Source: Eggerthellales bacterium (GTDB taxonomy: Bacteria > Actinomycetota > Coriobacteriia > Coriobacteriales > Eggerthellaceae). From it: a DNA stretch of 64,000 bases. The first letter of the stretch is position 1. Every line of letters begins with the position of its first letter. The translations under genes and the position numbers were made by a program. Below, in pieces: positions 1 to 64,000 of this stretch. The stretch is from contig JAQXTF010000067.1 in the NCBI GenBank assembly GCA_029219345.1, forward strand, positions 1-64,000, read 5' to 3'. The notes under the pieces were generated by a model. It made no database searches. It was not told the origin of the DNA and worked only from the letters and a program-made list of their open reading frames with translations.

Positions 1-912
1 GTGAAGGCCTTCAGCGGCATCGACGAGGAAGGTACCGTGTGGGTGCTGTTCGTTCCCGGTAACTACGAGGTGAACGAGCTGAAGGCATCTCGCGTGGCTC
101 CTGGCTTCCGTCCGCTCTCTGATGAGGAAATGATCGAATACAAGCTGGTCAAGGGCTCCATGGGCCCCGTTGGCCTGCCTGTTGGCGTGAAGGTTGCCGC
201 CGACGAAAGCCTGCGCGGCATTGAGCGCTGGGTTGTTGGCGCCAACGAAGACGGCTTCCACTTTACCGGTGCCAAGCAGGGCGAAGACTTCCAGGTGGAC
301 GCCTGGGGCGATCTGTGCCTGGTGCGCGAAGGCGACGCCTGCCCCGTGTGCGGCAAGCCTATGGGCAGCGCTCGCGGCATTGAGGCTGGTCAGATTTTCA
401 AGCTGGGCACCAAGTACTCCGAGGCAATGGGTGCCTACTTCATGGATGAAAACGGCAAGGAAAAGCCCTTCATCATGGGCTGCTACGGCGTAGGTGTTTC
501 CCGTTCGGTGGCTGCCGCCGTTGAGCAGTGTCACGATGAACAGGGCATTGTGTGGCCCATGGCCATCGCTCCTGCTGAGATTGCCGTCATTCCTCTGGAC
601 GTTAAGGGCGACGTTGTTCCCGCCGCTGCCGAAGACCTGGCTGCCAAGCTGCAGAAGCAGGGCTGGGAAGTGGTGCTGGACGACCGCAAGGAGCGCGCTG
701 GTGTGAAGTTTGCCGATGCCGACCTCATTGGCTGGCCCGTGCAGGTGACCGTTGGCAAGCGCGGCCTGGATGCTGGCACTGTTGAGGTGAAGATTCGCAA
801 GACCGGCGAGAAGTTCGACATGCCTCTGGATGTTTTCGAGCAGAAGTTCGCCGCCCTACGCATGGCCATTGATTGGAACACTTCCGCTGTTGATTACGAC
901 GTGCTGAAGTAA
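1..912 (+). CDS. proS: Prolyl-tRNA synthetase, C-terminal part (gene cut by window edge)
   Basis: Charges tRNA-Pro with proline in the cytoplasm. The visible 303 codons hold the end of the bacterial editing insertion domain, then the class II catalytic motif region (IFKLGTKYSEAMGA, followed by GCYGVGVSRSVAAAVEQ) and the C-terminal anticodon-binding domain (IAVIPLDVK to the end). Full-length bacterial ProS is about 570 residues, so roughly the first half lies upstream of the window. The GTG at position 1 is an internal valine codon, not a start. A rho-independent terminator follows, so it is the last gene of its transcript. Identity is very likely; only the 5' part is missing. Confidence 0.95.
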   Translation: MKAFSGIDEEGTVWVLFVPGNYEVNELKASRVAPGFRPLSDEEMIEYKLVKGSMGPVGLPVGVKVAADESLRGIERWVVGANEDGFHFTGAKQGEDFQVDAWGDLCLVREGDACPVCGKPMGSARGIEAGQIFKLGTKYSEAMGAYFMDENGKEKPFIMGCYGVGVSRSVAAAVEQCHDEQGIVWPMAIAPAEIAVIPLDVKGDVVPAAAEDLAAKLQKQGWEVVLDDRKERAGVKFADADLIGWPVQVTVGKRGLDAGTVEVKIRKTGEKFDMPLDVFEQKFAALRMAIDWNTSAVDYDVLK

Positions 913-939
913 TAAACCCAGCGTTTTTCAAACAATTTG

Positions 940-968
940 ATGGCCGCCTTCTGGGGCGGCCATTTTCT
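940..968 (+). terminator. Rho-independent terminator after proS
   Basis: Perfect 9-bp stem ATGGCCGCC / GGCGGCCAT (940-948 and 955-963) with a short loop, followed by a T-rich run. It lies 28 nt after the proS stop. Confidence 0.85.
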
Positions 969-970
969 TA

Positions 971-998
971 TTGAAATGTGCGCTCAGGGGTGTAGAAT
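971..998 (+). promoter_or_regulatory. Candidate sigma70-type promoter for the D-hydroxyacid dehydrogenase
   Basis: TTGAAA (971-976), 16-nt spacer, TAGAAT (993-998), placed directly after the proS terminator and about 30 nt before the next start codon. Judged by eye against the consensus. Confidence 0.5.
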
Positions 999-1030
999 GG
1001 CTGCCAAACAAATTTGAAGGAAGGGCCATT

Positions 1031-2014
1031 ATGAAGGTTTTTGTATTTAGCTATCGTGATTTTGATGAGGCCGAACCTTTTGCCCAAGTGAGCGAAGAAC
1101 TTGGTATTGAGCTGGGCGTTTCTCCTGAAAAGCCCACTATGGAAACCCTGCATTTAGCTGAGGGCTACGACGCTATCAGCATCTTTACCACTCCCATTAA
1201 CGAAGAGATGATGGCAGAGCTTTCCGCCATGGGCATCAAGATGATTTCAACCCGCACCATTGGCTATGAACACGTAGATTTGGATGCCGCAAAGAAGTAC
1301 GGCATTCGCGTGAGCAACGGATCTTATCCGCCCGACAACGTGGCCGATTTCGCCATCATGCTCATGCTCATGGCCACCCGCAAGGTGCGCCAGATGATGC
1401 AGCGCGCCGACCTGCACAACTTCAGCCTGCAGGGCAATTTGGGCCGCGACTTCTCGTCCTTCACCGTAGGCGTGGTGGGTACGGGCCGCATTGGCGCCAC
1501 CGTTATTGAGCACCTGTCGGGCTTTGGCGTGAAGATTCTGGCCTACGACGTGCGGCAGAACCCCACCGTGGCCCAGCGCGCCCAGTATGTGAGCCTGGAA
1601 GAAATTTGGAAGCAGTGCGACCTGATTACCTTCCATGCGCCGCTTCTGGAGTCCACCTTCCACATGGTAAACGCTGAGAGCCTGCAGCAGATGAAGGACG
1701 GCGTGGTGCTGGTGAATACGGGCCGCGGCGGCCTCATTGACACCGAAGCCCTTATTGAGGCCCTGGCCAGCGGAAAAGTGGGCGCTGCGGGCCTGGACAC
1801 GGTGGAAAACGAGTTCAGCATGTACTACTACAACCTGGAAAACGAGCCCTTCCTGCATCAGCAGCTGGCAACGCTGAAGAGCTTCTCCAACGTCATCGTT
1901 ACGCCCCATATGGCCTTCTACACTGAAAACGGCATGCGCGGCATGGTGTCTTCGTCGCTGCACAGCATCCAGCTGGAGCTCACTGGCCAAGACAACCCTT
2001 GGCGTGTGCTGTAG
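1031..2014 (+). CDS. D-2-hydroxyacid dehydrogenase (D-lactate dehydrogenase / VanH-like)
   Basis: Probably reduces pyruvate or another 2-keto acid to the D-hydroxy acid with NADH in the cytoplasm. The 327-residue length and motifs fit the D-LDH/VanH branch: the Rossmann motif VGTGRIG (149-155), the substrate/catalytic arginine in NTGRGG (Arg232), an acidic relay near residues 259-261 and the catalytic histidine in TPHMAF (His293). The ATG at 1031 is chosen because GAAGGAAG lies just upstream; the open frame extends 20 codons further without a ribosome site. It has its own candidate promoter and is followed 20 nt later by a HAD phosphatase gene, probably co-transcribed. Substrate specificity cannot be read from the sequence. 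Confidence 0.85.
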   Translation: MKVFVFSYRDFDEAEPFAQVSEELGIELGVSPEKPTMETLHLAEGYDAISIFTTPINEEMMAELSAMGIKMISTRTIGYEHVDLDAAKKYGIRVSNGSYPPDNVADFAIMLMLMATRKVRQMMQRADLHNFSLQGNLGRDFSSFTVGVVGTGRIGATVIEHLSGFGVKILAYDVRQNPTVAQRAQYVSLEEIWKQCDLITFHAPLLESTFHMVNAESLQQMKDGVVLVNTGRGGLIDTEALIEALASGKVGAAGLDTVENEFSMYYYNLENEPFLHQQLATLKSFSNVIVTPHMAFYTENGMRGMVSSSLHSIQLELTGQDNPWRVL

Positions 2015-2034
2015 GCGCGGAAGGGGGCACAGAA

Positions 2035-2688
2035 GTGGAGCAGAAACCCCAGGCGGTGCTTTTTGATCTGGATGGCACCCTTATTGATACGTATCAGCTG
2101 ATTTTGGTGTCTTTCCGCCATGCAACAACGCAGGTGCTTGGACGCGTTATACCTGATGAAGAGCTTATGGCCAAGGTGGGTCAGCCTCTTTCCACCCAGA
2201 TGTGGGATTGGACCGATGACCCGGCGGTGCATGAAGAGCTACTTACGGTGTATCGCGCTTTCAACCATGCGGTGCACGATGAAATGATTAGGTCTTTTGA
2301 TGGCGTTGCTAACGCTCTGGCGCAGCTGAAGGCTAATGGCGTGAAGATGGGCGTGGTCACCAGCAAGCTGCACTGGCTGGCTAATCGCGGTCTGGAATGC
2401 TGCGGCTTGGCTCAGTACATGGACGTGCTTATGGGCCCTGATGACTACGAGGGTGAAAAACCCAACCCCGAACCCGTGCTGGCAGGTTGTGCGGCTTTGA
2501 ACGCAGATCCCGCTGAATGCTGGTATGTGGGTGACAGCCCCTACGACATTGCTGCAGGCAATGGCGCCGGCTGCCGTACCATCGCGGTGGACTGGGGCAT
2601 GTTCTCCAGGGAATCCCTCATGGAGCAAAACCCTACGGTGTACTGCTATACCCCCGATGAAATGCTCCAGGCGCTTTGGAACAGGTAA
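2035..2688 (+). CDS. HAD-superfamily phosphatase (Gph/PpaX-like)
   Basis: Predicted cytosolic phosphohydrolase of 217 residues. Motif I is FDLDGTLID (nucleophile Asp11, Asp13), motif II VVTSK, and motif IV is in WYVGDSPYDI, with an alpha-helical cap between motifs I and II. This is the layout of phosphoglycolate phosphatases and pyrophosphatase PpaX. A GTG at 2035 preceded by GGAAGGGGG is preferred; an in-frame ATG at 1999 overlaps the upstream gene and lacks a ribosome site. It probably forms an operon with the hydroxyacid dehydrogenase. Its 3' end overlaps, on the other strand, the tail of a decayed lipoprotein gene. The substrate is unknown. Confidence 0.8.
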   Translation: MEQKPQAVLFDLDGTLIDTYQLILVSFRHATTQVLGRVIPDEELMAKVGQPLSTQMWDWTDDPAVHEELLTVYRAFNHAVHDEMIRSFDGVANALAQLKANGVKMGVVTSKLHWLANRGLECCGLAQYMDVLMGPDDYEGEKPNPEPVLAGCAALNADPAECWYVGDSPYDIAAGNGAGCRTIAVDWGMFSRESLMEQNPTVYCYTPDEMLQALWNR

Positions 2689-2959
2689 TTGGTGTAGTAT
2701 TCGTCGCCCGCTTTCCACGCCTTGATATCGCAAAAGAAGTAGGTGAAGCCGTACTGCTTGTCTTGCGGGGTGCAGGTGATCTCCTCGGCGTTTTCGGTGC
2801 ATTCAATTAGCGTGGATGCTCCATAGGTCTTTTAAGCGTAAGCTACTAGCTTGCCTTGAGGTGTCAGCCCATTTCTTCTTTGGTTGACGAGCAGCTGCAC
2901 ATAAAAGCGCCCGCCAACAGGGCGCTTGTAAAACCCATGAGAATTTTCGATGCTCGCAC
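2646..2959 (-). pseudogene. Decayed small lipoprotein gene
   Basis: On the minus strand a GTG at 2959, preceded by AAAGGGG at ideal spacing, opens a lipoprotein-type signal sequence (MRASKILMGF, then a hydrophobic stretch ending AGAFMCSCSS), but the frame stops at a TGA after about 30 codons. A second minus frame continues through GLTPQGKLVAYA, meets a TAA, then reads on with strongly coding-like codons (for example AEEITCTPQDKQYGFTYFF) to a TAG at 2646. One frameshift plus one stop would restore a secreted protein of about 105 residues. Its end overlaps the HAD gene. The ancestral function is not recognised. No functional product is expected unless the sequence contains errors. Confidence 0.5.
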
Positions 2960-3064
2960 GGCAACCCCTTTGAACACAATTTGGACCCCTTCGTGCTATC
3001 ACGTTTGCCTCGCAATTTGGAGGTTCTGCGGAGGTGCTGGCGCAGGCGGAACGCTTTGCGTAAG

Positions 3065-3760
3065 ATGCCTTCCGTGGCAAAAAGCATGAAAAATAGCAGG
3101 GGTTGTGTGGGGCGCATAATGCGCCTGGTATTCGTGTGCGCCATTGCGATGGTTCTTGTGGTTGTTGGTACCAATGCCTGGGTTGTCTTGACCACCAAAA
3201 ACAACATTCATACTGTTACCGATGTGGCCAGCTTTCAGGCTGATGCCATTGTGGTGTTGGGCGCCTCGGTGCGCCCCGATGGAAGTCTTTCTCCTATTTT
3301 GGCTGATCGTGTTGATGGCGCTATCGCCCTGTATGAAGAAGGCGTGGCTCCCAAGATTATCATGAGTGGCGATAACGGGCAGACTTCCTACAACGAATGT
3401 GCGGCCATGAAACGCTATGCCGTGGCTCATGGCGTGCCCAGCGAAGATGTGTTTTGCGACCATGCTGGTTTTTCAACCTATGACACCATGTATCGCGCTC
3501 AGCAGGTGTTTGGCTGCCAGAGGTTGGTTGTATCCACTCAAACGTATCATTTGTATCGCGCCATTTACGCAGGTGAAGGCCTGGGTATGACGGTGGCGGG
3601 CGTACCTACCGACCTGCGCAATTACCAAGATCAGCGCTACTACGATGTGCGCGAAATTGGGGCGCGCACCAAAGACTTTTTCAAGACCCTCACCAAAGCT
3701 GAATCTATTATTGTGGGCGAACCCATCAGCTTGGATCAGTCGGGCGACGTAACAAATTAA
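3065..3760 (+). CDS. SanA/YdcF-like DUF218 membrane protein
   Basis: Probable envelope protein of the SanA (vancomycin-sensitivity) type, DUF218 family. It has one N-terminal membrane segment (about residues 18-42) and then a Rossmann-like DUF218 domain starting at AIVVLGASV. Family motifs follow: ADRVDGAIALYEEG, IIMSGDNG, NECAAMKRYAV and STYDTMYRAQ. SanA-type proteins are linked to envelope barrier function; the biochemical reaction is not established. The start is uncertain: ATGs at 3065 and 3086 both lack a good ribosome site and the frame is open back to 2981. It stands alone, convergent with the decayed cohesin-like gene. Confidence 0.75.
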   Translation: MPSVAKSMKNSRGCVGRIMRLVFVCAIAMVLVVVGTNAWVVLTTKNNIHTVTDVASFQADAIVVLGASVRPDGSLSPILADRVDGAIALYEEGVAPKIIMSGDNGQTSYNECAAMKRYAVAHGVPSEDVFCDHAGFSTYDTMYRAQQVFGCQRLVVSTQTYHLYRAIYAGEGLGMTVAGVPTDLRNYQDQRYYDVREIGARTKDFFKTLTKAESIIVGEPISLDQSGDVTN

Positions 3761-4175
3761 CGAGCGAAAAAACGAGGCGACCAGTAATGCTCGCCTCGAG
3801 TGATTTATTGACTGCGTGTTGGCGTAGCCGCGCAGAACGAGACGTCGCCGGTGCCACATCAACAGAGTTGCCACGGTAGATGGTAAGGTAGTCGGGAATG
3901 TTGTAAATGGCGATAGTGTCGTTGTCGATTTCAAGGGATGATTCGTGGATGAGATCCCCGGTCAGATTGCAAGAAACCAGCTCAAAAGCTTCGTGGTCAT
4001 AGTTCAGCATGGCTTCTGCCATTCCAATTTCGTTGTCATGAATGGTCATGGTCACTGCGAATTCTTCAACTTTAGAGCTAGAAACACTCTGGGCATCCAA
4101 CGTGAGCCTTGAATAGTAGCTTTCGGTACCCAGGGCATACACTTCTATGTCAATGATGCTCGTTTTATCACGCAT
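3726..4175 (-). pseudogene. Cohesin-like domain protein, probably frameshifted
   Basis: The 149-codon frame contains a segment resembling a cohesin/beta-sandwich domain (EEFAVTMTIHDN, MAEAMLNYDHEAFELVS, IAIYNIPDY). The frame runs through the terminator at 3761-3798, which a genuine gene should not do. A different frame reads GDVSFCAATPTRSQ and stops at 3805-3807, immediately before that terminator, so a frameshift near 3850-3870 is likely. There is no signal peptide at the ATG (4175), the ribosome site is weak, and the frame is open further upstream to about 4295, so the 5' end may also be lost. The true coding extent was probably about 3805 to beyond 4175. Function unknown; the cohesin resemblance is by eye. 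Confidence 0.4.
3761..3798 (-). terminator. Rho-independent terminator, minus strand
   Basis: Stem CGAGGCGA / TCGCCTCG (3791-3798 with 3773-3780), followed in the minus direction by TTTTTT. It sits directly after a minus-strand TAA (3807-3805) that is out of frame with the open cohesin-like frame. Confidence 0.75.
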
Positions 4176-4319
4176 TTTTAGCTTGCTCTTTACGAGTGGC
4201 TGGGTATGCCTCTTGTCTGTTAAGCACCCATTTTCTTCGTTGTTGTGATACGCTTTTCCTGGAATATTTTTTGGCGTTGACCCGCGTTGGGCTGCCTATA
4301 AATGAAAGAAGGATTTGCT

Positions 4320-5513
4320 ATGCCTGCCGATGTTAATGAGTACGCTTATCAATTGGGCGCTGAGCCCAGCGGCATCCGCGAGCTGTTTGCTTACGGTTTG
4401 CAGCGCAAGACTGAGATTGGCGCCGATAAGGTGTTTGACTACAGCTTGGGCAACCCCAGCATTCCTGCTCCTGAGTCGGTGAAGCAGGCAATCATTGAGG
4501 TGGCAACCAGCGTTGATCCGGTAGACCTTCACGGTTACACTCCTGCTCAGGGCTATATGACCACCCGCCAGTGCATCGCCGATAATCTGAAGCGTCGTTT
4601 TGGTTTCCAGGCAACTGCCGAAAACGTATATATGACCTGCGGTGCCGCCGCATCGCTGGGCATCACCTTCCATGCTATTGCTGAGCCGGGCGAGGAAATC
4701 ATCACCATTGCCCCCTTCTTCCCTGAGTACACGGTGTTTGTGGGCAGCGCGGGCTGCAAGCTGGTGCCCGTTATGGCTCGCGAAAGCGATTTCATGATTG
4801 ATGTTGCTGCTGTTGAGGCCGCCATTAATGAGAAGACTCGTGCGGTGCTTATCAACACGCCCAACAACCCCACGGGCGCTGTTTATTCCGTTGAGAACCT
4901 GCAGGAACTGGCCGCCATGCTCGCCCGCAAGGAAGCTGAGCTGGGTCGCCGCCTGTATCTGATTTCCGACGAGCCTTACCGTGAGCTCACCTATGGCGTT
5001 CAGGTGCCCTTCGTTCCCGCTCTCTACGATCGCACTATCATTTGTTACTCCTGGTCCAAGAGCCTGTCTTTGCCGGGCGAGCGCATTGGCTACGTGTATG
5101 TTTCCGATGCTATGGATAACGCCGCTGAGGTCTCTACCGCTATTGCAGGTGCCGGCCGCGCGCTGAGCTTTGTGTGCGCTCCCGCCTTGTTCCAGCGCGT
5201 GATTGAGAAGTGCATTGATGAGCCCACCGATGTTGAGGCTTACCGTGTGAACCGCGAGATTCTTGCCAATGGCCTGAAGGAACTGGGATATGAATATATT
5301 GAGCCTGATGGAGCCTTCTATTTGTGGGTAAAGGCCTTGGAACCCGATGCCCTGGCATTCAGCGAGCGCGCCAAGCAGTTTGAGCTGCTCATTGTGCCTT
5401 CCAATGGCTTTGGCTGCGAGGGTTGGTGCCGCCTGAGCTACTGCGTGTCCAAGGACACTATCGTCAACTCCCTGCCGGCGTTTAAGGAGCTGAAGGAAAG
5501 CTATGGCAACTAA
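4320..5513 (+). CDS. PLP-dependent class I/II aminotransferase
   Basis: Cytosolic fold-type I aminotransferase of 397 residues. Visible signatures are PNNPTG (181-186), SDEPY (Asp217, Tyr220, cofactor contacts), the Schiff-base lysine in SWSKSLSLPGER (Lys247) and the substrate-carboxylate arginine near WCRLSYC. It resembles aspartate/aromatic aminotransferases, but the amino donor cannot be assigned. The ATG at 4320 has GAAAGAAGG 7-8 nt upstream; an ATG at 4302 overlaps that site and is less likely. It starts an operon: the downstream DUF3783 gene overlaps it by 11 nt and an iron alcohol dehydrogenase follows. Confidence 0.88.
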   Translation: MPADVNEYAYQLGAEPSGIRELFAYGLQRKTEIGADKVFDYSLGNPSIPAPESVKQAIIEVATSVDPVDLHGYTPAQGYMTTRQCIADNLKRRFGFQATAENVYMTCGAAASLGITFHAIAEPGEEIITIAPFFPEYTVFVGSAGCKLVPVMARESDFMIDVAAVEAAINEKTRAVLINTPNNPTGAVYSVENLQELAAMLARKEAELGRRLYLISDEPYRELTYGVQVPFVPALYDRTIICYSWSKSLSLPGERIGYVYVSDAMDNAAEVSTAIAGAGRALSFVCAPALFQRVIEKCIDEPTDVEAYRVNREILANGLKELGYEYIEPDGAFYLWVKALEPDALAFSERAKQFELLIVPSNGFGCEGWCRLSYCVSKDTIVNSLPAFKELKESYGN

Positions 5514-5955
5514 GAAAAAAGCAACTAAATCCAAGGGCGGGGCAAAAAATGCCCCGCTCATTGCTCTCTATGGCTTTGATTTGGATACCGAGCGTGGCCA
5601 GATGCTGCGCCGTGTTATCAAAGAGCTGGGCTTTGGCCTGCGTACCGTGGCGGCTGAGCAGCTGAATAATCCGGTGGGGTATGTGGCCAGCCTTATTGGC
5701 TATCGCCCCGCTTTGCAGGCTTTTGCCGACGCGGCTCCTGCCTGTGAATTTCTGCTTATGTGCAATTTGAGCAACAAGCAGATGGACGATTTTCTGATGG
5801 CCCTAAAGGTTACGGGTATTAAGGTTGACCGTAAGGCTGTGCTTACCAAGTTCAATCGCGATTGGTCGTTTGCCCAGCTCATTGGCGAGGTCAATCAGGA
5901 GCATCAGGCGCTGACCCAAGGCCTTGCTGAGCAGCAGGCGGGGAAAGAGGAGTAG
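5503..5955 (+). CDS. DUF3783 family protein
   Basis: A 150-residue protein with a Lys-rich first 15 residues and then a compact domain matching DUF3783, recognised from the conserved run LLMCNLSNKQMDDFL and from AVLTKFNRDWSF. The family has no established function. Its start lies inside the end of the aminotransferase gene (11-nt overlap) and it ends 2 nt before the alcohol dehydrogenase gene, so translation of the three is probably coupled. No membrane segment or signal peptide is visible. Confidence 0.75.
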   Translation: MATKKKATKSKGGAKNAPLIALYGFDLDTERGQMLRRVIKELGFGLRTVAAEQLNNPVGYVASLIGYRPALQAFADAAPACEFLLMCNLSNKQMDDFLMALKVTGIKVDRKAVLTKFNRDWSFAQLIGEVNQEHQALTQGLAEQQAGKEE

Positions 5956-5957
5956 CC

Positions 5958-7130
5958 ATGGAAAACTTTGAGTTTGTTTCACCTACCCATTTTGTGTTCG
6001 GACGTGCCGCCGAAGAGCAGATTGGCCAGAAGCTTGCGGCGGCCGGTGCCACGAAGGCATTGGTGCATTTTGGCGGCAAGAGCGCAAAGGCCAGCGGCTT
6101 GTTGGATCGCGTGTGCGCTGCTCTGGATGCTGCGGGTATCGCCTATGTGGAGCTGGGCGGCGTGCGTCCGAATCCTGAGATCACTTTGGTGCGACACGGC
6201 GTTGACCTGTGCAAACGCGAAAACGTTGACTGGATTGTGGCTGTAGGTGGCGGCTCGGTAATCGACTCTGCGAAGGCTATTGCCAACGGCGCTTGCATTG
6301 AAGAAGACGTATGGACTCTGTTCGAATCCAAGGCCACGGGGCATCCGACGCTTCCCATTGCGGTGGTGCTCACCATTCCTGCCGCAGGCAGCGAAGCCTC
6401 GAAAAACGTTGTTATTAGCAATGACGCGCTGGGTCGCAAAACGGGCTACGCCAACAACGATCATCGCCCCAAGTTCGCCTTTATGAATCCTGAGCTCACT
6501 TTTACGCTGCCGCCTTTTCAGACTGCAGCGGGAATCACCGATATGTACGCTCACCTGCTGGAACGCTTCTTCGATGACGTTGAAGCGGTGCCGGTGACTG
6601 ATAATCTTAATCTGAGTCTTATGAAAACCGTGCGCGCAGAGGCTCCTCGCGTATTGGCTGATCCCGAAAACTATGACGCGCGTGCCAATATTATGTGGGC
6701 GGGCATGCTCTGCCACCAGGGTTTGGCTGGCGTGGGACGCCATGAAGACTGGGCGACTCATGCTCTGGAGCATGAGCTTTCGGCGCTGAACCCCACCATT
6801 ACTCATGGAGCCGGCTTGGCGGTACTGTTCCCGGCATGGATGGAGTATGTGTGCGGCGAAAATCCGGCGCGCTTTGCCTACTATGGCGCTCAGGTGTTTG
6901 GGTTGGCTCCCACGGGCGATGTAATGGCTGATGCTTTTTCCGCCATTGATGAGACGCGCAGCTTTTTCGCGTCTTTGGGCATGCCTACTGCCTTGGCTGA
7001 GCTGGGTATTTGCGAGGAAGATATCGAGCGTATGATTCCCACCTTACAGGCCAACAAAGGTGCTATTTTTGGCAGCTTCAAGAAGCTTTCCATGGATGAT
7101 GCTCGTGCGATTTATCGTCGCGCTTTGTGA
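5958..7130 (+). CDS. Iron-containing alcohol dehydrogenase (butanol dehydrogenase-like)
   Basis: Cytosolic NAD(P)H-dependent group III alcohol dehydrogenase of 390 residues. It shows the nucleotide-binding GGGSVID (97-103) and the metal site in GITDMYAHLLE (Asp195, His199), with His268 and His283 (THGAG) as the probable remaining ligands. The N-terminal pattern FVSPTHFVFGRAA is typical of the BdhA/YqdH branch. It would reduce aldehydes to alcohols in fermentation; the natural substrate is not evident. Last gene of the aminotransferase-DUF3783-ADH operon, convergent with apbE only 4 nt away, with no terminator visible between them. Confidence 0.88.
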   Translation: MENFEFVSPTHFVFGRAAEEQIGQKLAAAGATKALVHFGGKSAKASGLLDRVCAALDAAGIAYVELGGVRPNPEITLVRHGVDLCKRENVDWIVAVGGGSVIDSAKAIANGACIEEDVWTLFESKATGHPTLPIAVVLTIPAAGSEASKNVVISNDALGRKTGYANNDHRPKFAFMNPELTFTLPPFQTAAGITDMYAHLLERFFDDVEAVPVTDNLNLSLMKTVRAEAPRVLADPENYDARANIMWAGMLCHQGLAGVGRHEDWATHALEHELSALNPTITHGAGLAVLFPAWMEYVCGENPARFAYYGAQVFGLAPTGDVMADAFSAIDETRSFFASLGMPTALAELGICEEDIERMIPTLQANKGAIFGSFKKLSMDDARAIYRRAL

Positions 7131-7134
7131 TGCG

Positions 7135-8064
7135 TTAAATGGAATCGGTCTTAGCGTAGCTGAAGACGGTGCCGTTGGCATCAATGAAATATGCAGCAAG
7201 AATTTCAGGCTGGGCAGCACAAAATGCCCGGCCTTTTTCTATGCCTAAGGCCAGGGCTGTGGTGGAAAATCCTTCGGCATCAAGGGATTTCTCGCATATG
7301 ATGGTTGCGCTTACCGCATCGCTTTCTGCGGGATAGCCGGTCTTGGGGTTGAGAATGTGATGCAGCAAGCGCCCGTTTTGGGTGAAAAAGCGCTGGTAGG
7401 TGCCGCTTGTGACCACCGATGCGTGAGTTACCTTCACTAAAGGTGCCTCGCTGGTGCCGGCTACAGGGTTGGTCACTTGAATGACCCAAGGATTATCCTG
7501 GGGGTTTGTTCCGTGGGTCAAAATGTTTCCCCCCAGATTCACCAGGAAGTTTTCGAAGCCCTGCTGCAGAAGGGCTTCGCCCAGACGATCGGCAATCCAG
7601 CCTTTTGCAATGCCGCCTAAATCAATGGCAGAGGCAGCGTCCAGCAGTTGAACGGATGTGCCGTCAACAGTGACCTTTTCCCAGCCAACGTGCTGTAACG
7701 CTTGGTCAAGCTCTTGTTGTGTGGGGCAGATGCCTTTCTTAAAATCCCAAAGGGGAGTGATGCATCCTGCGGTAATGTCAAACACCCCGCCGCTTTTTTG
7801 GCAGTAGGGAAGTGCAGCAGAAATCAAGTTGGCTGTGTAGGGTGAAACCGCCACAGCATTGCCCTGGGCCTGGTTAATACGGGATACGTCTGAGGTAGAA
7901 ATAGTGCGCGAAAAGAGCTGCTCGAATCTTTCGCAAAGTTCTCTGACCTGCATAAATGCAGAATAAGCGTGCTGTTTTTCCGCTGTGCTATCTTCAATGC
8001 AAAGAGTAATGCCTATGGGTGAGTCAAAGGCGAAAAAAGAATCTTCTAGCTTAAAAAGGGCCAA
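7135..8064 (-). CDS. apbE: FAD:protein FMN transferase (ApbE)
   Basis: Transfers FMN from FAD to a Ser/Thr of target flavoproteins. At 309 residues it shows the family motifs FDITAG (95-100), AIDLGGIAKGW (146-156), NLGGNI and HHILNPKTGYP, plus a C-terminal TTALALG. Many ApbE proteins are exported lipoproteins; this one has neither a signal peptide nor a lipobox (MALFKLEDSFFAFDSP), so it should act in the cytoplasm. The start is a TTG at 8064 with AGTAGG upstream; there is no earlier in-frame ATG. It lies 21 nt after an MFS gene on the same strand and is probably co-transcribed. No obvious target protein is adjacent. Confidence 0.88.
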   Translation of the reverse strand: MALFKLEDSFFAFDSPIGITLCIEDSTAEKQHAYSAFMQVRELCERFEQLFSRTISTSDVSRINQAQGNAVAVSPYTANLISAALPYCQKSGGVFDITAGCITPLWDFKKGICPTQQELDQALQHVGWEKVTVDGTSVQLLDAASAIDLGGIAKGWIADRLGEALLQQGFENFLVNLGGNILTHGTNPQDNPWVIQVTNPVAGTSEAPLVKVTHASVVTSGTYQRFFTQNGRLLHHILNPKTGYPAESDAVSATIICEKSLDAEGFSTTALALGIEKGRAFCAAQPEILAAYFIDANGTVFSYAKTDSI

Positions 8065-8085
8065 AACAACCTACTTCATTGCCGT

Positions 8086-9267
8086 TTATTGGCGGTTTGC
8101 GCGATAAAAATGACGAACAACCGCATAGTAAACGGTCAGTAGGATAATAGCCACTGCGCTGGCGGTGTACAAGCCGCTAAAGCCCAGTAGGGGAGCAAGA
8201 AAGCCCGCGACCATGGGGCCTACACCTGCGCCCCCATCAGCGAAAACCCAGAAAGTAGACGTAGCAACGCCTACGCGCTCTTCGGCTGCGTCCCTGATTG
8301 CCAGCGATTGGGTGGTGGAGAAAATGGAGCCTCGGCCTGCTGCAAAAAGGCCGCTGGCAAGAAGAAGCTGCCAGGAGGCGGTGCAGTTTGCCATAAGCAA
8401 AAATGCTATTACGTACAGCAAAAACGCAGGGTACATGATTACTTTGTCGCCCTTGCGATCGAACAGTCTTCCGGTAGAGGGGCGAATGATAACAACAACT
8501 ACGGAATACACCACGAAATACCAGGCAGCTGCGGCGGCAATACCTAGAGTTTCAGCGTAGGTGGTAACGAAAGACGAAACGCCAGTGTAGAAAATATCGC
8601 TTAAGAAGATAATCAGGCAAATAGGAAGGGCGGCAATCTCAATGAAATTACTGATCTTAAAGCCTTTTTTCTGGTCCTGATCAGGGTTTTTGGGTACTTC
8701 AATTTCTTTGATGTGAAGCATGGAACACAGAAGAAGGCACATGCCTGCAAACACGCAGCACATGGCAAACATGGCAATATAAGACACCTCATGATAAAGA
8801 TATATGCCAATAAAGGGGCCAACTGCAGAGCCCAAAGTGGTAGCGAGGGAGACAAAACCCAGGCCTTCGCCCAGTCGGGAACGGGGGATGAATGCCACGG
8901 TAACGGTGGCAACAGTATTGGAAACAACGCCAAATGCCATGCCATTGATGATGCGCGTAATAAAAAGCCACACAATGCCCAGGGGTATCAGGTAGAAAAT
9001 AGAGCTGACAAAAAGGGCAACGCAGGCGCCAATGAGCATTTTGCGGCGTCCGATTATTTCAATGTATCTACCTGCGATAATGCGGGCTACGGTTGATGAA
9101 ACAATAAAGGAGCCAACAGCCGCGCCGGCAATTGCTTCGCTGTAGCCAAGGATATCCATGGTAAAAAGCGCAATAAGGGCAATAAAAGTATTAAAGATCG
9201 ACGATGAAAAAATACGGACGCAAGATGCAAGAATAAAATCTCGGTTCCACAGTTTTTCTTGCTGCAT
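8086..9267 (-). CDS. MFS transporter
   Basis: Inner-membrane carrier of 393 residues with about 12 hydrophobic segments. The loop 2-3 signature appears as VARIIAGRYIEIIGRRKM and a second half-motif as GRLFDRKGDK. It resembles drug/proton or sugar-efflux type MFS members; substrate and direction are unknown. The start ATG at 9267 follows AGGGGAGCC. First gene of an MFS-apbE unit, divergent from the zinc-ribbon gene at 9433. Confidence 0.85.
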   Translation of the reverse strand: MQQEKLWNRDFILASCVRIFSSSIFNTFIALIALFTMDILGYSEAIAGAAVGSFIVSSTVARIIAGRYIEIIGRRKMLIGACVALFVSSIFYLIPLGIVWLFITRIINGMAFGVVSNTVATVTVAFIPRSRLGEGLGFVSLATTLGSAVGPFIGIYLYHEVSYIAMFAMCCVFAGMCLLLCSMLHIKEIEVPKNPDQDQKKGFKISNFIEIAALPICLIIFLSDIFYTGVSSFVTTYAETLGIAAAAAWYFVVYSVVVVIIRPSTGRLFDRKGDKVIMYPAFLLYVIAFLLMANCTASWQLLLASGLFAAGRGSIFSTTQSLAIRDAAEERVGVATSTFWVFADGGAGVGPMVAGFLAPLLGFSGLYTASAVAIILLTVYYAVVRHFYRANRQ

Positions 9268-9432
9268 TGTGGCTCCCCTCAGCCTATTAACGCGCTTATA
9301 GATACGAAAAACTCTATGAAATTGATTAGAACACCGTGAACGCTTAAAATGGTAAGTGAAGAAATTTAATTCGGTAAGCGTTTGAAATTACGGCGTTGAA
9401 CTGCGCTTTTTCTGATTAAGGGGGACAATAAC

Positions 9433-9630
9433 ATGTGTTATCAGTGCTTTGGATGCGGTAAATGTTTGCCCGAGGAAGAGCGCAAGAATCTGAAGCCCAA
9501 ATGCCCTGCATGCAAAGCCGAATTGGAAGAAGGCGTGAAGTTTTGCCCCAAGTGCGGCATGTATATTCGCCCCAAAGCGGGCAGTCTTTTGGTTAAGAAA
9601 CCAAAACCCGCACAAAAAGCTGAAGCATAA
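9433..9630 (+). CDS. Small zinc-ribbon protein, MCxxC type (family member 1)
   Basis: A 65-residue cytosolic protein with four Cys pairs: MCYQCFGCGKC at the N-terminus, then CPACKA and FCPKCG, and a Lys/Pro/Ala-rich tail. The CxxC pairs should bind zinc as a double zinc ribbon. Related small proteins beginning MC[F/Y] occur at 13226 (minus), 13627 and 20509. The start follows AGGGGGAC. It stands alone, ending in a bidirectional terminator shared with the opposing LuxR-type regulator. No function can be assigned from sequence; a role linked to the neighbouring redox genes is inferred only from co-location. Confidence 0.7.
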   Translation: MCYQCFGCGKCLPEEERKNLKPKCPACKAELEEGVKFCPKCGMYIRPKAGSLLVKKPKPAQKAEA

Positions 9631-9660
9631 AAAATGGCCCCTAAGAAACGGGGCCATTTT
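9631..9660. terminator. Bidirectional terminator between zinc-ribbon gene and LuxR gene
   Basis: Perfect 11-bp stem AAAATGGCCCC / GGGGCCATTTT flanked by A and T runs, working in both directions. The stop codon of the minus-strand regulator lies at its inner edge (9641-9643). Confidence 0.85.
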
Positions 9661-10072
9661 CGTATTTGGTGAGCAGTTGCTTCAATTCATCCATGGAATG
9701 AATGTCCAATTTTTTAAAAATATTGTACTTATGAGCTTTTACCGTGGCCTTTGATAAATTCAAGGAGTTGGCGATATACGAAGGATTTCGCTCGTTGGAT
9801 AGAAAGCGAAGAATATGTCCCTCGCGCTCGGTAAGATTATATTCGCGTTCAAGGGTCATGATGGCCTCTTTGCGCTTTCCGGGAACATCGCCTCTGATAA
9901 TATCGTAGAGCGGCGTGCCTGAACGAGAATATTCAATCTCATCCAATGCGTCGATCATATCAATAATTGCGTGTGCCATAGCTTGCTTATCTTTCGTTCC
10001 GGCAAGGTATTGAGGCACGGTTACATAGGCAATTGCGCTGAAATTTAGTACATCCTGCTCGATATTTTTCAT
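9641..10072 (-). CDS. LuxR-type HTH transcriptional regulator
   Basis: A 143-residue DNA-binding protein. The C-terminal half is a LuxR/GerE helix-turn-helix (LTEREGHILRFLSNERNPSYIANSLNLSKATVKAHKYNIFKKLDIH, about residues 80-125). The N-terminal 75 residues form a short acidic domain with no recognised fold and no phosphoacceptor signature. Eggerthellaceae often place such regulators beside substrate-specific oxidoreductase operons, so control of the adjacent molybdoenzyme operon is a reasonable inference. It lies downstream of that operon on the same strand but is separated from it by a terminator, and its gene ends inside a bidirectional terminator. Confidence 0.8.
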   Translation of the reverse strand: MKNIEQDVLNFSAIAYVTVPQYLAGTKDKQAMAHAIIDMIDALDEIEYSRSGTPLYDIIRGDVPGKRKEAIMTLEREYNLTEREGHILRFLSNERNPSYIANSLNLSKATVKAHKYNIFKKLDIHSMDELKQLLTKYENGPVS

Positions 10073-10136
10073 GAACCCTCTTTAATAGGTGCTCTTTCAA
10101 TAATGCGGATTGTAACAAAAAAAAAGAAAAAATTGG

Positions 10137-10170
10137 CAAAAAAATGGCCGCCCCATAAAGGGGCGGCCAT
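10137..10170 (-). terminator. Rho-independent terminator of the left molybdoenzyme operon
   Basis: Perfect 11-bp stem ATGGCCGCCCC / GGGGCGGCCAT followed in the minus direction by TTTTTTT. It lies 33 nt after the ferredoxin gene and separates the operon from the LuxR gene. Confidence 0.9.
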
Positions 10171-10202
10171 CCAAAGTAGCTATTACGCCACTAAGCTAAA
10201 AC

Positions 10203-10538
10203 TTAGGGCAGGTAAACAGCAACCTTGTTGCTCTTGCCAGCCAGGGCCTTGCCGATTTCGTCAACCTTGACGATTTCCATGCAGGCACCCAGGCAGTGCA
10301 GAACGCAAGGAGCGGTCTTGCCTTCAGCCAGACGATCAGCGCACAGGTCGCACAGATCGGAGGGTACGGGGACGTAGTCCCAGAGCCACTTGCCGTTGCT
10401 CATCTTGATGGGACCCATCTCATTAATCTTAATACCCCACTCGGTCAGGGGCATCTTCTTTTCATTGCGGCAAGAAACTTCACAAGCATGGCAGCCAGTG
10501 CAGTACTTGTACTCAATAAGCATTGCGTATTCGGCCAT
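10203..10538 (-). CDS. Short ferredoxin-type electron-transfer subunit (two 4Fe-4S clusters)
   Basis: A 111-residue iron-sulfur protein, the expected electron-transfer partner of the molybdoenzyme directly upstream. Cluster ligands are visible as Cys13, 16, 19, 23 (YCTGCHACEVSC) and Cys63, 66, 78, 82. DmsB/NrfC-type beta subunits are usually about 200 residues with four clusters, so this is a shortened form with only two. No signal peptide. The start codon lies 2 nt after the upstream stop and follows GGAGGCAT, so the two genes are translationally linked. A close counterpart sits at 16522. Confidence 0.88.
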   Translation of the reverse strand: MAEYAMLIEYKYCTGCHACEVSCRNEKKMPLTEWGIKINEMGPIKMSNGKWLWDYVPVPSDLCDLCADRLAEGKTAPCVLHCLGACMEIVKVDEIGKALAGKSNKVAVYLP

Positions 10539-10540
10539 GA

Positions 10541-12886
10541 TTATGCCTCCTGTCCATCACGAGTAATGTCCCAAGCAGCGGGATCGGTACCAATTGCGCC
10601 TTCTTCAGTGTCGGGAGACATGGTGCCGAATGCATCCAGGCCATCGACCTTGTAGATCTTGCAGCAGACGTTCTTGAAGGGAGCACCAAAGCCGATGCGG
10701 CCGATTGCACGGTGGGGGATCAGGCTGTTGATGTTGGACTTCCAAACACCGTTCAGGTTGGGAGCCTCGGCGTCCTGCTCGGGGTACCACCAACCATGCT
10801 GAGCATGAATGGTGCGAGGATCAACGGTGGGGGTAACCTGAGCCTTCTCGATTGCCTTGCCCAGAGGATTCTCGATGCATACCCAGTCGCCGTCTTCGAT
10901 GCCGTACTTGGCAGCGGTCTCGGGGTTGATCTGAACCAGAGGATTGGGCATGATGGCGCGCAGAGAAGGAATCTGGCGATGCTCAGAGTGGAAAGAGGTG
11001 GTCTCACGACCGCCGGTGATCATAACCAGAGGATAGTTTTCCTTCAGGTCCTCACGACCGGGGGTGTAGGGAGTCATCTTGTTCTCTTCGAAGTAAGGCA
11101 GAGGATCCTCGCCCCAGTCAGCGTACAGGGAGGACTGAAGTTCTACCAGACCAGTGGGGGTGTTGAAGCCGGGGTAACCGTCGGAACGCAGCAGGCCCTT
11201 CTCGTACTTCTTGTACTCGAACGGCATCATGAACCAGCCTTCTTCCTGCAGGTCTTCGAAGGTCTTATCAACGCCGCCGTTGTGCAGCTGCTCGGTGAAG
11301 AAGTCAGCTACGTTGTCCCAAGGCCATGCAGAGGGGTTCAGGCGCTTGCCAACCATGAAGTCAATCTCGAGGTCGGACTTGCAGTCGCCAACTTCGACAA
11401 CCTTGTTCATAGCCATAACCATATGAGTGTTACGGCCGAAGTGAGGCAGAACCATGCCGTCATGCTCAGCAAAGGTGGTAACGGGGAGGAACAGGTCGCA
11501 CAGGCCCATTGCGGTGGGGGTCATGAAGACGTCCTGTACAACGTTGAATTCCATCTTCTCCAGAGCCTTGAACCAGCGCTTGCCCTGAGCATTGGTGGTG
11601 TTGGCGATGCCGTTGGTGGCATAGAACCAAGCCATCTTCAGAGGATAAGGCTTGCCAGACTCCAGAGTGTCCAGGATGCAGTCGGGGTGAGCGATAACGT
11701 GAGCAGCCTGGAAACCACGGTACTGAACCAGGTCGGTGATCTGCTTGTCCATCATGCCCTCAGGCAGCTGCTGAGCGCACTCGTAACGCCACTTGCCCAT
11801 GAAGGAAGCGGGAACAGCCAGGGTAACGCCACCAGGAACATCCAGGTCGCCCAGGATGGCAGCCAGGATCAGGAAGCAGTGGCCAGCCTGAACACCATTG
11901 GAGTTGGTGTCGATAGCCAGACCCCACATCCAAGAAGAGGGATGTGCAGCAGCAACTGCGCGGGTAGCCTCAGCGATCAGGTCAGCGGGAACCCAAGTGA
12001 TTTCCTCAACCTTGTCCAGAGGATACTCAGCGGCGCGCTCCTTCAGCTCTTCAAAGCCGTAGCACCAGTTCTCAACGAAGTCATGATCGTACAGGTCTTC
12101 CTGAATGATCACGTTGATCATGCCCAGACCCAGAGCAGCGTCGGTACCAGGACGGAGCTGCAGATGATACTCAGCATGAGCAGCGCACCAGGTGACGCGG
12201 GGGTCAACAACGATGAGCTTGGAGCCGAGCTTCATCAGGTCGATGATGGTGTGACCAAAGAAGCCGTCGGGGTTGGAGAACAGAGGATCCTTGCCCCACA
12301 GAACGATGTAGTTAGGACGCTCCCAGCGAGGATCGTCGAAACGATCGGGGAAGTATGCTGCGTAGTCCAGCTCGGGATAGCCTGCACCCAGGATGAAGTC
12401 AGCAACGGAGCAACGGGGGCCGTAGCAAGAGTCGCCAGACATGGGGAAGCAGGAGTTGGGGGTACCCAGAGCAGCGTAAGCCAGAGGAGTCTTGTACAGA
12501 GTTGCCTCACGGCCGGTGCCCTGGAAAGCTACGATAGCTTCAGCGCCGTAGTTAGCCTTGATGTAGTTGACGCGCTCTTCGATGATGTCCAGAGCCTCGT
12601 CCCAAGAGATAGCCTCCCACTTGTCCTTACCGCGGTCCTTAGGATCACGCTTCAGCGGGGTAAGAATACGCTTTTCGTTGTACATGTACTCAGGAAGAGT
12701 CAGGCAACGAACGCACAGACGGCCCTTAGTGATGGGGTGATCGGGATCGCCCTCAACATTAACAACCTTGCCGTCCTTTACGGTCAGGTACATACCGCAG
12801 CCTACGGGATGGTCACCAGGAGGGGACCAAGCGCAGGTACGACACTTAAAAGTACCGTCGCCGCAATCGATTCTTCTTTCCGACAT
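10541..12886 (-). CDS. Cytosolic molybdopterin oxidoreductase, catalytic subunit
   Basis: Bis-molybdopterin guanine dinucleotide enzyme of the DMSO reductase superfamily, 781 residues. It shows an N-terminal iron-sulfur region with Cys15, 18, 30 and 58 (spacing 2, 11, 27; also Cys8 and Cys61), the fold block GEGDP-like VEGDPDHP, WDEALDII, HLQLRPGTDAALGLGM and a C-terminal molydopterin-dinucleotide binding part (GGRETTSFHSEHRQ, INPETAAKYGIEDGDWV). Cys154 in SCYGPRC is a candidate Mo ligand. No Tat signal, so it is cytosolic. It most resembles the acetylene hydratase / transhydroxylase / catechol dehydroxylase branch; the substrate is unknown. ATG 12886 follows GAGGAGAG. Operon: zinc ribbon, this gene, ferredoxin. 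Confidence 0.88.
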   Translation of the reverse strand: MSERRIDCGDGTFKCRTCAWSPPGDHPVGCGMYLTVKDGKVVNVEGDPDHPITKGRLCVRCLTLPEYMYNEKRILTPLKRDPKDRGKDKWEAISWDEALDIIEERVNYIKANYGAEAIVAFQGTGREATLYKTPLAYAALGTPNSCFPMSGDSCYGPRCSVADFILGAGYPELDYAAYFPDRFDDPRWERPNYIVLWGKDPLFSNPDGFFGHTIIDLMKLGSKLIVVDPRVTWCAAHAEYHLQLRPGTDAALGLGMINVIIQEDLYDHDFVENWCYGFEELKERAAEYPLDKVEEITWVPADLIAEATRAVAAAHPSSWMWGLAIDTNSNGVQAGHCFLILAAILGDLDVPGGVTLAVPASFMGKWRYECAQQLPEGMMDKQITDLVQYRGFQAAHVIAHPDCILDTLESGKPYPLKMAWFYATNGIANTTNAQGKRWFKALEKMEFNVVQDVFMTPTAMGLCDLFLPVTTFAEHDGMVLPHFGRNTHMVMAMNKVVEVGDCKSDLEIDFMVGKRLNPSAWPWDNVADFFTEQLHNGGVDKTFEDLQEEGWFMMPFEYKKYEKGLLRSDGYPGFNTPTGLVELQSSLYADWGEDPLPYFEENKMTPYTPGREDLKENYPLVMITGGRETTSFHSEHRQIPSLRAIMPNPLVQINPETAAKYGIEDGDWVCIENPLGKAIEKAQVTPTVDPRTIHAQHGWWYPEQDAEAPNLNGVWKSNINSLIPHRAIGRIGFGAPFKNVCCKIYKVDGLDAFGTMSPDTEEGAIGTDPAAWDITRDGQEA

Positions 12887-12986
12887 AATCTCTCCTCTCA
12901 TTCTTTCTCTACGTACATTTATTACAGTCGTCTCAGACTTGGATATAAGAGTGAAACGGGTCTGCTAAAAGGAATCCTGCTATTAA

Positions 12987-13226
12987 TTAAGCAACAGGCG
13001 GCTTGGGTGCTGCGGGAGCAGCAGGAGCGGCAGGTGCTGCGGGAGCAGCAGGAGCGGCAGCTGCGCCAGGCATGGGAGCGGGCTCGAGATCTTCAAAGCC
13101 TTCAGTGGAGCACTTGCAGAAGGGGCACTTGCTGGGCAGTTCGCCGTTTACACGATTGATACGCTTGCCGCATTCGGGGCACAGCACGGGGCCGTTGCCA
13201 CCAGCTTCAGCCGGTCTAAAACACAT
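12987..13226 (-). CDS. Small zinc-ribbon protein with Ala/Pro tail, MCFRP type (family member 2)
   Basis: A 79-residue protein beginning MCFRPAEAGG, then a zinc ribbon (VLCPECGK and KCPFCKC), an acidic linker and a 30-residue tail made almost only of Ala and Pro (repeats of AAP). The tail is encoded by an exact 27-bp tandem repeat. The ATG follows GGGAGG. It is the promoter-proximal gene of the left molybdoenzyme operon and is divergent from a second MCFRP gene at 13627. Position suggests a role in maturation or organisation of the molybdoenzyme or its Fe-S partner (inference); no function is established. Confidence 0.72.
   Translation of the reverse strand: MCFRPAEAGGNGPVLCPECGKRINRVNGELPSKCPFCKCSTEGFEDLEPAPMPGAAAAPAAPAAPAAPAAPAAPKPPVA
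13006..13059. repeat. Two exact 27-bp tandem repeats in the zinc-ribbon tail
   Basis: Positions 13006-13032 and 13033-13059 are identical 27-mers beginning GGTGCTGCGGGAGC. Each encodes nine Ala/Pro residues on the minus strand. In-frame gain or loss would change tail length without breaking the gene. Confidence 0.9.
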
Positions 13227-13626
13227 AATGAATCCTCCCTATTTGTTTACACAAACTACTTAGTAAGAAAAAGTGAGGCAAGTAAGAACGCATACGAATC
13301 CCCTACTTTTCTATAACCATACAATATACCTACTTTGCATAATTAACTAGTATGAAATTCCCCAGAAAATAAACCTTTTAAAAAGGCGGTACCATCAGGC
13401 TCTTTTTGGGCAAAATGAAGAAAAATCTCAATTGAACTGGTAATTTAAAAGTATTAGAAAAGGATGGATTATCTAATAAAATAGTACTATTCTAAACCAA
13501 GAATAGGTGGCAATTTTATTGAAGCAGGGGTAAAAAAGTATATACTTCTGATAGATGCTATTTTTGGCAGGCTAGCATTTAGAATCTGCTAGCCATTTGT
13601 AAGAGACTCTAATAGGAGGTTTTATT
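13227..13626. promoter_or_regulatory. 400-bp divergent control region with several dyads
   Basis: AT-rich, non-coding spacer between the two divergent MCFRP zinc-ribbon genes, and so between the two molybdoenzyme operons. It contains the perfect palindromes ATAGTACTAT (13481-13490) and AAGTATATACTT (13536-13547), the dyad CTATTC-N8-GAATAG (13487-13506), an imperfect CCTTTTAAAAAGG (13374-13386) and a hairpin GGCTAGCA / TGCTAGCC (13570-13577 with 13587-13594) in the probable leader of the right operon. The first three are candidate operators. No coding sequence was recognised. Confidence 0.55.
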
Positions 13627-13839
13627 ATGTGCTTCAGACCTGCAGCAGCAGAAATGGTAAACAAGTGCCGCGAGTGCGGCGCTGAGGCCCCCCTTGATCT
13701 GACCGAATGCCCCGAATGCGGCGCTGAGCTGCCTAAGGTTCCCGGTATGGGTGCTCCTGGTGCCCCCGGCGTTCCTGGCGTTCCCGGCGTTCCTGGCGTC
13801 CCCAGTGTTCCTGGCGCTCCTGGCGCTCCCACCAAGTAA
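13627..13839 (+). CDS. Small zinc-ribbon protein with collagen-like tail, MCFRP type (family member 3)
   Basis: A 70-residue protein starting MCFRPAAAEM, then KCRECGAE and ECPECGAE (zinc-ribbon CxxC pairs), then a tail of nine consecutive Gly/Ser-X-Pro triplets (GVPGVPGVPG and variants) ending in PTK. The coding DNA of the tail is a run of near-identical 9-bp units. The start follows AGGAGG. It heads the right molybdoenzyme operon exactly as its divergent twin heads the left one. The collagen-like tail is too short for a stable collagen helix on its own and may be a flexible or protein-binding tether (inference). Confidence 0.72.
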   Translation: MCFRPAAAEMVNKCRECGAEAPLDLTECPECGAELPKVPGMGAPGAPGVPGVPGVPGVPSVPGAPGAPTK

Positions 13840-13889
13840 GTTCTGCTTTAAAGAACAGCTGACCATTAAATTGGTCCTTTCAGCACGAT

Positions 13890-13908
13890 CCCATGGCTTG
13901 TCCATGGG
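13890..13908 (+). other. Intercistronic hairpin before the right molybdoenzyme gene
   Basis: Perfect 7-bp stem CCCATGG / CCATGGG with a 5-nt loop, extended by CAC/GTG pairs, in the 122-nt gap between zinc ribbon and molybdoenzyme. There is no T-run, so it is more likely a processing or stability element than a terminator. Confidence 0.45.
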
Positions 13909-13961
13909 GGAGTGCTTAGGAAATAGAGAAAGTTTTAGAGAGAAAGCAAAAGGAGGAGAAA

Positions 13962-16490
13962 ATGGACTACCGCGAATTCCTGGATTCGATAGACCGCAAG
14001 GCCTACCACGAAGGCGAATGGCGCTGGCAGGAAGGCGATCTCACCGTTACCCGTACGAATCACTGGTCACCCCCGGGTTGCCACAACGGCTGCGGCGTTC
14101 TTCTGTCCGTTGACAAGGACGGCAAGCTGGTTCACATCGAAGGTGACCCGCTGTCTCCGTTTGCAGGCGGCAAGCTGTGCATGCGCTGCCTGGACATGGT
14201 AGAGGCTGTAAATCACCCCGACCGTCTGAAGTACCCCTTGAAGCGCGCCGGCGAGCGTGGCGAGAACAAGTGGGAGCGCATTACTTGGGATGAGGCTTAC
14301 GATATCATCGTGGAGAAGGTCAACTGGATCAAGGAGAACTATGGTTCTCACACCATCATCTTCGACCACGGCACCGGCCGTAACATCGGTTGGCAGCTGC
14401 CTCTGTTCGCTTCCACCGCTTTGGAAACCCCCAATGTTTGCAACTTCGGCTTCACCGGTTTTGCTTGCTATCTGCCCCGTATGATCGGTGCTTCCGCCAA
14501 GATGGGCGAGATGACCATCATCGACGTTTCCGAGACCCACGAGCTGCGTTACGCTGCTCCCACCTTCCGTCGTCCTGACATCTGCGTTGTTTGGGGCAAT
14601 GAGCCTCTGAAGTCCAACGCTGACGGCTTCCTGGGCCACTGGATTGTTGAGTGCATGCAGTACGGCACCAAGATCATCTGCATCGACCCCCGTCTGACCT
14701 GGCTCGCATCTCGTGCTGAGGTTTGGTTGCAGCTCCGTCCCGGCACCGACGCTTGCATCGGCATGGCCATGCTGAACGTCATCATCGCCGAGGACCTGGT
14801 TGACCACGAGTTCATTGATAATTGGACCTATGGCTACGAGGCTCTGGTTGAGTCCGTTGCTGACAAGACCCCCGAGTGGGCTGCTGAGATCTGCGGCGTT
14901 GCTGCTGAAGATATCGTTAAGGCTGCTCGCCTGTACGCAAACGCAGAATCTGCTTGCATTCAGTGGGGCCTGGCCTTCGAGCAGCAGCTGTCTGCTCTGG
15001 GTGTTACCGCTGCTGCTTGCGACCTGATGGGCGTGACCGGCAACATCGACAACCCCGGCGGCAACCTGCTGATCAAGTGCGCATTCGATATCGAAAAGCG
15101 CTACGGCCTGGGCGACTTCAAGATTCCTCGCGAAGAGTACGCCGGCAAGATGACCCTGTCCGCAGGTATTGAATCCTCCGACATCGTTGCTTGCGCTGCT
15201 ACCGACCCGCTGATGCTGGCTGTTGAGACTGGCGAACCCTTCCAGCCTCAGATGCTGTGGATCGAATCCGCTAACCCCCTGGCTTGCTCCGGCATGGACG
15301 CACCTCGTATGTACGAGTGCCTGAAGAAGATCCCCTTCGTTGTTGTGGCCGATCCCTTCATGACCCCCACCGCCGTTGCTGCTGCCGACATCGTCCTGCC
15401 CGTTGCCATGAGCTGCGAGCGCAACGCTGTTCGTACTTGGTGGACCCCCGCTCGTTCCATCTCCAAGTGCACCAGCTACTATGAGGCTAAGTCCGACGAG
15501 CAGATCATCCTGGATCTGGGCCGCAGGCTGAAGCCCGAGAACTGGCCTTGGAAGGACGACAAGGAACTGTCCACTTGGTATCTTACCGACCAGTACGCCA
15601 AGGAAGGCACCCGCTACGAGGGCGACTTCGAAGAGCTGCAGGCACGCGGCGGCTTCAAGTACGATCCTTGGGACTCCGAGTACTACAAGTACAAGAAGGG
15701 CATGTGCCGTCCTGACGGTCAGCCTGGTTTTGACACTGCTACCGGCCGTTTCGAGTTCTGGTCTTGGGGCTACAATCACTGGGGCGTTGACCCGATGCCT
15801 TACCACGTCGAGCCCAAGGACTCCCCCGTGTCCAACCCCGAGCGCTTCAAGGAATATCCCTTCGTTGCTACCTCCGGTGGCCGCTCCTACGAGTTCTTCC
15901 ACTCCGAGCATCGTCAGCTGGAGACCATGCGCGAGTTCCACCCCTATCCTCTGGTAACCATCAACCCCGAGGCTGCCGCCGAGTACGGCATCAACGATGG
16001 CGACTGGGTATGGATCGAGACTCCTCACGGCCGTTGCCGCCAGAAGGCATTCCTGTTCCCCGGCATCAAGAAGGACACCATCCACATGGAGCATGCATGG
16101 TGGTATCCCGAAGAAGAAGCCGCTGAGCCCAGCCTGTTCGGCGTATTCGACTCCAACATCAACAATATGACCCTGAACTTCGAAACCGGCCAGGGTGGTA
16201 TTGGTTCCGGCATCAAGAGCTTCCTGGCAAAGATCTACAAGTACCAGGAAGGCGACCAGATGCCTGGCGTTAAGGTTACCCGCGAAGGCGGCTGGATGGA
16301 CTACATCCCTGGCGTTATGGCTGGTGACAAGGAATCTGCTGAGAAGCGCGCTGCCGAAGGCAACGAGTACCTGCAGAAGCAGCTCGAGAACGCACGTCGC
16401 GTCCAGAACCTGAAGGTTGAAGACGCCGACATGCAGGGTCGTAATGCTCTGGAGTACGCTAAGGAGCACGCCGACGAGGTTATCCGTTAA
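13962..16490 (+). CDS. Cytosolic molybdopterin oxidoreductase, catalytic subunit (paralogue)
   Basis: DMSO reductase superfamily enzyme of 842 residues, homologous along its length to the product of 10541-12886. Shared blocks include WSPPG, WDEAYDIIVEKVNWIK, LQLRPGTDACIGMAMLNVII, FFHSEHRQLETMREF and INPEAAAEYGINDGDWV. The N-terminal cluster region differs: Cys40, Cys44 and Cys73 are present (CHNGCGV, KLCMRC) but the first canonical Cys is replaced (TRTNHW), so the cluster is incomplete or unusually ligated. Cys169 in ACYLPR is a candidate Mo ligand. No Tat signal. Best fit is the transhydroxylase / catechol dehydroxylase-like branch. Strong ribosome site AAAGGAGGAG. Confidence 0.88.
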   Translation: MDYREFLDSIDRKAYHEGEWRWQEGDLTVTRTNHWSPPGCHNGCGVLLSVDKDGKLVHIEGDPLSPFAGGKLCMRCLDMVEAVNHPDRLKYPLKRAGERGENKWERITWDEAYDIIVEKVNWIKENYGSHTIIFDHGTGRNIGWQLPLFASTALETPNVCNFGFTGFACYLPRMIGASAKMGEMTIIDVSETHELRYAAPTFRRPDICVVWGNEPLKSNADGFLGHWIVECMQYGTKIICIDPRLTWLASRAEVWLQLRPGTDACIGMAMLNVIIAEDLVDHEFIDNWTYGYEALVESVADKTPEWAAEICGVAAEDIVKAARLYANAESACIQWGLAFEQQLSALGVTAAACDLMGVTGNIDNPGGNLLIKCAFDIEKRYGLGDFKIPREEYAGKMTLSAGIESSDIVACAATDPLMLAVETGEPFQPQMLWIESANPLACSGMDAPRMYECLKKIPFVVVADPFMTPTAVAAADIVLPVAMSCERNAVRTWWTPARSISKCTSYYEAKSDEQIILDLGRRLKPENWPWKDDKELSTWYLTDQYAKEGTRYEGDFEELQARGGFKYDPWDSEYYKYKKGMCRPDGQPGFDTATGRFEFWSWGYNHWGVDPMPYHVEPKDSPVSNPERFKEYPFVATSGGRSYEFFHSEHRQLETMREFHPYPLVTINPEAAAEYGINDGDWVWIETPHGRCRQKAFLFPGIKKDTIHMEHAWWYPEEEAAEPSLFGVFDSNINNMTLNFETGQGGIGSGIKSFLAKIYKYQEGDQMPGVKVTREGGWMDYIPGVMAGDKESAEKRAAEGNEYLQKQLENARRVQNLKVEDADMQGRNALEYAKEHADEVIR

Positions 16491-16521
16491 TAACGAACTC
16501 TAAGAAAAGGAGGCGAAAGCC

Positions 16522-16875
16522 ATGACTAAAGCAATTCTCGTCAACCTCGAATACTGCACGGGTTGCCACTCTTGCGAAGTAGCTTGCAAGAAGGAGCTTG
16601 GTCTTCCCAAGGGCGAGTTCGGTATCAAGGTGACCGAAGTTGGCCCCTTCAAGTACAGCGAGCGCGAGGCCGTAAAGGACAAGTGGGAGTGGACCTACTC
16701 CCCCGTCATCACCCAGGCCTGCGACATGTGCGAAGCACGTACCGCTATCGGCAAGATGCCCATGTGCGTCCAGCACTGCCAGGCATGGTGCATGTACTAC
16801 GGCGAGGCTAGCGACCTGGTTGCCAAGATGGACAACCAGAACCGCTGGGCTCTGCTCACCAACAAGGAAGCCTAA
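16522..16875 (+). CDS. Short ferredoxin-type electron-transfer subunit (two 4Fe-4S clusters)
   Basis: A 117-residue partner of the molybdoenzyme just upstream. Cluster ligands are Cys12, 15, 18, 22 (YCTGCHSCEVAC) and Cys67, 70, 82, 86 (ACDMCEA, MCVQHC). Like its counterpart at 10203 it is about half the length of a DmsB-type subunit and lacks the other two clusters. The start follows AAGGAGG. The stop codon lies inside an 8-bp hairpin (16871-16892) that begins a long structured spacer before the MFS gene. Confidence 0.88.
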   Translation: MTKAILVNLEYCTGCHSCEVACKKELGLPKGEFGIKVTEVGPFKYSEREAVKDKWEWTYSPVITQACDMCEARTAIGKMPMCVQHCQAWCMYYGEASDLVAKMDNQNRWALLTNKEA

Positions 16876-17228
16876 TTACACTGTTAATTAGGTAAAAGGG
16901 TGTGGGTGTTCGGGAAGCCGGATGCCCACACCTGATAAACGATTTGTGTTCTATCATGTGCAAACAATATTTAATATGTGTTGTTTTCGTGATGCATAAG
17001 TCGTATCATTCGGTATAGGAATTATTTCTAACCGGATGGTTTTCTGCCGTTATTGATGATCGCTTTGGTGATCGTCAATGATGACAGAAGGGGATTTACT
17101 TTAGGAAGCCAGGTTCCTTGGGCTTTCTAAAGACCAAAAGGAAGGAAATGTTCCTACTTTTGGAAGGTATTTCTGGGGAGCGTTGAACCCCTGAAATATG
17201 GAAAATGTCACTTTTTTTAGGAGGGAAA
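16871..17228 (+). ncRNA. Hairpin-rich leader or intercistronic RNA before an MFS gene
   Basis: 354 non-coding bases with six successive hairpins: 16871-16892 (CCTAATTA stem); 16899-16932 (GGTGTGGG stem plus inner 5 bp); 17042-17089 (22-position stem, one C-A mismatch, loop TTTG); 17101-17130 (10 bp); 17134-17163 (7 bp plus 5 bp); 17168-17198 (10 bp, one mismatch). The last is followed by a T-run and the ribosome site AGGAGGG. Repeated GGAA/TTCC blocks at 17104-17163 allow alternative pairings. No T-box sequence or known riboswitch was recognised. Whether transcription starts here or reads through is unknown. Confidence 0.55.
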
Positions 17229-18482
17229 ATGGCAAAAGAAATTCAACGCGATGAGCAGGGTCGCCCGATTTACGGCGCAACTGTTCAGATCGCAGCCCTG
17301 CTGGTTATTACCATGCAGTACGTGCAGTCTTTCGTATCTCCTGCACTGGGCACCGTTCGTAAGGCTTACGCTGGTATCGGCGTAAACGACACCGACATTG
17401 CTAACATTCAGGGTATTCCTTCTCTGATGGCAATCTTCGGTTCTATTCTGGTTGGTGTTTTGGAACGCTTCCTGAAGAAAAAGACCATTTTGGCTATCGC
17501 TCTGGTCCTGATGTTCGGTGGCTCTCTGGCTGGTCTTTGCCCCGAAACCGAGACTGGTTTCACTATGCTGTTGGGCACCCGCGTTATGCTGGGTCTTGGC
17601 CGTGGTATGATCTTCCCCATGGCTTCTTCTTTCATTGCTGACCTGTTCTTCGGCGCTCAGAAGGCTCGCCTGATGTCTTGGAAGACCGCTGTTGGCGGCC
17701 TGTCCGGCACCCTGTTCCAGACCATCGGTGGTCTGCTGGCTGTTATGTCTTGGCGTTATGCATTCTTCGGCATGCTGATGTGGGTACCTATTGCTATCCT
17801 CTGCCTGGTATGGCTGAAGGAGCCCGAAGTAAAGAAGGCTGGCCAGGCTGAAGATGGCACCAAGGGCAATGCTTTGAAGTCCATCTCCGCTGCCGCTTGG
17901 GTTATGTTCGTAATCTTCGGTATCTGGAACATCTTCCAGTTCGTATTCATGGGCAATGCTACCTTGGTTATCAAGGACATGGGCCTGGGCGAGTCCGACA
18001 TCGCTGGTTACATTATGTCCTTCGAGACTGCAATGTCCGCTGTTGGCGCTCTGCTGTACCCCTTCTGGCGTGGTAAGGTCGGCGGCTTTGACATGGTCAT
18101 CGCTATCGCCGGTGAAGCTCTTGGTTACACCCTGATCGTGACCATGGGTTCCTCTACTCCTATGTTCCTGCTGGGCACCGCTCTGTACGGCCTCGGCTTT
18201 GGTACCTTCAACCCCATCCTGATTCTCCAGCTGGTTCACGTACTGCCCAAGGAAGGCGCTACTCTGGGCCTGGCCCTGCTGTCCGGCGCTCAGAACTTCT
18301 GCCAGTTCTTGTCCGCTAACGTTCTGGCTATGGTTGGCGCAAAGACCGCTATCCAGAAGTTCGAATTCGCTATGTACGGTGCATGGTTCTACTTCGTAAT
18401 GATCCTGGTTATCCTGGTCGTTCTGAAGATCAAGGCTCCTCAGCTGATCGCTACCCTGAACGTTAAGGCTCAGGAAAAGTAA
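17229..18482 (+). CDS. MFS transporter linked to the right molybdoenzyme operon
   Basis: Inner-membrane carrier of 417 residues with about 12 membrane segments. It shows MFS-type turns between segments 2 and 3 (VGVLERFLKKKTI) and LGLGRGMIFPMASSF in segment 4-5. Last gene before a strong terminator. Position suggests import of the molybdoenzyme's substrate or export of its product. ATG 17229 is chosen because AGGAGGG lies directly before it; an ATG eight codons earlier precedes the ribosome site and is unlikely. The long hairpin-rich spacer upstream suggests separate post-transcriptional control. Confidence 0.87.
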   Translation: MAKEIQRDEQGRPIYGATVQIAALLVITMQYVQSFVSPALGTVRKAYAGIGVNDTDIANIQGIPSLMAIFGSILVGVLERFLKKKTILAIALVLMFGGSLAGLCPETETGFTMLLGTRVMLGLGRGMIFPMASSFIADLFFGAQKARLMSWKTAVGGLSGTLFQTIGGLLAVMSWRYAFFGMLMWVPIAILCLVWLKEPEVKKAGQAEDGTKGNALKSISAAAWVMFVIFGIWNIFQFVFMGNATLVIKDMGLGESDIAGYIMSFETAMSAVGALLYPFWRGKVGGFDMVIAIAGEALGYTLIVTMGSSTPMFLLGTALYGLGFGTFNPILILQLVHVLPKEGATLGLALLSGAQNFCQFLSANVLAMVGAKTAIQKFEFAMYGAWFYFVMILVILVVLKIKAPQLIATLNVKAQEK

Positions 18483-18521
18483 GAATTTCCGAATAGGAAA
18501 TCCTAGTTCTTAAATGAACGA

Positions 18522-18561
18522 ACTCCCCTCGATATGAAAAATGGTCGGGGGGAGTTTTTAT
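18522..18561 (+). terminator. Rho-independent terminator after MFS gene
   Basis: Stem AACTCCCCTCGA paired with TCGGGGGGAGTT, followed by TTTTTAT, 40 nt after the stop codon. Confidence 0.85.
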
Positions 18562-18639
18562 ACCTATGCATTCGTAATAGACTGGTAGAATAGGTAGTTA
18601 CAAAGAGTATGCTTATAGGCATTAATTAGGAGGGAAATT

Positions 18640-19110
18640 ATGGCTCGTAAGCACTATTCGGAAATGACGCCCGAGCGCAAGAAGGAGCTGCGAAAACAAT
18701 ATCGCAATCCGCCCACTCGTGAGTATCAACAGATGCGCGTCTTGCGTGTTGCTCTTCTCTGCTTGGCGCTTCTGTGCGCATTCGCCGCATCTCCCATCTC
18801 CTTTGTTCCGGAAGCATACAGATTTGCCTTTGTTGTCATTGGCAACTTGCTTGTTCTTGCTGCAATTCTTCTAGACGTATTTAAGATGCGCAGCATGCGT
18901 GAAGAATACATTGATGAGAATCTCAACAAGAATCGTAAAGAAGCCACCAGAGCTCAGAAAGCTTATAAGCAGCGCTTGAAGGAAGAGGCTGCGGCAAAGG
19001 TTTCTCTTGAAGAACAGCTTATGAACGATGAAGAGCTGTCTTACTGGGAGAAGTTGAAGCTTCGAGCAAAGTTGAGCGCGCAAGAAGCGCAAAAAGATCC
19101 GCGCGAATAA
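18640..19110 (+). CDS. Two-TM protein with charged coiled-coil tail, unknown function
   Basis: A 156-residue membrane protein with a basic N-terminus (about 32 residues), two membrane helices (about 33-52 and 62-80) and a highly charged Lys/Glu-rich C-terminus (about 88-156) predicted by eye to be helical or coiled-coil and cytosolic. I do not recognise the family. The start follows TAGGAGGG. It is the first gene of a five-gene operon with an OFA-type carrier, a zinc ribbon, an Hda-like ATPase and a UroD-like methyltransferase; only 31 nt separate it from the carrier, so it may be an accessory or anchoring subunit (inference). Confidence 0.65.
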   Translation: MARKHYSEMTPERKKELRKQYRNPPTREYQQMRVLRVALLCLALLCAFAASPISFVPEAYRFAFVVIGNLLVLAAILLDVFKMRSMREEYIDENLNKNRKEATRAQKAYKQRLKEEAAAKVSLEEQLMNDEELSYWEKLKLRAKLSAQEAQKDPRE

Positions 19111-19141
19111 CACCAGGGAGATAATCCGGGGGAGGAAACTC

Positions 19142-20431
19142 ATGAAGCTGGTCAAAGACGGACTGTTTCTTGGGAAGATTGAGTATTGTTGGGTTATTGC
19201 GGTCGCCTGCGGCTTGTTGCAAGCTTTCGGTATGGGATTGATTCTCAACTGCAGTAGTTTATTCTATGTTTACATCTGCGATGATATGGGCTTTTTGAGA
19301 GCTGATATCTCCACGTATATGACCGGATATTTTATAGGAACAACCATTTTTACCCCTATTGCCGGTTTCTTGCTTTCGAAGCTTGATATTCGAAAGGTTA
19401 TGTTTGTTGCAATTCTGACCCTTTCGGGATCGGTAATTGCTATGAGCTTCTACAACGAAATTTATCAGTGGCAGATTTCCGGCTTTTTGGTTGGTTCTGC
19501 TGGTGCCTGCATTTTCGTATTGCCTAGCGCTTCAATGATTGGCAACTGGTTTGTCAAGCGCCGCGGTACGGTGTATGGCATTGTTATGGCGTGCTCCAGC
19601 ATTTCTGCGGCATTCATGGCTCCTATTTTGAACAGCATTATTTCCGCGAGTGGATGGCGTACGGGCTATCTGTTTGTTGGTATTGCTGCTCTGATTGTCA
19701 TTGCTCCCTTGTGCCTGGTGTTTAGGTACAAGCCTTCTGATATTGGTTGCAAGCCTTATGGCGGCGACGAAATTGACGAAGAGTCCAACAAGAGGCAGAA
19801 GTTAGGCGTAAAAACAAAGGTTGCCATTGGAACCGTTTCCTTCTGGTGCCTGTTTATCTTCGCTGGCATTGCTTCCTTCAACCATGGCGGCGTTGAGCAG
19901 CATATTCCTGGCTACATGGTGCAGCTTGGCTTGGGTACGGCCTTCGGTGCTACCGTTGTTTCTGCTCAAAGCGCTGGTTCGGTAGCAGACAAATTTATCA
20001 TGGGCTGGTTGAACGACAAAATTGGTGTTAAGCGCACCACCATCGTTGAACTGATTGTGATTATGCTGGGTTTGGCGGGCTTTATATTTACCCGTGAACC
20101 CATTTTGCTGATTATTTCTGCTGTTGCCTTTGGCGTGCAAGATTCGCTTATGTCTGTTAGCTTGCCGCTGTTGATTCGCGAGATCTTCGGCAATAAATAT
20201 TACACCCAGATTCACGGCCTCATTCGTGCGGGTGTAGGCGTTCTGGGCACGTTCTCTGGCGTATTTGTTGGTTGGATCTATGACACTACGGGCATGTTCC
20301 AGCCGGCATTTGCAATTTTGATTGCGCTCTTTATATTTGATCTATTCTGCGTTTTCGCAGCGTATAGTTTTGGTAAGAAAATTAAGTGGGAAACCCCTGA
20401 AGGCGAAATTGCCATCAATGCAAATAAGTAA
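19142..20431 (+). CDS. MFS transporter, oxalate/formate-antiporter-like (OFA)
   Basis: Inner-membrane carrier of 429 residues. It opens with a helix containing QAFGMGLILNCSSLFYVY and continues with ISTYMTGYFIGTTIFTP, SASMIGNWFVKRRGTVYG and FNHGGVEQHIPGY, typical of the OFA branch, which exchanges small carboxylates. It is a close paralogue of the carrier at 29317-30609: same length, and most of these motifs are shared. Second gene of the 18640-22471 operon, so it probably moves the substrate or product of the downstream UroD-like enzyme. The substrate is unknown. Confidence 0.85.
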   Translation: MKLVKDGLFLGKIEYCWVIAVACGLLQAFGMGLILNCSSLFYVYICDDMGFLRADISTYMTGYFIGTTIFTPIAGFLLSKLDIRKVMFVAILTLSGSVIAMSFYNEIYQWQISGFLVGSAGACIFVLPSASMIGNWFVKRRGTVYGIVMACSSISAAFMAPILNSIISASGWRTGYLFVGIAALIVIAPLCLVFRYKPSDIGCKPYGGDEIDEESNKRQKLGVKTKVAIGTVSFWCLFIFAGIASFNHGGVEQHIPGYMVQLGLGTAFGATVVSAQSAGSVADKFIMGWLNDKIGVKRTTIVELIVIMLGLAGFIFTREPILLIISAVAFGVQDSLMSVSLPLLIREIFGNKYYTQIHGLIRAGVGVLGTFSGVFVGWIYDTTGMFQPAFAILIALFIFDLFCVFAAYSFGKKIKWETPEGEIAINANK

Positions 20432-20508
20432 CCTTCAAGGTGATTAGTAACCTTATTTGAAGTTTACTGTTATAGCTTCGGGTTTAGCGTTATAAAGGAT
20501 GGAGTTGT

Positions 20509-20715
20509 ATGTGTTACACGTGTACGCATTGTAACCAATGCGGTTTGTATTCAACCAGAACCGAATTAAGGTGTGCTGAATGCAATACCGAGATTCCCAT
20601 TGGCGTAGGTGCTTGTCCCAAATGTGGATGTAAGAAGATTGTTGCCGTTCAGGTTGAAAATGCCCCAGCGCGTTCGCATGCCTCTACGTTAAAGCCGAAT
20701 ATAGTGAATGGGTAG
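20509..20715 (+). CDS. Small zinc-ribbon protein, MCxxC type (family member 4)
   Basis: A 68-residue protein beginning MCYTCTHCNQCG, followed by LRCAECNTE and ACPKCGCKK, so four or five Cys pairs able to bind two zinc ions or another metal. It has a non-repetitive tail, unlike members 2 and 3, and most resembles member 1 at 9433. It sits between the OFA carrier and an Hda-like ATPase gene (7 nt downstream), again inside an operon built around a metabolic enzyme. Function unknown. Confidence 0.7.
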   Translation: MCYTCTHCNQCGLYSTRTELRCAECNTEIPIGVGACPKCGCKKIVAVQVENAPARSHASTLKPNIVNG

Positions 20716-20722
20716 GTTTTAA

Positions 20723-21388
20723 ATGTATACACACAGCGATTTCATTGTAATGAGGGAGAACCGAGACGCTTTTGAGAAGATGAAGGCACTCCTTGATGCA
20801 GGAGTTGGCAATCTGGTAATTTACGGCCCCGAAGGCAGTGGTAAGACCCATATGATTTCGGTTGGTGCAGAAATTGCCGAGAAGGATGGCAAGGTTATTC
20901 CTACCGCCGCAATTATGCTGCGTATGGATTTGGATTTGGATGACGACTTCTTTGACATGCTGGGCACTATTCCCGCACTGTTCATCGACGAAGTTGAAGC
21001 TGCCGTTGAGCATCCTGCGACCGCAAAATTGCTGGAGTTGATGATTGCTGAGCGCAATCGCCTTGGTTTGCTGACGGTGTTCGCTTCACGCCAGACCCCC
21101 GAAGAGCTTGGTCTGACCGATCTGGCTGCTGCAATGAGCGATTTTCAGGTAGCACATATTGAACCTATGGGTGACGATATTCTTGAGAGGTCTGTTACCG
21201 CTTTGAGGGAACAGCTCCCCGCAAAGGAAGGCCGCACCATTAGTGACGAAGCATGCAAGTATCTTGCTGCAACGTCTAAGTCGCTCACCGAACTGAAGAA
21301 CAAGGTGAATTTCCTTTTGATGTTCGCCGATGTGGACCCCAATACGGTGATTGATGAAGCTATTGTGAGAGAGCTGATTAACCGATAA
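20723..21388 (+). CDS. DnaA/Hda-like AAA+ ATPase in a methyltransferase operon
   Basis: A 221-residue P-loop ATPase: Walker A GPEGSGKTH (about residues 34-42), Walker B LFIDEVE, sensor-1-like FASRQTPEELGL, and a C-terminal lid with ISDEACKYLA. The order and spacing match the AAA+ domain of DnaA and Hda, but there is no DnaA domain IV for DNA binding. Replication-type roles are improbable here: the gene lies 7 nt after a zinc-ribbon gene and 30 nt before a UroD-like methyltransferase. A chaperone or loading role for that enzyme is my inference. The ribosome site (GGGTAGG) is weak, so the start at 20723 is tentative. Confidence 0.7.
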   Translation: MYTHSDFIVMRENRDAFEKMKALLDAGVGNLVIYGPEGSGKTHMISVGAEIAEKDGKVIPTAAIMLRMDLDLDDDFFDMLGTIPALFIDEVEAAVEHPATAKLLELMIAERNRLGLLTVFASRQTPEELGLTDLAAAMSDFQVAHIEPMGDDILERSVTALREQLPAKEGRTISDEACKYLAATSKSLTELKNKVNFLLMFADVDPNTVIDEAIVRELINR

Positions 21389-21418
21389 GTACTACTATTT
21401 CAAAAAGGAGAGAAAGAG

Positions 21419-22471
21419 ATGGCAAATCTGTATGACGTTTCTTCGGATTCGCGTTATGCATTCGAAGGCGACAAGATGACCATGCGCGAGAATGCAATGG
21501 CAATTCTCCGCGGTGAGCAGCCTGAGTATTATTTCGACATCATGAGTGCTGCAGTTATCGTTCCCGATCCCCATTTCATTGCATGCGCTATTCCCAAAGA
21601 CGGCGAACTGCACGTTGACCCCTGGGGCGTTACCCGCTGCTTCCCCGTTGGCGCTCCTGGCGCACATCCCTTCATTACCGATGAGAACAAGGTAATCAAG
21701 GACATTGAGGACTGGCGCGAGCAGATCATCCTTCCTCCTGTTGAGGGTCTTGACTGGTCCGCTGCTAAGGCTAAAGCTGACAGCGTTGACCGCACCGCTA
21801 AGTTTGTCTGCCTGTTCAGCGCCACCGGCCTGTTCGAGCGCAGCCATTTCCTGATGGGCATGGAAGACGCATTCTGCTCTTATCTGGAAGATCCCGATGA
21901 GATGTACGAAATGTTGGAAGCTGTTTGCGACTGGAAGATTCGCTACATCCACGAGGCAGCTAAGCAGATTCATCCTGACATGATCTTCTATCAGGACGAC
22001 TGGGGCTCCAAGCAGAACCTGTTCCTGCCTCCCAACGTTTGGCGCGAGATCATCAAGCCCCTGCACACCAAGATCGTTGAGGCCGCCCATGAAGAGGGCA
22101 TGCTGTTCGTTCATCATGCAGACTGCATCTGCGAGCCCATCGTTGAGGATATGTGCGAGATGGGTATCGATGTTTGGGCTGACGTTATTCCCCAGAATGA
22201 CATCGTTGCCATTAAGAAGATTGTCAATGGCCGCATGTGCCTGAAGGGTGGCGCAGACTGTCCCGTGATTGACTCCGATAGCGTTTCTGAAGAAGAAGTT
22301 ATTGCTGAGATCCATCGCGTTATTGATACCTACTGCCCCGGCGGTTACTTCTATCCTGCACTGAGCAACTCCACCTTGTACAACAGCCCCCGCAATGACG
22401 CTCTGGCTAAGGCTGAGCTGAAGCGCTATGGCCGTCAGTGGGCTCAGGAGCATCCTGACTTCAACAAGTAA
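21419..22471 (+). CDS. Uroporphyrinogen-decarboxylase-like (MtaA-type) methyltransferase, copy 1
   Basis: A 350-residue TIM-barrel protein of the UroD/MtaA/CmuA superfamily. Landmarks: YYFDIMSAAV, HVDPWGVTR, FYQDDWGSKQNLFLPP, the metal-site strand VHHADCICEP, and GIDVW. Superfamily members that are not haem enzymes move methyl groups between corrinoid proteins, thiols or aryl methyl ethers. True UroD has a different N-terminal active-site signature, so a haem role is unlikely. The product of 22606-23655 is a close paralogue encoded convergently. Ribosome site AAAGGAGAG. No corrinoid protein gene is nearby. Confidence 0.8.
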   Translation: MANLYDVSSDSRYAFEGDKMTMRENAMAILRGEQPEYYFDIMSAAVIVPDPHFIACAIPKDGELHVDPWGVTRCFPVGAPGAHPFITDENKVIKDIEDWREQIILPPVEGLDWSAAKAKADSVDRTAKFVCLFSATGLFERSHFLMGMEDAFCSYLEDPDEMYEMLEAVCDWKIRYIHEAAKQIHPDMIFYQDDWGSKQNLFLPPNVWREIIKPLHTKIVEAAHEEGMLFVHHADCICEPIVEDMCEMGIDVWADVIPQNDIVAIKKIVNGRMCLKGGADCPVIDSDSVSEEEVIAEIHRVIDTYCPGGYFYPALSNSTLYNSPRNDALAKAELKRYGRQWAQEHPDFNK

Positions 22472-22507
22472 TTATTTGCGGAAAATCCGTTTCATTGCTT
22501 GGAAAAC

Positions 22508-22538
22508 AAGAGCCGTCTCAGATGGGGCGGCTCTTTTT
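22508..22538 (+). terminator. Rho-independent terminator after UroD-like copy 1
   Basis: Stem AAGAGCCG / CGGCTCTT (22508-22515 with 22528-22535) followed by TTTT on the plus strand. Confidence 0.88.
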
Positions 22539-22549
22539 GTGCGAAATAT

Positions 22550-22580
22550 AAAAAGAAGCCCTCGCAAATACGAGGGCTTC
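22550..22580 (-). terminator. Rho-independent terminator after UroD-like copy 2
   Basis: Perfect 10-bp stem GAAGCCCTCG / CGAGGGCTTC, followed by TTTTTATAT in the minus direction. Confidence 0.88.
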
Positions 22581-22605
22581 AAAATATTATGCGCAGGCGA
22601 AAAGC

Positions 22606-23655
22606 TTAGGCAATGGGATGTGCCTGTGCCCATTCGCGACCATACTTAAGCAGCTCGGCCTTGACGATTTTGTCGTTGCGGGGGCTGTTGTACAGAGCAG
22701 CGTTGGTCAGAGCAGGGAAGAAGTGGCCATAAGGGCAATAGGTGTCAATAAGCTCATGAACTGCCTCAATGACCTTTTCCTCAGGGATGTCGTCGGAGTC
22801 AAGAGCGGGGCAATCCAAGCCACCCTTGATAGCCATACGACCATCGCAGATTTCCAGAATCTTCTTCAGGTTGTTCTGGGGGATAGCATCGGACCAAACA
22901 TCGATACCCATCTCGCACATATCCTCAACGATGGGCTCGCAGATGCAGTCTGCATGATGCAAGAACAGCATGCCCTCTTCATGGGCGGCCTCAACAATCT
23001 TGGTGTGCAGGGGCTTGATCAGCTCACGCCATACCGAGGGAGGCAGGAACAGGTTCTGCTTGGAGCCCCAGTCGTCCTGATAGAAGATCATGTCGGGATG
23101 AACCTGCTTGGCTGCCTCGTGGATGTAGCGAATCTTCCAGTCAGCTACGCACTCCAGGAATTCGGCCATCAGCTCAGGCTCTTCCAGGTAGTTGCACAGA
23201 GCATCTTCCATGCCCATGGCGAAGTGGCTGCGCTCGAACAGGCCAGTGGAGCTGAACAGGCAAACGTACTTAGCATCGCGGTCTACCTTGTCGGCAACTT
23301 CCTTGGCCTTGGACCAATCCAAGCCCTCAACGGGAGGAACGATGAACTGCTCTTTCCACAGTTCGATATCCTTGACAACCTTGGTTTCGTCGTTGATTAC
23401 GGGATGAGCGCCGGGGGCAGTGGGATGGAAGCAGCGGGTAACGCCCCAGGGATCAACATGCAGCTGACCATCTTTGGGAATGCTGCAAGACACGAAGTGC
23501 GGGTCGGGGATGATGACGGCTGCGCTCATGATATCGAAGTAATAATCAGGCTGCTCGCCCTTGAGGATTGCTTCGGCGTTCTGACGGAACGTCCTCTTGT
23601 CGCCTTCCTGTGCGTAGTTGTCAGCTTTTGATACATCGTATGCTAATTCGGGCAT
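22606..23655 (-). CDS. Uroporphyrinogen-decarboxylase-like (MtaA-type) methyltransferase, copy 2
   Basis: A 349-residue close paralogue of the 21419-22471 product, colinear throughout: YYFDIMSAAV, HVDPWGVTR, GMEDALCNYLEEPE, FYQDDWGSKQNLFLPP and LHHADCICEP match almost residue for residue. The pair is convergent, separated by two back-to-back terminators. The ATG at 23655 follows CAGGAGTG; the frame runs 20 codons further upstream without a ribosome site. It lies downstream of the large activase on the same strand, with 142 nt between, so it may be a separate transcript. The substrate is unknown, and the two copies may differ in methyl donor. Confidence 0.8.
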   Translation of the reverse strand: MPELAYDVSKADNYAQEGDKRTFRQNAEAILKGEQPDYYFDIMSAAVIIPDPHFVSCSIPKDGQLHVDPWGVTRCFHPTAPGAHPVINDETKVVKDIELWKEQFIVPPVEGLDWSKAKEVADKVDRDAKYVCLFSSTGLFERSHFAMGMEDALCNYLEEPELMAEFLECVADWKIRYIHEAAKQVHPDMIFYQDDWGSKQNLFLPPSVWRELIKPLHTKIVEAAHEEGMLFLHHADCICEPIVEDMCEMGIDVWSDAIPQNNLKKILEICDGRMAIKGGLDCPALDSDDIPEEKVIEAVHELIDTYCPYGHFFPALTNAALYNSPRNDKIVKAELLKYGREWAQAHPIA

Positions 23656-23797
23656 AGTATCACACTCCTGTTTCTTTAACTTTTTTCGTGAGGGGTCGCT
23701 CTCTCCAAAGCGCAATGGTCCCTCTACCCTCCAATATAAGTAATACTACAGAATGGCTGATTGTTCAATTGTTGGCTTGCGCGCTATCGGTTTATCG

Positions 23798-26700
23798 TTA
23801 CGAGTTATGATATTCGTCACGCGCTGCGGCCAGTGCCAGTAGAATGCGATTCTCGCGATTCAGAGCAGATGACTCGGAATCGTAATCTAAGGTGGTAATT
23901 TGCATGCCGGGGAAGCGCTGGGACAACTCGTGCAGTGCGCCACGGGCCTGAACATGGCACTTCAGGCATCCAAAACTCTGCAGATAAATGACGTGTCGAA
24001 TGCCCTGATCGTAGAAGGCTTGCAGCTGGTCAGCGTAGTGAACATCGTCTACCAGCAGGCTCTGACACGATGGCAAGGCAACCTTGAATCCCTGGGAGTG
24101 GATGATGTCGACAATGCCGTCGTTCAGGTACGCGTCGAAGCAGAGTGGTGCGGTGCCAATGACGCCAATAGCGGGGGCGTCTTCCGCAACGCCATCGCTA
24201 CAAGGGGCCTGATTATCAACCCACTGGTCAACCCATTGATAGGCAAGGCTACGGCCGGTAATGCGCTCCAAAGTGCGGGGCAGGCTGTCCAAAACGCAGG
24301 CCTGGCAAACGCGGGGCATGGTGAGCTGCTGCAGGGAGGGCAGGGCGTCCAGAATGCGCAGGGCGCGACCCATAATAGCGGCGGTTGAGTAGCAGAAGTC
24401 GCGGGTGTAGGTGCGGGCTACTTCAATGTCATCCATTTCAAAATGGGCAAAGGCCTGCACGCTGCCTTGCTGGGCATGCTGCAGCACCTCTTCGTTCAAG
24501 GGCAAGAAGCCTTTAAGCGCAAAAACATGGTCCTGAACAGCCAATTCAGCGGCGGCGGTGCGCTTGGAAATAGCCTCGGCTTGCTCGATGTTTTCCGCCA
24601 TGGTACGCAAGCGAATGCGAATGTGAGCGGTGTCAATGATGTCGTCAATCTTCAAGGCGGCAAATACAATGCCGCGCTCTTCAAGGAACAGGCGGGCTTC
24701 TTCAATGTTCACGCCATCATAAAGGCAGCCAAACGACTGCAGGGCCACCATGTTGGTGCGGGGCTGCTTGGTGGTGTATTGAGCCATGCGCATCATGCGA
24801 CTGGAAGGCTCCCAAATGTTCACGTTTTCGGCGCAGCTCACCGCAGGCTCTTCATGCAGGATGGCAGTGGGGGAGAACACGCCGAAGTTCAGTTGAGCCA
24901 GCACAGTATCAATGCCGTGGGAAATATCTTCCTCCAGGTGATAGGGGCGGCTGGCCAGCACAATGCCGTGTCGATTTTCGTCTTCCTGCAGCCAGGAGGC
25001 AACGCGGGCGTTGGCTTTGAGACATCCCTGCAAGAAGCGTTCCTGCTCGGCAAGGCCCTCATTCACCGCGCGTTGGAGATCGTCGCCGGAAAGGTTCTGA
25101 CCAAATTCGGCCAGCAAGCCGTCAAGCACCGTGCGCAAGTTGGTCATGCTTTGCTGGTCGGAGAGGAAGACATGGGGGTCTTCCCCGCAAAGCTCGGGAG
25201 AAAGCATGCGCTGAGCCAAAGGCTCGGTAACCGCTGCGCCGTCTTGCAGGGCGTTGGCGTACTGGGTGGAAACGGTGCAGCAGGAGCCGCGCTGATACAG
25301 GGGCATGAACACGTGGGTGGCACCCTGCTTGCTGAGGGCTCGCAGGCGCATGTGGGATACCTTTGCGGGGTAGCACACGCTTTCAGACGGGATGGTTTCC
25401 GTGCCTGAACTGCTGGAGCCAGCGGTTTCGGGGGCTTTTGCAGGCTGGGGCATGGTGATGGAAAAGCCCAGCTCGCGGAAAAGAGTATGCCAGAACGGAA
25501 CGTATTCATAGGTGAGCAGCGTGTTCATAATGCCCACGTTGACAGACCCTCGGTCGCCTTCGGCCTGGACGCTCTTGTAGCGGTTCATGAGGGCGCGTTC
25601 AGCGGCAAAAGCGTTGGGGGCGGGGCGCTTGATTTCCTGCTTAGAGCTGTAGAGCTCCAAAGCCTTGCTGCACTTGTTGCCGGAAACATGGGTGCGCCCG
25701 CTTTCGAATTCAACCACTGAAAGGGTGCACTGATTGGGGCAGCCTTCGCAAAGGCGCGTGGACTTTTTGGGGTTGAAGGTCTTCAGGTCTTCTTCAGAGA
25801 TGATGGTGCTGCGAGCATCGGGGCCGGCGGCGTGGGCGCGGCTGCGGGCCAAGAAGGCTGCACCAATGGCGCCCATCAGGTGAGCGCGATCGGGACGCAT
25901 AACGTCTTTGCCCGAAAGCAGCTCAAAGGCGCGCAGAACAGAATCATTGCGGAAGGTGCCGCCTTGTACCACAATCTTGTCGCCTAGGGTTTCAATGTTG
26001 TTGATGCCAATAATGCGATAGAGGGCGTTTTTCACCACCGAATAGGAGCAACCGGCTGCCAGATCTTCGGCGGAAGCGCCGGTTTTCTGGGCGTGCTTCA
26101 CGCGGGAGCTCATGAATACTGTGCACTTGGTGCCCAGGTCAACAGGGGCTTTTGCACGGGCGGCCGCTTCGGAGAACTTCTCGTTTTGAATTTTCAGGGA
26201 ATACGCGGTGCCCGAAAGGAAGCTTCCGCAACCGCTGGAGCAGGCCTCGTTCAGCACGGCGTTTTGCACTAGGCCGTTCTTCACCCAAATGGCCTTGATG
26301 TCCTGGCCGCCAATGTCCAACACGAAGCTGACGTTGGGCTCCAGCTGCAGCGCGCCCTGAACGTGGGCGGTGGTTTCCACCACACCCGAATCTACGCCCA
26401 GGCCGGCAATGAGAAGCTCCTCGCCGTAACCTGTGGCTACTGCGTGAGCGATGTGGGTGTAAGGAGGCTTCTGATAAGGGCGGGGAAAATGCGCGTAAGC
26501 ATCGGCTAGCATGCTAGTGGCAATGCGCAGGATGTCGCCTTCGTTGTTGCGGTAGTCGTGGTAAACCAGGTGGCCCTCTTCATCGATGAGAACCAGCTTT
26601 ATGGTGGTAGATCCGGCATCGAAGCCCGCGTACAAGGCGCCGCGGCTGTCAAACAGGCGGGCGGAAGGGAAGGTGTCCTTGGCGTGACGCTCGTTGAAAG

Positions 26701-27607
26701 CGGCGACTTCCTCGGGGCCCTCGAACAGGGGTTTCAGCCGTTGTAGGCTCTCATCAGCGAAATCAACGCTGGCAAGGCGCTCTTCCAGCTCCTTGGTGTC
26801 AACAATGGTGGGGTTGGCCATCTCGGTGCTGTACAGGCAGGCTCCGCGCACGGTGAAGAAATGGGCGTTTTCGGGCTTGATGCCCGTTTTGGCGGTAAGG
26901 CCCAATGCCTTGCGGAAGCGCTGGACCAGGTTGGAAATGTACTGGTTGGGGCCACCGAGGAAAATAACGGTGCCCTTAATGGGGCGACCGCAAGCCAGGC
27001 CTCCAATGGTTTGACGCACCACGGCATCCAGGGCGCTGGCAGCAAGGTCGGTGCGCTTGGCGCCAGCGTTCATCAGGGGGCGAATGTCGGTTTGGGCAAA
27101 CACCGAGCAGCGGGACGCAATGGGGTAGGTGCGCGTAGCGGAAAGAGCCAAGCCGTCCATCTCGCGGGAGGTAGCGCCCAGCATATAGGCAATGGAGTCG
27201 ATGAAGCCGCCAGTGCCGCCTGCACAGGTGGAGTTCATGCGCTGTTCCAGGCCGCCGGTGAGATAAATCACCTTGGCGTCTTCGCCGCCCAGCTCAATAA
27301 CGGCATCAGCCTGAGGGTATTCGCGTTTCACGATATTGGTGGTAGCTACCACTTCCTGCACGAAGGGCAGGTCAAGGGCGTTGGCAATGCCAATGCCGGC
27401 GGAACCGGTGATTGCCAGAGTGGCGCGCAAGCCCTTGAAGCGCCAGTTCAGGTCATGGATCAGCTCCAAAAGGGTGACTTTAATATCGGAACGATGCCTC
27501 TTGTAGGCGGTGAAGATGGTTCTTCCCGTATGATCGTTGACGCAGACCTTGATGGTTTTAGAACCGGCGTCGATGCCAATATGGTACAGATTCTCCGTGC
27601 TGCTCAT
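23798..27607 (-). CDS. Double acyl-CoA-dehydratase-type activase (ASKHA) with DUF2229 region
   Basis: A very long (1269 residues) cytosolic ATPase of the HgdC/BadF/BcrA family. Two ASKHA domains: residues 9-262 (GIDAGSKTIK, ELGGEDAK, CAGGTGGF, RCSVFAQTD) and 327-588 (GFDAGSTTIK, DIGGQDIK, CSSGCGSF, KCTVFMSS). Both keep the two cysteines that ligate the bridging 4Fe-4S cluster in HgdC (Cys128/167 and Cys456/495). From about 615 a DUF2229-like, Cys-rich region follows (CEGCPNQC, CYPAKVSH, SFGCLKCH). Such proteins push ATP-driven electrons into 2-hydroxyacyl-CoA dehydratases or benzoyl-CoA reductases; no such partner is in the window. ATG 27607 follows CAGGAAG. Confidence 0.85.
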   Translation of the reverse strand: MSSTENLYHIGIDAGSKTIKVCVNDHTGRTIFTAYKRHRSDIKVTLLELIHDLNWRFKGLRATLAITGSAGIGIANALDLPFVQEVVATTNIVKREYPQADAVIELGGEDAKVIYLTGGLEQRMNSTCAGGTGGFIDSIAYMLGATSREMDGLALSATRTYPIASRCSVFAQTDIRPLMNAGAKRTDLAASALDAVVRQTIGGLACGRPIKGTVIFLGGPNQYISNLVQRFRKALGLTAKTGIKPENAHFFTVRGACLYSTEMANPTIVDTKELEERLASVDFADESLQRLKPLFEGPEEVAAFNERHAKDTFPSARLFDSRGALYAGFDAGSTTIKLVLIDEEGHLVYHDYRNNEGDILRIATSMLADAYAHFPRPYQKPPYTHIAHAVATGYGEELLIAGLGVDSGVVETTAHVQGALQLEPNVSFVLDIGGQDIKAIWVKNGLVQNAVLNEACSSGCGSFLSGTAYSLKIQNEKFSEAAARAKAPVDLGTKCTVFMSSRVKHAQKTGASAEDLAAGCSYSVVKNALYRIIGINNIETLGDKIVVQGGTFRNDSVLRAFELLSGKDVMRPDRAHLMGAIGAAFLARSRAHAAGPDARSTIISEEDLKTFNPKKSTRLCEGCPNQCTLSVVEFESGRTHVSGNKCSKALELYSSKQEIKRPAPNAFAAERALMNRYKSVQAEGDRGSVNVGIMNTLLTYEYVPFWHTLFRELGFSITMPQPAKAPETAGSSSSGTETIPSESVCYPAKVSHMRLRALSKQGATHVFMPLYQRGSCCTVSTQYANALQDGAAVTEPLAQRMLSPELCGEDPHVFLSDQQSMTNLRTVLDGLLAEFGQNLSGDDLQRAVNEGLAEQERFLQGCLKANARVASWLQEDENRHGIVLASRPYHLEEDISHGIDTVLAQLNFGVFSPTAILHEEPAVSCAENVNIWEPSSRMMRMAQYTTKQPRTNMVALQSFGCLYDGVNIEEARLFLEERGIVFAALKIDDIIDTAHIRIRLRTMAENIEQAEAISKRTAAAELAVQDHVFALKGFLPLNEEVLQHAQQGSVQAFAHFEMDDIEVARTYTRDFCYSTAAIMGRALRILDALPSLQQLTMPRVCQACVLDSLPRTLERITGRSLAYQWVDQWVDNQAPCSDGVAEDAPAIGVIGTAPLCFDAYLNDGIVDIIHSQGFKVALPSCQSLLVDDVHYADQLQAFYDQGIRHVIYLQSFGCLKCHVQARGALHELSQRFPGMQITTLDYDSESSALNRENRILLALAAARDEYHNS

Positions 27608-27705
27608 GTTGCTTCCTGAAGTGCTGAAAAAATAATTATGCGCAAACAAAAAGTATAGCCCAGATTGCCTGTAGTTTGGCCATTATTCGGTTGTGAACTG
27701 CAGTT

Positions 27706-29298
27706 TTAGGCCCAAGAGTCAAGCTGTGCCGCCTGGGTGCCGGCAACGCGGGTGCCCAAAGCTTCGGGCAGGTTGCCTGCGCCGTGGTAGAGGCGGGAAT
27801 AGAAGGAGCCAAACTCGCCGCCGGAATACAGGCGCTTGATGGGATTGCCGGCATGGTCAATCACGCGATGTTTGCCGTCATGAACGGGGCCGCCCTGGGT
27901 GTTGATCAGCGACATGCAAGCCTCCAAAGCATAGAAGGGGCCTTCTTGGATGGGCTGCATATACAGGGAACGCTGCATGTTGTCTGCGGTTTCTTCCGCG
28001 CAGGCCTGGTTGTACTGAGCTACGGTGGCAGTCAGGTTCTGAGCGTTGATGCCCATCTTCTCTGCCAGCTGCTCAAGAGTGTCGGCCTTGATAATCCAGC
28101 CGCGCTCAACTTCGGCGGAGTTGTCGTCGCTCCAAACAAACTCAGAATGGAAGGGGGCCCACTGGGTCTTGGATACCGCAGCGGCACCTGTCATAAGGGC
28201 GCCCTCCTGACGGCGCTTCTCGTCGAAGATCATGTACATGGGCAGGTTGGCGTATTCCATGGTTTCGGGCTTAATGGCCAGCTCAGGAATTTGAATCTTC
28301 TCATGTAGGGGGCGCATCATACCGGGCTGGTGCTTGTGCACCGGAGCGGTTTCGTTCACAAAACGCTGGCCGTCCCTATTCACCAAAACCACGCCGTTCC
28401 ATGCATTGGGGGTGCCAAAGTCAAGGCCTAGCGAAGTCTGTGCCTCCTGGGATCCCTTCAGCGAGGCGTAGCAGCCCCACTCAACAGCCTGCATGCCGCG
28501 CAGCTTGGCGCCAACCTCCATGACCATGGGCAGGCCGTCGCCGGTGTTGTAGGGGGTGCCGGTGGAGAAGGTAGGGAAGGCCACGTTGCAATAGTTTTCC
28601 AGCATGTCGGCGTTGTTTTCGAAGCCGCCCAGGGCAAGAACAACGCCCTTGCGGGCGCAAAGGGCAACAGATTCGCCGTCGATCTGGGCAATTACGCCCA
28701 GAACCTCTTTGGTTTCCACGTCGAAAACAAGGCGATTGGCGGGAGCCTCGTAGGCAACCTTAATGCAGTCGTATTTTTCAGTCTCATCCCGCAGGGCCTC
28801 GAACAGGCCATAGCCCGAGCAGCCCTTCGCCATGGCGGAGCCGCCGGCGCAACCCTTGCGGCCGCAGGCGCGGCAGGCCATCTTTACCATGGTGTGCATG
28901 CACTCGGCGCCTTCCACCTCGCGATAGCTGCTGCCGGGGCCCACTTCGGTCACCACGGTCTTGATGCCCATGCTTTCCAGCCATTGGGCGGTGGTGCTCA
29001 TTTCGTCAATGTGACCGTCAATCATTTCATCGGTGGTGCTGGCGCAAACCTGCTTCTTAAAGAAGACGCGCGCTGCCTCTTTGCGAGTGGGGTCAACGGC
29101 CATCATGCCGCCGCCAGCTGCTGCGGTGTTGCCGCCAGCGTCTTGGCGTGGGGCCTTTTCCAGGATCAAAACACTGGCGCCTTCCTTGGCTGCGGCAAGA
29201 GCGGCTGCGGCGCCTGCTCCACCAAAGCCCACCACAATCACATCGGCGGTATCGGACCAGTTGATTTCAGTGTGGGTGCAGCCAAGGTTGGTGTTCAT
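27706..29298 (-). CDS. FAD-dependent oxidoreductase, fumarate-reductase flavoprotein-like
   Basis: A 530-residue FAD_binding_2 protein. The dinucleotide motif is DVIVVGFGGAGAAAALAA (about 19-36), followed by GGNTAAAGGG and a C-terminal FAD segment (GNPIKRLYSGGEFGSFYSRLYHGAGNLPEALGTRVAG region). Related enzymes reduce fumarate, urocanate or other enoates, or act on steroids. It lacks a signal peptide and haem motifs, so it is probably a soluble cytosolic enzyme that needs a separate donor. A Cys-rich stretch (MACRACGRKGCAGG) near residues 140-155 is unusual. It lies between the OFA carrier and the activase on the same strand; good ribosome site GAGAGGAAAA. Confidence 0.82.
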   Translation of the reverse strand: MNTNLGCTHTEINWSDTADVIVVGFGGAGAAAALAAAKEGASVLILEKAPRQDAGGNTAAAGGGMMAVDPTRKEAARVFFKKQVCASTTDEMIDGHIDEMSTTAQWLESMGIKTVVTEVGPGSSYREVEGAECMHTMVKMACRACGRKGCAGGSAMAKGCSGYGLFEALRDETEKYDCIKVAYEAPANRLVFDVETKEVLGVIAQIDGESVALCARKGVVLALGGFENNADMLENYCNVAFPTFSTGTPYNTGDGLPMVMEVGAKLRGMQAVEWGCYASLKGSQEAQTSLGLDFGTPNAWNGVVLVNRDGQRFVNETAPVHKHQPGMMRPLHEKIQIPELAIKPETMEYANLPMYMIFDEKRRQEGALMTGAAAVSKTQWAPFHSEFVWSDDNSAEVERGWIIKADTLEQLAEKMGINAQNLTATVAQYNQACAEETADNMQRSLYMQPIQEGPFYALEACMSLINTQGGPVHDGKHRVIDHAGNPIKRLYSGGEFGSFYSRLYHGAGNLPEALGTRVAGTQAAQLDSWA

Positions 29299-29316
29299 AA
29301 CGTTTTCCTCTCAGGT

Positions 29317-30609
29317 TTACGCAGGGGCAAGACCGTCCTGTTCTTCTTCATGATCCCAGTTTAGCTTGTGCTTGGTGCGGTAGGCAATGAAAACGCAGCC
29401 AATGGCAAAGATGCATACCGCAACCAGAAACCAGAAAGCGGGGACGAAGGAGCCCGTGTTGTCGTAGACGGCGCCCACCAGGATGCCTGACGGGGTGCCG
29501 AACAGGCCAACACCGGCGCGAATCCAGCCGTGAATCTCGGTGTAGTGCTTGCTGCCGAAGATGTCGCGGATGAGCAGGGGCAGACTGCAAGACATCAGGG
29601 AGTCTTGCACGCCAAACAGGATGGCGCAGAAAATCAAAGCGGCAGGATTCTTCAGCAGCACGAAGCCCGCAATGCCCACGCAGATGCAGATCAACTCAAC
29701 AATGGTGGTCCAGCGAACGCCAATCTTGTCGTTGAGCCAGCCCATAATCCACTTGTCAAGAACGCTGCCCAGAGCCTGGCCCGAAACCACCGTTGCGGCA
29801 AAGCTGGCGGTGAAGCCAATGGACTGGATGTAGCCGGGCATGTGCTGCTCAATGCCGCCATGGCAGAAGCTTGCAATGCCGCCAAACAGGAACAGGCACC
29901 AGAAAGCCGCGGAAGCAACGGCAACCTTCAGGCTAACGCCGCGCATGGTGACGGAGCTGTCTTTTGCGGCCTCTTCGGAATCGGCGCCATAAGGAAGCAT
30001 GCCCATGTCGGCGGGTTTGTAGCAGAAAATGAAGATGCTCAGAGGCAAAATGACCACGAAGGAGGCAATGCCCACGAACAAATAGGCAGAACGCCAGCCA
30101 AAGGCCTGGATGATGTAGCCAATGATCTGGGCATTAATGGCGGCGGAAATGCCTGTGAACGAGAAAGTGATACCGTGGAAAAAGCCGCGGCGCTTCACAA
30201 ACCAGTTGCCAATCATGGACGCAGCGGGCAAAACGAAGATGCCGGCGCCGGCGCTACCCATGATGAAGCCGGAAATCTGCCATTGCCATATTTCGGTGTA
30301 CATGCTGCAGGCGCACAAAGAACCGCTGAGCAGCACAATGCAGATTGACATGATGACACGGGTATCGTGCTTGGAAAGCCAGCGGCCCATAAGAGGCGTG
30401 AAGATAGTGGTTCCCACAAAGTAGCCGGTCATGAAGGTGGAAATTTCCGCACGGGAAAAGCCCAAATCATTGCAGATGGGAACGTAGAACAAGCTGGTGC
30501 AGTTCAGAATGAGGCCCATTCCGAACGCTTCTAGAAGGCAGCAGCCAACTAAGATAATGAAGGCAAAGTGGAACTTTGTCTTAAAGGGCGCCTGACGCGT
30601 TTTCGTCAT
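29317..30609 (-). CDS. MFS transporter, oxalate/formate-antiporter-like (OFA), paralogue
   Basis: Inner-membrane carrier of 430 residues, paralogous to the 19142-20431 product. Shared landmarks include EAFGMGLILNCTSLFYV, MTGYFVGTTIFTP, SMIGNWFVKRRG and HGGIEQHMPGY. The start ATG at 30609 follows GGGGAGAG; the frame continues 32 codons upstream without a ribosome site. It is the first gene of a carrier-flavoprotein pair (18 nt gap) and is divergent from the MmgE/PrpD gene. It probably transports the flavoprotein's electron acceptor or substrate (inference). Confidence 0.85.
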   Translation of the reverse strand: MTKTRQAPFKTKFHFAFIILVGCCLLEAFGMGLILNCTSLFYVPICNDLGFSRAEISTFMTGYFVGTTIFTPLMGRWLSKHDTRVIMSICIVLLSGSLCACSMYTEIWQWQISGFIMGSAGAGIFVLPAASMIGNWFVKRRGFFHGITFSFTGISAAINAQIIGYIIQAFGWRSAYLFVGIASFVVILPLSIFIFCYKPADMGMLPYGADSEEAAKDSSVTMRGVSLKVAVASAAFWCLFLFGGIASFCHGGIEQHMPGYIQSIGFTASFAATVVSGQALGSVLDKWIMGWLNDKIGVRWTTIVELICICVGIAGFVLLKNPAALIFCAILFGVQDSLMSCSLPLLIRDIFGSKHYTEIHGWIRAGVGLFGTPSGILVGAVYDNTGSFVPAFWFLVAVCIFAIGCVFIAYRTKHKLNWDHEEEQDGLAPA

Positions 30610-30913
30610 TTCTCTCTCCCCTAGGAAATGAGTCGATGATGCCATGCGGGTACTCGGTTGCGCGTATATTACCCACTGCGCAGGGGAGGCGCAATAACCG
30701 TTCACCGATTTTATGCGAATATTTTGAAGTCACCCAAAGCGATACGTTGCTTATCTCTGAAGAAGCTCGCATAGGAATGAACTGTGATATAATTCCCAGA
30801 TAGGGAGAGGAGAAATAGCCATAGAGCTCATACGTTTTTTCGTAGCACTCCATGACCATTCCTTTTCATAGGAAAACACCCCAAGGAGAGAGAATTGAAA
30901 GGTTGGTATAGGT
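30610..30913. promoter_or_regulatory. Divergent promoter region between OFA carrier and MmgE/PrpD genes
   Basis: 304 non-coding bases. A good -10 hexamer TATAAT (30788-30793) points toward the MmgE/PrpD gene, giving a leader of about 110 nt; no convincing -35 was seen. A dyad TTGCGC-N25-GCGCAA (30658-30694) encloses the palindrome CTGCGCAG (30676-30683) and may be an operator. Confidence 0.4.
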
Positions 30914-32308
30914 ATGGCTGATGCAATTAACATTACCGATTACATTTTGGACCGTGTGTTCGAGATCAAGTACGAAGACCTGGAACCCGAAGCAATTGAG
31001 CGTGCTAAGGAGCGCCTGATTGACTCCATGGGTGTACTGGCCATCGGTGCCACCATTCCCGACACTCGCGCTACTGTAGAGATGGTTGCTGCTTCCGGCG
31101 GCGTTGAGGAAGCCTCTGTTGCTACCTTCGGCATCAAGCTCCCCATGGAAGCTGCTGCATTCCTGAACGCTATCATCATGCGTTCCTACGACTTCGAAGC
31201 TATCGACGCTGAGTCCATCGAAGTTGCTGGCCCTACCACCGCTGCTCATATTTCCGGTACCACCGTTCCTACCGCTCTGGTAGCTGCAGAAGCTATGCAT
31301 GCTTCTGGTAAGGACCTGCTGCGTGCCCTGATCCTGGGCGACGACCTGACCGCTCGTGCTCTGAATGCTGGCTGCTTCAGCGTTCATGACAACTTCGACG
31401 GCAACGGCACCGCAAACCTGCTGGGTTCTACTTTGATTGCTTCTCTGCTGCTGGGTCTGACCAAGGAAGAGACCAAGGGCGCTCTGGCTGTTGCAATTAA
31501 CGAGATGTCCGGCTCCATGCAGACCGTTTTCGAGAAGACCGTTATCTTCAAGTTCCCCATTTCCGCTTCTGCTAAGAACGGCATCTTTGCTGCTAAGCTG
31601 GCTAAGAGCGGTTATGTTGACTGCCTGTCTGACCCCATCAACGGTCCTCGCGGCTTCTTCACCCTGTACTACACCAACCCCAAGCCTGAGATGATGCTGG
31701 AGAAGTACGGCGAGCACTTCATCGCTGACTGCGTTATCAAGCCTTGGCCTTCCTGCCGTGCAACTCATGCCTCCATTGACTCCATTCTGAACGCTCTGGA
31801 CGGCAAGTGCTACGAACCCGAAGAGGTTAAGGAAATCAACGTCCACATCACCCAGGGCTCCAAGAATTTCGTGGGCCAGGGCTTCAAGTTCGGCATGGAC
31901 AAGAACTTCCAGGGTGCATTCTCCATCGACTTCCTGGTTGCTACCGCTGTTCTGCGCGGCAACGTTAAGGCTGCATTCTTCACTCCCGAAATGATGACTG
32001 AGGATCGCCTGGGCAAGATGTTGGAGAAGGTTAACCTGATCCCCGACCAGCCTGCTGGCACCACCTCCTTCAAGGTTGACTCCGAGATCATCCTGACCGA
32101 CGGCACCGTTCTTGAGTACCATACCACTTATCCTCTGGGCGACTACTATCGCAGCCGCATGACCGAGGAGCAGTTCTACGCAAAGTACTACGACAACATC
32201 GAGTTCGGTGGTCGTGTATCCAAGGAGAACGCAGACGCTATGGTTGCCATGATCAAGGATCTGGAGAACCTGGACGACTGCGCCAAGCTGATGGACCTCA
32301 TCCGCTAA
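30914..32308 (+). CDS. MmgE/PrpD family protein
   Basis: A 464-residue cytosolic protein of the MmgE/PrpD family, which includes 2-methylcitrate dehydratase, aconitate-decarboxylase-like enzymes and other hydro-lyases. The N-terminal helical domain is recognisable (RAKERLIDSMGVLAIGA, AAAFLNAIIMRSYDFEAID, ALILGDDLTARA), as is the C-terminal part with KPWPSCRATHASID. The reaction cannot be specified. The ATG at 30914 has only a weak purine stretch upstream. It is monocistronic with a strong terminator, and its codon use is very regular, suggesting high expression. Confidence 0.85.
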   Translation: MADAINITDYILDRVFEIKYEDLEPEAIERAKERLIDSMGVLAIGATIPDTRATVEMVAASGGVEEASVATFGIKLPMEAAAFLNAIIMRSYDFEAIDAESIEVAGPTTAAHISGTTVPTALVAAEAMHASGKDLLRALILGDDLTARALNAGCFSVHDNFDGNGTANLLGSTLIASLLLGLTKEETKGALAVAINEMSGSMQTVFEKTVIFKFPISASAKNGIFAAKLAKSGYVDCLSDPINGPRGFFTLYYTNPKPEMMLEKYGEHFIADCVIKPWPSCRATHASIDSILNALDGKCYEPEEVKEINVHITQGSKNFVGQGFKFGMDKNFQGAFSIDFLVATAVLRGNVKAAFFTPEMMTEDRLGKMLEKVNLIPDQPAGTTSFKVDSEIILTDGTVLEYHTTYPLGDYYRSRMTEEQFYAKYYDNIEFGGRVSKENADAMVAMIKDLENLDDCAKLMDLIR

Positions 32309-32333
32309 TTGAGTTTCTCTCAATGACTCCGGG

Positions 32334-32360
32334 GCCCCGCCAATTGGCGGGGCACTTTTT
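32334..32360 (+). terminator. Rho-independent terminator after MmgE/PrpD gene
   Basis: Perfect 8-bp stem GCCCCGCC / GGCGGGGC with an AATT loop, followed by ACTTTTT. Confidence 0.9.
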
Positions 32361-32363
32361 GTT

Positions 32364-32440
32364 CCTGCCAAATTACCCCATCGTTTGGCAGGTTCTGACA
32401 ACAAAACCTGCCAAACGATGGGGTAATTTGGCAGGTTTTT
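32364..32440. repeat. 31-bp perfect inverted repeat (REP-like palindrome, unit pair)
   Basis: Arms 32364-32394 and 32405-32435 are exact reverse complements with a 10-nt loop, followed by TTTTT. Each arm is itself a small hairpin (CCTGCCAAA at one end, TTTGGCAGG at the other, CCCC in the loop), so either one long stem or two small ones can form. It lies between the terminators of converging genes. Confidence 0.85.
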
Positions 32441-32446
32441 ATCAGC

Positions 32447-32480
32447 AAAAAAGAAAGACCCTGCATTTGCAGGGTCTTTC
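32447..32480 (-). terminator. Rho-independent terminator after UroD-like gene 3
   Basis: Perfect 12-bp stem GAAAGACCCTGC / GCAGGGTCTTTC with an ATTT loop (AAAT on the minus strand), followed in the minus direction by TTTTTTGC. Confidence 0.9.
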
Positions 32481-32505
32481 GTGGTTTCAGAAAAGAATCT
32501 TCCGA

Positions 32506-33603
32506 TTATGCCTCAGGCCACTTGGAGTAAGCGATACGAGATTCCTTGTACAGCTCCCTGGCGAAAGCCTCGGTCAGCAGAGCCTTGTCGTACATGTTGA
32601 TGATGACGGGCTTGCCGGGGGTGTTGCAGTGCTTTGCGACGAATTCGTCAGCAGCAGCAATCTGCTCTTCTTCGGTCATGGTCTTCAAGTTCTGGGGAAT
32701 GGGAGCGGGCAACAGGATGCGGTCGCCGTACTCCTGCCACAGTGCCTCGTAGTCGTTCATCTTCTGGGGCATCCAGCAGTCCCAGCCAGCAGCGATGATG
32801 TTCTCAATCTGCTGCTTGCCATGGTTGCCGCAGGAGTGCAGCTCAGCGGACAGGCCCAGCTCATGCAGGTGATCGGTAACGCGCTTCATGGCGGGAACAA
32901 TCAGCTCGGCAGCGGTTTCGGGGCTGAAGAAGGGAGCCATCTGAGAACCCCAGTCGTCATGAATGAAGAAGCCGTCGATGTGATCGAAGTACTTCACGTA
33001 GTGGTCAATGATGTCATTGTAGGTATCAGAAATAGCCATCAGCATTTCCTTGATGGCGTCTTCCTGATCTTCGTCAAGCAGAGCAACAGCGGCCTCTTCG
33101 AAGCCCATGAAGGAAATCATGCGCTCGAACCAGCCGGTATACAGCCAAGGCTGAATGAACTTGTCGGGATCGATGAAGTCCTTGTTCAGCTCAGCGGAGC
33201 CTTCCCAGTCCCAAGAGTCAACATCGGGGAAGGTGACCTTTTCCTTCCAGTCGTTGACGTCGTCCAGCAGGCGCTCGCACTCAGCTTCCATGGAGCCGCC
33301 AGCCGTGGGCATGAACACCCAGTCAACGCCGAACATGTCCTTGCCGCCAGCCTGAGTCAGGTTGTCGAAAGGCTTTGCCTCGCAGACCATTGCGCGAGCA
33401 ACAGCCTCGGGATTAACGCTGGGGTAGAAACGCTGGGTTTCGTAACCGGTGATTACCCAGACAGGCTTCTTGTTGTTCATGACAGAACGATAAGCTTCGC
33501 GCTGGGTGACGGGGTAGGTGAACAGGGGGAACTCGGGGGTCATGCGGGTTGCAGGAACGTAGCCCGAAATCTCCAGCTCTTTCTCGTCAAACGGAATACC
33601 CAT
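32506..33603 (-). CDS. Uroporphyrinogen-decarboxylase-like methyltransferase, divergent third member
   Basis: A 365-residue UroD-superfamily protein only distantly related to the pair at 21.4-23.7 kb. It keeps the DDWGSQMAPFFSPE block and has a classic zinc/thiol site HSCGNHG (HxCG type), as in MtaA-like corrinoid methyltransferases, where the pair has HHADC instead. This suggests a methyl transfer role with a different substrate. The ATG follows AAAGGAGAG. It is convergent with MmgE/PrpD and downstream of an FAD oxidoreductase on the same strand (about 257 nt away). No corrinoid protein gene is adjacent. Confidence 0.8.
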   Translation of the reverse strand: MGIPFDEKELEISGYVPATRMTPEFPLFTYPVTQREAYRSVMNNKKPVWVITGYETQRFYPSVNPEAVARAMVCEAKPFDNLTQAGGKDMFGVDWVFMPTAGGSMEAECERLLDDVNDWKEKVTFPDVDSWDWEGSAELNKDFIDPDKFIQPWLYTGWFERMISFMGFEEAAVALLDEDQEDAIKEMLMAISDTYNDIIDHYVKYFDHIDGFFIHDDWGSQMAPFFSPETAAELIVPAMKRVTDHLHELGLSAELHSCGNHGKQQIENIIAAGWDCWMPQKMNDYEALWQEYGDRILLPAPIPQNLKTMTEEEQIAAADEFVAKHCNTPGKPVIINMYDKALLTEAFARELYKESRIAYSKWPEA

Positions 33604-33798
33604 AATGCTCTCCTTTCAAATGTGTATTCGCTTGCTTTGCGCGCCAATCTTCCCTCCGATGATTGGCTGAAAGCGGTGTATGCGTTGCGCTAAAAAGACC
33701 CAAGGGCACAGTTCTAGCTACTATGCATTTTGTCCACTATACACCTTTTTAAAGGGTGCTGCAAAAATGAGTTGCAAGAGTGACGCATGGAGCCAAAT

Positions 33799-33845
33799 GA
33801 TAACGAGGGTCGCGCCCCTTTCGATAGAACGCGACCCTCGTTATC
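33799..33845 (-). terminator. Long-stem terminator after FAD oxidoreductase
   Basis: Perfect 16-bp stem GATAACGAGGGTCGCG / CGCGACCCTCGTTATC with a 15-nt loop, 16 nt after the minus-strand stop codon. The following T-run is poor, so it may be a processing or boundary hairpin. Confidence 0.65.
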
Positions 33846-33860
33846 CCTATTAAGCAGGGG

Positions 33861-35453
33861 TTATTTCTGCTGCCAGCTCCAGGTGCTATCGTGCAAACCA
33901 TCGGTGTACAGATGCTTCACTTCGTCCCAAGCAACGGGCCGGGAAGGAATCAAGTCGCCGGTGATGGCGTAGATGGCGGCATAGCGTCCGGCGGTGAAGC
34001 AGTGGCCGGAAGAAACGCCGGCGCCCATGGACCAGTCGGCATTGCCGCACAGGTCGCCGCCGGTGGTGCCTACAGCAAACAGGCCGGGAATGGGCTTGCG
34101 GTTCTCGTCAACAACTTGGTAGTGGCCGTCAACCTCCACGCCTGCGTCAATGGCGGTCAAGCGCACCCACTGGCGAATGCCCCAGAAGGGAGCCGTCTTA
34201 ATGGGGAACAGGAATTTGGCTTCCTTGCCAAATTCGTCGTCCACGCCCTTTTCGCACAGTTCGTTGTAGTGCTCGATGGCGGCCTTCATCTTGTCGGCGG
34301 GCAGCTTCAGCTCTTCCGCCAGCTCGTCCAGGGTGTTGCAGCAGTGGACGTCAATCAGGTTGGGGTATACGTCCACGGGCTTCTCTACAGCGCCGGGGAT
34401 GTACTTCTGCATTGCTTCGGGGGAAGGAGCGTTGGGGTAGTTCTTCTGGTAGTCGCCATCGAAGAAGCGGAAGAAGATGCCGGGGTCTTCCTGATCGTAG
34501 AGCTTGCGCAGGCTGTCAACCCAGAAGGGCATGCTGGTGGCCTGCTCGTTCATGAAGCGATTGCAGTTGGCATCCAGAGCCAGCAGGGGGATGGCTGCAA
34601 AGCCATTGCCGGCGGCGTCAGCGTCATGAGCCTGCTTGGCGTGGCCAGGGGCTACCATGTGGGCACCGGCAACCATGGCCATCAGATGGCCATCGGCCGT
34701 CTTGCCGTGCTGCTTGCGCTTGAAGCGAGAAACGTCGCCGCAGTAGTGGTCCACCATGGCGTGGTTGTTGCTGTAGTCGCCGGTGGCCAGAATGACGGCG
34801 GTGTTGGCATTGAACTTGATGTACTTGCCCTCGGCGGTCTTACCGTAGACGCCGGTTACGCGGCCCTCTTCGTTTTTAATAAGCTGCACGCCGGGAGTCT
34901 TGTAGTAGAAATCGGCGCCGCGTTCTTCGGCCAATTTGGCCAGCCTGTTAATGAGGTGATGGTTGCTTTCGGGCTTATAACCAAAGGAATGACCAGCCAA
35001 AATGCAACGATCGCCATTTTCGTAGAGCAGGGAAGTGGCAGTGGAGTGTTGAACGGCGGGATAGTCAACCAGGTCGGCCATTTTGTCCAGCCAGCACACG
35101 GTTTCGCCGGAATGGAAGGCGTAGAAGCGGAACAGCTCATCGTTCACGCGGAAGTTATTGCGCACGCGAATATCCTGGATCCAGCGAAGTATGCCAGGTA
35201 AGGTGGACTCGCTTACAATGACGCCAGATGATCCGTTGCCGTTGGCCACGGGGGTCGCTTCCTTCTGCAAGCAGCAGACGGTGGCGCCTTCTTCCAAGGC
35301 GGTCAGCACAGCGGGAACGCCAGCAGTGCCAGCACCAACAACCACGATGTCGTAGGTCTTCTCGTCGTCGTAAGAAGTTACGGGTTCCAGCTCAGCGGCG
35401 GATTCTGCAAATTCTTCTGCTGTGGTGAAACGCGGATACTTCAACTCGCTCAT
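33861..35453 (-). CDS. FAD-dependent oxidoreductase, fumarate-reductase flavoprotein-like
   Basis: A 530-residue FAD_binding_2 protein with the motif YDIVVVGAGTAGVPAVLTALEEG (about 34-56), a substrate-domain segment and a C-terminal FAD motif (PIPGLFAVGTTGGDLCGNADWSMGAG region, then GRYAAIYA). It is the same size as the 27706-29298 product, but the sequences differ widely. No signal peptide or haem motif, so it is cytosolic. Likely reaction: reduction of a double bond or dehydrogenation of a small acid or ketone; the substrate is unknown. Ribosome site GGGAAGGG. Divergent from an MFS gene at 35609, which may transport its substrate. Confidence 0.82.
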   Translation of the reverse strand: MSELKYPRFTTAEEFAESAAELEPVTSYDDEKTYDIVVVGAGTAGVPAVLTALEEGATVCCLQKEATPVANGNGSSGVIVSESTLPGILRWIQDIRVRNNFRVNDELFRFYAFHSGETVCWLDKMADLVDYPAVQHSTATSLLYENGDRCILAGHSFGYKPESNHHLINRLAKLAEERGADFYYKTPGVQLIKNEEGRVTGVYGKTAEGKYIKFNANTAVILATGDYSNNHAMVDHYCGDVSRFKRKQHGKTADGHLMAMVAGAHMVAPGHAKQAHDADAAGNGFAAIPLLALDANCNRFMNEQATSMPFWVDSLRKLYDQEDPGIFFRFFDGDYQKNYPNAPSPEAMQKYIPGAVEKPVDVYPNLIDVHCCNTLDELAEELKLPADKMKAAIEHYNELCEKGVDDEFGKEAKFLFPIKTAPFWGIRQWVRLTAIDAGVEVDGHYQVVDENRKPIPGLFAVGTTGGDLCGNADWSMGAGVSSGHCFTAGRYAAIYAITGDLIPSRPVAWDEVKHLYTDGLHDSTWSWQQK

Positions 35454-35608
35454 AAAAATACCCTTCCCTCAAATGAATACGTGGTTTCATTATGGGTGCG
35501 TGATTTGGCTGGGTCAATCGCTCTTTTGATGGGACGCGATTTTTGCACGTTTACCTGAAAAAAGAAGTTTTGCTATTTGGAGGGGGCGTGCGGTGCTAAA
35601 AACGAGGC

Positions 35609-36802
35609 ATGGACGAGGGAAAATCATCAAAAACTGAGGAAAAGATTTGGACCGCGCCCTTTGCGGTGCTGCTGCTTACCAACTTTTTGAGCATGTTGGG
35701 CGGTGCCATGACCGCCACCACCATGCCGGTGTACCTAAGCAGCCTTGACCTGGATGTTTCCGTGGTAGGCATGGTGGTAGGCACCCTTTCGGTGTCTGCC
35801 ATTTTGGTGCGCCCCTTTGCCGGCCCTGCTTTTGACGCTTTCCCCCGTAAGCGCCTGCTGATGTGCTGCCAGCTCATCAACGCCCTGTCGCTTTTCGGCT
35901 ACTCCGTTGTGTCCGACGTGAATGTGCTGTTCTGCCTGCGCCTGTTCCACGGCATTGGCTTTGGTTGCCAGGGACCTTTGTCCATCTCCCTGGTGAACGA
36001 TTTTATCCCCAAATCGCGCTTGTCCCAGGGCATTGGCACCTATGCCACCAGCTCCTCTGCCGCTATGGTTGCGGGCCCTGCAACAGGCATTTTCCTTATG
36101 AACGCCATTGGCTTCACCCTGACCTATAGGCTTTCGGCCTTGCTTTTGTGTTGCGCCATGCTCAGTATTTCCACCATTAAAGAGCCCAGTCGCGAGCTGC
36201 TGCCTTACAAGGTGCGCTTTGACCGCTGCTTCTGCAAGGAAACCCTGGACAAGGCTTTTGTGGGCGCTCTGTTCAGCACCGCTTTCAGTGCCATCAATGC
36301 TTATCTGGTGCTCATGTCTCACGAGTACGGCATTGAGAATGTGGGCTTTTTCTTTGCGACTTATGCGCTGGCGGTTATGTTCGTGGCGCCCCGTTACGGC
36401 AAGTTCGCCGACAAATACGGCGCCGAGCGCGTGCTGATTTTTGGCTCTATTTGGTTCATGCTTTCTTATGTGCTGCTGCACTTTGCCCACACGGTGCCCC
36501 TGCTGGTGCTCACGGCTCTGGTGGCCAGCATGGGCTTTGGCTCATGCTCGCCGCAGATTCAGTCGCTGGCCATGAAGTCGGTGGACCGCAGCCGTGCTTC
36601 CGTGGTGAACAATACCCACTATACCGGTATAGATCTAGGCATGCTGCTAGGCCCGGTCGTTGGCGGCTTTGTGGTGGAGGCCCTCATTCCCTATTCCGCC
36701 ACCATGGGAGAGGCCTACTCCAACATGTGGTTTGTCATGATTATCCCCGTGTTCATAGGCTTCCTCATTATTCTTCGCTGGAACGCCAAGCGCAACAAGT
36801 AG
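35609..36802 (+). CDS. MFS transporter
   Basis: Inner-membrane carrier of 397 residues with about 12 membrane segments and MFS loop motifs GPAFDAFPRKRLL (loop 2-3) and RYGKFADKYGAERVLI (loop 8-9). It resembles drug-efflux/arabinose-efflux type members. Divergent from the FAD oxidoreductase with 155 nt between, so co-regulation is plausible. The ribosome site (CGAGG) is modest and immediately precedes the ATG. It ends near a bidirectional terminator shared with the holin-like gene. Confidence 0.85.
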   Translation: MDEGKSSKTEEKIWTAPFAVLLLTNFLSMLGGAMTATTMPVYLSSLDLDVSVVGMVVGTLSVSAILVRPFAGPAFDAFPRKRLLMCCQLINALSLFGYSVVSDVNVLFCLRLFHGIGFGCQGPLSISLVNDFIPKSRLSQGIGTYATSSSAAMVAGPATGIFLMNAIGFTLTYRLSALLLCCAMLSISTIKEPSRELLPYKVRFDRCFCKETLDKAFVGALFSTAFSAINAYLVLMSHEYGIENVGFFFATYALAVMFVAPRYGKFADKYGAERVLIFGSIWFMLSYVLLHFAHTVPLLVLTALVASMGFGSCSPQIQSLAMKSVDRSRASVVNNTHYTGIDLGMLLGPVVGGFVVEALIPYSATMGEAYSNMWFVMIIPVFIGFLIILRWNAKRNK

Positions 36803-36840
36803 CATGTGCTTTTGTGCGGGTTGGGTCCCTCCGCTGCGCA

Positions 36841-36873
36841 AAAAAACCGCCGATAAGCATCGACGGCTTTTTT
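36841..36873. terminator. Bidirectional terminator
   Basis: Run of six A, stem CCGCCGAT / ATCGACGG (one mismatch), then TTTTTT. It separates the convergent MFS and holin-like genes. Confidence 0.8.
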
Positions 36874-36892
36874 GGTACGTTGTTGAAAATGG

Positions 36893-37255
36893 TTAGTCGG
36901 AGAACAGGGCGCTGGTGATGGCGCTGACAATGCTGATGATAATGCTGCAGAGGAAGGCGCTGCCGAAGCCAGCGATTTCCAGGCTTACGCCAAACAGGCC
37001 GCCCGACAGGGAAGAGGCAACATAGAGCATGATGGTGTTGATGAGCAGGGAAAAGAGGCCCAAGGTAATGAAAGTGATGGGCAAGCTGATAACTTTGAAG
37101 ATGGGCTTTATCACGGCATCCACAAAGGCCAGCACCAGGGCGAAAACGGCCAAGGCGCCCCATCCGCTACCTCCCACCAGCGCCACACCCGGCACTAAAT
37201 GAATGGCTGCGGCGGCGGCAATTGCGGTGGCAATCCAGCGAGCGATAAACTTCAT
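36893..37255 (-). CDS. Four-TM 'phage holin family' membrane protein (PF04020-like)
   Basis: A 120-residue, almost entirely hydrophobic protein with four membrane segments and the conserved pattern VDAVIKPIFKVISLPITFITLGLF-type loop (Asn/Asp-x-x-Ile-Lys-Pro). This is the bacterial '4 TMS holin' family, common in actinobacterial and firmicute chromosomes and not a sign of a prophage. Function unknown. Strong ribosome site AGGAGGAG. No phage genes are nearby. Confidence 0.8.
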   Translation of the reverse strand: MKFIARWIATAIAAAAAIHLVPGVALVGGSGWGALAVFALVLAFVDAVIKPIFKVISLPITFITLGLFSLLINTIMLYVASSLSGGLFGVSLEIAGFGSAFLCSIIISIVSAITSALFSD

Positions 37256-37371
37256 GGCTCCTCCTATCTGTTGATTCGTAGAAACTATACCTGAGCGCGC
37301 CTCTTTGCGCGTGAGATAATGGGATACTGTGAGCGAATCGTCATCAAACTGAAAAATGAGGAGGGCTTTTC

Positions 37372-39045
37372 ATGCCTCGCGACGCCGCAACTAAGAAACC
37401 CCATAAGACCAGCCGCGCCCCCAAGGCGCAGCGTGACGCCCAAAAGGCTGCCAAAAAGGCCGCCGCTTCCACGGAAGCCCGCGATATTGCGGCGCGTTTG
37501 GCTGCCCAGTTGGATGGCCCCAAGAAGCCGGCTGGCAAGAAGCCCTATGGCGAAAAGGCAGGAAAGCCTGGCGCGAAACCCGCTGTGAAGGCTGTGGGCA
37601 AGAAGGACGCATTTAAGAAAGACGCGCCCAAGAAGGACGCTCCCAAGAAGTCCGAAGGCAAGAAAGCTGCCGACAAAAAGCCTGCCGTAAAGGCTGGCGC
37701 CAAGCCTGCATCCAAAAAGGCCGTGCCTGCCAAGGGGTCTTCTGCCAAGAAGCCGACCGCCAAAAAGCCTGCTCCCAAGAAGCACGAATCTGCTGCGGTT
37801 GTTGTGGCTGATCGCATGGCCAAGGCCCGCAAGTCTCCCTGCGCCGTTGACGCCCAGTGTGGCGGCTGCAAGACCATCGCTGTGCCCTACATGCAGCAGC
37901 TTTTGCTGAAGAATGCCCAGATAGTTGAGCTGTTTGACCAGCTTGATTGCGATTTTGAGCTGCGTCCCATCTTGGGCATGGAAGACCCCTTCCGCTACCG
38001 TAACAAGATTATCAGCCCCTTTGCTCCGGGCAAGAAAATCAAGGCTCCCGAGGGAGAGGAAGCCGGCAAGAAGCGCCGTCGCGGCCTGACTCACGAGATT
38101 CTCACGGGCATGTACGAGCAGGGCACTCACAAGCTGGTGCCCACCAATGAGTGCCTCATTGAAAACGCCGTGGGCCAGCAGGTGGTTTCCGCGGTAAAGG
38201 CCATCATGGAAAAGCATGCCATTGAGCCCTACAACGAAGATACGGGCGAGGGCTTTGTGCGCCACGTGGTGGTGCGCGTGGGCCACGAAAGCGGCGAGGT
38301 GCTGGTGACCCTGGTGACCAACGAGGAAGAATTCCCGGCGGGCAGGAGCTTCGCCAAGGAGCTCATTGCCAAGGTGCCCGCGGTGACTACGGTGGTGCAA
38401 AACGTCAACACGCGCCAGACCAACGTGATCTTAGGCGAGCAAGAGCAGGTGCTGTATGGCCCTGGTTTCATTTTGGACACCCTGTGCGGCCTGAGTTTCC
38501 GCATTTCTTCCACCAGCTTTTACCAGGTGAACGCCGTGCAGACCGAGGTGCTGTACAATACCGCCATTGAACTGGCGGGGCTGACGGGCGTGGAAACCGT
38601 CATTGACGCCTACTGCGGCACGGGCACCATTGGTCTGGTGGCTGCAAGCCGTGGCGCAAGTGCGGTTATTGGCGTGGAAAGCGTGGAGGCCGCTGTGCGC
38701 GATGCCCGCGAAAACGCGCGCCACAACGGCATTGAAAACGCCACTTTTGTGGCCGCCGATGCAACGGAATTTATGCTTGACCTGGCCAAAGACGGTGCCG
38801 ATTTCGATGCTGCCAACACGGTGCTGCTTATGGATCCGCCCCGTGCGGGAAGCACTCCCGATTTCCTGCAGGCGGCGGCGCAGCTGGGCCCGGCTCGCAT
38901 TGTGTACGTGTCCTGCAATCCCGAAACCCAGGTGCGCGACATCGCCCTGCTGCAAAAGCACGGCTACCAGTTGCGCATTGTGCAGCCGGTGGACATGTTT
39001 CCCCACACTGATCATGTGGAGACGGTGGTTTTGCTGACCAAGTAA
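37372..39045 (+). CDS. rlmD: 23S rRNA uracil-C5 methyltransferase (RumA/RlmD type) with Lys/Ala-rich tail
   Basis: SAM-dependent RNA methyltransferase of 557 residues. The first 155 residues are low-complexity and very basic (many KK, KKPA and AKK units), like histone H1 tails. The enzyme proper starts near Cys157 with a cluster motif C-x5-CGGC (Cys157, 163, 166), then an RNA-binding part, the SAM fold YCGTGTIGL, MDPPRAG and the catalytic nucleophile in YVSCNPET, ending in MFPHTDHVETV. Usual RumA-type enzymes are about 400-450 residues. Whether it modifies U747, U1939 or both cannot be told. Ribosome site GAGGAGGG. Confidence 0.9.
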   Translation: MPRDAATKKPHKTSRAPKAQRDAQKAAKKAAASTEARDIAARLAAQLDGPKKPAGKKPYGEKAGKPGAKPAVKAVGKKDAFKKDAPKKDAPKKSEGKKAADKKPAVKAGAKPASKKAVPAKGSSAKKPTAKKPAPKKHESAAVVVADRMAKARKSPCAVDAQCGGCKTIAVPYMQQLLLKNAQIVELFDQLDCDFELRPILGMEDPFRYRNKIISPFAPGKKIKAPEGEEAGKKRRRGLTHEILTGMYEQGTHKLVPTNECLIENAVGQQVVSAVKAIMEKHAIEPYNEDTGEGFVRHVVVRVGHESGEVLVTLVTNEEEFPAGRSFAKELIAKVPAVTTVVQNVNTRQTNVILGEQEQVLYGPGFILDTLCGLSFRISSTSFYQVNAVQTEVLYNTAIELAGLTGVETVIDAYCGTGTIGLVAASRGASAVIGVESVEAAVRDARENARHNGIENATFVAADATEFMLDLAKDGADFDAANTVLLMDPPRAGSTPDFLQAAAQLGPARIVYVSCNPETQVRDIALLQKHGYQLRIVQPVDMFPHTDHVETVVLLTK

Positions 39046-39048
39046 CGG

Positions 39049-39088
39049 AAACCTGGCACTGGGGACGAGCTCCGCTGCCAGGTTTTTT
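39049..39088 (+). terminator. Terminator after rlmD, REP-like in layout
   Basis: 10-bp stem AAACCTGGCA / TGCCAGGTTT with a 17-nt G-rich loop, then TTTT. The CCTGGCA arms and GGGG in the loop recall the palindrome at 32364, but the sequence is not the same. Confidence 0.75.
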
Positions 39089-39111
39089 TGATAGGGAAGA
39101 GAAGAGCTACT

Positions 39112-39423
39112 ATGCAGTTTGCAATTACGGCATACGACGGTAAGGACGAAGGCGCTCTGGAGCGCCGTATGGCGGTGCGCCCTCAGCATCTGGAGAATAT
39201 CGCCCGCGTGAAGGAAACCGGCAGCGTGGTGTGCGCTGGCGGCATCACCAACGAGGCGGGTCAGCTGGTTGGCTCTGTGGTAGTGCTGGACTTTGACACC
39301 AAAGAGCAGTTTGACGCCTATATGGAAAGCGAGCCCTACATCAAGGCCGGCGTGTGGCAAGACATTACCGTGAACACGGTGAACGTGCTCATTGTGAACG
39401 ACGAACCCTATTCCCAGAACTAA
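39112..39423 (+). CDS. YCII-domain protein
   Basis: A 103-residue cytosolic protein of the YCII family (ferredoxin-like alpha/beta fold). Family features are RRMAVRPQHLENI near the N-terminus and GSVVVLDFDTKEQFDAYMESEPYIKAGVW, with the His-Asp pair typical of the fold. The function of most YCII proteins is unknown. The ATG at 39112 follows GAAGAGAAGAG. It precedes the alpha-hydroxy-acid oxidase by 18 nt and is probably in the same operon. Confidence 0.85.
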   Translation: MQFAITAYDGKDEGALERRMAVRPQHLENIARVKETGSVVCAGGITNEAGQLVGSVVVLDFDTKEQFDAYMESEPYIKAGVWQDITVNTVNVLIVNDEPYSQN

Positions 39424-39441
39424 GGCACGAAAGGAATAACC

Positions 39442-40467
39442 GTGGAATACGCAGAAGTGCTGGAGGCCGCCCGCAAGGTCATTGGCCCCAATTGCAAGGC
39501 TTGCCCGGTGTGCAACGGTCTGGCTTGCGGAAACATTATGCCTGGTCCGGGCTCTAAAGCTCCGGGCAATGGCGCTAACGACAACTACATGGCCTGGCGC
39601 CAGATCAAGCTGAACATGGATGCCATTGTGCCCAATATTCCCATTGATACCACCACCGAGCTGTTTGGTCGCACCCTGGGCTTTCCGCTGCTTACAGCGC
39701 CTATTGGCTCCATCCAGGCCCAGTACAACCCCACCGATGACATCCGCGACTTCAACGAGAAGTGCATGGCCGCTTGCGAGACCCGCGGCATTATGCATTG
39801 CTACGGCAACGGTCTGAAGATGGGCGTGTGGGATGCCGCCATTGCCAGCGGTCGCGCTCACAGCAACACGGGTATTCCCGTGTACAACCCCGACACCAAC
39901 GAGGCCATCATGGCCCTTATGGATATGTACGCCGATGGCCCGGCTCCCACCGCCATGTGCGTGGTGGTGGATAGCGCCGGCCTTCCGCATCTGCGTGCCC
40001 TGAACGGCAAGGGCGGCACCAAAAGCGTGGAAGAGCTGCGCCAGCTGAAGGAGCATGCCGGCGTGCCTCTGATTATCAAGGGCATCATGACCGCTAAGAG
40101 CGCGCTGAAGGCGGTGGAAGCGGGGGCCGACGCCATCATCGTTTCCAATCACGGCGGCCGCGTGCTGGCGGAAACCCCGGGTACCGCTGAGGTGCTGCCC
40201 GAGATTGTAGCCGCGGTAAAAGGCCAGGTGAAGGTGCTGGTCGACGGCGGCATCCGCACGGGCGCTGACGTGTTTAAGGCCCTAGCCATGGGTGCTGATG
40301 CCTGCCTGATTTGCCGACCGGTGCTCATTTCCTACTACGGTGGCGGCCAGGAGGGCATTGAGTGCTACCTGGATAAGATTTGCGGTGAGCTGGTGGACAC
40401 CATGTACATGTGCGGTGCCCGCAGTATTGCCGAAATCACTCCCGATATGGTGCGTTTGCCCAGGTAG
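39442..40467 (+). CDS. FMN-dependent alpha-hydroxy-acid oxidising protein
   Basis: A 341-residue TIM-barrel flavoenzyme of the lactate oxidase / glycolate oxidase family. FMN and active-site motifs are PLLTAPIGS, IIKGIMT, VSNHGGR (catalytic His) and VDGGIRTGADVFKALAMGAD. It is shorter than aerobic relatives and carries an N-terminal cysteine set, Cys18, 21, 24 and 29 (CKACPVCNGLAC), compatible with an extra metal or Fe-S site. In an anaerobe it is more likely a dehydrogenase than an oxidase. Start GTG 39442 with AAAGGAA upstream. The Ada-type gene begins 5 nt after its stop. Confidence 0.85.
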   Translation: MEYAEVLEAARKVIGPNCKACPVCNGLACGNIMPGPGSKAPGNGANDNYMAWRQIKLNMDAIVPNIPIDTTTELFGRTLGFPLLTAPIGSIQAQYNPTDDIRDFNEKCMAACETRGIMHCYGNGLKMGVWDAAIASGRAHSNTGIPVYNPDTNEAIMALMDMYADGPAPTAMCVVVDSAGLPHLRALNGKGGTKSVEELRQLKEHAGVPLIIKGIMTAKSALKAVEAGADAIIVSNHGGRVLAETPGTAEVLPEIVAAVKGQVKVLVDGGIRTGADVFKALAMGADACLICRPVLISYYGGGQEGIECYLDKICGELVDTMYMCGARSIAEITPDMVRLPR

Positions 40468-40472
40468 ATGCC

Positions 40473-41102
40473 ATGAAGCAGTTTGAGAAGCGCGACATAA
40501 CGCCCCAACAGATTATGGATGCCTTCGGAAGCGAAGGAGCGCAAGCGTTGGATGGCGTGTGGATTGGCGCCTGTTCCACCACTCGCATCTATTGCCGCAC
40601 GGTGTGCCCGGCGGGCGCGCACGTGGATAACGCTAACGTGCGAGCTTTTTCTTCGGCCGCGGCAGCGGAAGGCGCGGGCTTTCGTCCGTGTTTGACCTGC
40701 TGCCCGGAATTTGCTCCGGCTCCTTCCGTTGAGGCTGGGTTTGCCCCTGAAGCCGTGTCCTTTGCGGCGGCGGTGGAGCAGGGAATTGCCAACCCTAGCG
40801 ATGAGGGCTTGGCTGCCGAAGCGCTTACGGCTGCGGGTCTTTCTGCCCAGGAGGGTGAAGCCATGACCCAAGCCCAGTTTGGCACCAGCGTGGCCCACTA
40901 TGTGGCAACAGCGCGTCGATTGGCTGCTAAGCGCTTGATGCGTCAGGCGGTGATTTCCCTTGAGGAAGTGGCTGCTGTCTGCGGTTTTGCTAGCGCTCAG
41001 GCGGTGGCAGACCAGTTTGCCCAGCACTATAAATTGGATGCGTTCAAATTAGCCGCCCAGCGCCCTCGCAAACCGAGTATCATGCACTTTAAGCAAAAGT
41101 AA
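40473..41102 (+). CDS. Ada/AdaA-like methyl-phosphotriester sensor with AraC HTH
   Basis: A 209-residue regulator. The N-terminal Ada zinc domain is clear: GVWIGACSTTRIYCRTVCP then GFRPCLTCCPE, with zinc ligands Cys41, 45, 73 and 76; one of these normally accepts a methyl group from DNA phosphotriesters. The C-terminal part is an AraC-type HTH (YVATARRLAAKRLM, then ISLEEVAAVCGFASAQAVADQF). The methylguanine methyltransferase and glycosylase domains of larger Ada proteins are absent. It probably activates an alkylation response. The start is uncertain: ATG 40473 has only a weak site and an ATG at 40468 is out of frame. It ends at a REP-like hairpin. Confidence 0.8.
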   Translation: MKQFEKRDITPQQIMDAFGSEGAQALDGVWIGACSTTRIYCRTVCPAGAHVDNANVRAFSSAAAAEGAGFRPCLTCCPEFAPAPSVEAGFAPEAVSFAAAVEQGIANPSDEGLAAEALTAAGLSAQEGEAMTQAQFGTSVAHYVATARRLAAKRLMRQAVISLEEVAAVCGFASAQAVADQFAQHYKLDAFKLAAQRPRKPSIMHFKQK

Positions 41103-41105
41103 TTG

Positions 41106-41144
41106 AATGAGACACTTTGCCCTGAGCCAAGTGTCTCATTTTTT
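41106..41144. repeat. REP-like palindrome, single unit, doubling as terminator
   Basis: 12-bp stem AATGAGACACTT / AAGTGTCTCATT (41106-41117 with 41129-41140), loop TGCCCTGAGCC, then TTTT. The unit TGAGACAC...TGCCCTGAGC...GTGTCTCA recurs at 42387-42474. Confidence 0.8.
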
Positions 41145-42351
41145 ATAGGTCGGGGCGGAAGCGGCGGTATAGGGTGAAGATGATGACCAGGCTCACCACG
41201 GTGATTGCTGTGAAAATCACGTAAGACACCAGGTAGGAGCCGCATAGGTCCATGAGGGGGCCGGGCACCAGGCTGAACAGGAAGCCGCCCAGGCTGTAGG
41301 CCACCTGCACGTTTTTCACCGTGGTGGTCAGGGTTTCAGGGGAGGCCAGCTCCATGCTCCACAGCGAGATACCCACCGAACCCAGGGTGATGCCGAAGCC
41401 GAAGAGAATGGCGGCCGCAAAGGGGAACACCTGGTTGGTGCCGCTAAAGCAAGCGAGCACCAGGCCGGCAAGCATGGTGCCGTACAGCACCAGCGACCCG
41501 CGCAGGGTGCCAATGCGATCCACCACAAAACCGCTGATGAACTTGCCAAAAGTCAGGGCAAAGCCCAGCGCCGAAACAACGCTGGCGGCGTGCAGCGGTG
41601 AAATGCCCTGAGAGGTGAGCAGCAGGGAGAAGTAGTTGGTGCCGTCGATGGCGCCGCCGCCCAGCAGCACGGTGCCCACAAAAAGGGCTGCCATGGCCAC
41701 TTTTGGCAGGGGCTTGGTTGCGGGCGTATGCTCCGAGGCCTTCGACTGGGGCTTGTTGCTGCGGAAGGGCTCGCGTCCCATTTGGGCGGGGTCGTCGCGC
41801 AGCAAGGCGAAAATGATGGCGGCGAAAAGCAGCGCCAGAGCTCCTTCGAAGCGAAAACCCCAGGCCAGGGATGTGCCTTCCACAATGCGGGCGGCAATAG
41901 GGGGCAGCACCAGCGACGAGATGCCGCTGCCCATGGTGGCAATGCCCACGGCTGTTCCCACGCCGGTGGCGAACCAACGGCGAGTGACCAGGGCCACAAT
42001 GACCGTGCCGCCCAGGCCGTTTCCGGCGCCCAGCAGCACAGCGCCTGCGAAGAATTCCAGCAGCGTGTCGGCCAGGGAATATAGGAAAAAGCCCACGCCG
42101 GTCATGGCGGAGGCGGCAGTGGCTGCCTTCCGCGCGCCCAGGCGATCAACGAAGCGGTTCACGAAAAGCAGGCAGGTTAGGGAAACCAGGGTGCGAAAGG
42201 AAATGATTAGGGAGCTGCCTGTGTTGCCCACGTCGGGCAGGGCCGCCAGATAGGGCATAAAAACGCTGAACGACGTGCTGGGCAGGCCGATATTCACGAA
42301 GAAAAGCAGGAAGCAACACAGGCATATAAGGCGTTCGTAATGGTTTTTCAT
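41143..42351 (-). CDS. MFS transporter, tandem paralogue A
   Basis: Inner-membrane carrier of 402 residues, about 12 membrane segments, starting MKNHYERLICLCCFLLFFVNIGLPSTSF. Loop motif NRFVDRLGARKAA. It is colinear with, and very similar to, the adjacent gene product (42466-43671), so they arose by tandem duplication. The gene is flanked by related palindromes at 41106 and 42387. It resembles monocarboxylate or drug MFS carriers; the substrate is unknown. Ribosome site GTGAAGGT is moderate. A 114-nt spacer occupied by the long palindrome separates it from the upstream copy. Confidence 0.85.
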   Translation of the reverse strand: MKNHYERLICLCCFLLFFVNIGLPSTSFSVFMPYLAALPDVGNTGSSLIISFRTLVSLTCLLFVNRFVDRLGARKAATAASAMTGVGFFLYSLADTLLEFFAGAVLLGAGNGLGGTVIVALVTRRWFATGVGTAVGIATMGSGISSLVLPPIAARIVEGTSLAWGFRFEGALALLFAAIIFALLRDDPAQMGREPFRSNKPQSKASEHTPATKPLPKVAMAALFVGTVLLGGGAIDGTNYFSLLLTSQGISPLHAASVVSALGFALTFGKFISGFVVDRIGTLRGSLVLYGTMLAGLVLACFSGTNQVFPFAAAILFGFGITLGSVGISLWSMELASPETLTTTVKNVQVAYSLGGFLFSLVPGPLMDLCGSYLVSYVIFTAITVVSLVIIFTLYRRFRPDL

Positions 42352-42386
42352 ACCTTCACTTTAGCACTTTTCCCTGATGGGTTGCG

Positions 42387-42474
42387 CGCAAGTGAGACAC
42401 ATTGCCCTGAGCTGTTTGTCTCATTTTGGCAGCAAAATGAGACAAACAGCTCAGGGCAAAGTGTCTCACTTGCG
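42387..42474. repeat. 42-position near-perfect inverted repeat between two MFS paralogues
   Basis: Arms 42387-42428 and 42433-42474 pair at 41 of 42 positions (one A-A mismatch) around a GCAG loop. Each arm contains the unit TGAGACA...GCCCTGAGC...TGTCTCA and can fold alone. The stop codon of the 42466-43671 gene lies inside it. No transposase is nearby. Confidence 0.9.
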
Positions 42475-43671
42475 GTAGCGCAGATAGATGCTGGCAATGA
42501 TGATGGCGCAGACAAGGGACAGGGTGGCAAACACTACGTAGGAAATGATGTATGAGCCGAACAGATCCATCAGGGGGCCAGGCATGAGGCTTAAGGTGAA
42601 ACCGCCCAGGGCGTAGGCGATTTGCAGGTTCTTTACGGTGCTGGTCAAGGTGTCGGGGGTGCTGAGCTCCATGCTCCACAGGGAGATGCCCAGGCTTCCC
42701 AAGGTCACGCCAAAGCCAAACAGCAGCACGGCCACATAGGCCAGGGCGGGGTTGCTTCCGCTGAAGCACGCGCATATCAAACCCGTGGTCATCAGGGCAA
42801 ACAGCATCATGGTGCCGCGCAAAGTGCCCACGCGGTCAATGACAAAGCCGCTAATGAACTTGCTCGCCGTCAAAACGCCGCCCAGCAGAGCAATGAGGGT
42901 TGCGGCGTGCAGGGTGTCCATGCCCTGGGAAGTGAGCAAAATGGAGAAGTAGTTGTAGGCGTCAACCGCCACGCCGCCCAGCAGGGTGGCGCCCACCAAC
43001 AGCAGAATCTTGGCTCCGCGGGGCAGGGGAGCGCTCAAGGCGGTGTGCTCGGATACGTTCTTGCGGCGCGGGCTCTCGTTGCGGTAGGGCTGCCTGCCCA
43101 TTTCCTCGGGGGTGTCGCGCAGCAGGGCGTAAATGACCAGCGCTACCGCAAGCGCTACGAAGGATTCAAAGCGAAAACCCCAGCTCAGCGACACGTTCTC
43201 GATAATGCGCGCCACAAGGGGAGAAAGCACCAGCGACGAGATACCGCTGCCCATGGTGGCAATGCCCACGGCCGTTCCCACGCCGGTGGCGAACCAGCGG
43301 CGCAGCACCAGGGTGATGATGACCGACCCGCCCAGGCCGTAGCCGGCGCCAGCGAAAAGGGCGCCCGCGAAAAAGCCGGGCATGCTGCTGGCCAGGGAAT
43401 ACAGGAAGAAGCCCGCGCAGGTGAGAAGGGCCGCCAGAGCCGCGCCCTTCCGCGCGCCCATACGGTCAACGTAGCGGCCCACGAAGAACATGCTTAGCAG
43501 CGTTACCAGGGTGCGCGACCCCAGAATCAGGCTGCCGCCGGTGTTACCCACGTAGGGCAGCGCCGCCAAATAGGGCTGAAACACATTAAAAGACGTGCTG
43601 GGCAGGCCAATGTTGACAAAGTAAATCAGAAAGCAACACAGGCATATGACGCGTTCGTAATGGTTCTTCAT
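42466..43671 (-). CDS. MFS transporter, tandem paralogue B
   Basis: Inner-membrane carrier of 401 residues, paralogous to the 41143-42351 product; both begin MKNHYERxICLCCFL and share LSWGFRFES-type segments and SLMPGPLMDLFGSY / SLVPGPLMDLCGSY near the C-terminus. Loop 2-3 motif GRYVDRMGARKGA. Its final codons and TGA stop lie inside the long palindrome at 42387-42474. The substrate is unknown; two copies may give dosage or diverged specificity. The ribosome site AAGGA is immediately before the ATG. Confidence 0.85.
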   Translation of the reverse strand: MKNHYERVICLCCFLIYFVNIGLPSTSFNVFQPYLAALPYVGNTGGSLILGSRTLVTLLSMFFVGRYVDRMGARKGAALAALLTCAGFFLYSLASSMPGFFAGALFAGAGYGLGGSVIITLVLRRWFATGVGTAVGIATMGSGISSLVLSPLVARIIENVSLSWGFRFESFVALAVALVIYALLRDTPEEMGRQPYRNESPRRKNVSEHTALSAPLPRGAKILLLVGATLLGGVAVDAYNYFSILLTSQGMDTLHAATLIALLGGVLTASKFISGFVIDRVGTLRGTMMLFALMTTGLICACFSGSNPALAYVAVLLFGFGVTLGSLGISLWSMELSTPDTLTSTVKNLQIAYALGGFTLSLMPGPLMDLFGSYIISYVVFATLSLVCAIIIASIYLRYRK

Positions 43672-43803
43672 GGTCCTTGAAAAGCGCGGGGCAAAACGGT
43701 TCTCACTCTAGGCATTTTGCGCGCCCGCAGTGGCGTAAACTTTGCGGGCGGTTAAAATACGTTACGAAGTCTTATAGAACGAAAAGACTCAGGAAGCAAG
43801 CTG

Positions 43804-44907
43804 ATGAATATTCTCGATCGAGTGAAAAATACCCTTGTCCAGCGCCAGCTGGCGGGGCCCGAAAACCCGGTGCTGCTTATGGTGTCGGGCGGTTCCGATT
43901 CTACAGCGCTGGCCTATCTTGCCGCTGATCTGCGCAAACAGGGGGTGGTAGGTCCGCTAGCCATGCTTCACATGAACCACCAGCTGCGCGGCGCCGATTC
44001 TGACGCCGATGAAGCCTTCGTGGTCCAGCTGGCTGAAGCTCTGGAGATTCCCCTGTTCATTGCCCAGGCAGACATTGTCGCCCTGGTGGAAGAGGAAAAG
44101 GGCAACGTGGAGGCCATCGCCCGCCGCGAGCGCTATGCCTGCGCGTCGGATGCTCTGGAGAGCCTGTGCAATCATGCGGGAGTGTCCTTTGAACAGGGTC
44201 GCGTGTTTACGGCCCACACCCAAGATGACCGCGTGGAGGCCTTTTACATGCGCTCCATTGTGGGCACGGGCCCGGGCGGTTTCCGCTCCATGACCTACCA
44301 GACGGGCTGCCTGTGCCGTCCCTTGATGGATTTGAACCGCCAGCAGCTGCGGGATTACCTGATGGTGCGCCGCGACAGCAAGCAGCTTATTTGTTTTGAC
44401 CCCGCGGGCAACATGTGGCGCGAGGACTCCTCCAACGAATGCGTGGACTATTTCCGCAACTTCGTGCGCAGCGAGATTGTGCCCAAGGCCAAAGAGCGCA
44501 ACCCTAAGCTCACAGAAACCCTGTGCCGAACCATGAATCTCATTGCCGACGAAGACGATTATTTGGCCCAGCAAGCCAATGAGCTGCGCAAACAGAGCGT
44601 GCAGTGGACTTCTTCGCTGCCGGGCCGTCTGCCTGAATACGATGCAGGATGCACTTTGCTGCCAAGTTTCGGCCAAGCGTCACCCGTTTTGCAGCGCAGG
44701 GTGGTGCATACGGTTTTGCAAGATATACTGGGATACGATGCACGTATTGAGACCGCCAGCGTGCAGGCGGTTCTGGATGCGTTTGCCAATGGCACGCCGG
44801 TAAGCGGCTATGTTGGCAACATCCAGGGCAATTTGGCGGTAAGTTCCAATAAGCACGGTGCGCTTATTGAGCCCATGGCTGCGTTTCGGGCTCGGCGCAA
44901 AAAGTAG
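43804..44907 (+). CDS. tilS: tRNA(Ile)-lysidine synthetase
   Basis: Converts C34 of tRNA-Ile(CAU) to lysidine using ATP and lysine, an essential decoding step. 367 residues. The PP-loop motif SGGSDS is at 28-33, followed by LHMNHQLRGADSDAD, IARRERYAC, TAHTQDDRVEAFYMR and WREDSSNE, the standard TilS order. The C-terminal tRNA-binding part is short, as in other Actinobacteria. The start ATG follows AGGAAGC. It opens a gene run with a DUF2284 gene 23 nt downstream; the common hpt/ftsH neighbours of tilS are absent in this window. Confidence 0.92.
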   Translation: MNILDRVKNTLVQRQLAGPENPVLLMVSGGSDSTALAYLAADLRKQGVVGPLAMLHMNHQLRGADSDADEAFVVQLAEALEIPLFIAQADIVALVEEEKGNVEAIARRERYACASDALESLCNHAGVSFEQGRVFTAHTQDDRVEAFYMRSIVGTGPGGFRSMTYQTGCLCRPLMDLNRQQLRDYLMVRRDSKQLICFDPAGNMWREDSSNECVDYFRNFVRSEIVPKAKERNPKLTETLCRTMNLIADEDDYLAQQANELRKQSVQWTSSLPGRLPEYDAGCTLLPSFGQASPVLQRRVVHTVLQDILGYDARIETASVQAVLDAFANGTPVSGYVGNIQGNLAVSSNKHGALIEPMAAFRARRKK

Positions 44908-44930
44908 CGCGTTACAGAGGAGGACACGCC

Positions 44931-45455
44931 ATGGATATCATGGAAGCAATTGAAAGCATTGGCTTTGACTGCGTTGGCTCTTGCAGCACCGAAGGCCTGG
45001 AAGTGCGCGAAGAGGTGCGCGAGATGTGCGCATCGGGCCGTTGCCAGGTTTATGGCAAGTCGTGGGCTTGCCCGCCTAACTGTGGCGACCTGCCTTACTT
45101 TGACGCCTTCATTCACGATAAGGCCACCTGCTACGTGGTGCAAACCGTGGGCGAGATGGAAGACAGCTTTGACTTTGAGGCCATGATGGATGCCGAGCAT
45201 CTGCAGAAGGAACGCGTGCTTGAGCTGCACAAACTGCTGCAGGAAGTTGCCCCTGAGGCCCGCATTCTGTCTTCGGGCACCTGCACTCTGTGCAAGCCCT
45301 GCGCCTTTCCCGACGAGCCCTGCCGCTTTCCTGATCGCGCCATGGTTTCTATGGAAGCCGCTGGTTTGGTGGTAAGCGATGTGTGTACCTTGGCGGGCAT
45401 CCCGTACAATCACGGTAACCTGACCATCGCTTATTCCAGCTGCGTGTTGATCTAG
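44931..45455 (+). CDS. DUF2284 metal-binding protein
   Basis: A 174-residue cytosolic protein of the DUF2284 family, recognised by its Cys pattern: SGRCQVYGKSWACPPNCGDL, then GTCTLCKPCAFPDEPCRFP and a C-terminal YSSCVLI. The many cysteines suggest a metal or Fe-S site; related proteins are described as predicted metal-binding and are common in anaerobes. Function unknown. Ribosome site AGAGGAGG. Probably co-transcribed with tilS; a REP-like palindrome follows. Confidence 0.85.
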   Translation: MDIMEAIESIGFDCVGSCSTEGLEVREEVREMCASGRCQVYGKSWACPPNCGDLPYFDAFIHDKATCYVVQTVGEMEDSFDFEAMMDAEHLQKERVLELHKLLQEVAPEARILSSGTCTLCKPCAFPDEPCRFPDRAMVSMEAAGLVVSDVCTLAGIPYNHGNLTIAYSSCVLI

Positions 45456-45471
45456 CCTTTTGGCAAAAATA

Positions 45472-45529
45472 TGACAAAAGCGCCCGGGGCAAAACTGTCA
45501 CATTGCGCGCAATGCGACAGTTTTGCCCC
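45472..45529. repeat. REP-like palindrome upstream of maf
   Basis: A 29-nt unit 45472-45500 has TGACA/TGTCA ends and a GCCC-GGGGC core, and overlaps an inverted repeat 45486-45529 with 22 positions per arm, one mismatch and no loop. Same architecture as the units at 41106, 42387 and 56432. Confidence 0.8.
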
Positions 45530-45561
45530 CGCGTTGCGTTAATGGGAAGAGGAAATTTGCT

Positions 45562-46185
45562 ATGTCGTTTGAAGTCATCTTGGCCAGCGGAAGCCCGCGC
45601 AGGCGCCAGCTTCTTCAGGAAGCCGGCGTAACGTTTACGGTGCATGTGGCCGACGTGGACGAAACCCTTGAGCCTGAGGAGCTGGCCCAGCCGGAAGAGG
45701 CCTGCCGCAAACTGGCCGATCGCAAGGCAAAAGCCGTTGTTGACCAGGTGCTTTGCTGTTCTGAACACCCTGATAGGTTTGTTGTTTTGGGTTCTGACAC
45801 CATGGTGGTGTGCGACGGCCAGATTTTCGGAAAGCCCGAAAGCAATGCCCATGCTCGCGGCATGCTTTCCCAGTTGGCGGGGCGTTCTCATGAAGTGATG
45901 ACCTCGGTTTCTTTGTGGGATGTTTCCGCGCCTGCTGAAAAAGATCCTCAGTTTGAGGTGCATTCCTTCGTGGACGTTAGCATGGTGACCTTCAAGGCTC
46001 TGAACAGCCAAGACATTGACGAATACCTGGCGGTGGGGGAGTCTTCCGACAAAGCGGGTGCCTACGCCATCCAGGGTCAGGGCGCGCGTCTGGTGGCTGG
46101 CGTCCAGGGCAGCATGGATACCGTCATCGGCCTGCCGGTAGAGCGCCTTATGCGCGAATTCGGCAGTCTTTTGCTGGGCAAATAA
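45562..46185 (+). CDS. maf: Maf nucleoside-triphosphate pyrophosphatase
   Basis: House-cleaning enzyme that hydrolyses non-canonical or excess NTPs (dTTP/UTP or m7GTP type) to NMP and pyrophosphate. 207 residues. Motifs: ILASGSPRRRQLL (6-18), ADVDE, GSDTMVVCDGQIFGKP and KAGAYAIQGQGARLV, in the order of the Maf/HAM1 fold. The ATG at 45562 follows AAGAGGA; the frame is open 13 codons earlier but runs into the palindrome. The exact nucleotide preference cannot be assigned. Confidence 0.9.
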   Translation: MSFEVILASGSPRRRQLLQEAGVTFTVHVADVDETLEPEELAQPEEACRKLADRKAKAVVDQVLCCSEHPDRFVVLGSDTMVVCDGQIFGKPESNAHARGMLSQLAGRSHEVMTSVSLWDVSAPAEKDPQFEVHSFVDVSMVTFKALNSQDIDEYLAVGESSDKAGAYAIQGQGARLVAGVQGSMDTVIGLPVERLMREFGSLLLGK

Positions 46186-46236
46186 CGGCATATTAACGAG
46201 ACGGGCGGCTTGCGCCCTCGCCTTAGGCTCGCGGGG

Positions 46237-46242
46237 TATAAT
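46237..46242 (+). promoter_or_regulatory. -10 hexamer TATAAT before the kinase gene
   Basis: Exact TATAAT 36 nt before the start codon, preceded by GCGGGG. No -35 at standard spacing was found, though a TTGCGC lies 21 nt upstream. Confidence 0.4.
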
Positions 46243-46277
46243 AGCCCTGAGCAAGCGTGCGCGCGAAGGGAACATCA

Positions 46278-48290
46278 ATGGACAACAAGCGCCTCATTCT
46301 GAATAAGTATCTGCCTTTGAAAGAGATTGGCTCCGGCGGCTTTGGCACGGTGTTCGTGTGCAAGGACATGCTGGTGCAGCGCCTGGTTGCCATCAAGAAG
46401 ATCGAGCTCACCGAGCTGGACGCCCAGCGCGCCGATTGGGTGCGCGAAGACATGAATCGCGCCGCGCAGGTGGATGCCCTGAACGCTTTCGAAACCGGTC
46501 GCTCCACCATTAACCTGCTCACCGTGGGTGAAGAAGACGACCTGGCCGACTCCCTGGAGCAGCGCTATCTGGCAAATGTTCCCGGCCTGGATGAAGCCCG
46601 TACCGCTTCTGCTTTAAACGACCCCGCCATCGTGTCCATTTACGACTGCCAGATTGCGGGCAACGTGGTGTACCTGGTCATGGAGTACGTTGAGGGCATG
46701 ACTCTGGCCCAGCTGCTTTCCCAATACAATGATGAAATCACCCTTGACGTGGTGTCCGCCGTGTTCGAAAGCGTGTCGCGCGCGTTGGAGGTGGCCCACG
46801 AAAACGGCGTGCTGCATTTTGACATCAAGCCCGACAACGTGCTGATTGATGCCCAGGGAAACGTGAAGGTGACCGACTTCGGCCTGGCCACTCTGAGCGA
46901 TTCCCAAGGCGAAGGCACCGCTGCCGCGGGCACCATTGGCTACATGCCCCTGGAGCAGATGCGCCAAGAGGCCCTGGACGCTCGCACTGATGAATGGGCT
47001 CTGGCCAGCATCACCTACGAAATGCTGGCGGGCCAAAACCCCTTCATGGCCTCTACGTTGGAAGAGGCCCTGACCCTCATTGATGGCGCCGAGCTCACGC
47101 TGCCTTCTCGCTGCTGGGAAAACCTGCCTGAAGAGGTGGATGATGTGCTGTTCAAGGCTCTGGACCCCGACAAAGAAGACCGCTATGAAACGGTGGAGGA
47201 ATTCGCCGACGACTTGATACCCCTGCTGGGCGATGCCGACCACGGTCGCCGCGACCTGGCGGCTTTAGTGCGTGGCGAGGAGATCGAAGAGGACGACGAG
47301 GACGGGGACGAAGGCGACCACGCCCTTGCTCCCGCGCTGGGCAAGGGGAAGAAGGGAGCGAAAGATCCAAAGCCGCGCAAGCCTAAGAGCGATACGCCTT
47401 TGCGCAATCGCTTCTCCGACCTGCAGAAAGCTTTTGCTATGCGCGGTTTTGCGGCATTGACCGGCGGCTTTATGGCGGCATTGGCGGCTTGGAACATCAG
47501 TCAGATTTCTGGCCTGCAAAACCCGCTGTTCTGGGCTTTTGTGCTGGGGTGCGCAGCCTTGGGCGCCATCAAGAGCCATGTGGGCGCCTTGGCATCGCTG
47601 ATCATGCTTTCGGCGGCCCTGCTGGCAAATCACGCATATGCCCCGGGCATTTTGCTGCTGCTGGCGGGTTGTGCCTGGTGGTGGTTCATCGCCCGCGGAG
47701 GCAATGCGGCCGCCAACGGTCTGATGACGTTTCCCTTGGCGGGTGCCGTTGGCATCGCTCCGGCGGGCGCCCTGATCACGGGCTACTGCACTACGCTGCC
47801 CCGCGCTGTGGCCACTACGGCACTCGGCGCGTTTTTGTGCGTTGTTTGCGCCAGCTTCGGATCCCTTAACGTGATGAATTGGGGCGTTTTTGGCAATTGG
47901 CATTTCGCGGAAGCCTCCGTGACGTCCAATATGCTGGCTGTTATCAGCGACTTTGGCACGTGGTGCCTTATTTTGAGCTGGATTTTGGCCAGCATGGCTA
48001 CCAGCCTTTTGGCTAAACCTCGCAAGTATGTGCTATCGGTGCTGGGAGCAATTGCAGGCTTTGCCCTGGTCATGGCGGGCATTTGGTTTGCTGCCGCTTT
48101 CGACGCCAATGTGACCTCCATGATTCCGGCAACGCCCATGTTGGTGTCGGCGGTGCTTTCCGGCGCTCTTATGATTGTGATTTCGGTTATCTTCCTGCCG
48201 CCAGAGCGACCGCAGGCCTTTGACGTGTACAGCATGCCTGTGGGCGCCGATGCTGACCCCGATTTTGATTACAACTACCCCAACTATTAA
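46278..48290 (+). CDS. Membrane Ser/Thr protein kinase (PknB-like domain plus multi-TM C-terminus)
   Basis: A 670-residue eukaryotic-like kinase. Gly loop GSGGFGTV (18-25), ATP lysine Lys40 (VAIKK), candidate alpha-C Glu106, catalytic loop HFDIKPDN (Asp182), DFG at 200-202 (TDFGLAT). Two oddities: HFD replaces the usual HRD, and about 50 extra residues lie between Lys40 and the alpha-C helix. An acidic then basic linker (about 335-385) leads to eight to ten membrane segments (about 395-650) in place of the usual single TM plus PASTA domains. The signal sensed is unknown. ATG 46278 follows GAAGGGA. Confidence 0.85.
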   Translation: MDNKRLILNKYLPLKEIGSGGFGTVFVCKDMLVQRLVAIKKIELTELDAQRADWVREDMNRAAQVDALNAFETGRSTINLLTVGEEDDLADSLEQRYLANVPGLDEARTASALNDPAIVSIYDCQIAGNVVYLVMEYVEGMTLAQLLSQYNDEITLDVVSAVFESVSRALEVAHENGVLHFDIKPDNVLIDAQGNVKVTDFGLATLSDSQGEGTAAAGTIGYMPLEQMRQEALDARTDEWALASITYEMLAGQNPFMASTLEEALTLIDGAELTLPSRCWENLPEEVDDVLFKALDPDKEDRYETVEEFADDLIPLLGDADHGRRDLAALVRGEEIEEDDEDGDEGDHALAPALGKGKKGAKDPKPRKPKSDTPLRNRFSDLQKAFAMRGFAALTGGFMAALAAWNISQISGLQNPLFWAFVLGCAALGAIKSHVGALASLIMLSAALLANHAYAPGILLLLAGCAWWWFIARGGNAAANGLMTFPLAGAVGIAPAGALITGYCTTLPRAVATTALGAFLCVVCASFGSLNVMNWGVFGNWHFAEASVTSNMLAVISDFGTWCLILSWILASMATSLLAKPRKYVLSVLGAIAGFALVMAGIWFAAAFDANVTSMIPATPMLVSAVLSGALMIVISVIFLPPERPQAFDVYSMPVGADADPDFDYNYPNY

Positions 48291-48443
48291 GGCAAAACGG
48301 GGGATTTTAGGCTTTCGGCCACATCAAAAGGGGTGTGCAAAAATCAAACCTTCCCGTCCCCTAATATTTAACGCTCTTGTAATGGTGCAGCGTCTGCAGA
48401 TGATAGACTACGCTGAGCGAAACTGTCTAAGAAAGGAGCAGAA

Positions 48444-49799
48444 ATGTCTCTGCCCGTATCTGATGTGAATAAACAGCCTGATTATCGCACTACTATGGAG
48501 CTGGGCGCTGTGCTGCCCAAGACCGCCGAAGTGAAGGATGACCACCTGTATATTGGCGGCGTTGACATGGTTGAGCTGGCCAAGCAGGAAGGTACCGCGC
48601 TGTATGTCTTTGACGAGGCCGACCTGACCGACCGCATGGAGCAGTACGTAAGCAACTTCCATGCTATGTATCCCAACTCTGACGTGGCATACGCATCCAA
48701 GGCTTTCATCAACAAGGAAATTTACCGCATTGCTAAGGCCCAGGGCATGTACCTGGACGTTTCTGGCGGCGGCGAGCTCGCTTACGCTCAGGCGGTGGAT
48801 TTCCCCATGGAGCACATTGTGGTGCATGGCAACAACAAGACCCCCCGCGAGCTGGAAGAAGCTATTTCTGCAGGTGTAGGCCATATTATTGTTGATAGCC
48901 GCATTGAGCTGGGCCGCATTAGCGAGATTGCCGGCCGCCTGGGCAAGACCCAGGACATCCTCATGCGCATTACCCCCGGCGTTGAGGCTGACACCCACGA
49001 GTTCATCCGCACAGGCTGCGAAGACTCCAAGTTCGGTTTCACCGTGAAAGATGACTTCGCCTTCAAGTGCGTGAAGGATGTCATGGCTGCTCCCAACGTG
49101 AATTTGGTGGGCTTCCACTGCCACATTGGCTCTCAGATTTTCGCCCTGCACTCTTTCCGCGAGGCCGTCAAGGTCATGATCGAGTTCGTTGCTCGCGTGC
49201 AGAAGGAATACGGCCTGACCGTTTCTCAGCTGGACTTGGGCGGCGGCCTGGGCATTGCCTATACTGCCGAAGACGAGCCCTCTACCATTGCGGAATTTGC
49301 CGAAATGACCACCAGCGCCGTGAAGGATTTCTGCGCTGAGTACGGTATTGAGCTGCCCCACCTGATGGTGGAGCCGGGCCGTAGCATTGTGGCCAACGCC
49401 GGTGTGACCCTGTATACCGTGGGCATTTTGAAGACCCTGCCGGGCATCCGCAACATCGTTGCCATCGACGGCGGCATGAGCGACAACATCCGCACCGCCC
49501 TGTACCACGCCGACTACGAACCCGTTGTGGCCAACAAGGCTGGTCAGAAGCGCGATCGCATTGTGACCCTGGTGGGCAAGCACTGCGAAAGCGGCGACGC
49601 CGTGGCCTGCGACCGCCCCATTCAGACTCCGGAAATCGGCGACATCGTGTGCGTATTCTGCACTGGCGCTTACTGCTATACCATGGCGAGCACATACAAC
49701 GGTCAGCCCAGGCCGGCCATTGTATTCGTCAAGGACGGCGTTGCACGTACAGTTACCCGCCGCGAAACCTACGCTGACCTGATGGTGCGCGACATTTAA
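48444..49799 (+). CDS. lysA: Diaminopimelate decarboxylase
   Basis: Decarboxylates meso-diaminopimelate to L-lysine, the last step of lysine synthesis. 451 residues, fold-type III PLP enzyme. The PLP lysine is Lys86 in YASKAF; other signatures are HGNNKTPREL, FHCHIGSQIF, LDLGGGLGIAY, EPGRSIVANAG and, near the C-terminus, GDIVCVFCTGAYCYTMAS. The ribosome site AAAGGAG precedes the ATG. A terminator follows and hom comes next, so aspartate-family genes are grouped. About 150 nt upstream are free of genes and show no recognisable lysine riboswitch. Confidence 0.93.
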   Translation: MSLPVSDVNKQPDYRTTMELGAVLPKTAEVKDDHLYIGGVDMVELAKQEGTALYVFDEADLTDRMEQYVSNFHAMYPNSDVAYASKAFINKEIYRIAKAQGMYLDVSGGGELAYAQAVDFPMEHIVVHGNNKTPRELEEAISAGVGHIIVDSRIELGRISEIAGRLGKTQDILMRITPGVEADTHEFIRTGCEDSKFGFTVKDDFAFKCVKDVMAAPNVNLVGFHCHIGSQIFALHSFREAVKVMIEFVARVQKEYGLTVSQLDLGGGLGIAYTAEDEPSTIAEFAEMTTSAVKDFCAEYGIELPHLMVEPGRSIVANAGVTLYTVGILKTLPGIRNIVAIDGGMSDNIRTALYHADYEPVVANKAGQKRDRIVTLVGKHCESGDAVACDRPIQTPEIGDIVCVFCTGAYCYTMASTYNGQPRPAIVFVKDGVARTVTRRETYADLMVRDI

Positions 49800-49820
49800 T
49801 GCATTTCCCCTTATAATGTC

Positions 49821-49856
49821 AGCCTGCGCTTCCCATTTGCAGCGCAGGCTTTTTTA
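49821..49856 (+). terminator. Rho-independent terminator between lysA and hom
   Basis: Perfect 10-bp stem AGCCTGCGCT / AGCGCAGGCT followed by TTTTTT. Confidence 0.9.
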
Positions 49857-49896
49857 TCATCTATTGCGAGCGGTTAACCAGAAAGGAACACTTCGC

Positions 49897-51180
49897 ATGA
49901 CTATTAAAATTGGTTTGGTGGGCACTGGTACTGTTGGTGGCGGCTGCCTGGATATTCTGGCCAACCACAAAGAAGACTTCAAGCGCATTTATGGCCTTGA
50001 CCTGGAGTTGGTTCGTGTGTGCTCCTTGGATGTGGAAGCAGCTAAGGCATACGGCGTAGAGGATATCTTCACTACCGACTTCCATGACGTGGTCAACGAC
50101 CCCGAAGTGGACATGGTCATTGAGCTCATCGGCGGCACCACGTTTGCTCGCACTCTGGTAACCGAAGCCCTGAAGGCTGGCAAGCACGTGGTTACTGCCA
50201 ACAAGGCTCTTATGGCCACTTATGGCGAAGAGGTTATGGGCCTGGCTGCCGAAAAGGGCCTGGAAATTGCCTTCGAAGCCAGCGTTGGCGGCGGCATTCC
50301 CATCATCGACCCCTTGAAGCACTCCCTGACCGCCAATGGCATCTCTTCTGTCATGGGCATTGTGAACGGTACCACCAACTACATGCTTACCCGCATGGCT
50401 CAGGAAGGCCTGGCTTACGAAGACGTGCTGGCTCAGGCACAGGCTCTGGGCTACGCCGAGGCTGACCCCACTGCCGACGTGGACGGCCTGGACGCTGCCG
50501 CAAAGATTGCCATTCTGGCTTCCATCGCCTTCCATTCCCGCGTGACCATCAACGACGTTCATACCGAGGGCATTCGCAACATCAAGCCCATGGACCTGGA
50601 TGCCGCCGCCGAAATGGGTTATGCCGTGAAGCTGCTGGCCATCGCCGACCGCACTGACCAGGGCATTTCCGTTCGCGTTCATCCCGCTATGCTGCCCTTG
50701 AGCCATCAGCTGTCCAACGTTAACGGCGTGTTCAATGCCATTTACGTGACTGGCGATTTTGTGGGCGAGACCATGTTCTTCGGCGAAGGCGCCGGTGCCG
50801 GCGCTGCTGCAAGCGCCGTTATGGGCGACGTCATTGAGGTGGCTCGCCACATTCAGATGGGCTGCGGTCCCATTGTTGGCTGCACCTGCGTTGACAAGCT
50901 GCCCATCGTTCCTGTGGAAGACCTGGAATGCCGCTATTACATTCGTTTCACCGTTGCTGACCGCCCAGGCGTTATGGCTGCTATGGCTGGCGTTTTCGCT
51001 CAGCATGGCGTAAGCCTGTACAGCGTTTCCCAGCGCGGCTCCGATGATGCTGGCGAAGTTTCTCTGTCTTTCGTGACCCACACCGTGGCCGAAAAGGACG
51101 TTCGCGCCGCTCTGGCAGAAATTGCCCAGCTGGAAGACGTGCAGCTGGACGATCCTTCCGTTATTAGGGTTGTCAAGTAA
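49897..51180 (+). CDS. hom: Homoserine dehydrogenase
   Basis: Reduces aspartate semialdehyde to homoserine with NAD(P)H, feeding threonine and methionine synthesis. 427 residues. Nucleotide motif GLVGTGTVGGG (6-16), the catalytic domain with SVGGGIPIIDPLK and GIVNGTTNYMLT, YAEADPTADVDGLDAA, and a C-terminal ACT domain (RPGVMAAMAGVFAQHGVSLYS) for allosteric feedback. ATG 49897 follows AAAGGA; the frame is open 27 codons further upstream through the terminator and is rejected there. A HAD-family gene follows without a gap. Confidence 0.93.
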   Translation: MTIKIGLVGTGTVGGGCLDILANHKEDFKRIYGLDLELVRVCSLDVEAAKAYGVEDIFTTDFHDVVNDPEVDMVIELIGGTTFARTLVTEALKAGKHVVTANKALMATYGEEVMGLAAEKGLEIAFEASVGGGIPIIDPLKHSLTANGISSVMGIVNGTTNYMLTRMAQEGLAYEDVLAQAQALGYAEADPTADVDGLDAAAKIAILASIAFHSRVTINDVHTEGIRNIKPMDLDAAAEMGYAVKLLAIADRTDQGISVRVHPAMLPLSHQLSNVNGVFNAIYVTGDFVGETMFFGEGAGAGAAASAVMGDVIEVARHIQMGCGPIVGCTCVDKLPIVPVEDLECRYYIRFTVADRPGVMAAMAGVFAQHGVSLYSVSQRGSDDAGEVSLSFVTHTVAEKDVRAALAEIAQLEDVQLDDPSVIRVVK

Positions 51181-51201
51181 TTGACGCTGCCAACCAAAAC
51201 A

Positions 51202-51876
51202 ATGAAGCAAGTTCAATTGGGTGCCATCTTTGACTGCGATGGCACCCTTATTGATTCTGTGGGTGGTTGGCGCGAGGTTGACTTGCAATTTGCCGCCATG
51301 TGCAACCATGACCTCACCTTTGAGGAAATGACCCATCTGTCCACCTTGACGCTGCCTGAATGCGCAGCCTACTACCATGACAATTACGGCCTGGGAAAAA
51401 GCGCTGATCACGTTGTGCAAATGGCCGATGAGATTCTGGTCGATTTCTATGGCTCCCAGGTGGAATTGCGCCCAGGCGTGGGCGATTTTCTGGAGGGTCT
51501 GGCCCGCGCTGGCGTGCCCATGACCATGGCCTCGTCAAGCCCCCAGCGCTATTTGCAGCCGGGCCTTTCCCATACGGGCATTGCGGAATATTTTTCGCTG
51601 GTGCTTTCCACCGATGATGTGGGCGCCCCTAAGCGCGAGCCCCTTATCTATCAGCGCTGCGCCCAGCATATGGGTACTTCTGTCGCATCTACCTGGGGTT
51701 TTGAAGATTCCATCTATGCGGTGCGCACCTTGGTGAACGCCGGATTCAAATGCGCGGGCTGCTATGATCGCGACGATTCCGGCACAAAAGAGCAGCTTCA
51801 GCAAGAGGCCAGCCTGTTCATTCCTTCTTTTGAACTCATCACCGCCGAAGAGTTTTTGCAGCGCGCCCGCGGCTAA
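51202..51876 (+). CDS. HAD-superfamily hydrolase (beta-phosphoglucomutase/phosphatase-like)
   Basis: A 224-residue HAD subfamily IA protein: motif I AIFDCDGTLIDSV, motif II TMASSSP, a lysine in the GAPKREP region, and the acidic motif IV region in WGFEDSIYAV. This arrangement is seen in beta-phosphoglucomutases and small sugar phosphatases. The start is uncertain: ATG 51202 has no clear ribosome site, and a TTG at 51181 lies just after the hom stop. Translational coupling to hom is likely. It converges on the Bcr/CflA gene with a 4-nt overlap. Substrate unknown; homoserine phosphate metabolism is possible but unsupported. Confidence 0.75.
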   Translation: MKQVQLGAIFDCDGTLIDSVGGWREVDLQFAAMCNHDLTFEEMTHLSTLTLPECAAYYHDNYGLGKSADHVVQMADEILVDFYGSQVELRPGVGDFLEGLARAGVPMTMASSSPQRYLQPGLSHTGIAEYFSLVLSTDDVGAPKREPLIYQRCAQHMGTSVASTWGFEDSIYAVRTLVNAGFKCAGCYDRDDSGTKEQLQQEASLFIPSFELITAEEFLQRARG

Positions 51877-53060
51877 ATGTGCTTAGCCTTGCGCATGATT
51901 GTCCACAGCACCAGGGCAACGCCCGAAGCCGTTGCCGCCATAACGCCCAAGCCAAAAATGTAGTTGGGCCATGGCAGGGAAATGAGCAGCGAGCCCAGGC
52001 ATCCCATCATGGTGAAGGTGAAATTGATCAGGGAAGACAGCGATCCCGTGTCGCCATCGTGCATATCCAGCGCCAGGTTCACGGCAACGGGGCGGGTTGC
52101 GCCGTTGATGGAAACAATGAGCAAAGTGCAACCCAGAAAAACGAAGGGGCTCAATCCGCCAACGAAAAAGCAGGTCAAACCGCCCAAAGTGGTAAGGATG
52201 TATGAAGCGGTGACCAGGTTTTGTGCGGAAACCTTCTTGAGCACCTTGGGGGCCAAAACGGTGAACACTACGCCCATCAGCGCATTGATTGAGAAGAAGA
52301 TGCTGTAGCCAATTTGTGGCAGCTGGAACAGGTCAATGTAGATGTACGAGGCCGAGGTCACGTAGGCCAAAACGCCCAAAGCGCACAGGCTGGTGGTTAT
52401 AACCATGAGCATGAGGGGGCCGCTTTTCAACATGCTCCCCATGCCCTTGAAAGTAGAAAGGGCGCTGCCGGTAGTGCGGTCTTCAGGGGCCAGCGTCTCG
52501 TTGATGCGCAGGTAGAAGGGCAGGGCGGCCAGGCCGATGATGGCTTGGGCGGTAAAGGTGCCGCGCCAGTCTGCAAACGTCAAAATGGCGGCACCCAAAA
52601 GCGGCGCGACTAGGGGTGCGCAGGTGGTGATGGCCGAAACGGCCAGCAGGGAATTTTGACGGGTTTCGCCATCAAAGCACTCTTTGACCAGGGCCATGGA
52701 AAGCGCCATCAGGCCGCCGCCGCCAAAGCCGGCCAGTACGCGAGCCGCAATGACAACCCATACGCTATTGCCTAAAGCGCAGATGAGGCCGCCAATAATG
52801 TACATGGCCAGGCAGGCGCCCAAGGGTTTTTTGCGACCATGGCGGTCGGAGAAGGGGCCCACCAGCAAAATGCCCACGGCCTGAGAGAAAAAGTAGGCCG
52901 TCAGAATAAGATTCACCGCGGCCGCCGAAACGCCAAAATAGGCAGGCATTTCGGGCAGGGAAGGCAAAAAAATATCGGTCGCGATGGGTCCGCCACTGGA
53001 AATCAGGCCCAAAAAGATAATAAAGGGCACTTTTCCAAGGGTTTGTTTTGTGTTTGTCAT
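51873..53060 (-). CDS. Bcr/CflA-type multidrug MFS exporter
   Basis: Inner-membrane drug:proton antiporter of about 395 residues with 12 membrane segments. Bcr/CflA signatures: ATDIFLPSLPEMPAYFGVS in the first loop, GPFSDRHGRKKPL (motif A) and RVLAGFGGGGLMALSMALVKE (segment 4-5). Typical substrates in the family are bicyclomycin, chloramphenicol and sulfonamides; specificity here is not predictable. ATG 53060 is preferred, although its ribosome site is weak (GAGGC); the frame is open 40 codons further. Divergent from the polysaccharide cluster. Confidence 0.85.
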   Translation of the reverse strand: MTNTKQTLGKVPFIIFLGLISSGGPIATDIFLPSLPEMPAYFGVSAAAVNLILTAYFFSQAVGILLVGPFSDRHGRKKPLGACLAMYIIGGLICALGNSVWVVIAARVLAGFGGGGLMALSMALVKECFDGETRQNSLLAVSAITTCAPLVAPLLGAAILTFADWRGTFTAQAIIGLAALPFYLRINETLAPEDRTTGSALSTFKGMGSMLKSGPLMLMVITTSLCALGVLAYVTSASYIYIDLFQLPQIGYSIFFSINALMGVVFTVLAPKVLKKVSAQNLVTASYILTTLGGLTCFFVGGLSPFVFLGCTLLIVSINGATRPVAVNLALDMHDGDTGSLSSLINFTFTMMGCLGSLLISLPWPNYIFGLGVMAATASGVALVLWTIMRKAKHI

Positions 53061-53205
53061 GCGGGAAGCCTCATGGGGGACAGGGTTTGATTTTTTCGTT
53101 AGCTTAGCCCTCTTTGCCCTGTTTGCTATGACGTTTTGCGAGATAGGGGTACAATATTCGGTTATGTGCAATAAACGCATTTTTGCTGATTGAGGAACCG
53201 CGCCA

Positions 53206-54264
53206 ATGACGTCGAATCTTACAAAAGAACCTATCCGCCTGATTTCGCTGGGCGTGGTGGCTTACAACGAGGAAAAGGCCCTTCCTGCCCTGTTGGAAGA
53301 GATTTGCGCTCAAGATATTGACCACGGCATGGTTGAAGTGGTGCTGGTGAACAGCGATTCTTCTGATGGCACCCGCGCTTGCATGGAGCAGTTTGCCACC
53401 AAGAACGCCCAGATGGGAGCCGCAGAAGGCTTCGGCTTTGCCCGAGTGCAGGTGCTGGATAACCCCAAGCGCATCCAAAGCGCTGGTTGGAACGTCGCCA
53501 TTGAAAACTTCACGGGAGACGCCCTGGTGCGCGTTGATGCCCACGCCTCTATCCCCGCCGATTTCCTCTCCGCCACAGTGGCGGTGCTCAACGAAGGGGA
53601 AGATGTGTGCGGCGGTATGCGTCCCACCATGATTGAGCCTGGCCAGGAAACCCCCTGGCGCCAGGTGCTGTATCTGGCGGAGGAAAGCGCCTTTGGCAGC
53701 AGCGTGGCCGATTATCGCCGCGCTTGCGAGCCCCGCTACGTAAATTCCCTGTTCCACGCCGCTTACAGGCGCGAGGTGCTGGAAAAGGTGGGGCTGTTCA
53801 ACGAGATGCTGTTGCGCACCGAAGACAACGATTTTCACTACCGCATTCGCCAGGCGGGCTATCGGATCAAGCTGGACCCCCGCATCAACTCCAAGCAGTT
53901 CATTCGCAGCTCGCTGGGCCGCATGCTGAAGCAAAAGCACGGCAACGGCTATTGGATTGGCCGCACGGTGTTCGTGCAGCCGGGTTGCTTGCAGGTGTAT
54001 CATTTTGCGCCCTTTGTGCTGGTCATGGGCGCATTGATTATGGCTTTGGTTGGCCTGGGCTTCTCTTGGATGCCCTTCCTGGTGTGCTTGGCGCTGTATG
54101 CTGTGCTGTGCTGCCTGCTCTCGGTGTATGCGGTAAGCCAGTCTGACCAGAAGAACATTTGCATGATCGCATTGCCCCTGGTGTTTGCGGGCATTCACCT
54201 TTCCTACGGTATTGGTACTTTGTCGGGCCTGGTCAAGGGCCTGATTTCGAAAGAAGGGAAGTAA
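53206..54264 (+). CDS. Family 2 glycosyltransferase, ExoA-like
   Basis: Membrane-associated glycosyltransferase of 352 residues. The GT-A domain has VVAYNEEKALPALLEEI, the nucleotide-binding NSDSSDGT, and the metal motif region LVRVDAHA. The acceptor part contains LLRTEDNDFHYRIRQAGYRI (ED motif), and three hydrophobic segments near the C-terminus (about 268-340) anchor it. Similar to succinoglycan glucosyltransferase ExoA. First gene of the polysaccharide cluster; LicD follows after 3 nt. The donor sugar is unknown. Confidence 0.87.
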   Translation: MTSNLTKEPIRLISLGVVAYNEEKALPALLEEICAQDIDHGMVEVVLVNSDSSDGTRACMEQFATKNAQMGAAEGFGFARVQVLDNPKRIQSAGWNVAIENFTGDALVRVDAHASIPADFLSATVAVLNEGEDVCGGMRPTMIEPGQETPWRQVLYLAEESAFGSSVADYRRACEPRYVNSLFHAAYRREVLEKVGLFNEMLLRTEDNDFHYRIRQAGYRIKLDPRINSKQFIRSSLGRMLKQKHGNGYWIGRTVFVQPGCLQVYHFAPFVLVMGALIMALVGLGFSWMPFLVCLALYAVLCCLLSVYAVSQSDQKNICMIALPLVFAGIHLSYGIGTLSGLVKGLISKEGK

Positions 54265-54267
54265 GCT

Positions 54268-55200
54268 ATGAGTGCTCAGGAAGAGCCCATGGTGGAACGT
54301 TGGTCGGGCCATCCGGTGTCTGATTACGGAGCCCCCGAAGGAACGCCGCTGCGTCGCTTGCAGCTGGTGGAATATGATTTGATGTGCCGCATGGATGACC
54401 TGTTCAAGGAACTGGGTCTGCGCTACTACTTGCTGGGCGGTACCCTGCTGGGCGCTGTGCGCCACGGTGGTTTTATTCCTTGGGACGACGACGTTGATGT
54501 GGGCGTTCCCCGTCCCGACTACATGAAGTTCATGGACTATGTGGAAAAGCACCCCGAGGCTCTGCAGCGCGAAGGCGACACCTGCAAGGTGAGCTTCGTA
54601 AGCATCTACAACGACCCCACCTGCCGTCAGGGCATGGGCAAGATTACCACCGACGCCGTGCGCGTGGTGAACCGCTCTTCTGATGAAGTGCGCTATGAAG
54701 ATGCCTGGATTGACCTGATTCCTCTGGATGGTTTTCCGGCTCCCGGTCTGAAGGCAAAGCTGCATAAGCTGCGTCTGACCTGGTGGAAGGGCATGGATGC
54801 CCTGACGGAATTCGATTACGTCATTGACACCAAGCGCGACCGCGGCTTCGCGGGCAACCTGATGGTGAAAACCGTGCGCGGCCTGTCTCACGTGATTCGC
54901 CCCTATGGCGACGACTTCCACAAGGTGCTGTTGAAGTGGGACCAGAAGCTGCGCAGCCTGGAGTACGAAGATTATCCCTACGCCCTGAATATGATGGCAG
55001 CAGTGGGCTTCCGCGAGCTGTTCCCCCGTGATTACTTTGGTAAGGGTCAGCCTATTCCCTTCGATTACGAAGGGCGTACCTTTACGGCTCCCGATGATAT
55101 TGTGGGCGTGCTTACGCAGATCTTTGGACCCAACTACATGGATCCGCCCCCCGATGACCTGCGCAATTGGCATAATACCGAGGTTATTGAGCAGAATTAA
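54268..55200 (+). CDS. LicD-family phosphotransferase
   Basis: A 310-residue protein of the LicD/fukutin-related family (nucleotidyltransferase fold), which transfers phosphocholine, phosphoethanolamine or similar groups from a CDP donor to surface glycans. The core motif is [30 protein letters not shown] with the catalytic Asp cluster, then the PRPDYMKF segment. It sits 3 nt after a glycosyltransferase and in the same cluster as a cytidylyltransferase fusion that could supply a CDP donor (inference). The identity of the transferred group is unknown. Confidence 0.88.
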
Positions 55201-55314
55201 GAGGCTATTTGGCAGTGAAGAAAGTGTGTGTTTTTACCAGGGCTTGGCCCCAAGGCCGCTGCGGTGAAGTATGCTGCCAATCCTTTATTCTTAGACCAGC
55301 TTAAGGAGTAAACA

Positions 55315-56373
55315 ATGTACGTGCTTGATCCCAATCTTGCATCGCTGGACAGAATTTTTGACCAAAACAAGCGCGAGGGTTACCTGCGCCTTGACCTGAA
55401 CGAAAACCCGGGTGGTTTCTCTCAGGAATTCATTGATAAGGTGCTGTCCCAGGTGAACCCCGAGTTCATCTCCCAGTATCCCGAGACCCTGGAATTCACC
55501 GAGATTTTGGCCGACTACCTGGGCACCGACATTGAGCATCTGTGCCTGGTGAATGGCTCTTCCGAAGGCATTCGTCAGATCATCAAGGCTTACACGCTGC
55601 CTGGTGGCCGCATTGTGGGCGTGACTCCCACCTATGCCATGTTTGAGGTGTACTCCGAGATGTACGGCCGCACTTTTGTGCCCGTGCACTACACTGAAGA
55701 TCTGAAGATGCCCATCGACCGCATCTTGGAGCAGCTCACTCCTGATACGCAGCTGCTCATTCTGTGCCAGCCCAACAACCCCCTGGGCAATGTGTACACC
55801 GAAGAGGAATTCCAGACCATTCTGGATGCTGCTGATGCCAACGAAATTACCGTTTTGGTTGACGAAGCCTACCACTACTTCTATCCTGGCACCTTTATCA
55901 ACGTGGCGCTGAATCGCGAGCATGTGTTTGTGACCAGGACTTTCTCCAAGCTGTTCGGCCTGGCTGGCTGTCGCTTGGGCTATGTTGCCGGTTGGCCCGA
56001 AGGCGTTGCCATGGTGCAGAAACTGTGCACGCCGCACAATGTGAACGCCTTTGCCATGCTGTTTGCCAAGAACATCATCCAGACTCCCGGCATGATTGAG
56101 GAAATGGTTGAGAAGCAGGTGGCTGGCAAGCATCATCTGATGGACATGCTGGAGCAGCACGGCTATGAATACAACGGTAGCGAGGGCAACTTCTTGTTCA
56201 TCAAGCCCAAGACTGATGCAAAAGAGATTGTTGCCCGCATGAAGGCTGAAAAGGGCATCCTGATCAAGAGCTATCCCCAGGTGGGCAAACTGGGCGACTG
56301 CCTGCGCGTTTCCACGGGCGAGGCCGTCTACATGGACCGTTTCATGGAGGCTTTGCTGGAGCTGGAGGCCTAG
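55315..56373 (+). CDS. HisC-like PLP aminotransferase in a polysaccharide cluster
   Basis: A 352-residue fold-type I PLP enzyme close to histidinol-phosphate aminotransferase/CobD: LRLDLNENPGGF near the N-terminus, CQPNNPLGN, VDEAYHYF, the PLP lysine in TRTFSKLFGLAGCRLGY, and a C-terminal CLRVSTGEA. No other histidine genes are near, so a role in making an amino-containing glycan substituent (for example an amino alcohol phosphate for LicD) is more likely than histidine synthesis; this is inference. Start ATG follows AAGGAG; 114 nt separate it from licD. A terminator follows. Confidence 0.82.
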   Translation: MYVLDPNLASLDRIFDQNKREGYLRLDLNENPGGFSQEFIDKVLSQVNPEFISQYPETLEFTEILADYLGTDIEHLCLVNGSSEGIRQIIKAYTLPGGRIVGVTPTYAMFEVYSEMYGRTFVPVHYTEDLKMPIDRILEQLTPDTQLLILCQPNNPLGNVYTEEEFQTILDAADANEITVLVDEAYHYFYPGTFINVALNREHVFVTRTFSKLFGLAGCRLGYVAGWPEGVAMVQKLCTPHNVNAFAMLFAKNIIQTPGMIEEMVEKQVAGKHHLMDMLEQHGYEYNGSEGNFLFIKPKTDAKEIVARMKAEKGILIKSYPQVGKLGDCLRVSTGEAVYMDRFMEALLELEA

Positions 56374-56394
56374 TTTTTCGTGGATTTTTTTGCA

Positions 56395-56418
56395 GCCGCC
56401 CTTCGGGGCGGCTTTTTT
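56395..56418 (+). terminator. Rho-independent terminator after the aminotransferase
   Basis: Perfect 7-bp stem GCCGCCC / GGGCGGC with a TTCG tetraloop, then TTTTTT. Confidence 0.92.
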
Positions 56419-56431
56419 AATGCCCGGAAAC

Positions 56432-56462
56432 GTGACAAAAATGCCCCGGGCGATTTCGTCAC
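56432..56462. repeat. REP-like palindrome, single unit
   Basis: 31-nt unit with GTGAC / GTCAC ends and the core GCCCCGGGC, the same layout as at 45472 and 41106. It is followed by an extra TGTCATTTT that may be a truncated neighbour unit. Confidence 0.7.
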
Positions 56463-56520
56463 ATTTTGTGTCATTTTGTGAAGTAAGCGCAGGTGGAGCA
56501 CGAAGTTTTCGCTCTTGCTT

Positions 56521-56526
56521 TATAAT
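56521..56526 (+). promoter_or_regulatory. -10 hexamer TATAAT before the polymerase gene
   Basis: Exact TATAAT overlapping the in-frame ATG at 56525, implying that transcription starts downstream of that ATG and the true start is later. No convincing -35 was seen. Confidence 0.4.
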
Positions 56527-56566
56527 GATAAATTACGAAAAATATGGGCAAATTCACGGAGGAAGC

Positions 56567-58339
56567 GTGGCATTTACCGCAACAAAACAAAGGACGGCTT
56601 CAGGGCGTGCATACAGCATTGCCTATAGCCTGTTTGCCGCTTTGGCGCCTTTGTCATTGTGCCTGTACGTTACGGGCGACGTTTTCCATGACTCCGCTGT
56701 TTCCTTCATGGGCGTAATGGCCCTATTCGCAGCAAACACCATCTATGCTTTTCTGGGCTTGCGCGATCGTTTGCTTTTTCTGTTCCTGCACATGGGAATT
56801 GCCCTGTTCTTGCTGTCGCGCCCCTTTATTTCCGTGCTGGAAAACGAGCTCTCATGGTGGTATATGTCCAGCTACGAGACGGAAATGTTTGCGGTGACGG
56901 CTCTGTATCTCTCTATGGCATGTCTGCTGGCGGCTACCGCGGCATGTGGCGTTTTGCACAATCACAACCAGCGCCAGCGCCAACGTGCGGCTTCGTGCAT
57001 TGGTCGCAAGTTGATGCTTCCCCAGACCCATAAAGCGCCACTGCGCTCTTTGGGCTTGTCCGAGAAGCTCACTGGTGAAAAGCGCCTGCAATATATTCGC
57101 TGGGCTGCGCTTTTGCTGTATGCGATGTGCCTGCTGGGCAGCTACTATGCCGGTGTTTTGAAGCTGGGTTACATGAGTGGTCGCGCCTACACCGACTTCT
57201 ACCTTATTGATTCTTCCGATTACGTGCCTTGGGTGGTTGACCTTATGGCCGTTATGGAGCCCTTTATGTTGGCGGGCTATCTTGCCACTATGCCTCGCCG
57301 CCGCGGCGCAGTGCTGTGCCTTATAGCTCACGTGGCCACCACGTTGCCCATGCTTATCATTGGCTCCCGTTCCGACTTCGTTATTGCATTCCTGTTTGCG
57401 GCCCTGTATTTCGTGTTCCGCGCCGTAACTGATAAAACCCAGGTGTGGGTGTCAAAGCGCCTGATCATTGCCTGCTGCGTGGCCATTCCCTTTGGCGTTG
57501 TGGCCATGGGCCTTATGGACTACATGCGTGCTGGTTCCACTACCGATTTGGGCTTTGCTGATCTGGTGGTTGATGCCCTCTACAAGCAGGGCGTGAGCTT
57601 CACCATTATGGGTTTGGCCTACGACGTGAACGACCAGGTGCAGAGCCTAGGCTTTAAGTTCTACAGCATGAGCGGCATTATCAGCGCCTTTACCCAGGGC
57701 TTTGTTGGTCAGACTTTCTTCGATTTTCCGCTGCTGCCCACTACCAATAGCTACGAGCTGGCAACCCAGGGTGTGTCCTATTCTCATGCTATGAGCTTCT
57801 TCGCCCATGATAACTATCTGGGCGGCGAAGGCTACGGATCGTCCTACATCTTGGAGCTCTTTGCCGACTTCGGCTATATGGGCATTGCAGTGGGCAGCCT
57901 GATTCTGGGCTTTGGCCTGTTCTTCCTTTCTCATCTTCTGGGCCGCAGCTGGTTTGGCGGCATGTGTTCCTTGGTAGCTGCCACGGGCGTGTTCCATATG
58001 CCGCGCGGCTACTTTGATGAATGGATTTCCTATATTTGGTCCACCCGCTTCTTGCTGGCCGTAGCTGCCCTGGTGGTGGTTTCTGCGGGCTTCTACTTCT
58101 TGGAGAAGCACGTGTTCTCTACAAGGAAGATGTCTTTGGCCGATATTGCGCGTGGTGCGTTGAAGAGCGTGGGCGCCACTATGGTGGAAAAACCGCCTCT
58201 GTTCAGGGATTTTCATGCAGCGAAGCCAGTTGCTGCGCAGTATGTTGGTAAACAAGAGGAGGCGGGCGAGTCCCGTTATCCTTTGAATAAGAAAAATATC
58301 GCAACCGTTTCTTTTGGATGCATAAGAGAGGTAAGGTAA
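56567..58339 (+). CDS. O-antigen polymerase-like (Wzy) membrane protein
   Basis: A very hydrophobic protein of about 590 residues with 10-12 membrane segments, two of them forming YLLAGYLATMPRRR-like and PMLIIGSRSDFVIAFLF regions, and a large soluble loop containing SHAMSFFAHDNYLGGEGYGSSY. This is the pattern of O-antigen/capsule polymerases that join repeat units on the outer face of the membrane. Start GTG 56567 is preferred because GGAGG lies 4 nt before it and because a TATAAT overlaps the earlier ATG at 56525. A long C-terminal cytosolic tail follows the last membrane helix. The Wzz-like gene follows after 4 nt. Confidence 0.75.
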   Translation: MAFTATKQRTASGRAYSIAYSLFAALAPLSLCLYVTGDVFHDSAVSFMGVMALFAANTIYAFLGLRDRLLFLFLHMGIALFLLSRPFISVLENELSWWYMSSYETEMFAVTALYLSMACLLAATAACGVLHNHNQRQRQRAASCIGRKLMLPQTHKAPLRSLGLSEKLTGEKRLQYIRWAALLLYAMCLLGSYYAGVLKLGYMSGRAYTDFYLIDSSDYVPWVVDLMAVMEPFMLAGYLATMPRRRGAVLCLIAHVATTLPMLIIGSRSDFVIAFLFAALYFVFRAVTDKTQVWVSKRLIIACCVAIPFGVVAMGLMDYMRAGSTTDLGFADLVVDALYKQGVSFTIMGLAYDVNDQVQSLGFKFYSMSGIISAFTQGFVGQTFFDFPLLPTTNSYELATQGVSYSHAMSFFAHDNYLGGEGYGSSYILELFADFGYMGIAVGSLILGFGLFFLSHLLGRSWFGGMCSLVAATGVFHMPRGYFDEWISYIWSTRFLLAVAALVVVSAGFYFLEKHVFSTRKMSLADIARGALKSVGATMVEKPPLFRDFHAAKPVAAQYVGKQEEAGESRYPLNKKNIATVSFGCIREVR

Positions 58340-58343
58340 AACC

Positions 58344-59399
58344 ATGTTCAATGTGGGGGCAGTTGTTGAGAGCATGAGGCGCCACTGGATTGCCATTGTG
58401 GTGATATTCGCATTAGCCCTGGGCGCCGGTGCGGCAAGTTCGTTTCTGAAGACGGGCTCTGAAGCTCAGGAGATTAGCGACAAGGCGTACACCGCGGAAG
58501 CTTCGGTGTACGTGACGCTGGAGGCCGTGGATGGCTCCATGATTTCCGAGGCGAGCGACAGGCTCATTTCTGATGCTCGTCGAACCGTGATCAGCGATAA
58601 GGTTGCCGGCGAGATTCGCCGCACTTACGGCAATGAGGTCTCGGTCTATTCCCCTTGGTGGCTGGATGAAGAGAAGAACGCTCGCTACTATAGCCACTAC
58701 ATTTTCGTTGATGTATCTGCTCCTACGCAGGAAATCGCCTTGGCTGCCACCAACGATGCCGTGAAGCTGGCCGCTGAGGTTATGGCAACTACTCTGCCGG
58801 TGAAAAGCGTTGCAGTTGCTGAGGAGGCATACCTGAAGCAGGGCGATGGTTCTCAGGCTGCCGATCGCGGCGTTGACGCTCTGGAAGAAATTGAGAGCGC
58901 TGCGGTTACCAGCAGCGCCATCAGCGTGAAGAAGCTGGTCATCTTTGGTTTCGTGGGTCTGTTTGGTGCCATTTTCGTGTTCGCTTGCGTGGACATTCTT
59001 TCTCGCCGCATTCGCTCTGCCCGCGATGTTGAGCGCATGCTGGATCTGCCTGTTTTGGGCGTTATCAAGGGCGAGGAAGATTACGCTGGCGCTCTTGCTG
59101 CCGCCGATGTGCTGCTGAACCGCAACAATCTGAACTCCCTGGCCGTTGCTGGCATTTGCCAGGCCGATGGCGCCGCTGCGATGGCTGCGAAGGCTGCAGA
59201 TTATCTGGATAAGCCTGTGACCTGCATTGATGCCTTGAGCGAAGGCTCGGCTGTATCTAACCTGGCTGCATGCGAAGCGGTTGTTTTGGTTATTTCCGCC
59301 GGAGCTGCTTCGGCTTCTCAAATTGACAAGGCTCTGTGCGCCCTGCGCATTGCCGATGTTCCTGTTGCTGGCGCCGTGTTTGTTCCCAAGGGCAAGTAA
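58344..59399 (+). CDS. Wzz-like chain-length protein with degenerate BY-kinase domain
   Basis: A 351-residue polysaccharide co-polymerase: membrane helix 1 (about 14-34), a periplasmic/extracellular coiled region and membrane helix 2 (about 196-220), as in Wzz/YveK proteins. The C-terminal 90 residues look like a bacterial tyrosine-kinase (CapB/Wzc) fold (SLAVAGICQADG, then ACEAVVLVISAGAASASQIDKAL) but lack a Walker A GEGKS motif and a Tyr cluster, so catalysis is unlikely. It probably controls chain length of the glycan made by the adjacent polymerase. Confidence 0.8.
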   Translation: MFNVGAVVESMRRHWIAIVVIFALALGAGAASSFLKTGSEAQEISDKAYTAEASVYVTLEAVDGSMISEASDRLISDARRTVISDKVAGEIRRTYGNEVSVYSPWWLDEEKNARYYSHYIFVDVSAPTQEIALAATNDAVKLAAEVMATTLPVKSVAVAEEAYLKQGDGSQAADRGVDALEEIESAAVTSSAISVKKLVIFGFVGLFGAIFVFACVDILSRRIRSARDVERMLDLPVLGVIKGEEDYAGALAAADVLLNRNNLNSLAVAGICQADGAAAMAAKAADYLDKPVTCIDALSEGSAVSNLAACEAVVLVISAGAASASQIDKALCALRIADVPVAGAVFVPKGK

Positions 59400-59438
59400 G
59401 CATTTGGGAAACGCTGTTCAAATCAAAGGAATTCGCAG

Positions 59439-60839
59439 ATGAGAAATGGTAAAAAAGTCGTTGTAACCTACGGCACCTACGACATGTTCCACCATGGCCA
59501 TGAGGCGCTGCTGCGTCGTGCAAAGGCTTTGGGCGACTACCTGATTGTGGGTGTGACCTCGGATGACTTCGATCGCGTGCGCGGTAAGCTCAATGTGAAT
59601 CAGTCGCTGACCGAGCGCATGCATGCCGTGGAAGCCACGGGAATTGCCGATTTGGTCATTGCCGAAGAGTATCAAGGCCAAAAGATTGCCGACATCCGCA
59701 AGTACGGCGTTGACATCTTTGCCATTGGCTCTGACTGGGAGGGCAAGTTCGATCATTTGAAGCGCTACTGCGATGTGGTGTATTTGCCCCGCACTGAAGG
59801 CGTTTCTTCTACTGCTTTGCGTGCCCAGGCTGCCCCCAAAATTGACCTGGGTATCATTGGCGGCGATTACATTGCCGTGCGCTTTGCCCGTGAATGCTCC
59901 CATGTGTCCGACGCTGACATTTGCGCTGTGTATACCTTTGAAGGGCAGGATGCTGCTGAGGTTTGCAAGGAAGTGGGCAAGGAAGATTTGCCTGTTGCCG
60001 CAAGCGTGGAAGAGCTGTGTCAGCAGGTGAAGGGCGTGTACATTAGCGCCAGCCCTGACCAGCGCGAAAGCCTGATTCGCCAAGCGCTGACCGCCGGCTG
60101 CCATGTGATGTGCGAAGGCCCCATGTTTTTCAGCCGCGCAGTAGGCGAAGAGCTGTTTGCCCTGGCGGAAGAAAAGGGCTTGGTGCTCATGGAGGCCACC
60201 AAGACGCTGTATTTCCCCGCTTTTGAGCGTCTGCGCTGGCTGCTGGAAAGCGGCGCGGTAGGCGAGATCAAGGATATTCGAGCCAGCTTCACCCAAAACC
60301 CCAGCTGGCTGAATAAAGGCGACATCTATCAGGGCAGTTTCTACGATCTGGCCTCTTACGTGCTGCTGCCGGCAACCACGTTTTTGGGAAACGAGCCAAC
60401 TGATGCGCGTTTGATTTGCTCCTACGAGGGCGATTTTTGCTCGTGGACTAAGTGCGAGCTGCTGTATCCGTCTGCTTCCGCCTCGCTTATTGCGGGCCGC
60501 GGCATGAAGACGGAAGGCGACATGGTGATTACAGGCACCTTGGGCTACGTGTACGTGCCGGCGCCTTGGTGGAAGATGGACTACTTTGAGATTCGCGGCG
60601 AAGATCTGCGCGACACCAAAAAGTACTACTTTGAGTGCGCGGGGGAGGGTCATCGCTACGAAGCCTTTGAATTCATGCGCCGCATCCGCGGTGGCGAAGA
60701 CGCCTACCTGCCCATGCAGTCCAAGGAAGACGTTTTGGCGGTTACCGACCTGATGGAACGCTTCATTGCGGGCGACGTGATTCGTCTGCAGCAGGGCGCA
60801 TATCATTTTGGCGGCGGCGAAACCGTAACCGACCGTTAG
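59439..60839 (+). CDS. Cytidylyltransferase fused to Gfo/Idh/MocA oxidoreductase
   Basis: A 466-residue two-domain protein. Residues 1-130 are a glycerol-3-phosphate cytidylyltransferase-type domain (VTYGTYDMFHHGHEALLRRA with HxGH at 18-21; RTEGVSSTALR near the end). Residues from about 137 form a Gfo/Idh/MocA-type NAD(P)-dependent oxidoreductase (DLGIIGGDYIAVRFARE; then an EATKTLYFPAFERLR segment with the usual Lys). The GIIGG nucleotide motif is somewhat atypical. A logical activity is making a CDP-linked polyol or sugar by reduction and cytidylation, feeding LicD (inference). Ribosome site AAAGGAA. Confidence 0.85.
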   Translation: MRNGKKVVVTYGTYDMFHHGHEALLRRAKALGDYLIVGVTSDDFDRVRGKLNVNQSLTERMHAVEATGIADLVIAEEYQGQKIADIRKYGVDIFAIGSDWEGKFDHLKRYCDVVYLPRTEGVSSTALRAQAAPKIDLGIIGGDYIAVRFARECSHVSDADICAVYTFEGQDAAEVCKEVGKEDLPVAASVEELCQQVKGVYISASPDQRESLIRQALTAGCHVMCEGPMFFSRAVGEELFALAEEKGLVLMEATKTLYFPAFERLRWLLESGAVGEIKDIRASFTQNPSWLNKGDIYQGSFYDLASYVLLPATTFLGNEPTDARLICSYEGDFCSWTKCELLYPSASASLIAGRGMKTEGDMVITGTLGYVYVPAPWWKMDYFEIRGEDLRDTKKYYFECAGEGHRYEAFEFMRRIRGGEDAYLPMQSKEDVLAVTDLMERFIAGDVIRLQQGAYHFGGGETVTDR

Positions 60840-60869
60840 GTTGATGGTCTGAAAGGCAAACTGCAAAAG

Positions 60870-61886
60870 ATGACTGAATTACAAGAAAAAACCCAGGTCA
60901 AACCGCTGATTTCGGTGGTTGTTCCGGTGTATAAGGTTGAAAACTATCTGGATCGCTGCGTGGAATCGCTGGTGAATCAGACCTATGAAAACCTGGAAAT
61001 CATCCTGGTTGACGATGGGTCGCCGGATAATTGCCCCGCTTTATGCGACGCTTGGGCAACCCGCGATTCTCGTATTGTGGTGGTGCACAAGCCCAACGGC
61101 GGATTGAGCGATGCTCGTAACGCCGGCGTGCTGGCTGCTCATGGCGATTACGTGGGTTTCATCGATAGCGATGACTACGCTGCTCCTGATATGTACGAGG
61201 CTCTGTATGCCCACATGGAGGAAAGTGGCGCTGAAGTGGCCATTTGCGGTATTGCCGATGTGTATGCCGACCATGTGGACAACCCTGGCGCTCAGCTGCG
61301 CACGGTGATGACTGCCCAGGAAGTGCTTTCCGACATGCTGCTGAACAAGACGCTGACGGTGTGCGTGCCGCCTCGCCTGTATCCCAAGTGGCTGCTGATG
61401 CAGGTGCCTCAGCCGGTAGGCATGACCCATGAGGACTCTTGGACTGTGGTGGACTTCTTCACCAAGGTGAGCAAGGTGGCCGTGGATACCACGCCTCGCT
61501 ACTTCTATTGGCATGCTGAGGGCACCATCACCTCCAACCCCGCAACCCGTGCTCGCCAGGATCTCATTGACGCCTGGGAGCACAATCGCCGCGTGATTGA
61601 GAAGCATTTCCCCCAGATTATCGATGACGTGATGTTCCGCTGCTATTGGGCCCACTTTGATGTGCTGGATGGCATGATTTTGAGCAACAGCCCTGATGAG
61701 GAGCGTCGCAAGAGCATTGTGAAGTGGCTGAAAGACCATAAAAGGGGCATTTTGAGCCACCCTGAGATGAACGCCAAGCGCAAGATTGCCCTGCGCGCCC
61801 TGCTTATTTCCGAGGGGCTGTACAAGAAGCTGGTGTTTGCTCAGAACAAGACCGTGAAATTCAACGAAGCAGGTGTTTCTGAATAA
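60870..61886 (+). CDS. Family 2 glycosyltransferase
   Basis: A 338-residue cytosolic or peripheral GT-A glycosyltransferase. N-terminal SVVVPVYKVENYLDRCVESL, the nucleotide-binding LVDDGSPDNCPALCD, NGGLSDARNAG and the DxD-like FIDSDDY are all present, the typical bacterial GT2 capsule enzyme pattern. The C-terminal 150 residues vary in such enzymes. It transfers one sugar of the repeat unit; which one is unknown. Its stop overlaps the start of the next glycosyltransferase by one base (TAATG), so translation is coupled. It has no membrane helix. Confidence 0.88.
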   Translation: MTELQEKTQVKPLISVVVPVYKVENYLDRCVESLVNQTYENLEIILVDDGSPDNCPALCDAWATRDSRIVVVHKPNGGLSDARNAGVLAAHGDYVGFIDSDDYAAPDMYEALYAHMEESGAEVAICGIADVYADHVDNPGAQLRTVMTAQEVLSDMLLNKTLTVCVPPRLYPKWLLMQVPQPVGMTHEDSWTVVDFFTKVSKVAVDTTPRYFYWHAEGTITSNPATRARQDLIDAWEHNRRVIEKHFPQIIDDVMFRCYWAHFDVLDGMILSNSPDEERRKSIVKWLKDHKRGILSHPEMNAKRKIALRALLISEGLYKKLVFAQNKTVKFNEAGVSE

Positions 61887-63010
61887 TGACGAAGCCCATT
61901 AACGTAGGTTTCTTCCTTTCTTCGGTGCAGGATATGGGCGGCGCCGTGCGCGTTGCCGTATCGTTGGCCAACCGCATGGCCAACGATTTCAACGTGACCA
62001 TCATTGAGCACGTGGCGCACCAGAGCGTGGCTTTCCCCCTGGATGAGCGTATCAAGATAGTGACCATACACTCTGATGCCCGCCGTTTTCGTGAGCAGTT
62101 CACTCAGCTGCGCAAGCCTCTGACCAGGGCATTGAAGGAAAACAACATCGACGTTCTCTTTGGTATTTGCGTGGAAGAAAGCGCCATTGCCCTGATGCCA
62201 TGCAAGTCTGCCGGCTGCAAGCTGGTGTTCTGCGACCACGGTGCCTTGGTGAACCAGCTGGACGACAAGACCACTACCTTCCTGCGCAACGCAACGTCCA
62301 AATTCTGCAACAAGCTGGTGGTGCTCACCAACCAGACCAAGGGCGATTACCATCGCCTGCTGCACGTGCCCAACAGCCGCATGGAGGTTGTTCCCAACTG
62401 GGTGTCCAACGAGCTGCTAAAAGAGGCTCCCACCTGCGATGTTACGGTGAAACGCGCCCTGTGGGCGGGTCGTCTTGACCACGAAAAGGGCGTTGACCAT
62501 CTGCTGGAAATTGCCAAGCGCGTTATGCCGTCTCATCCCGATTGGGTGTGGGATGTGTGGGGCGCTTCGGTGCTTGATGGCGAAGACGGCTTTGACCTGG
62601 CTAAAGAGCTGGAAGTAGCCGGTTTGTCCAACCAGGTGGTGCTGCGAGGCCGCTACTCTCGCACGCAGGATGTGTTTCCCAACTACGCTTTGGCAACCCT
62701 GACCTCGTACCGCGAGGGCTTGCCGGTGTTCTTGCTGGAGGCCATGGCCTATGGTCTGCCCATGCTTTCCTTTGACGTGGATACGGGTCCTCGCGACCTG
62801 ATTATGACCGGCGTCAGCGGTTACTTGGTGAAACCCTTCGATTACGACCAGTATGCCCAGCTCATGGGCAAGCTCATGGATGACGTTGACATGCGCCAGT
62901 CTTTCAGCGCCGCTGCAAAGCATGCCGCTCAGAGCTTTGGCGAAGACGCAGTGTATCCCCAGTGGAAGAATCTGGTTGAGCGCTTGGGCGGAAAAGGGGG
63001 GATCCGATAA
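61886..63010 (+). CDS. Family 4 glycosyltransferase
   Basis: A 374-residue GT-B glycosyltransferase. N-terminal FFLSSVQDMGGAVRVAVSLA and the GT4 C-terminal signature LWAGRLDHEKGVDHLLEIAK, then EGLPVFLLEAMAYGLP (E-x7-E motif) and DTGPRDLI. Retaining enzymes of this type add hexoses or related sugars from NDP or GDP donors. Start and stop overlap both neighbours by one base, so it is translationally coupled to the GT2 gene before and the flippase after. The sugar donor is unknown. Confidence 0.88.
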   Translation: MTKPINVGFFLSSVQDMGGAVRVAVSLANRMANDFNVTIIEHVAHQSVAFPLDERIKIVTIHSDARRFREQFTQLRKPLTRALKENNIDVLFGICVEESAIALMPCKSAGCKLVFCDHGALVNQLDDKTTTFLRNATSKFCNKLVVLTNQTKGDYHRLLHVPNSRMEVVPNWVSNELLKEAPTCDVTVKRALWAGRLDHEKGVDHLLEIAKRVMPSHPDWVWDVWGASVLDGEDGFDLAKELEVAGLSNQVVLRGRYSRTQDVFPNYALATLTSYREGLPVFLLEAMAYGLPMLSFDVDTGPRDLIMTGVSGYLVKPFDYDQYAQLMGKLMDDVDMRQSFSAAAKHAAQSFGEDAVYPQWKNLVERLGGKGGIR

Positions 63011-64000
63011 TGAGCGATTCAAGCCGTACCAGCAACACGTTGAAGAATGTGTTTGCGGCATGGGGTGGCCAGGCAATTTATGCCATTGGCTCCTTTGCGG
63101 TGCGCGCTGTTCTCATTTCCCAGCTGGCCCAGGTTTTTGTTGGCTTGGAAAGCCTATTTAGCAGCATTTTGACCATCCTTTCCCTTGCTGACCTGGGATT
63201 TGGCAGCGCTATTGTGTTTGCGCTGTATGATCCTTTGGCCAAGGGCGATAAAGAGGCAGTGAAGAGCCTCATGCGCCTGTTCAAGCGTGTGTATATTGCC
63301 ATTGGCATTGTAATCATTGTCATTGGTGCGGCTCTTACCCCCAACATTCGCGTGCTGCTGGGCCCCGACTGCCCTGATATTCCCATGATTCAGGCATATT
63401 TCTTCTGCTTCGTTTTGAACACGGGCGTGTCGTACTTCTTCTCGTACCGCGGCTCGCTGCTCATGGCCGACCAGAAGAGCTATGTGGTGTACCTGATTAC
63501 CTACGCCTTCCAGATTGTCATGTGCGTGGCCCAAATCTCGGTACTGCTGCTCACCCAGGAATATCTGTACTTCCTGATTTGCATGGTGTGCAGCACTCTG
63601 TTCCAGAACATCGTTATTGCGTACGTGTCGGGCAAGCGTTACCCCTATCTGAAGGAAAAGGACGTCAAGCCCATTGATAAGGACGTGCTGCATGATGTGA
63701 AGCAAAACATTGTGGGCCTGTTCATGCACAAGATTGCCGGCGCTTGCTCCACTCCCGCCAGCAACCTGATTATCACCAACGTGGTAGGCATTGGCGCCAC
63801 TGCTTTGTACGGCAACTACCTGATGATTGTGAACGCCTTGACTCAGGTGCTCACCAAGATGTTTGACTCCATCATTGCCAGCGTGGGCAACCTGGGTGTT
63901 ACTGAGAGCAAGGAACGCCAAAACGAGGTGTTCCGCACCACCTTCTTCATCAACGGCTTGCTATACATGGTTATTTCCTGCGGCTTCATTTGCGCAGTTC
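63010..64000 (+). CDS. Wzx-type polysaccharide flippase, N-terminal part (gene runs off the window)
   Basis: An open frame starts at ATG 63010 (overlapping the GT4 stop by one base) and continues without a stop to the window end: 330 codons. The start reads MSDSSRTSNTLKNVFAAWGG and is followed by repeated membrane segments (AVRAVLISQLAQVFVGLES, IAIGIVIIVIGAALTP, FQIVMCVAQISVLLL). This is the pattern of MATE/MVF-fold lipid-linked oligosaccharide flippases. It would translocate the repeat unit made by the upstream glycosyltransferases to the outer face, where the polymerase acts. The 3' end lies beyond the window. Confidence 0.8.
   Translation, partial: MSDSSRTSNTLKNVFAAWGGQAIYAIGSFAVRAVLISQLAQVFVGLESLFSSILTILSLADLGFGSAIVFALYDPLAKGDKEAVKSLMRLFKRVYIAIGIVIIVIGAALTPNIRVLLGPDCPDIPMIQAYFFCFVLNTGVSYFFSYRGSLLMADQKSYVVYLITYAFQIVMCVAQISVLLLTQEYLYFLICMVCSTLFQNIVIAYVSGKRYPYLKEKDVKPIDKDVLHDVKQNIVGLFMHKIAGACSTPASNLIITNVVGIGATALYGNYLMIVNALTQVLTKMFDSIIASVGNLGVTESKERQNEVFRTTFFINGLLYMVISCGFICAV

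Follow-up and report, generated by a model that had tools for sequence, protein, structure and literature searches.

Small zinc-ribbon proteins encoded beside soluble molybdenum enzymes of gut anaerobes: candidates for dedicated accessory proteins

Dedicated chaperones are known for exported bis-MGD molybdenum enzymes. NarJ, TorD and DmsD (the REMPs, PF02613) are all-helical proteins of ~200 aa with exported or membrane-bound clients, and each of them serves a single bis-MGD enzyme, next to which its gene lies. FdhE, an accessory protein that has CxxC metal knuckles and is not itself a subunit, is needed for specific bis-MGD enzymes and interacts with the catalytic subunit (PMC10609526). The dopamine dehydroxylase of E. 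lenta has dedicated accessory genes that are essential for activity, mostly without an effect on expression (PMC11887054), which means that such enzymes need helpers. For the soluble class no chaperone was found described in a literature search, and publications on Gp Hcdh, pyrogallol transhydroxylase AthLS and acetylene hydratase were not found to describe a small zinc-ribbon partner. Nor did the search, which had most subscription papers outside its coverage, find a paper linking zinc ribbons to these enzymes.

The window analysed here, a stretch of 64 kb, encodes four small proteins of 65-79 aa that begin with MC[FY] and carry CxxC motifs (Table 1). An earlier note had described them as one family. 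All four ORFs are real and related, and among ATG-TGY small proteins of at least 45 residues with CxxC motifs they are the only ones in the window; they are, however, not uniform. Two, encoded at 13226(-) and 13627(+), have MCFRP in common and are here called type A, while those at 9433 and 20509 are called type B. The gene surroundings agree with the note: the two divergently oriented type A genes each head an operon with a molybdopterin oxidoreductase and a small ferredoxin, the gene at 20509 is followed by those of an AAA ATPase and a member of the URO-D family, and the one at 9433 is flanked by a LuxR gene and an MFS-apbE unit. A Shine-Dalgarno-like stretch lies closely 5' of all four genes. 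Only the protein at 9433 reaches a Pfam cut-off. In the genome of the window the pattern MC[FY]...CxxC...CxxC has nine matches and its reversed control none.

Table 1. The small zinc-ribbon protein genes and their neighbours in the window.
Position	Strand	Feature	Remarks
9433..9630	+	Type B small protein, 65 aa	MCYQCFGCGKC... and zinc ribbon; Zn_Ribbon_1/3 above Pfam cut-off
9641..10072	-	LuxR-type regulator gene	Convergent with type B gene at 9433; directly downstream of FdA gene
10203..10538	-	FdA, 111-aa soluble-type ferredoxin subunit	CTGCHACE...
10541..12901	-	MolyA, molybdopterin (bis-MGD) oxidoreductase, 786-aa ORF	PF00384, PF01568, PF04879
12987..13226	-	Type A protein, 79 aa	First gene of MolyA operon; MCFRPAEAGGNGPVLCPECG...CPFCK..., Ala/Pro tail
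13627..13839	+	Type A protein, 70 aa	First gene of MolyB operon; MCFRPAAAEMVNKCRECG...CPECGAELP..PGAPGVPG tail
13962..16490	+	MolyB, molybdopterin (bis-MGD) oxidoreductase, 842 aa	Without Tat signal
16522..16875	+	FdB, 117-aa soluble-type ferredoxin subunit	
17205..18482	+	MFS transporter	3' of MolyB-FdB
20509..20715	+	Type B small protein, 68 aa	MCYTCTHCNQCG... and zinc ribbon
20723..21388	+	Hda/DnaA-like AAA ATPase	7 bp 3' of type B gene 20509; TIGR03420 1.3e-14, below cut-off
21419..22471	+	URO-D (MtaA/CmuA-like) methyltransferase-family gene	PF01208 2.1e-10

The likely start of MolyA gives a protein of about 781 aa, in which a Tat signal is absent, and the closest solved relative of MolyB is acetylene hydratase (2e7z). 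Parts of the window recur elsewhere. An orthologue of the type A gene at 12987-13226(-) precedes the MolyA orthologue at three other loci (L045, L050 and L137), and at L045 the whole MC-Moly-Fd-LuxR order is found. At L137, in G. pamelaeae, the MolyB orthologue is likewise followed by an MFS gene of the same cluster, and the order of a type B gene followed by the AAA gene is repeated at L219 and L221. Ferredoxins of the FdA type number six in the genome of the window, FdA included.

Type A proteins are 45-130 aa long and follow the plan MC[FY]RP...CxxCG-x10-CxxCG...Pro/Gly/Ala tail, with two CxxC motifs. The N-terminus M-C-[FYW]-R-P is invariant, as are M1, C2 and the four ribbon cysteines (C14, C17, C28, C31) in the alignment; the tail is usual and predicted to be disordered. 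The Arg4 codon is constrained. Type B proteins have the plan MCYxCxxCxxC...CxxC...CxxC, and all eight cysteines are among their ten invariant alignment columns. The profiles of the two types align across the zinc ribbon only (hhalign 95%). The predicted structure of type A consists of a zinc ribbon, no helix and a disordered tail (pLDDT 64), and the best Foldseek matches of the model are NZF/RanBP2 and L40e (probability 0.85-0.98, E 0.09-0.5); since the confidence of the model is modest, these matches are read as 'zinc ribbon' only. As modelled, the type A core is an ordinary RanBP2/NZF-like ribbon with CxxC-x10-CxxC and a two-hairpin fold. This core and the predicted fold are common to RanBP2/NZF-type ribbons (PF00641) and Pfam zinc-ribbon_1/_3, to which type A adds its invariant MC[FY]RP start and Pro/Gly/Ala tail. 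A RanBP2/NZF-type ribbon is usually a protein-binding module. Besides types A and B, variants C and D were recognised; variant D (GGFRPPP...WKC) keeps FRP and has no Cys2. A 350-aa MCFRP-GTPase on a Lachnospiraceae contig and a match in Franconibacter look like chance pattern matches.

None of the following families accommodates these proteins. FdhE has four CX2C motifs that bind iron and serves periplasmic FDHs only, whereas type A has two CxxC motifs and goes with Tat-less enzymes; the four small proteins have no match to the FdhE family in Pfam or NCBIfam. Likewise, none of the four matches PF02613, and type A has no sequence or fold relation to NarJ, TorD and DmsD, although it would resemble them in having one bis-MGD enzyme as both gene neighbour and sole client. 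The best match to HypA (PF01155) reaches 16.7 bits against a cut-off of 28.9, and the N-terminus is MCFRP and not the MHE nickel motif; LysW matches also stay below the cut-off. Rubredoxin (PF00301) is not matched, the spacing being x10 and not that of CxxC-x~29-CxxC. DadhE of E. lenta was rejected as a family member, as the candidate ORFs ahead of TorD in genome G085 are ~270-316 aa long, acidic and lack CxxC.

The type A pattern MC[FY]RP...CxxC...CxxC was found in 47 of 398 Coriobacteriia genomes, in up to 20 copies per genome, and the type B pattern in 16 of the 398, with no control matches for either. Type A also occurs in Sporomusa and a few other anaerobes. The family, which had no name before, belongs to certain anaerobes that live in the gut or are acetogenic. 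Type B, orthologues of which (MCYQC[FS]GCG[KR]C) are present in other genomes, is a second, related class, nearly always in genomes with type A and often at the same loci. In the E. lenta DSM 2243-like genome G085 the pattern search gave no match to either type, while 17 TorD were found; exported, TorD-served enzymes of the E. lenta kind go without MC proteins.

To compare gene neighbourhoods, type A loci were picked by DNA pattern, blind to their neighbours, and neighbouring genes were called with a codon-usage score, which guards against antisense ORFs of molybdo genes. A molybdopterin oxidoreductase gene lies within 5 kb of 113 of the 134 distinct type A proteins and within 1 kb of 76, against generously set random rates of 20% and 8%, respectively. 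The earlier note had proposed molybdo enrichment as a test against random distribution, and the enrichment is strong. The proximity to metalloenzymes that the note had claimed holds for soluble, Tat-less bis-MGD enzymes and not for metalloenzymes in general, although some copies, a minority, are found by UroD, FAD or VOC genes. The usual gene orders are MC-Moly-Fd, Moly-Fd-MC (repeated in Sporomusa and another Bacillota genome) and AthL-like-AthS-like-MC. The molybdo partners are of one kind: they are soluble, and the subunit that goes with them is a two-cluster ferredoxin of ~114 residues or else AthS-like. The former are Gp Hcdh/acetylene-hydratase-like and the latter, a second class comprising AhtL domain 1 and an AthS-like subunit (Fer4_11 and CarboxypepD_reg), pyrogallol-transhydroxylase-like. 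None of the 110 full-length enzymes linked to type A has a Tat (twin-Arg) motif, and every Tat-bearing molybdo gene of the two genomes that were sampled is distant from MC genes.

Genome content follows the same line. Presence and absence of type A against the small ferredoxin gave 35/4/2/69 genomes (p=8e-22), with copy counts correlated at r=0.89, and in 13 genomes type A had a rho of 0.93 with the small ferredoxin versus 0.52 (p=0.07) with all molybdo genes. For enzymes sharing 60% identity or more, the top MC match was the partner in 134 of 147 cases (null mean 54, null maximum 87), a cognate pairing that physical linkage by itself would lead one to expect and that is no proof of contact. 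Some ferredoxin-type enzymes have no adjoining MC gene, as in G089 (34 Fd versus 12 MC), so an MC protein would have to be shared between enzymes, or some enzymes would have to manage without one. Trigger-factor or FKBP genes were found at most five genes away in 28 of the 134 type A loci; in the Sporomusa operon no trigger-factor gene remained once neighbours were scored by codon usage.

Because type A proteins are encoded beside their own soluble molybdenum enzyme, they may well be dedicated helpers. Type A shows two traits that are expected of an accessory protein, a conserved link with a single enzyme class and cognate pairing, and a role as dedicated assembly or maturation proteins of soluble cytoplasmic Tat-less bis-MGD enzymes is the reading we tentatively favour. 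The undescribed accessory factor suggested earlier is, given the molybdo enrichment and the searched literature, the best of the roles put forward. Type A proteins would then fill, for soluble enzymes, the place that NarJ, TorD and FdhE have for exported ones, much as the DadhD-I genes of E. lenta are accessory and required for catechol dehydroxylase activity (PMC11887054). Contact with the enzyme, the helper function and the step at which it would act are inferences. The N-terminal motif and the ribbon might attach to the cognate apo-enzyme or to the machinery that folds it (genes for trigger-factor-like and FKBP proteins are recurrent neighbours), the tail might act as a flexible arm, and the catalytic subunit so held would remain able to take up Fe-S clusters and bis-MGD and to pair with the ferredoxin.

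Operon position, cognate pairing and specificity for one class would fit equally well if type A were a third, very small structural subunit, its ribbon docking on the catalytic or the ferredoxin subunit as NZF ribbons bind proteins. This is unlikely, as natively purified Gp Hcdh has been described as having two subunits (PMC11585353), even though a 7-kDa protein is easily overlooked. In addition, MC genes are fewer than Fd genes in MC-rich genomes, and a stable RNA fold between the ferredoxin gene and MC, seen in 25 of 33 cases, hints at unlike dosage. The copies away from molybdo genes, together with the VOC and FAD fusions, fit poorly with a helper of molybdo enzymes only. At these loci (L041, L056, L059, L064, L066) no molybdo gene is in view and the neighbours are UroD (L041), FAD (L041, L066), VOC or transporter genes; fusions are MCFRP-VOC-VOC in Sporomusa (L147, L164) and MCFRP with part of an FAD enzyme in Raoultibacter (L086). 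Several other small zinc-ribbon types occur within the same gene units. All this would suit a general adaptor or scaffold of inducible catabolic units (molybdo, flavin, UroD, VOC) that tethers enzymes to a shared partner via the ribbon and the Pro-rich tail, which we nevertheless hold to be unlikely: at least 84% of the copies are molybdo-linked, genome content follows the soluble ferredoxin, and no MC protein occurs in E. lenta, where LuxR, FAD and molybdo units are numerous.

The metallochaperone or cofactor-delivery role also suggested in the earlier note finds no support here. If Cys2 became exposed once Met1 is cleaved off, type A could hand over a metal, sulfur or an Fe-S cluster, which would agree with the invariant cysteines of both types and with the weak sub-threshold similarity to HypA and LysW. 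Those matches are far under the cut-off, though, a structural Zn2+ accounts for the generic ribbon, which is the sole metal site observed, and variant D dispenses with Cys2, making delivery improbable. It is more improbable still that type A is a small regulator whose target is nucleic acid or a LuxR-type regulator of its unit: the gene is frequently the first of its operon with LuxR genes close by, and the constrained Arg4 codon and upstream RNA structures hint at a regulatory layer, but the same kind of LuxR-type control operates in E. lenta, which has no MC proteins, and type A has no DNA-binding fold and a tail that is neither basic nor conserved. The two CxxCG knuckles beside redox enzymes recall a rubredoxin-like electron carrier, which is scarcely credible with PF00301 unmatched, the x10 spacing of a zinc ribbon and RanBP2/NZF and L40e as the best folds.

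In the human gut, dietary polyphenols are acted on by soluble bis-MGD enzymes, Gp Hcdh being one, and it is difficult to obtain relatives of the class in active form from standard hosts (PMC11887054). Present in as many as 20 copies per genome and placed beside many of the soluble enzymes, the small type A gene is a ready candidate for the missing helper. On a wider and speculative view, which we consider unlikely, the NZF-type microproteins (A, B, C, D) would form a plug-in system, in which a shared N-terminal FRP element and a low-complexity tail connect a folding or assembly hub of trigger-factor and FKBP paralogues with many catabolic enzymes that are unrelated to each other (molybdo, flavin, corrinoid-methyl, VOC); they would then be bacterial adaptors comparable in logic to the eukaryotic NZF adaptors. 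If the dedicated helper role favoured above is true, the type A gene would be a genome marker for soluble bis-MGD enzymes, and a co-expressed protein of 70 residues could open up many uncharacterised dehydroxylases and transhydroxylases.

All four small ORFs described in the earlier note are real and correctly placed according to ORF reading of the window, which contains no other MC-starting small proteins of at least 45 residues with CxxC motifs. The proteins are related, but the single uniform family proposed for them resolves into two related classes, here called type A and type B, with two members each. In type A (alignment of 55 sequences) residues M1, C2, R4, P5, C14, C17, C28 and C31 are invariant, while type B (17 sequences) has ten invariant columns, eight Cys among them; in profile-profile comparison the match between the classes is confined to the ribbon. 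Codon 4 of type A genes (Arg of MC[FY]RP; window 13636-13638) is AGA/AGG in 32/32 unbiased cases, compared with 21% of the Arg codons at positions 2-8 and 8% further in for other genes. Among the matches listed there are about 147 AGR vs 3 CGN, in GC-rich genomes, and the wobble bases of Cys2 and Phe3 vary freely. This suggests that the rare Arg codon itself is under selection.

Features of the window (plain coordinates) and of loci found by DNA pattern in other genomes (L-numbers)
Feature	Position	Strand	Description
Type A protein	12987-13226	-	begins MCFRPA; one zinc ribbon CxxCG...CxxCG; Pro/Ala/Gly repeat tail
Type A protein	13627-13839	+	begins MCFRPA; one zinc ribbon CxxCG...CxxCG; Pro/Ala/Gly repeat tail
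Type B protein	9433-9630	+	begins MCYxCxxCxxC, then zinc ribbon
Type B protein	20509-20715	+	begins MCYxCxxCxxC, then zinc ribbon
MolyA operon		-	type A 13226(-), MolyA (10541-12901), FdA ferredoxin, LuxR
MolyB operon		+	type A 13627(+), MolyB (13962-16490), FdB ferredoxin, MFS transporter
Hda/DnaA-like AAA ATPase	20723-21388; L050:5260-5985; L060:11693-12448(-); L067:8651(-)		repeatedly beside type A/B genes
Membrane-protein genes	41143-42351 and 42466-43671 (-)		both start MKNHYER[LV]ICLCCF...
Operon running on into NuoF-like genes	L144:160-4670(-); L153:3911-7998		Sporomusa; Nuo51, NADH_4Fe-4S
MCFRP module fused to two VOC/glyoxalase domains	L147:4412-5272; L164:6905-7765		Sporomusa
MCFRP module fused to part of FAD enzyme	L086:1602-3254(-)		Raoultibacter timonensis
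FRP-keeping zinc-ribbon variant	L060:4599-4829(-); L078:1898-2128(-); L171:2881-3108(-); L174:7580-7816(+); L093:3481 (+)		(M)xxQxKGGFRPPPLGKILW[KR]CxECxTFN...; closes type A operons; N-terminal MC absent
Further small Cys-rich proteins	L037:8698(-); L106:2922(-); L152:5004; L174:922(-); L120:3605		MPNCRTCSPWCDRC..., MPGGCWxCNPLCGKC..., MSCYMCLPTCDNC...; in or near type A units
Large FtsX/MacB-type permeases	L095:3246-6710; L173:827-4279; L041:1-1920		upstream of type A genes

About 400 bp separate the two type A genes, which point away from each other, and each is first in its own operon, as had been noted of two small proteins heading molybdoenzyme operons. Both L045 and L137 (Gordonibacter pamelaeae) carry this divergent pair as well. 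The small protein earlier placed within a UroD-like methyltransferase operon is type B, its gene at 20509 being followed by the AAA ATPase and URO-D genes; L219 and L221 also show type B directly before AAA. Elsewhere in the window, two adjacent and very similar membrane-protein genes are apparently a recent tandem duplication.

A pattern of the protein start plus two CxxC pairs gave nine matches in the own genome and none when reversed. Type A matches occur in 47/398 Coriobacteriia genomes (31/153 genera, up to 20 copies per genome) and type B matches in 16 of the 398, 14 of which also have type A; reversed controls gave none. Scanning one genome per species revealed at least 119 places, and among the matches listed nearly all are Coriobacteriia, together with several Sporomusa species, Peptococcaceae, Desulfuromusa kysingii and one other Deltaproteobacterium. 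In the Sporomusa phylum sample 4/299 genomes matched, Sporomusa itself included; the match in G611 looks spurious.

Loci were picked by DNA pattern regardless of neighbours and genes then called with a codon model. The enrichment proposed earlier is non-random: a molybdopterin oxidoreductase gene lies within 5 kb of type A for 113/134 distinct proteins, within 2 kb for 97 and within 1 kb for 76, and just four type A loci with at least 3 kb on both sides have none. With assumed random rates of about 20% and 8% the binomial chances are below 1e-46, with the caveat that related loci are not independent. Association of type A with these enzymes is nearly certain. The partners are of one kind, in two clusters: one of ~778 aa (105 members) accompanied by a ~114-aa ferredoxin, and one of ~886 aa with an AhtL-like first domain, accompanied by a ~267-aa AthS-like subunit (Fer4_11 + CarboxypepD_reg). 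No Tat signal was found in full-length partners of the two clusters (0/80 and 0/30). The closest solved relative of MolyB is acetylene hydratase. Hand-tallied genome content agrees with one kind of partner: among ~110 family genomes 35 have both small ferredoxin and type A, four the ferredoxin only, two type A only and 69 neither (Fisher 8e-22). Across 13 genomes type A count tracks the small ferredoxins (rho 0.93) and does not track molybdoenzyme genes taken together (rho 0.52, p 0.07). Two Sporomusa MC-Moly-Fd operons run on into NuoF-like genes, which suggests an NADH-linked soluble molybdoenzyme complex.

We asked of 93 MC-enzyme pairs in 48 genomes whether closest enzyme and closest MC protein elsewhere belong together. 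For enzymes at least 60% identical the closest MC protein was the partner in 134/147 cases (expected 54, maximum 87 in 300 within-genome permutations), which shows that protein and enzyme are stably co-inherited; pairing by itself is no proof of contact. In the AlphaFold2 model the core is a zinc ribbon (pLDDT about 80) and the tail is disordered. Foldseek matches this best to RanBP2/NZF fingers and ribosomal L40e, at probabilities of 0.85-0.98 but with weak E-values. Since NZF fingers are protein-binding modules, the predicted fold favours a part in assembly, or as an adaptor, rather than the transfer of metal. Of the roles suggested earlier (metallochaperone, cluster- or cofactor-delivery factor, scaffold), metal transfer is disfavoured.

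The best supported reading, still tentative, is that type A proteins are accessory factors dedicated to soluble bis-MGD enzymes. We propose a mode of action similar to that of FdhE, which has CxxC knuckles, serves particular formate dehydrogenases and is not a subunit of them (PMC10609526); tests of membership in FdhE, TorD, HypA and rubredoxin were each negative. That type A is instead a small subunit of the enzyme is unlikely. Slightly less probable again is a general adaptor. Several observations speak for it: a minority of copies adjoin UroD, FAD-enzyme or transporter genes, VOC genes are often direct neighbours in AthL-like units, and fusions join the MCFRP module to VOC domains or to an FAD-enzyme part. 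These are the chief grounds for not confining the family to molybdenum. Returning to the dedicated accessory role, 28/134 loci encode, within five genes, an FKBP-type isomerase or a trigger-factor-like protein (whole, or just its C-terminal domain), which fits a cytosolic folding role but is not decisive. Of 33 segments examined between an Fd/FeS stop and the downstream MC start (e.g. in L037, L038, L039, L051), 25 form a stable RNA structure (z below -2), suggesting that the MC protein is dosed separately from the enzyme.

A gene for the characterised enzyme Gp Hcdh has been reported from Paraeggerthella hongkongensis RC2/2 A, with a LuxR regulator close by (PMC11585353). The genome taken as this strain (G007) has just two Fd-type units, each with a type A gene (L060, L061). 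As the LuxR-linked one of the two, L060 (LuxR, trigger-factor C-domain protein, MC, Moly, Fd, second zinc ribbon, MFS) is, judged from gene context, the probable Gp Hcdh locus. The E. lenta DSM 2243-like genome G085 encodes 17 TorD proteins and has no type A/B pattern match. DadhE is essential in the dopamine dehydroxylase cluster (PMC11887054) and was considered as an MC protein; in the TorD operons of G085 its position is filled by acidic proteins of 270-316 aa without CxxC, so DadhE is in all likelihood a different protein. The systems seem to complement each other, TorD-type helpers serving exported enzymes and MC proteins soluble ones.
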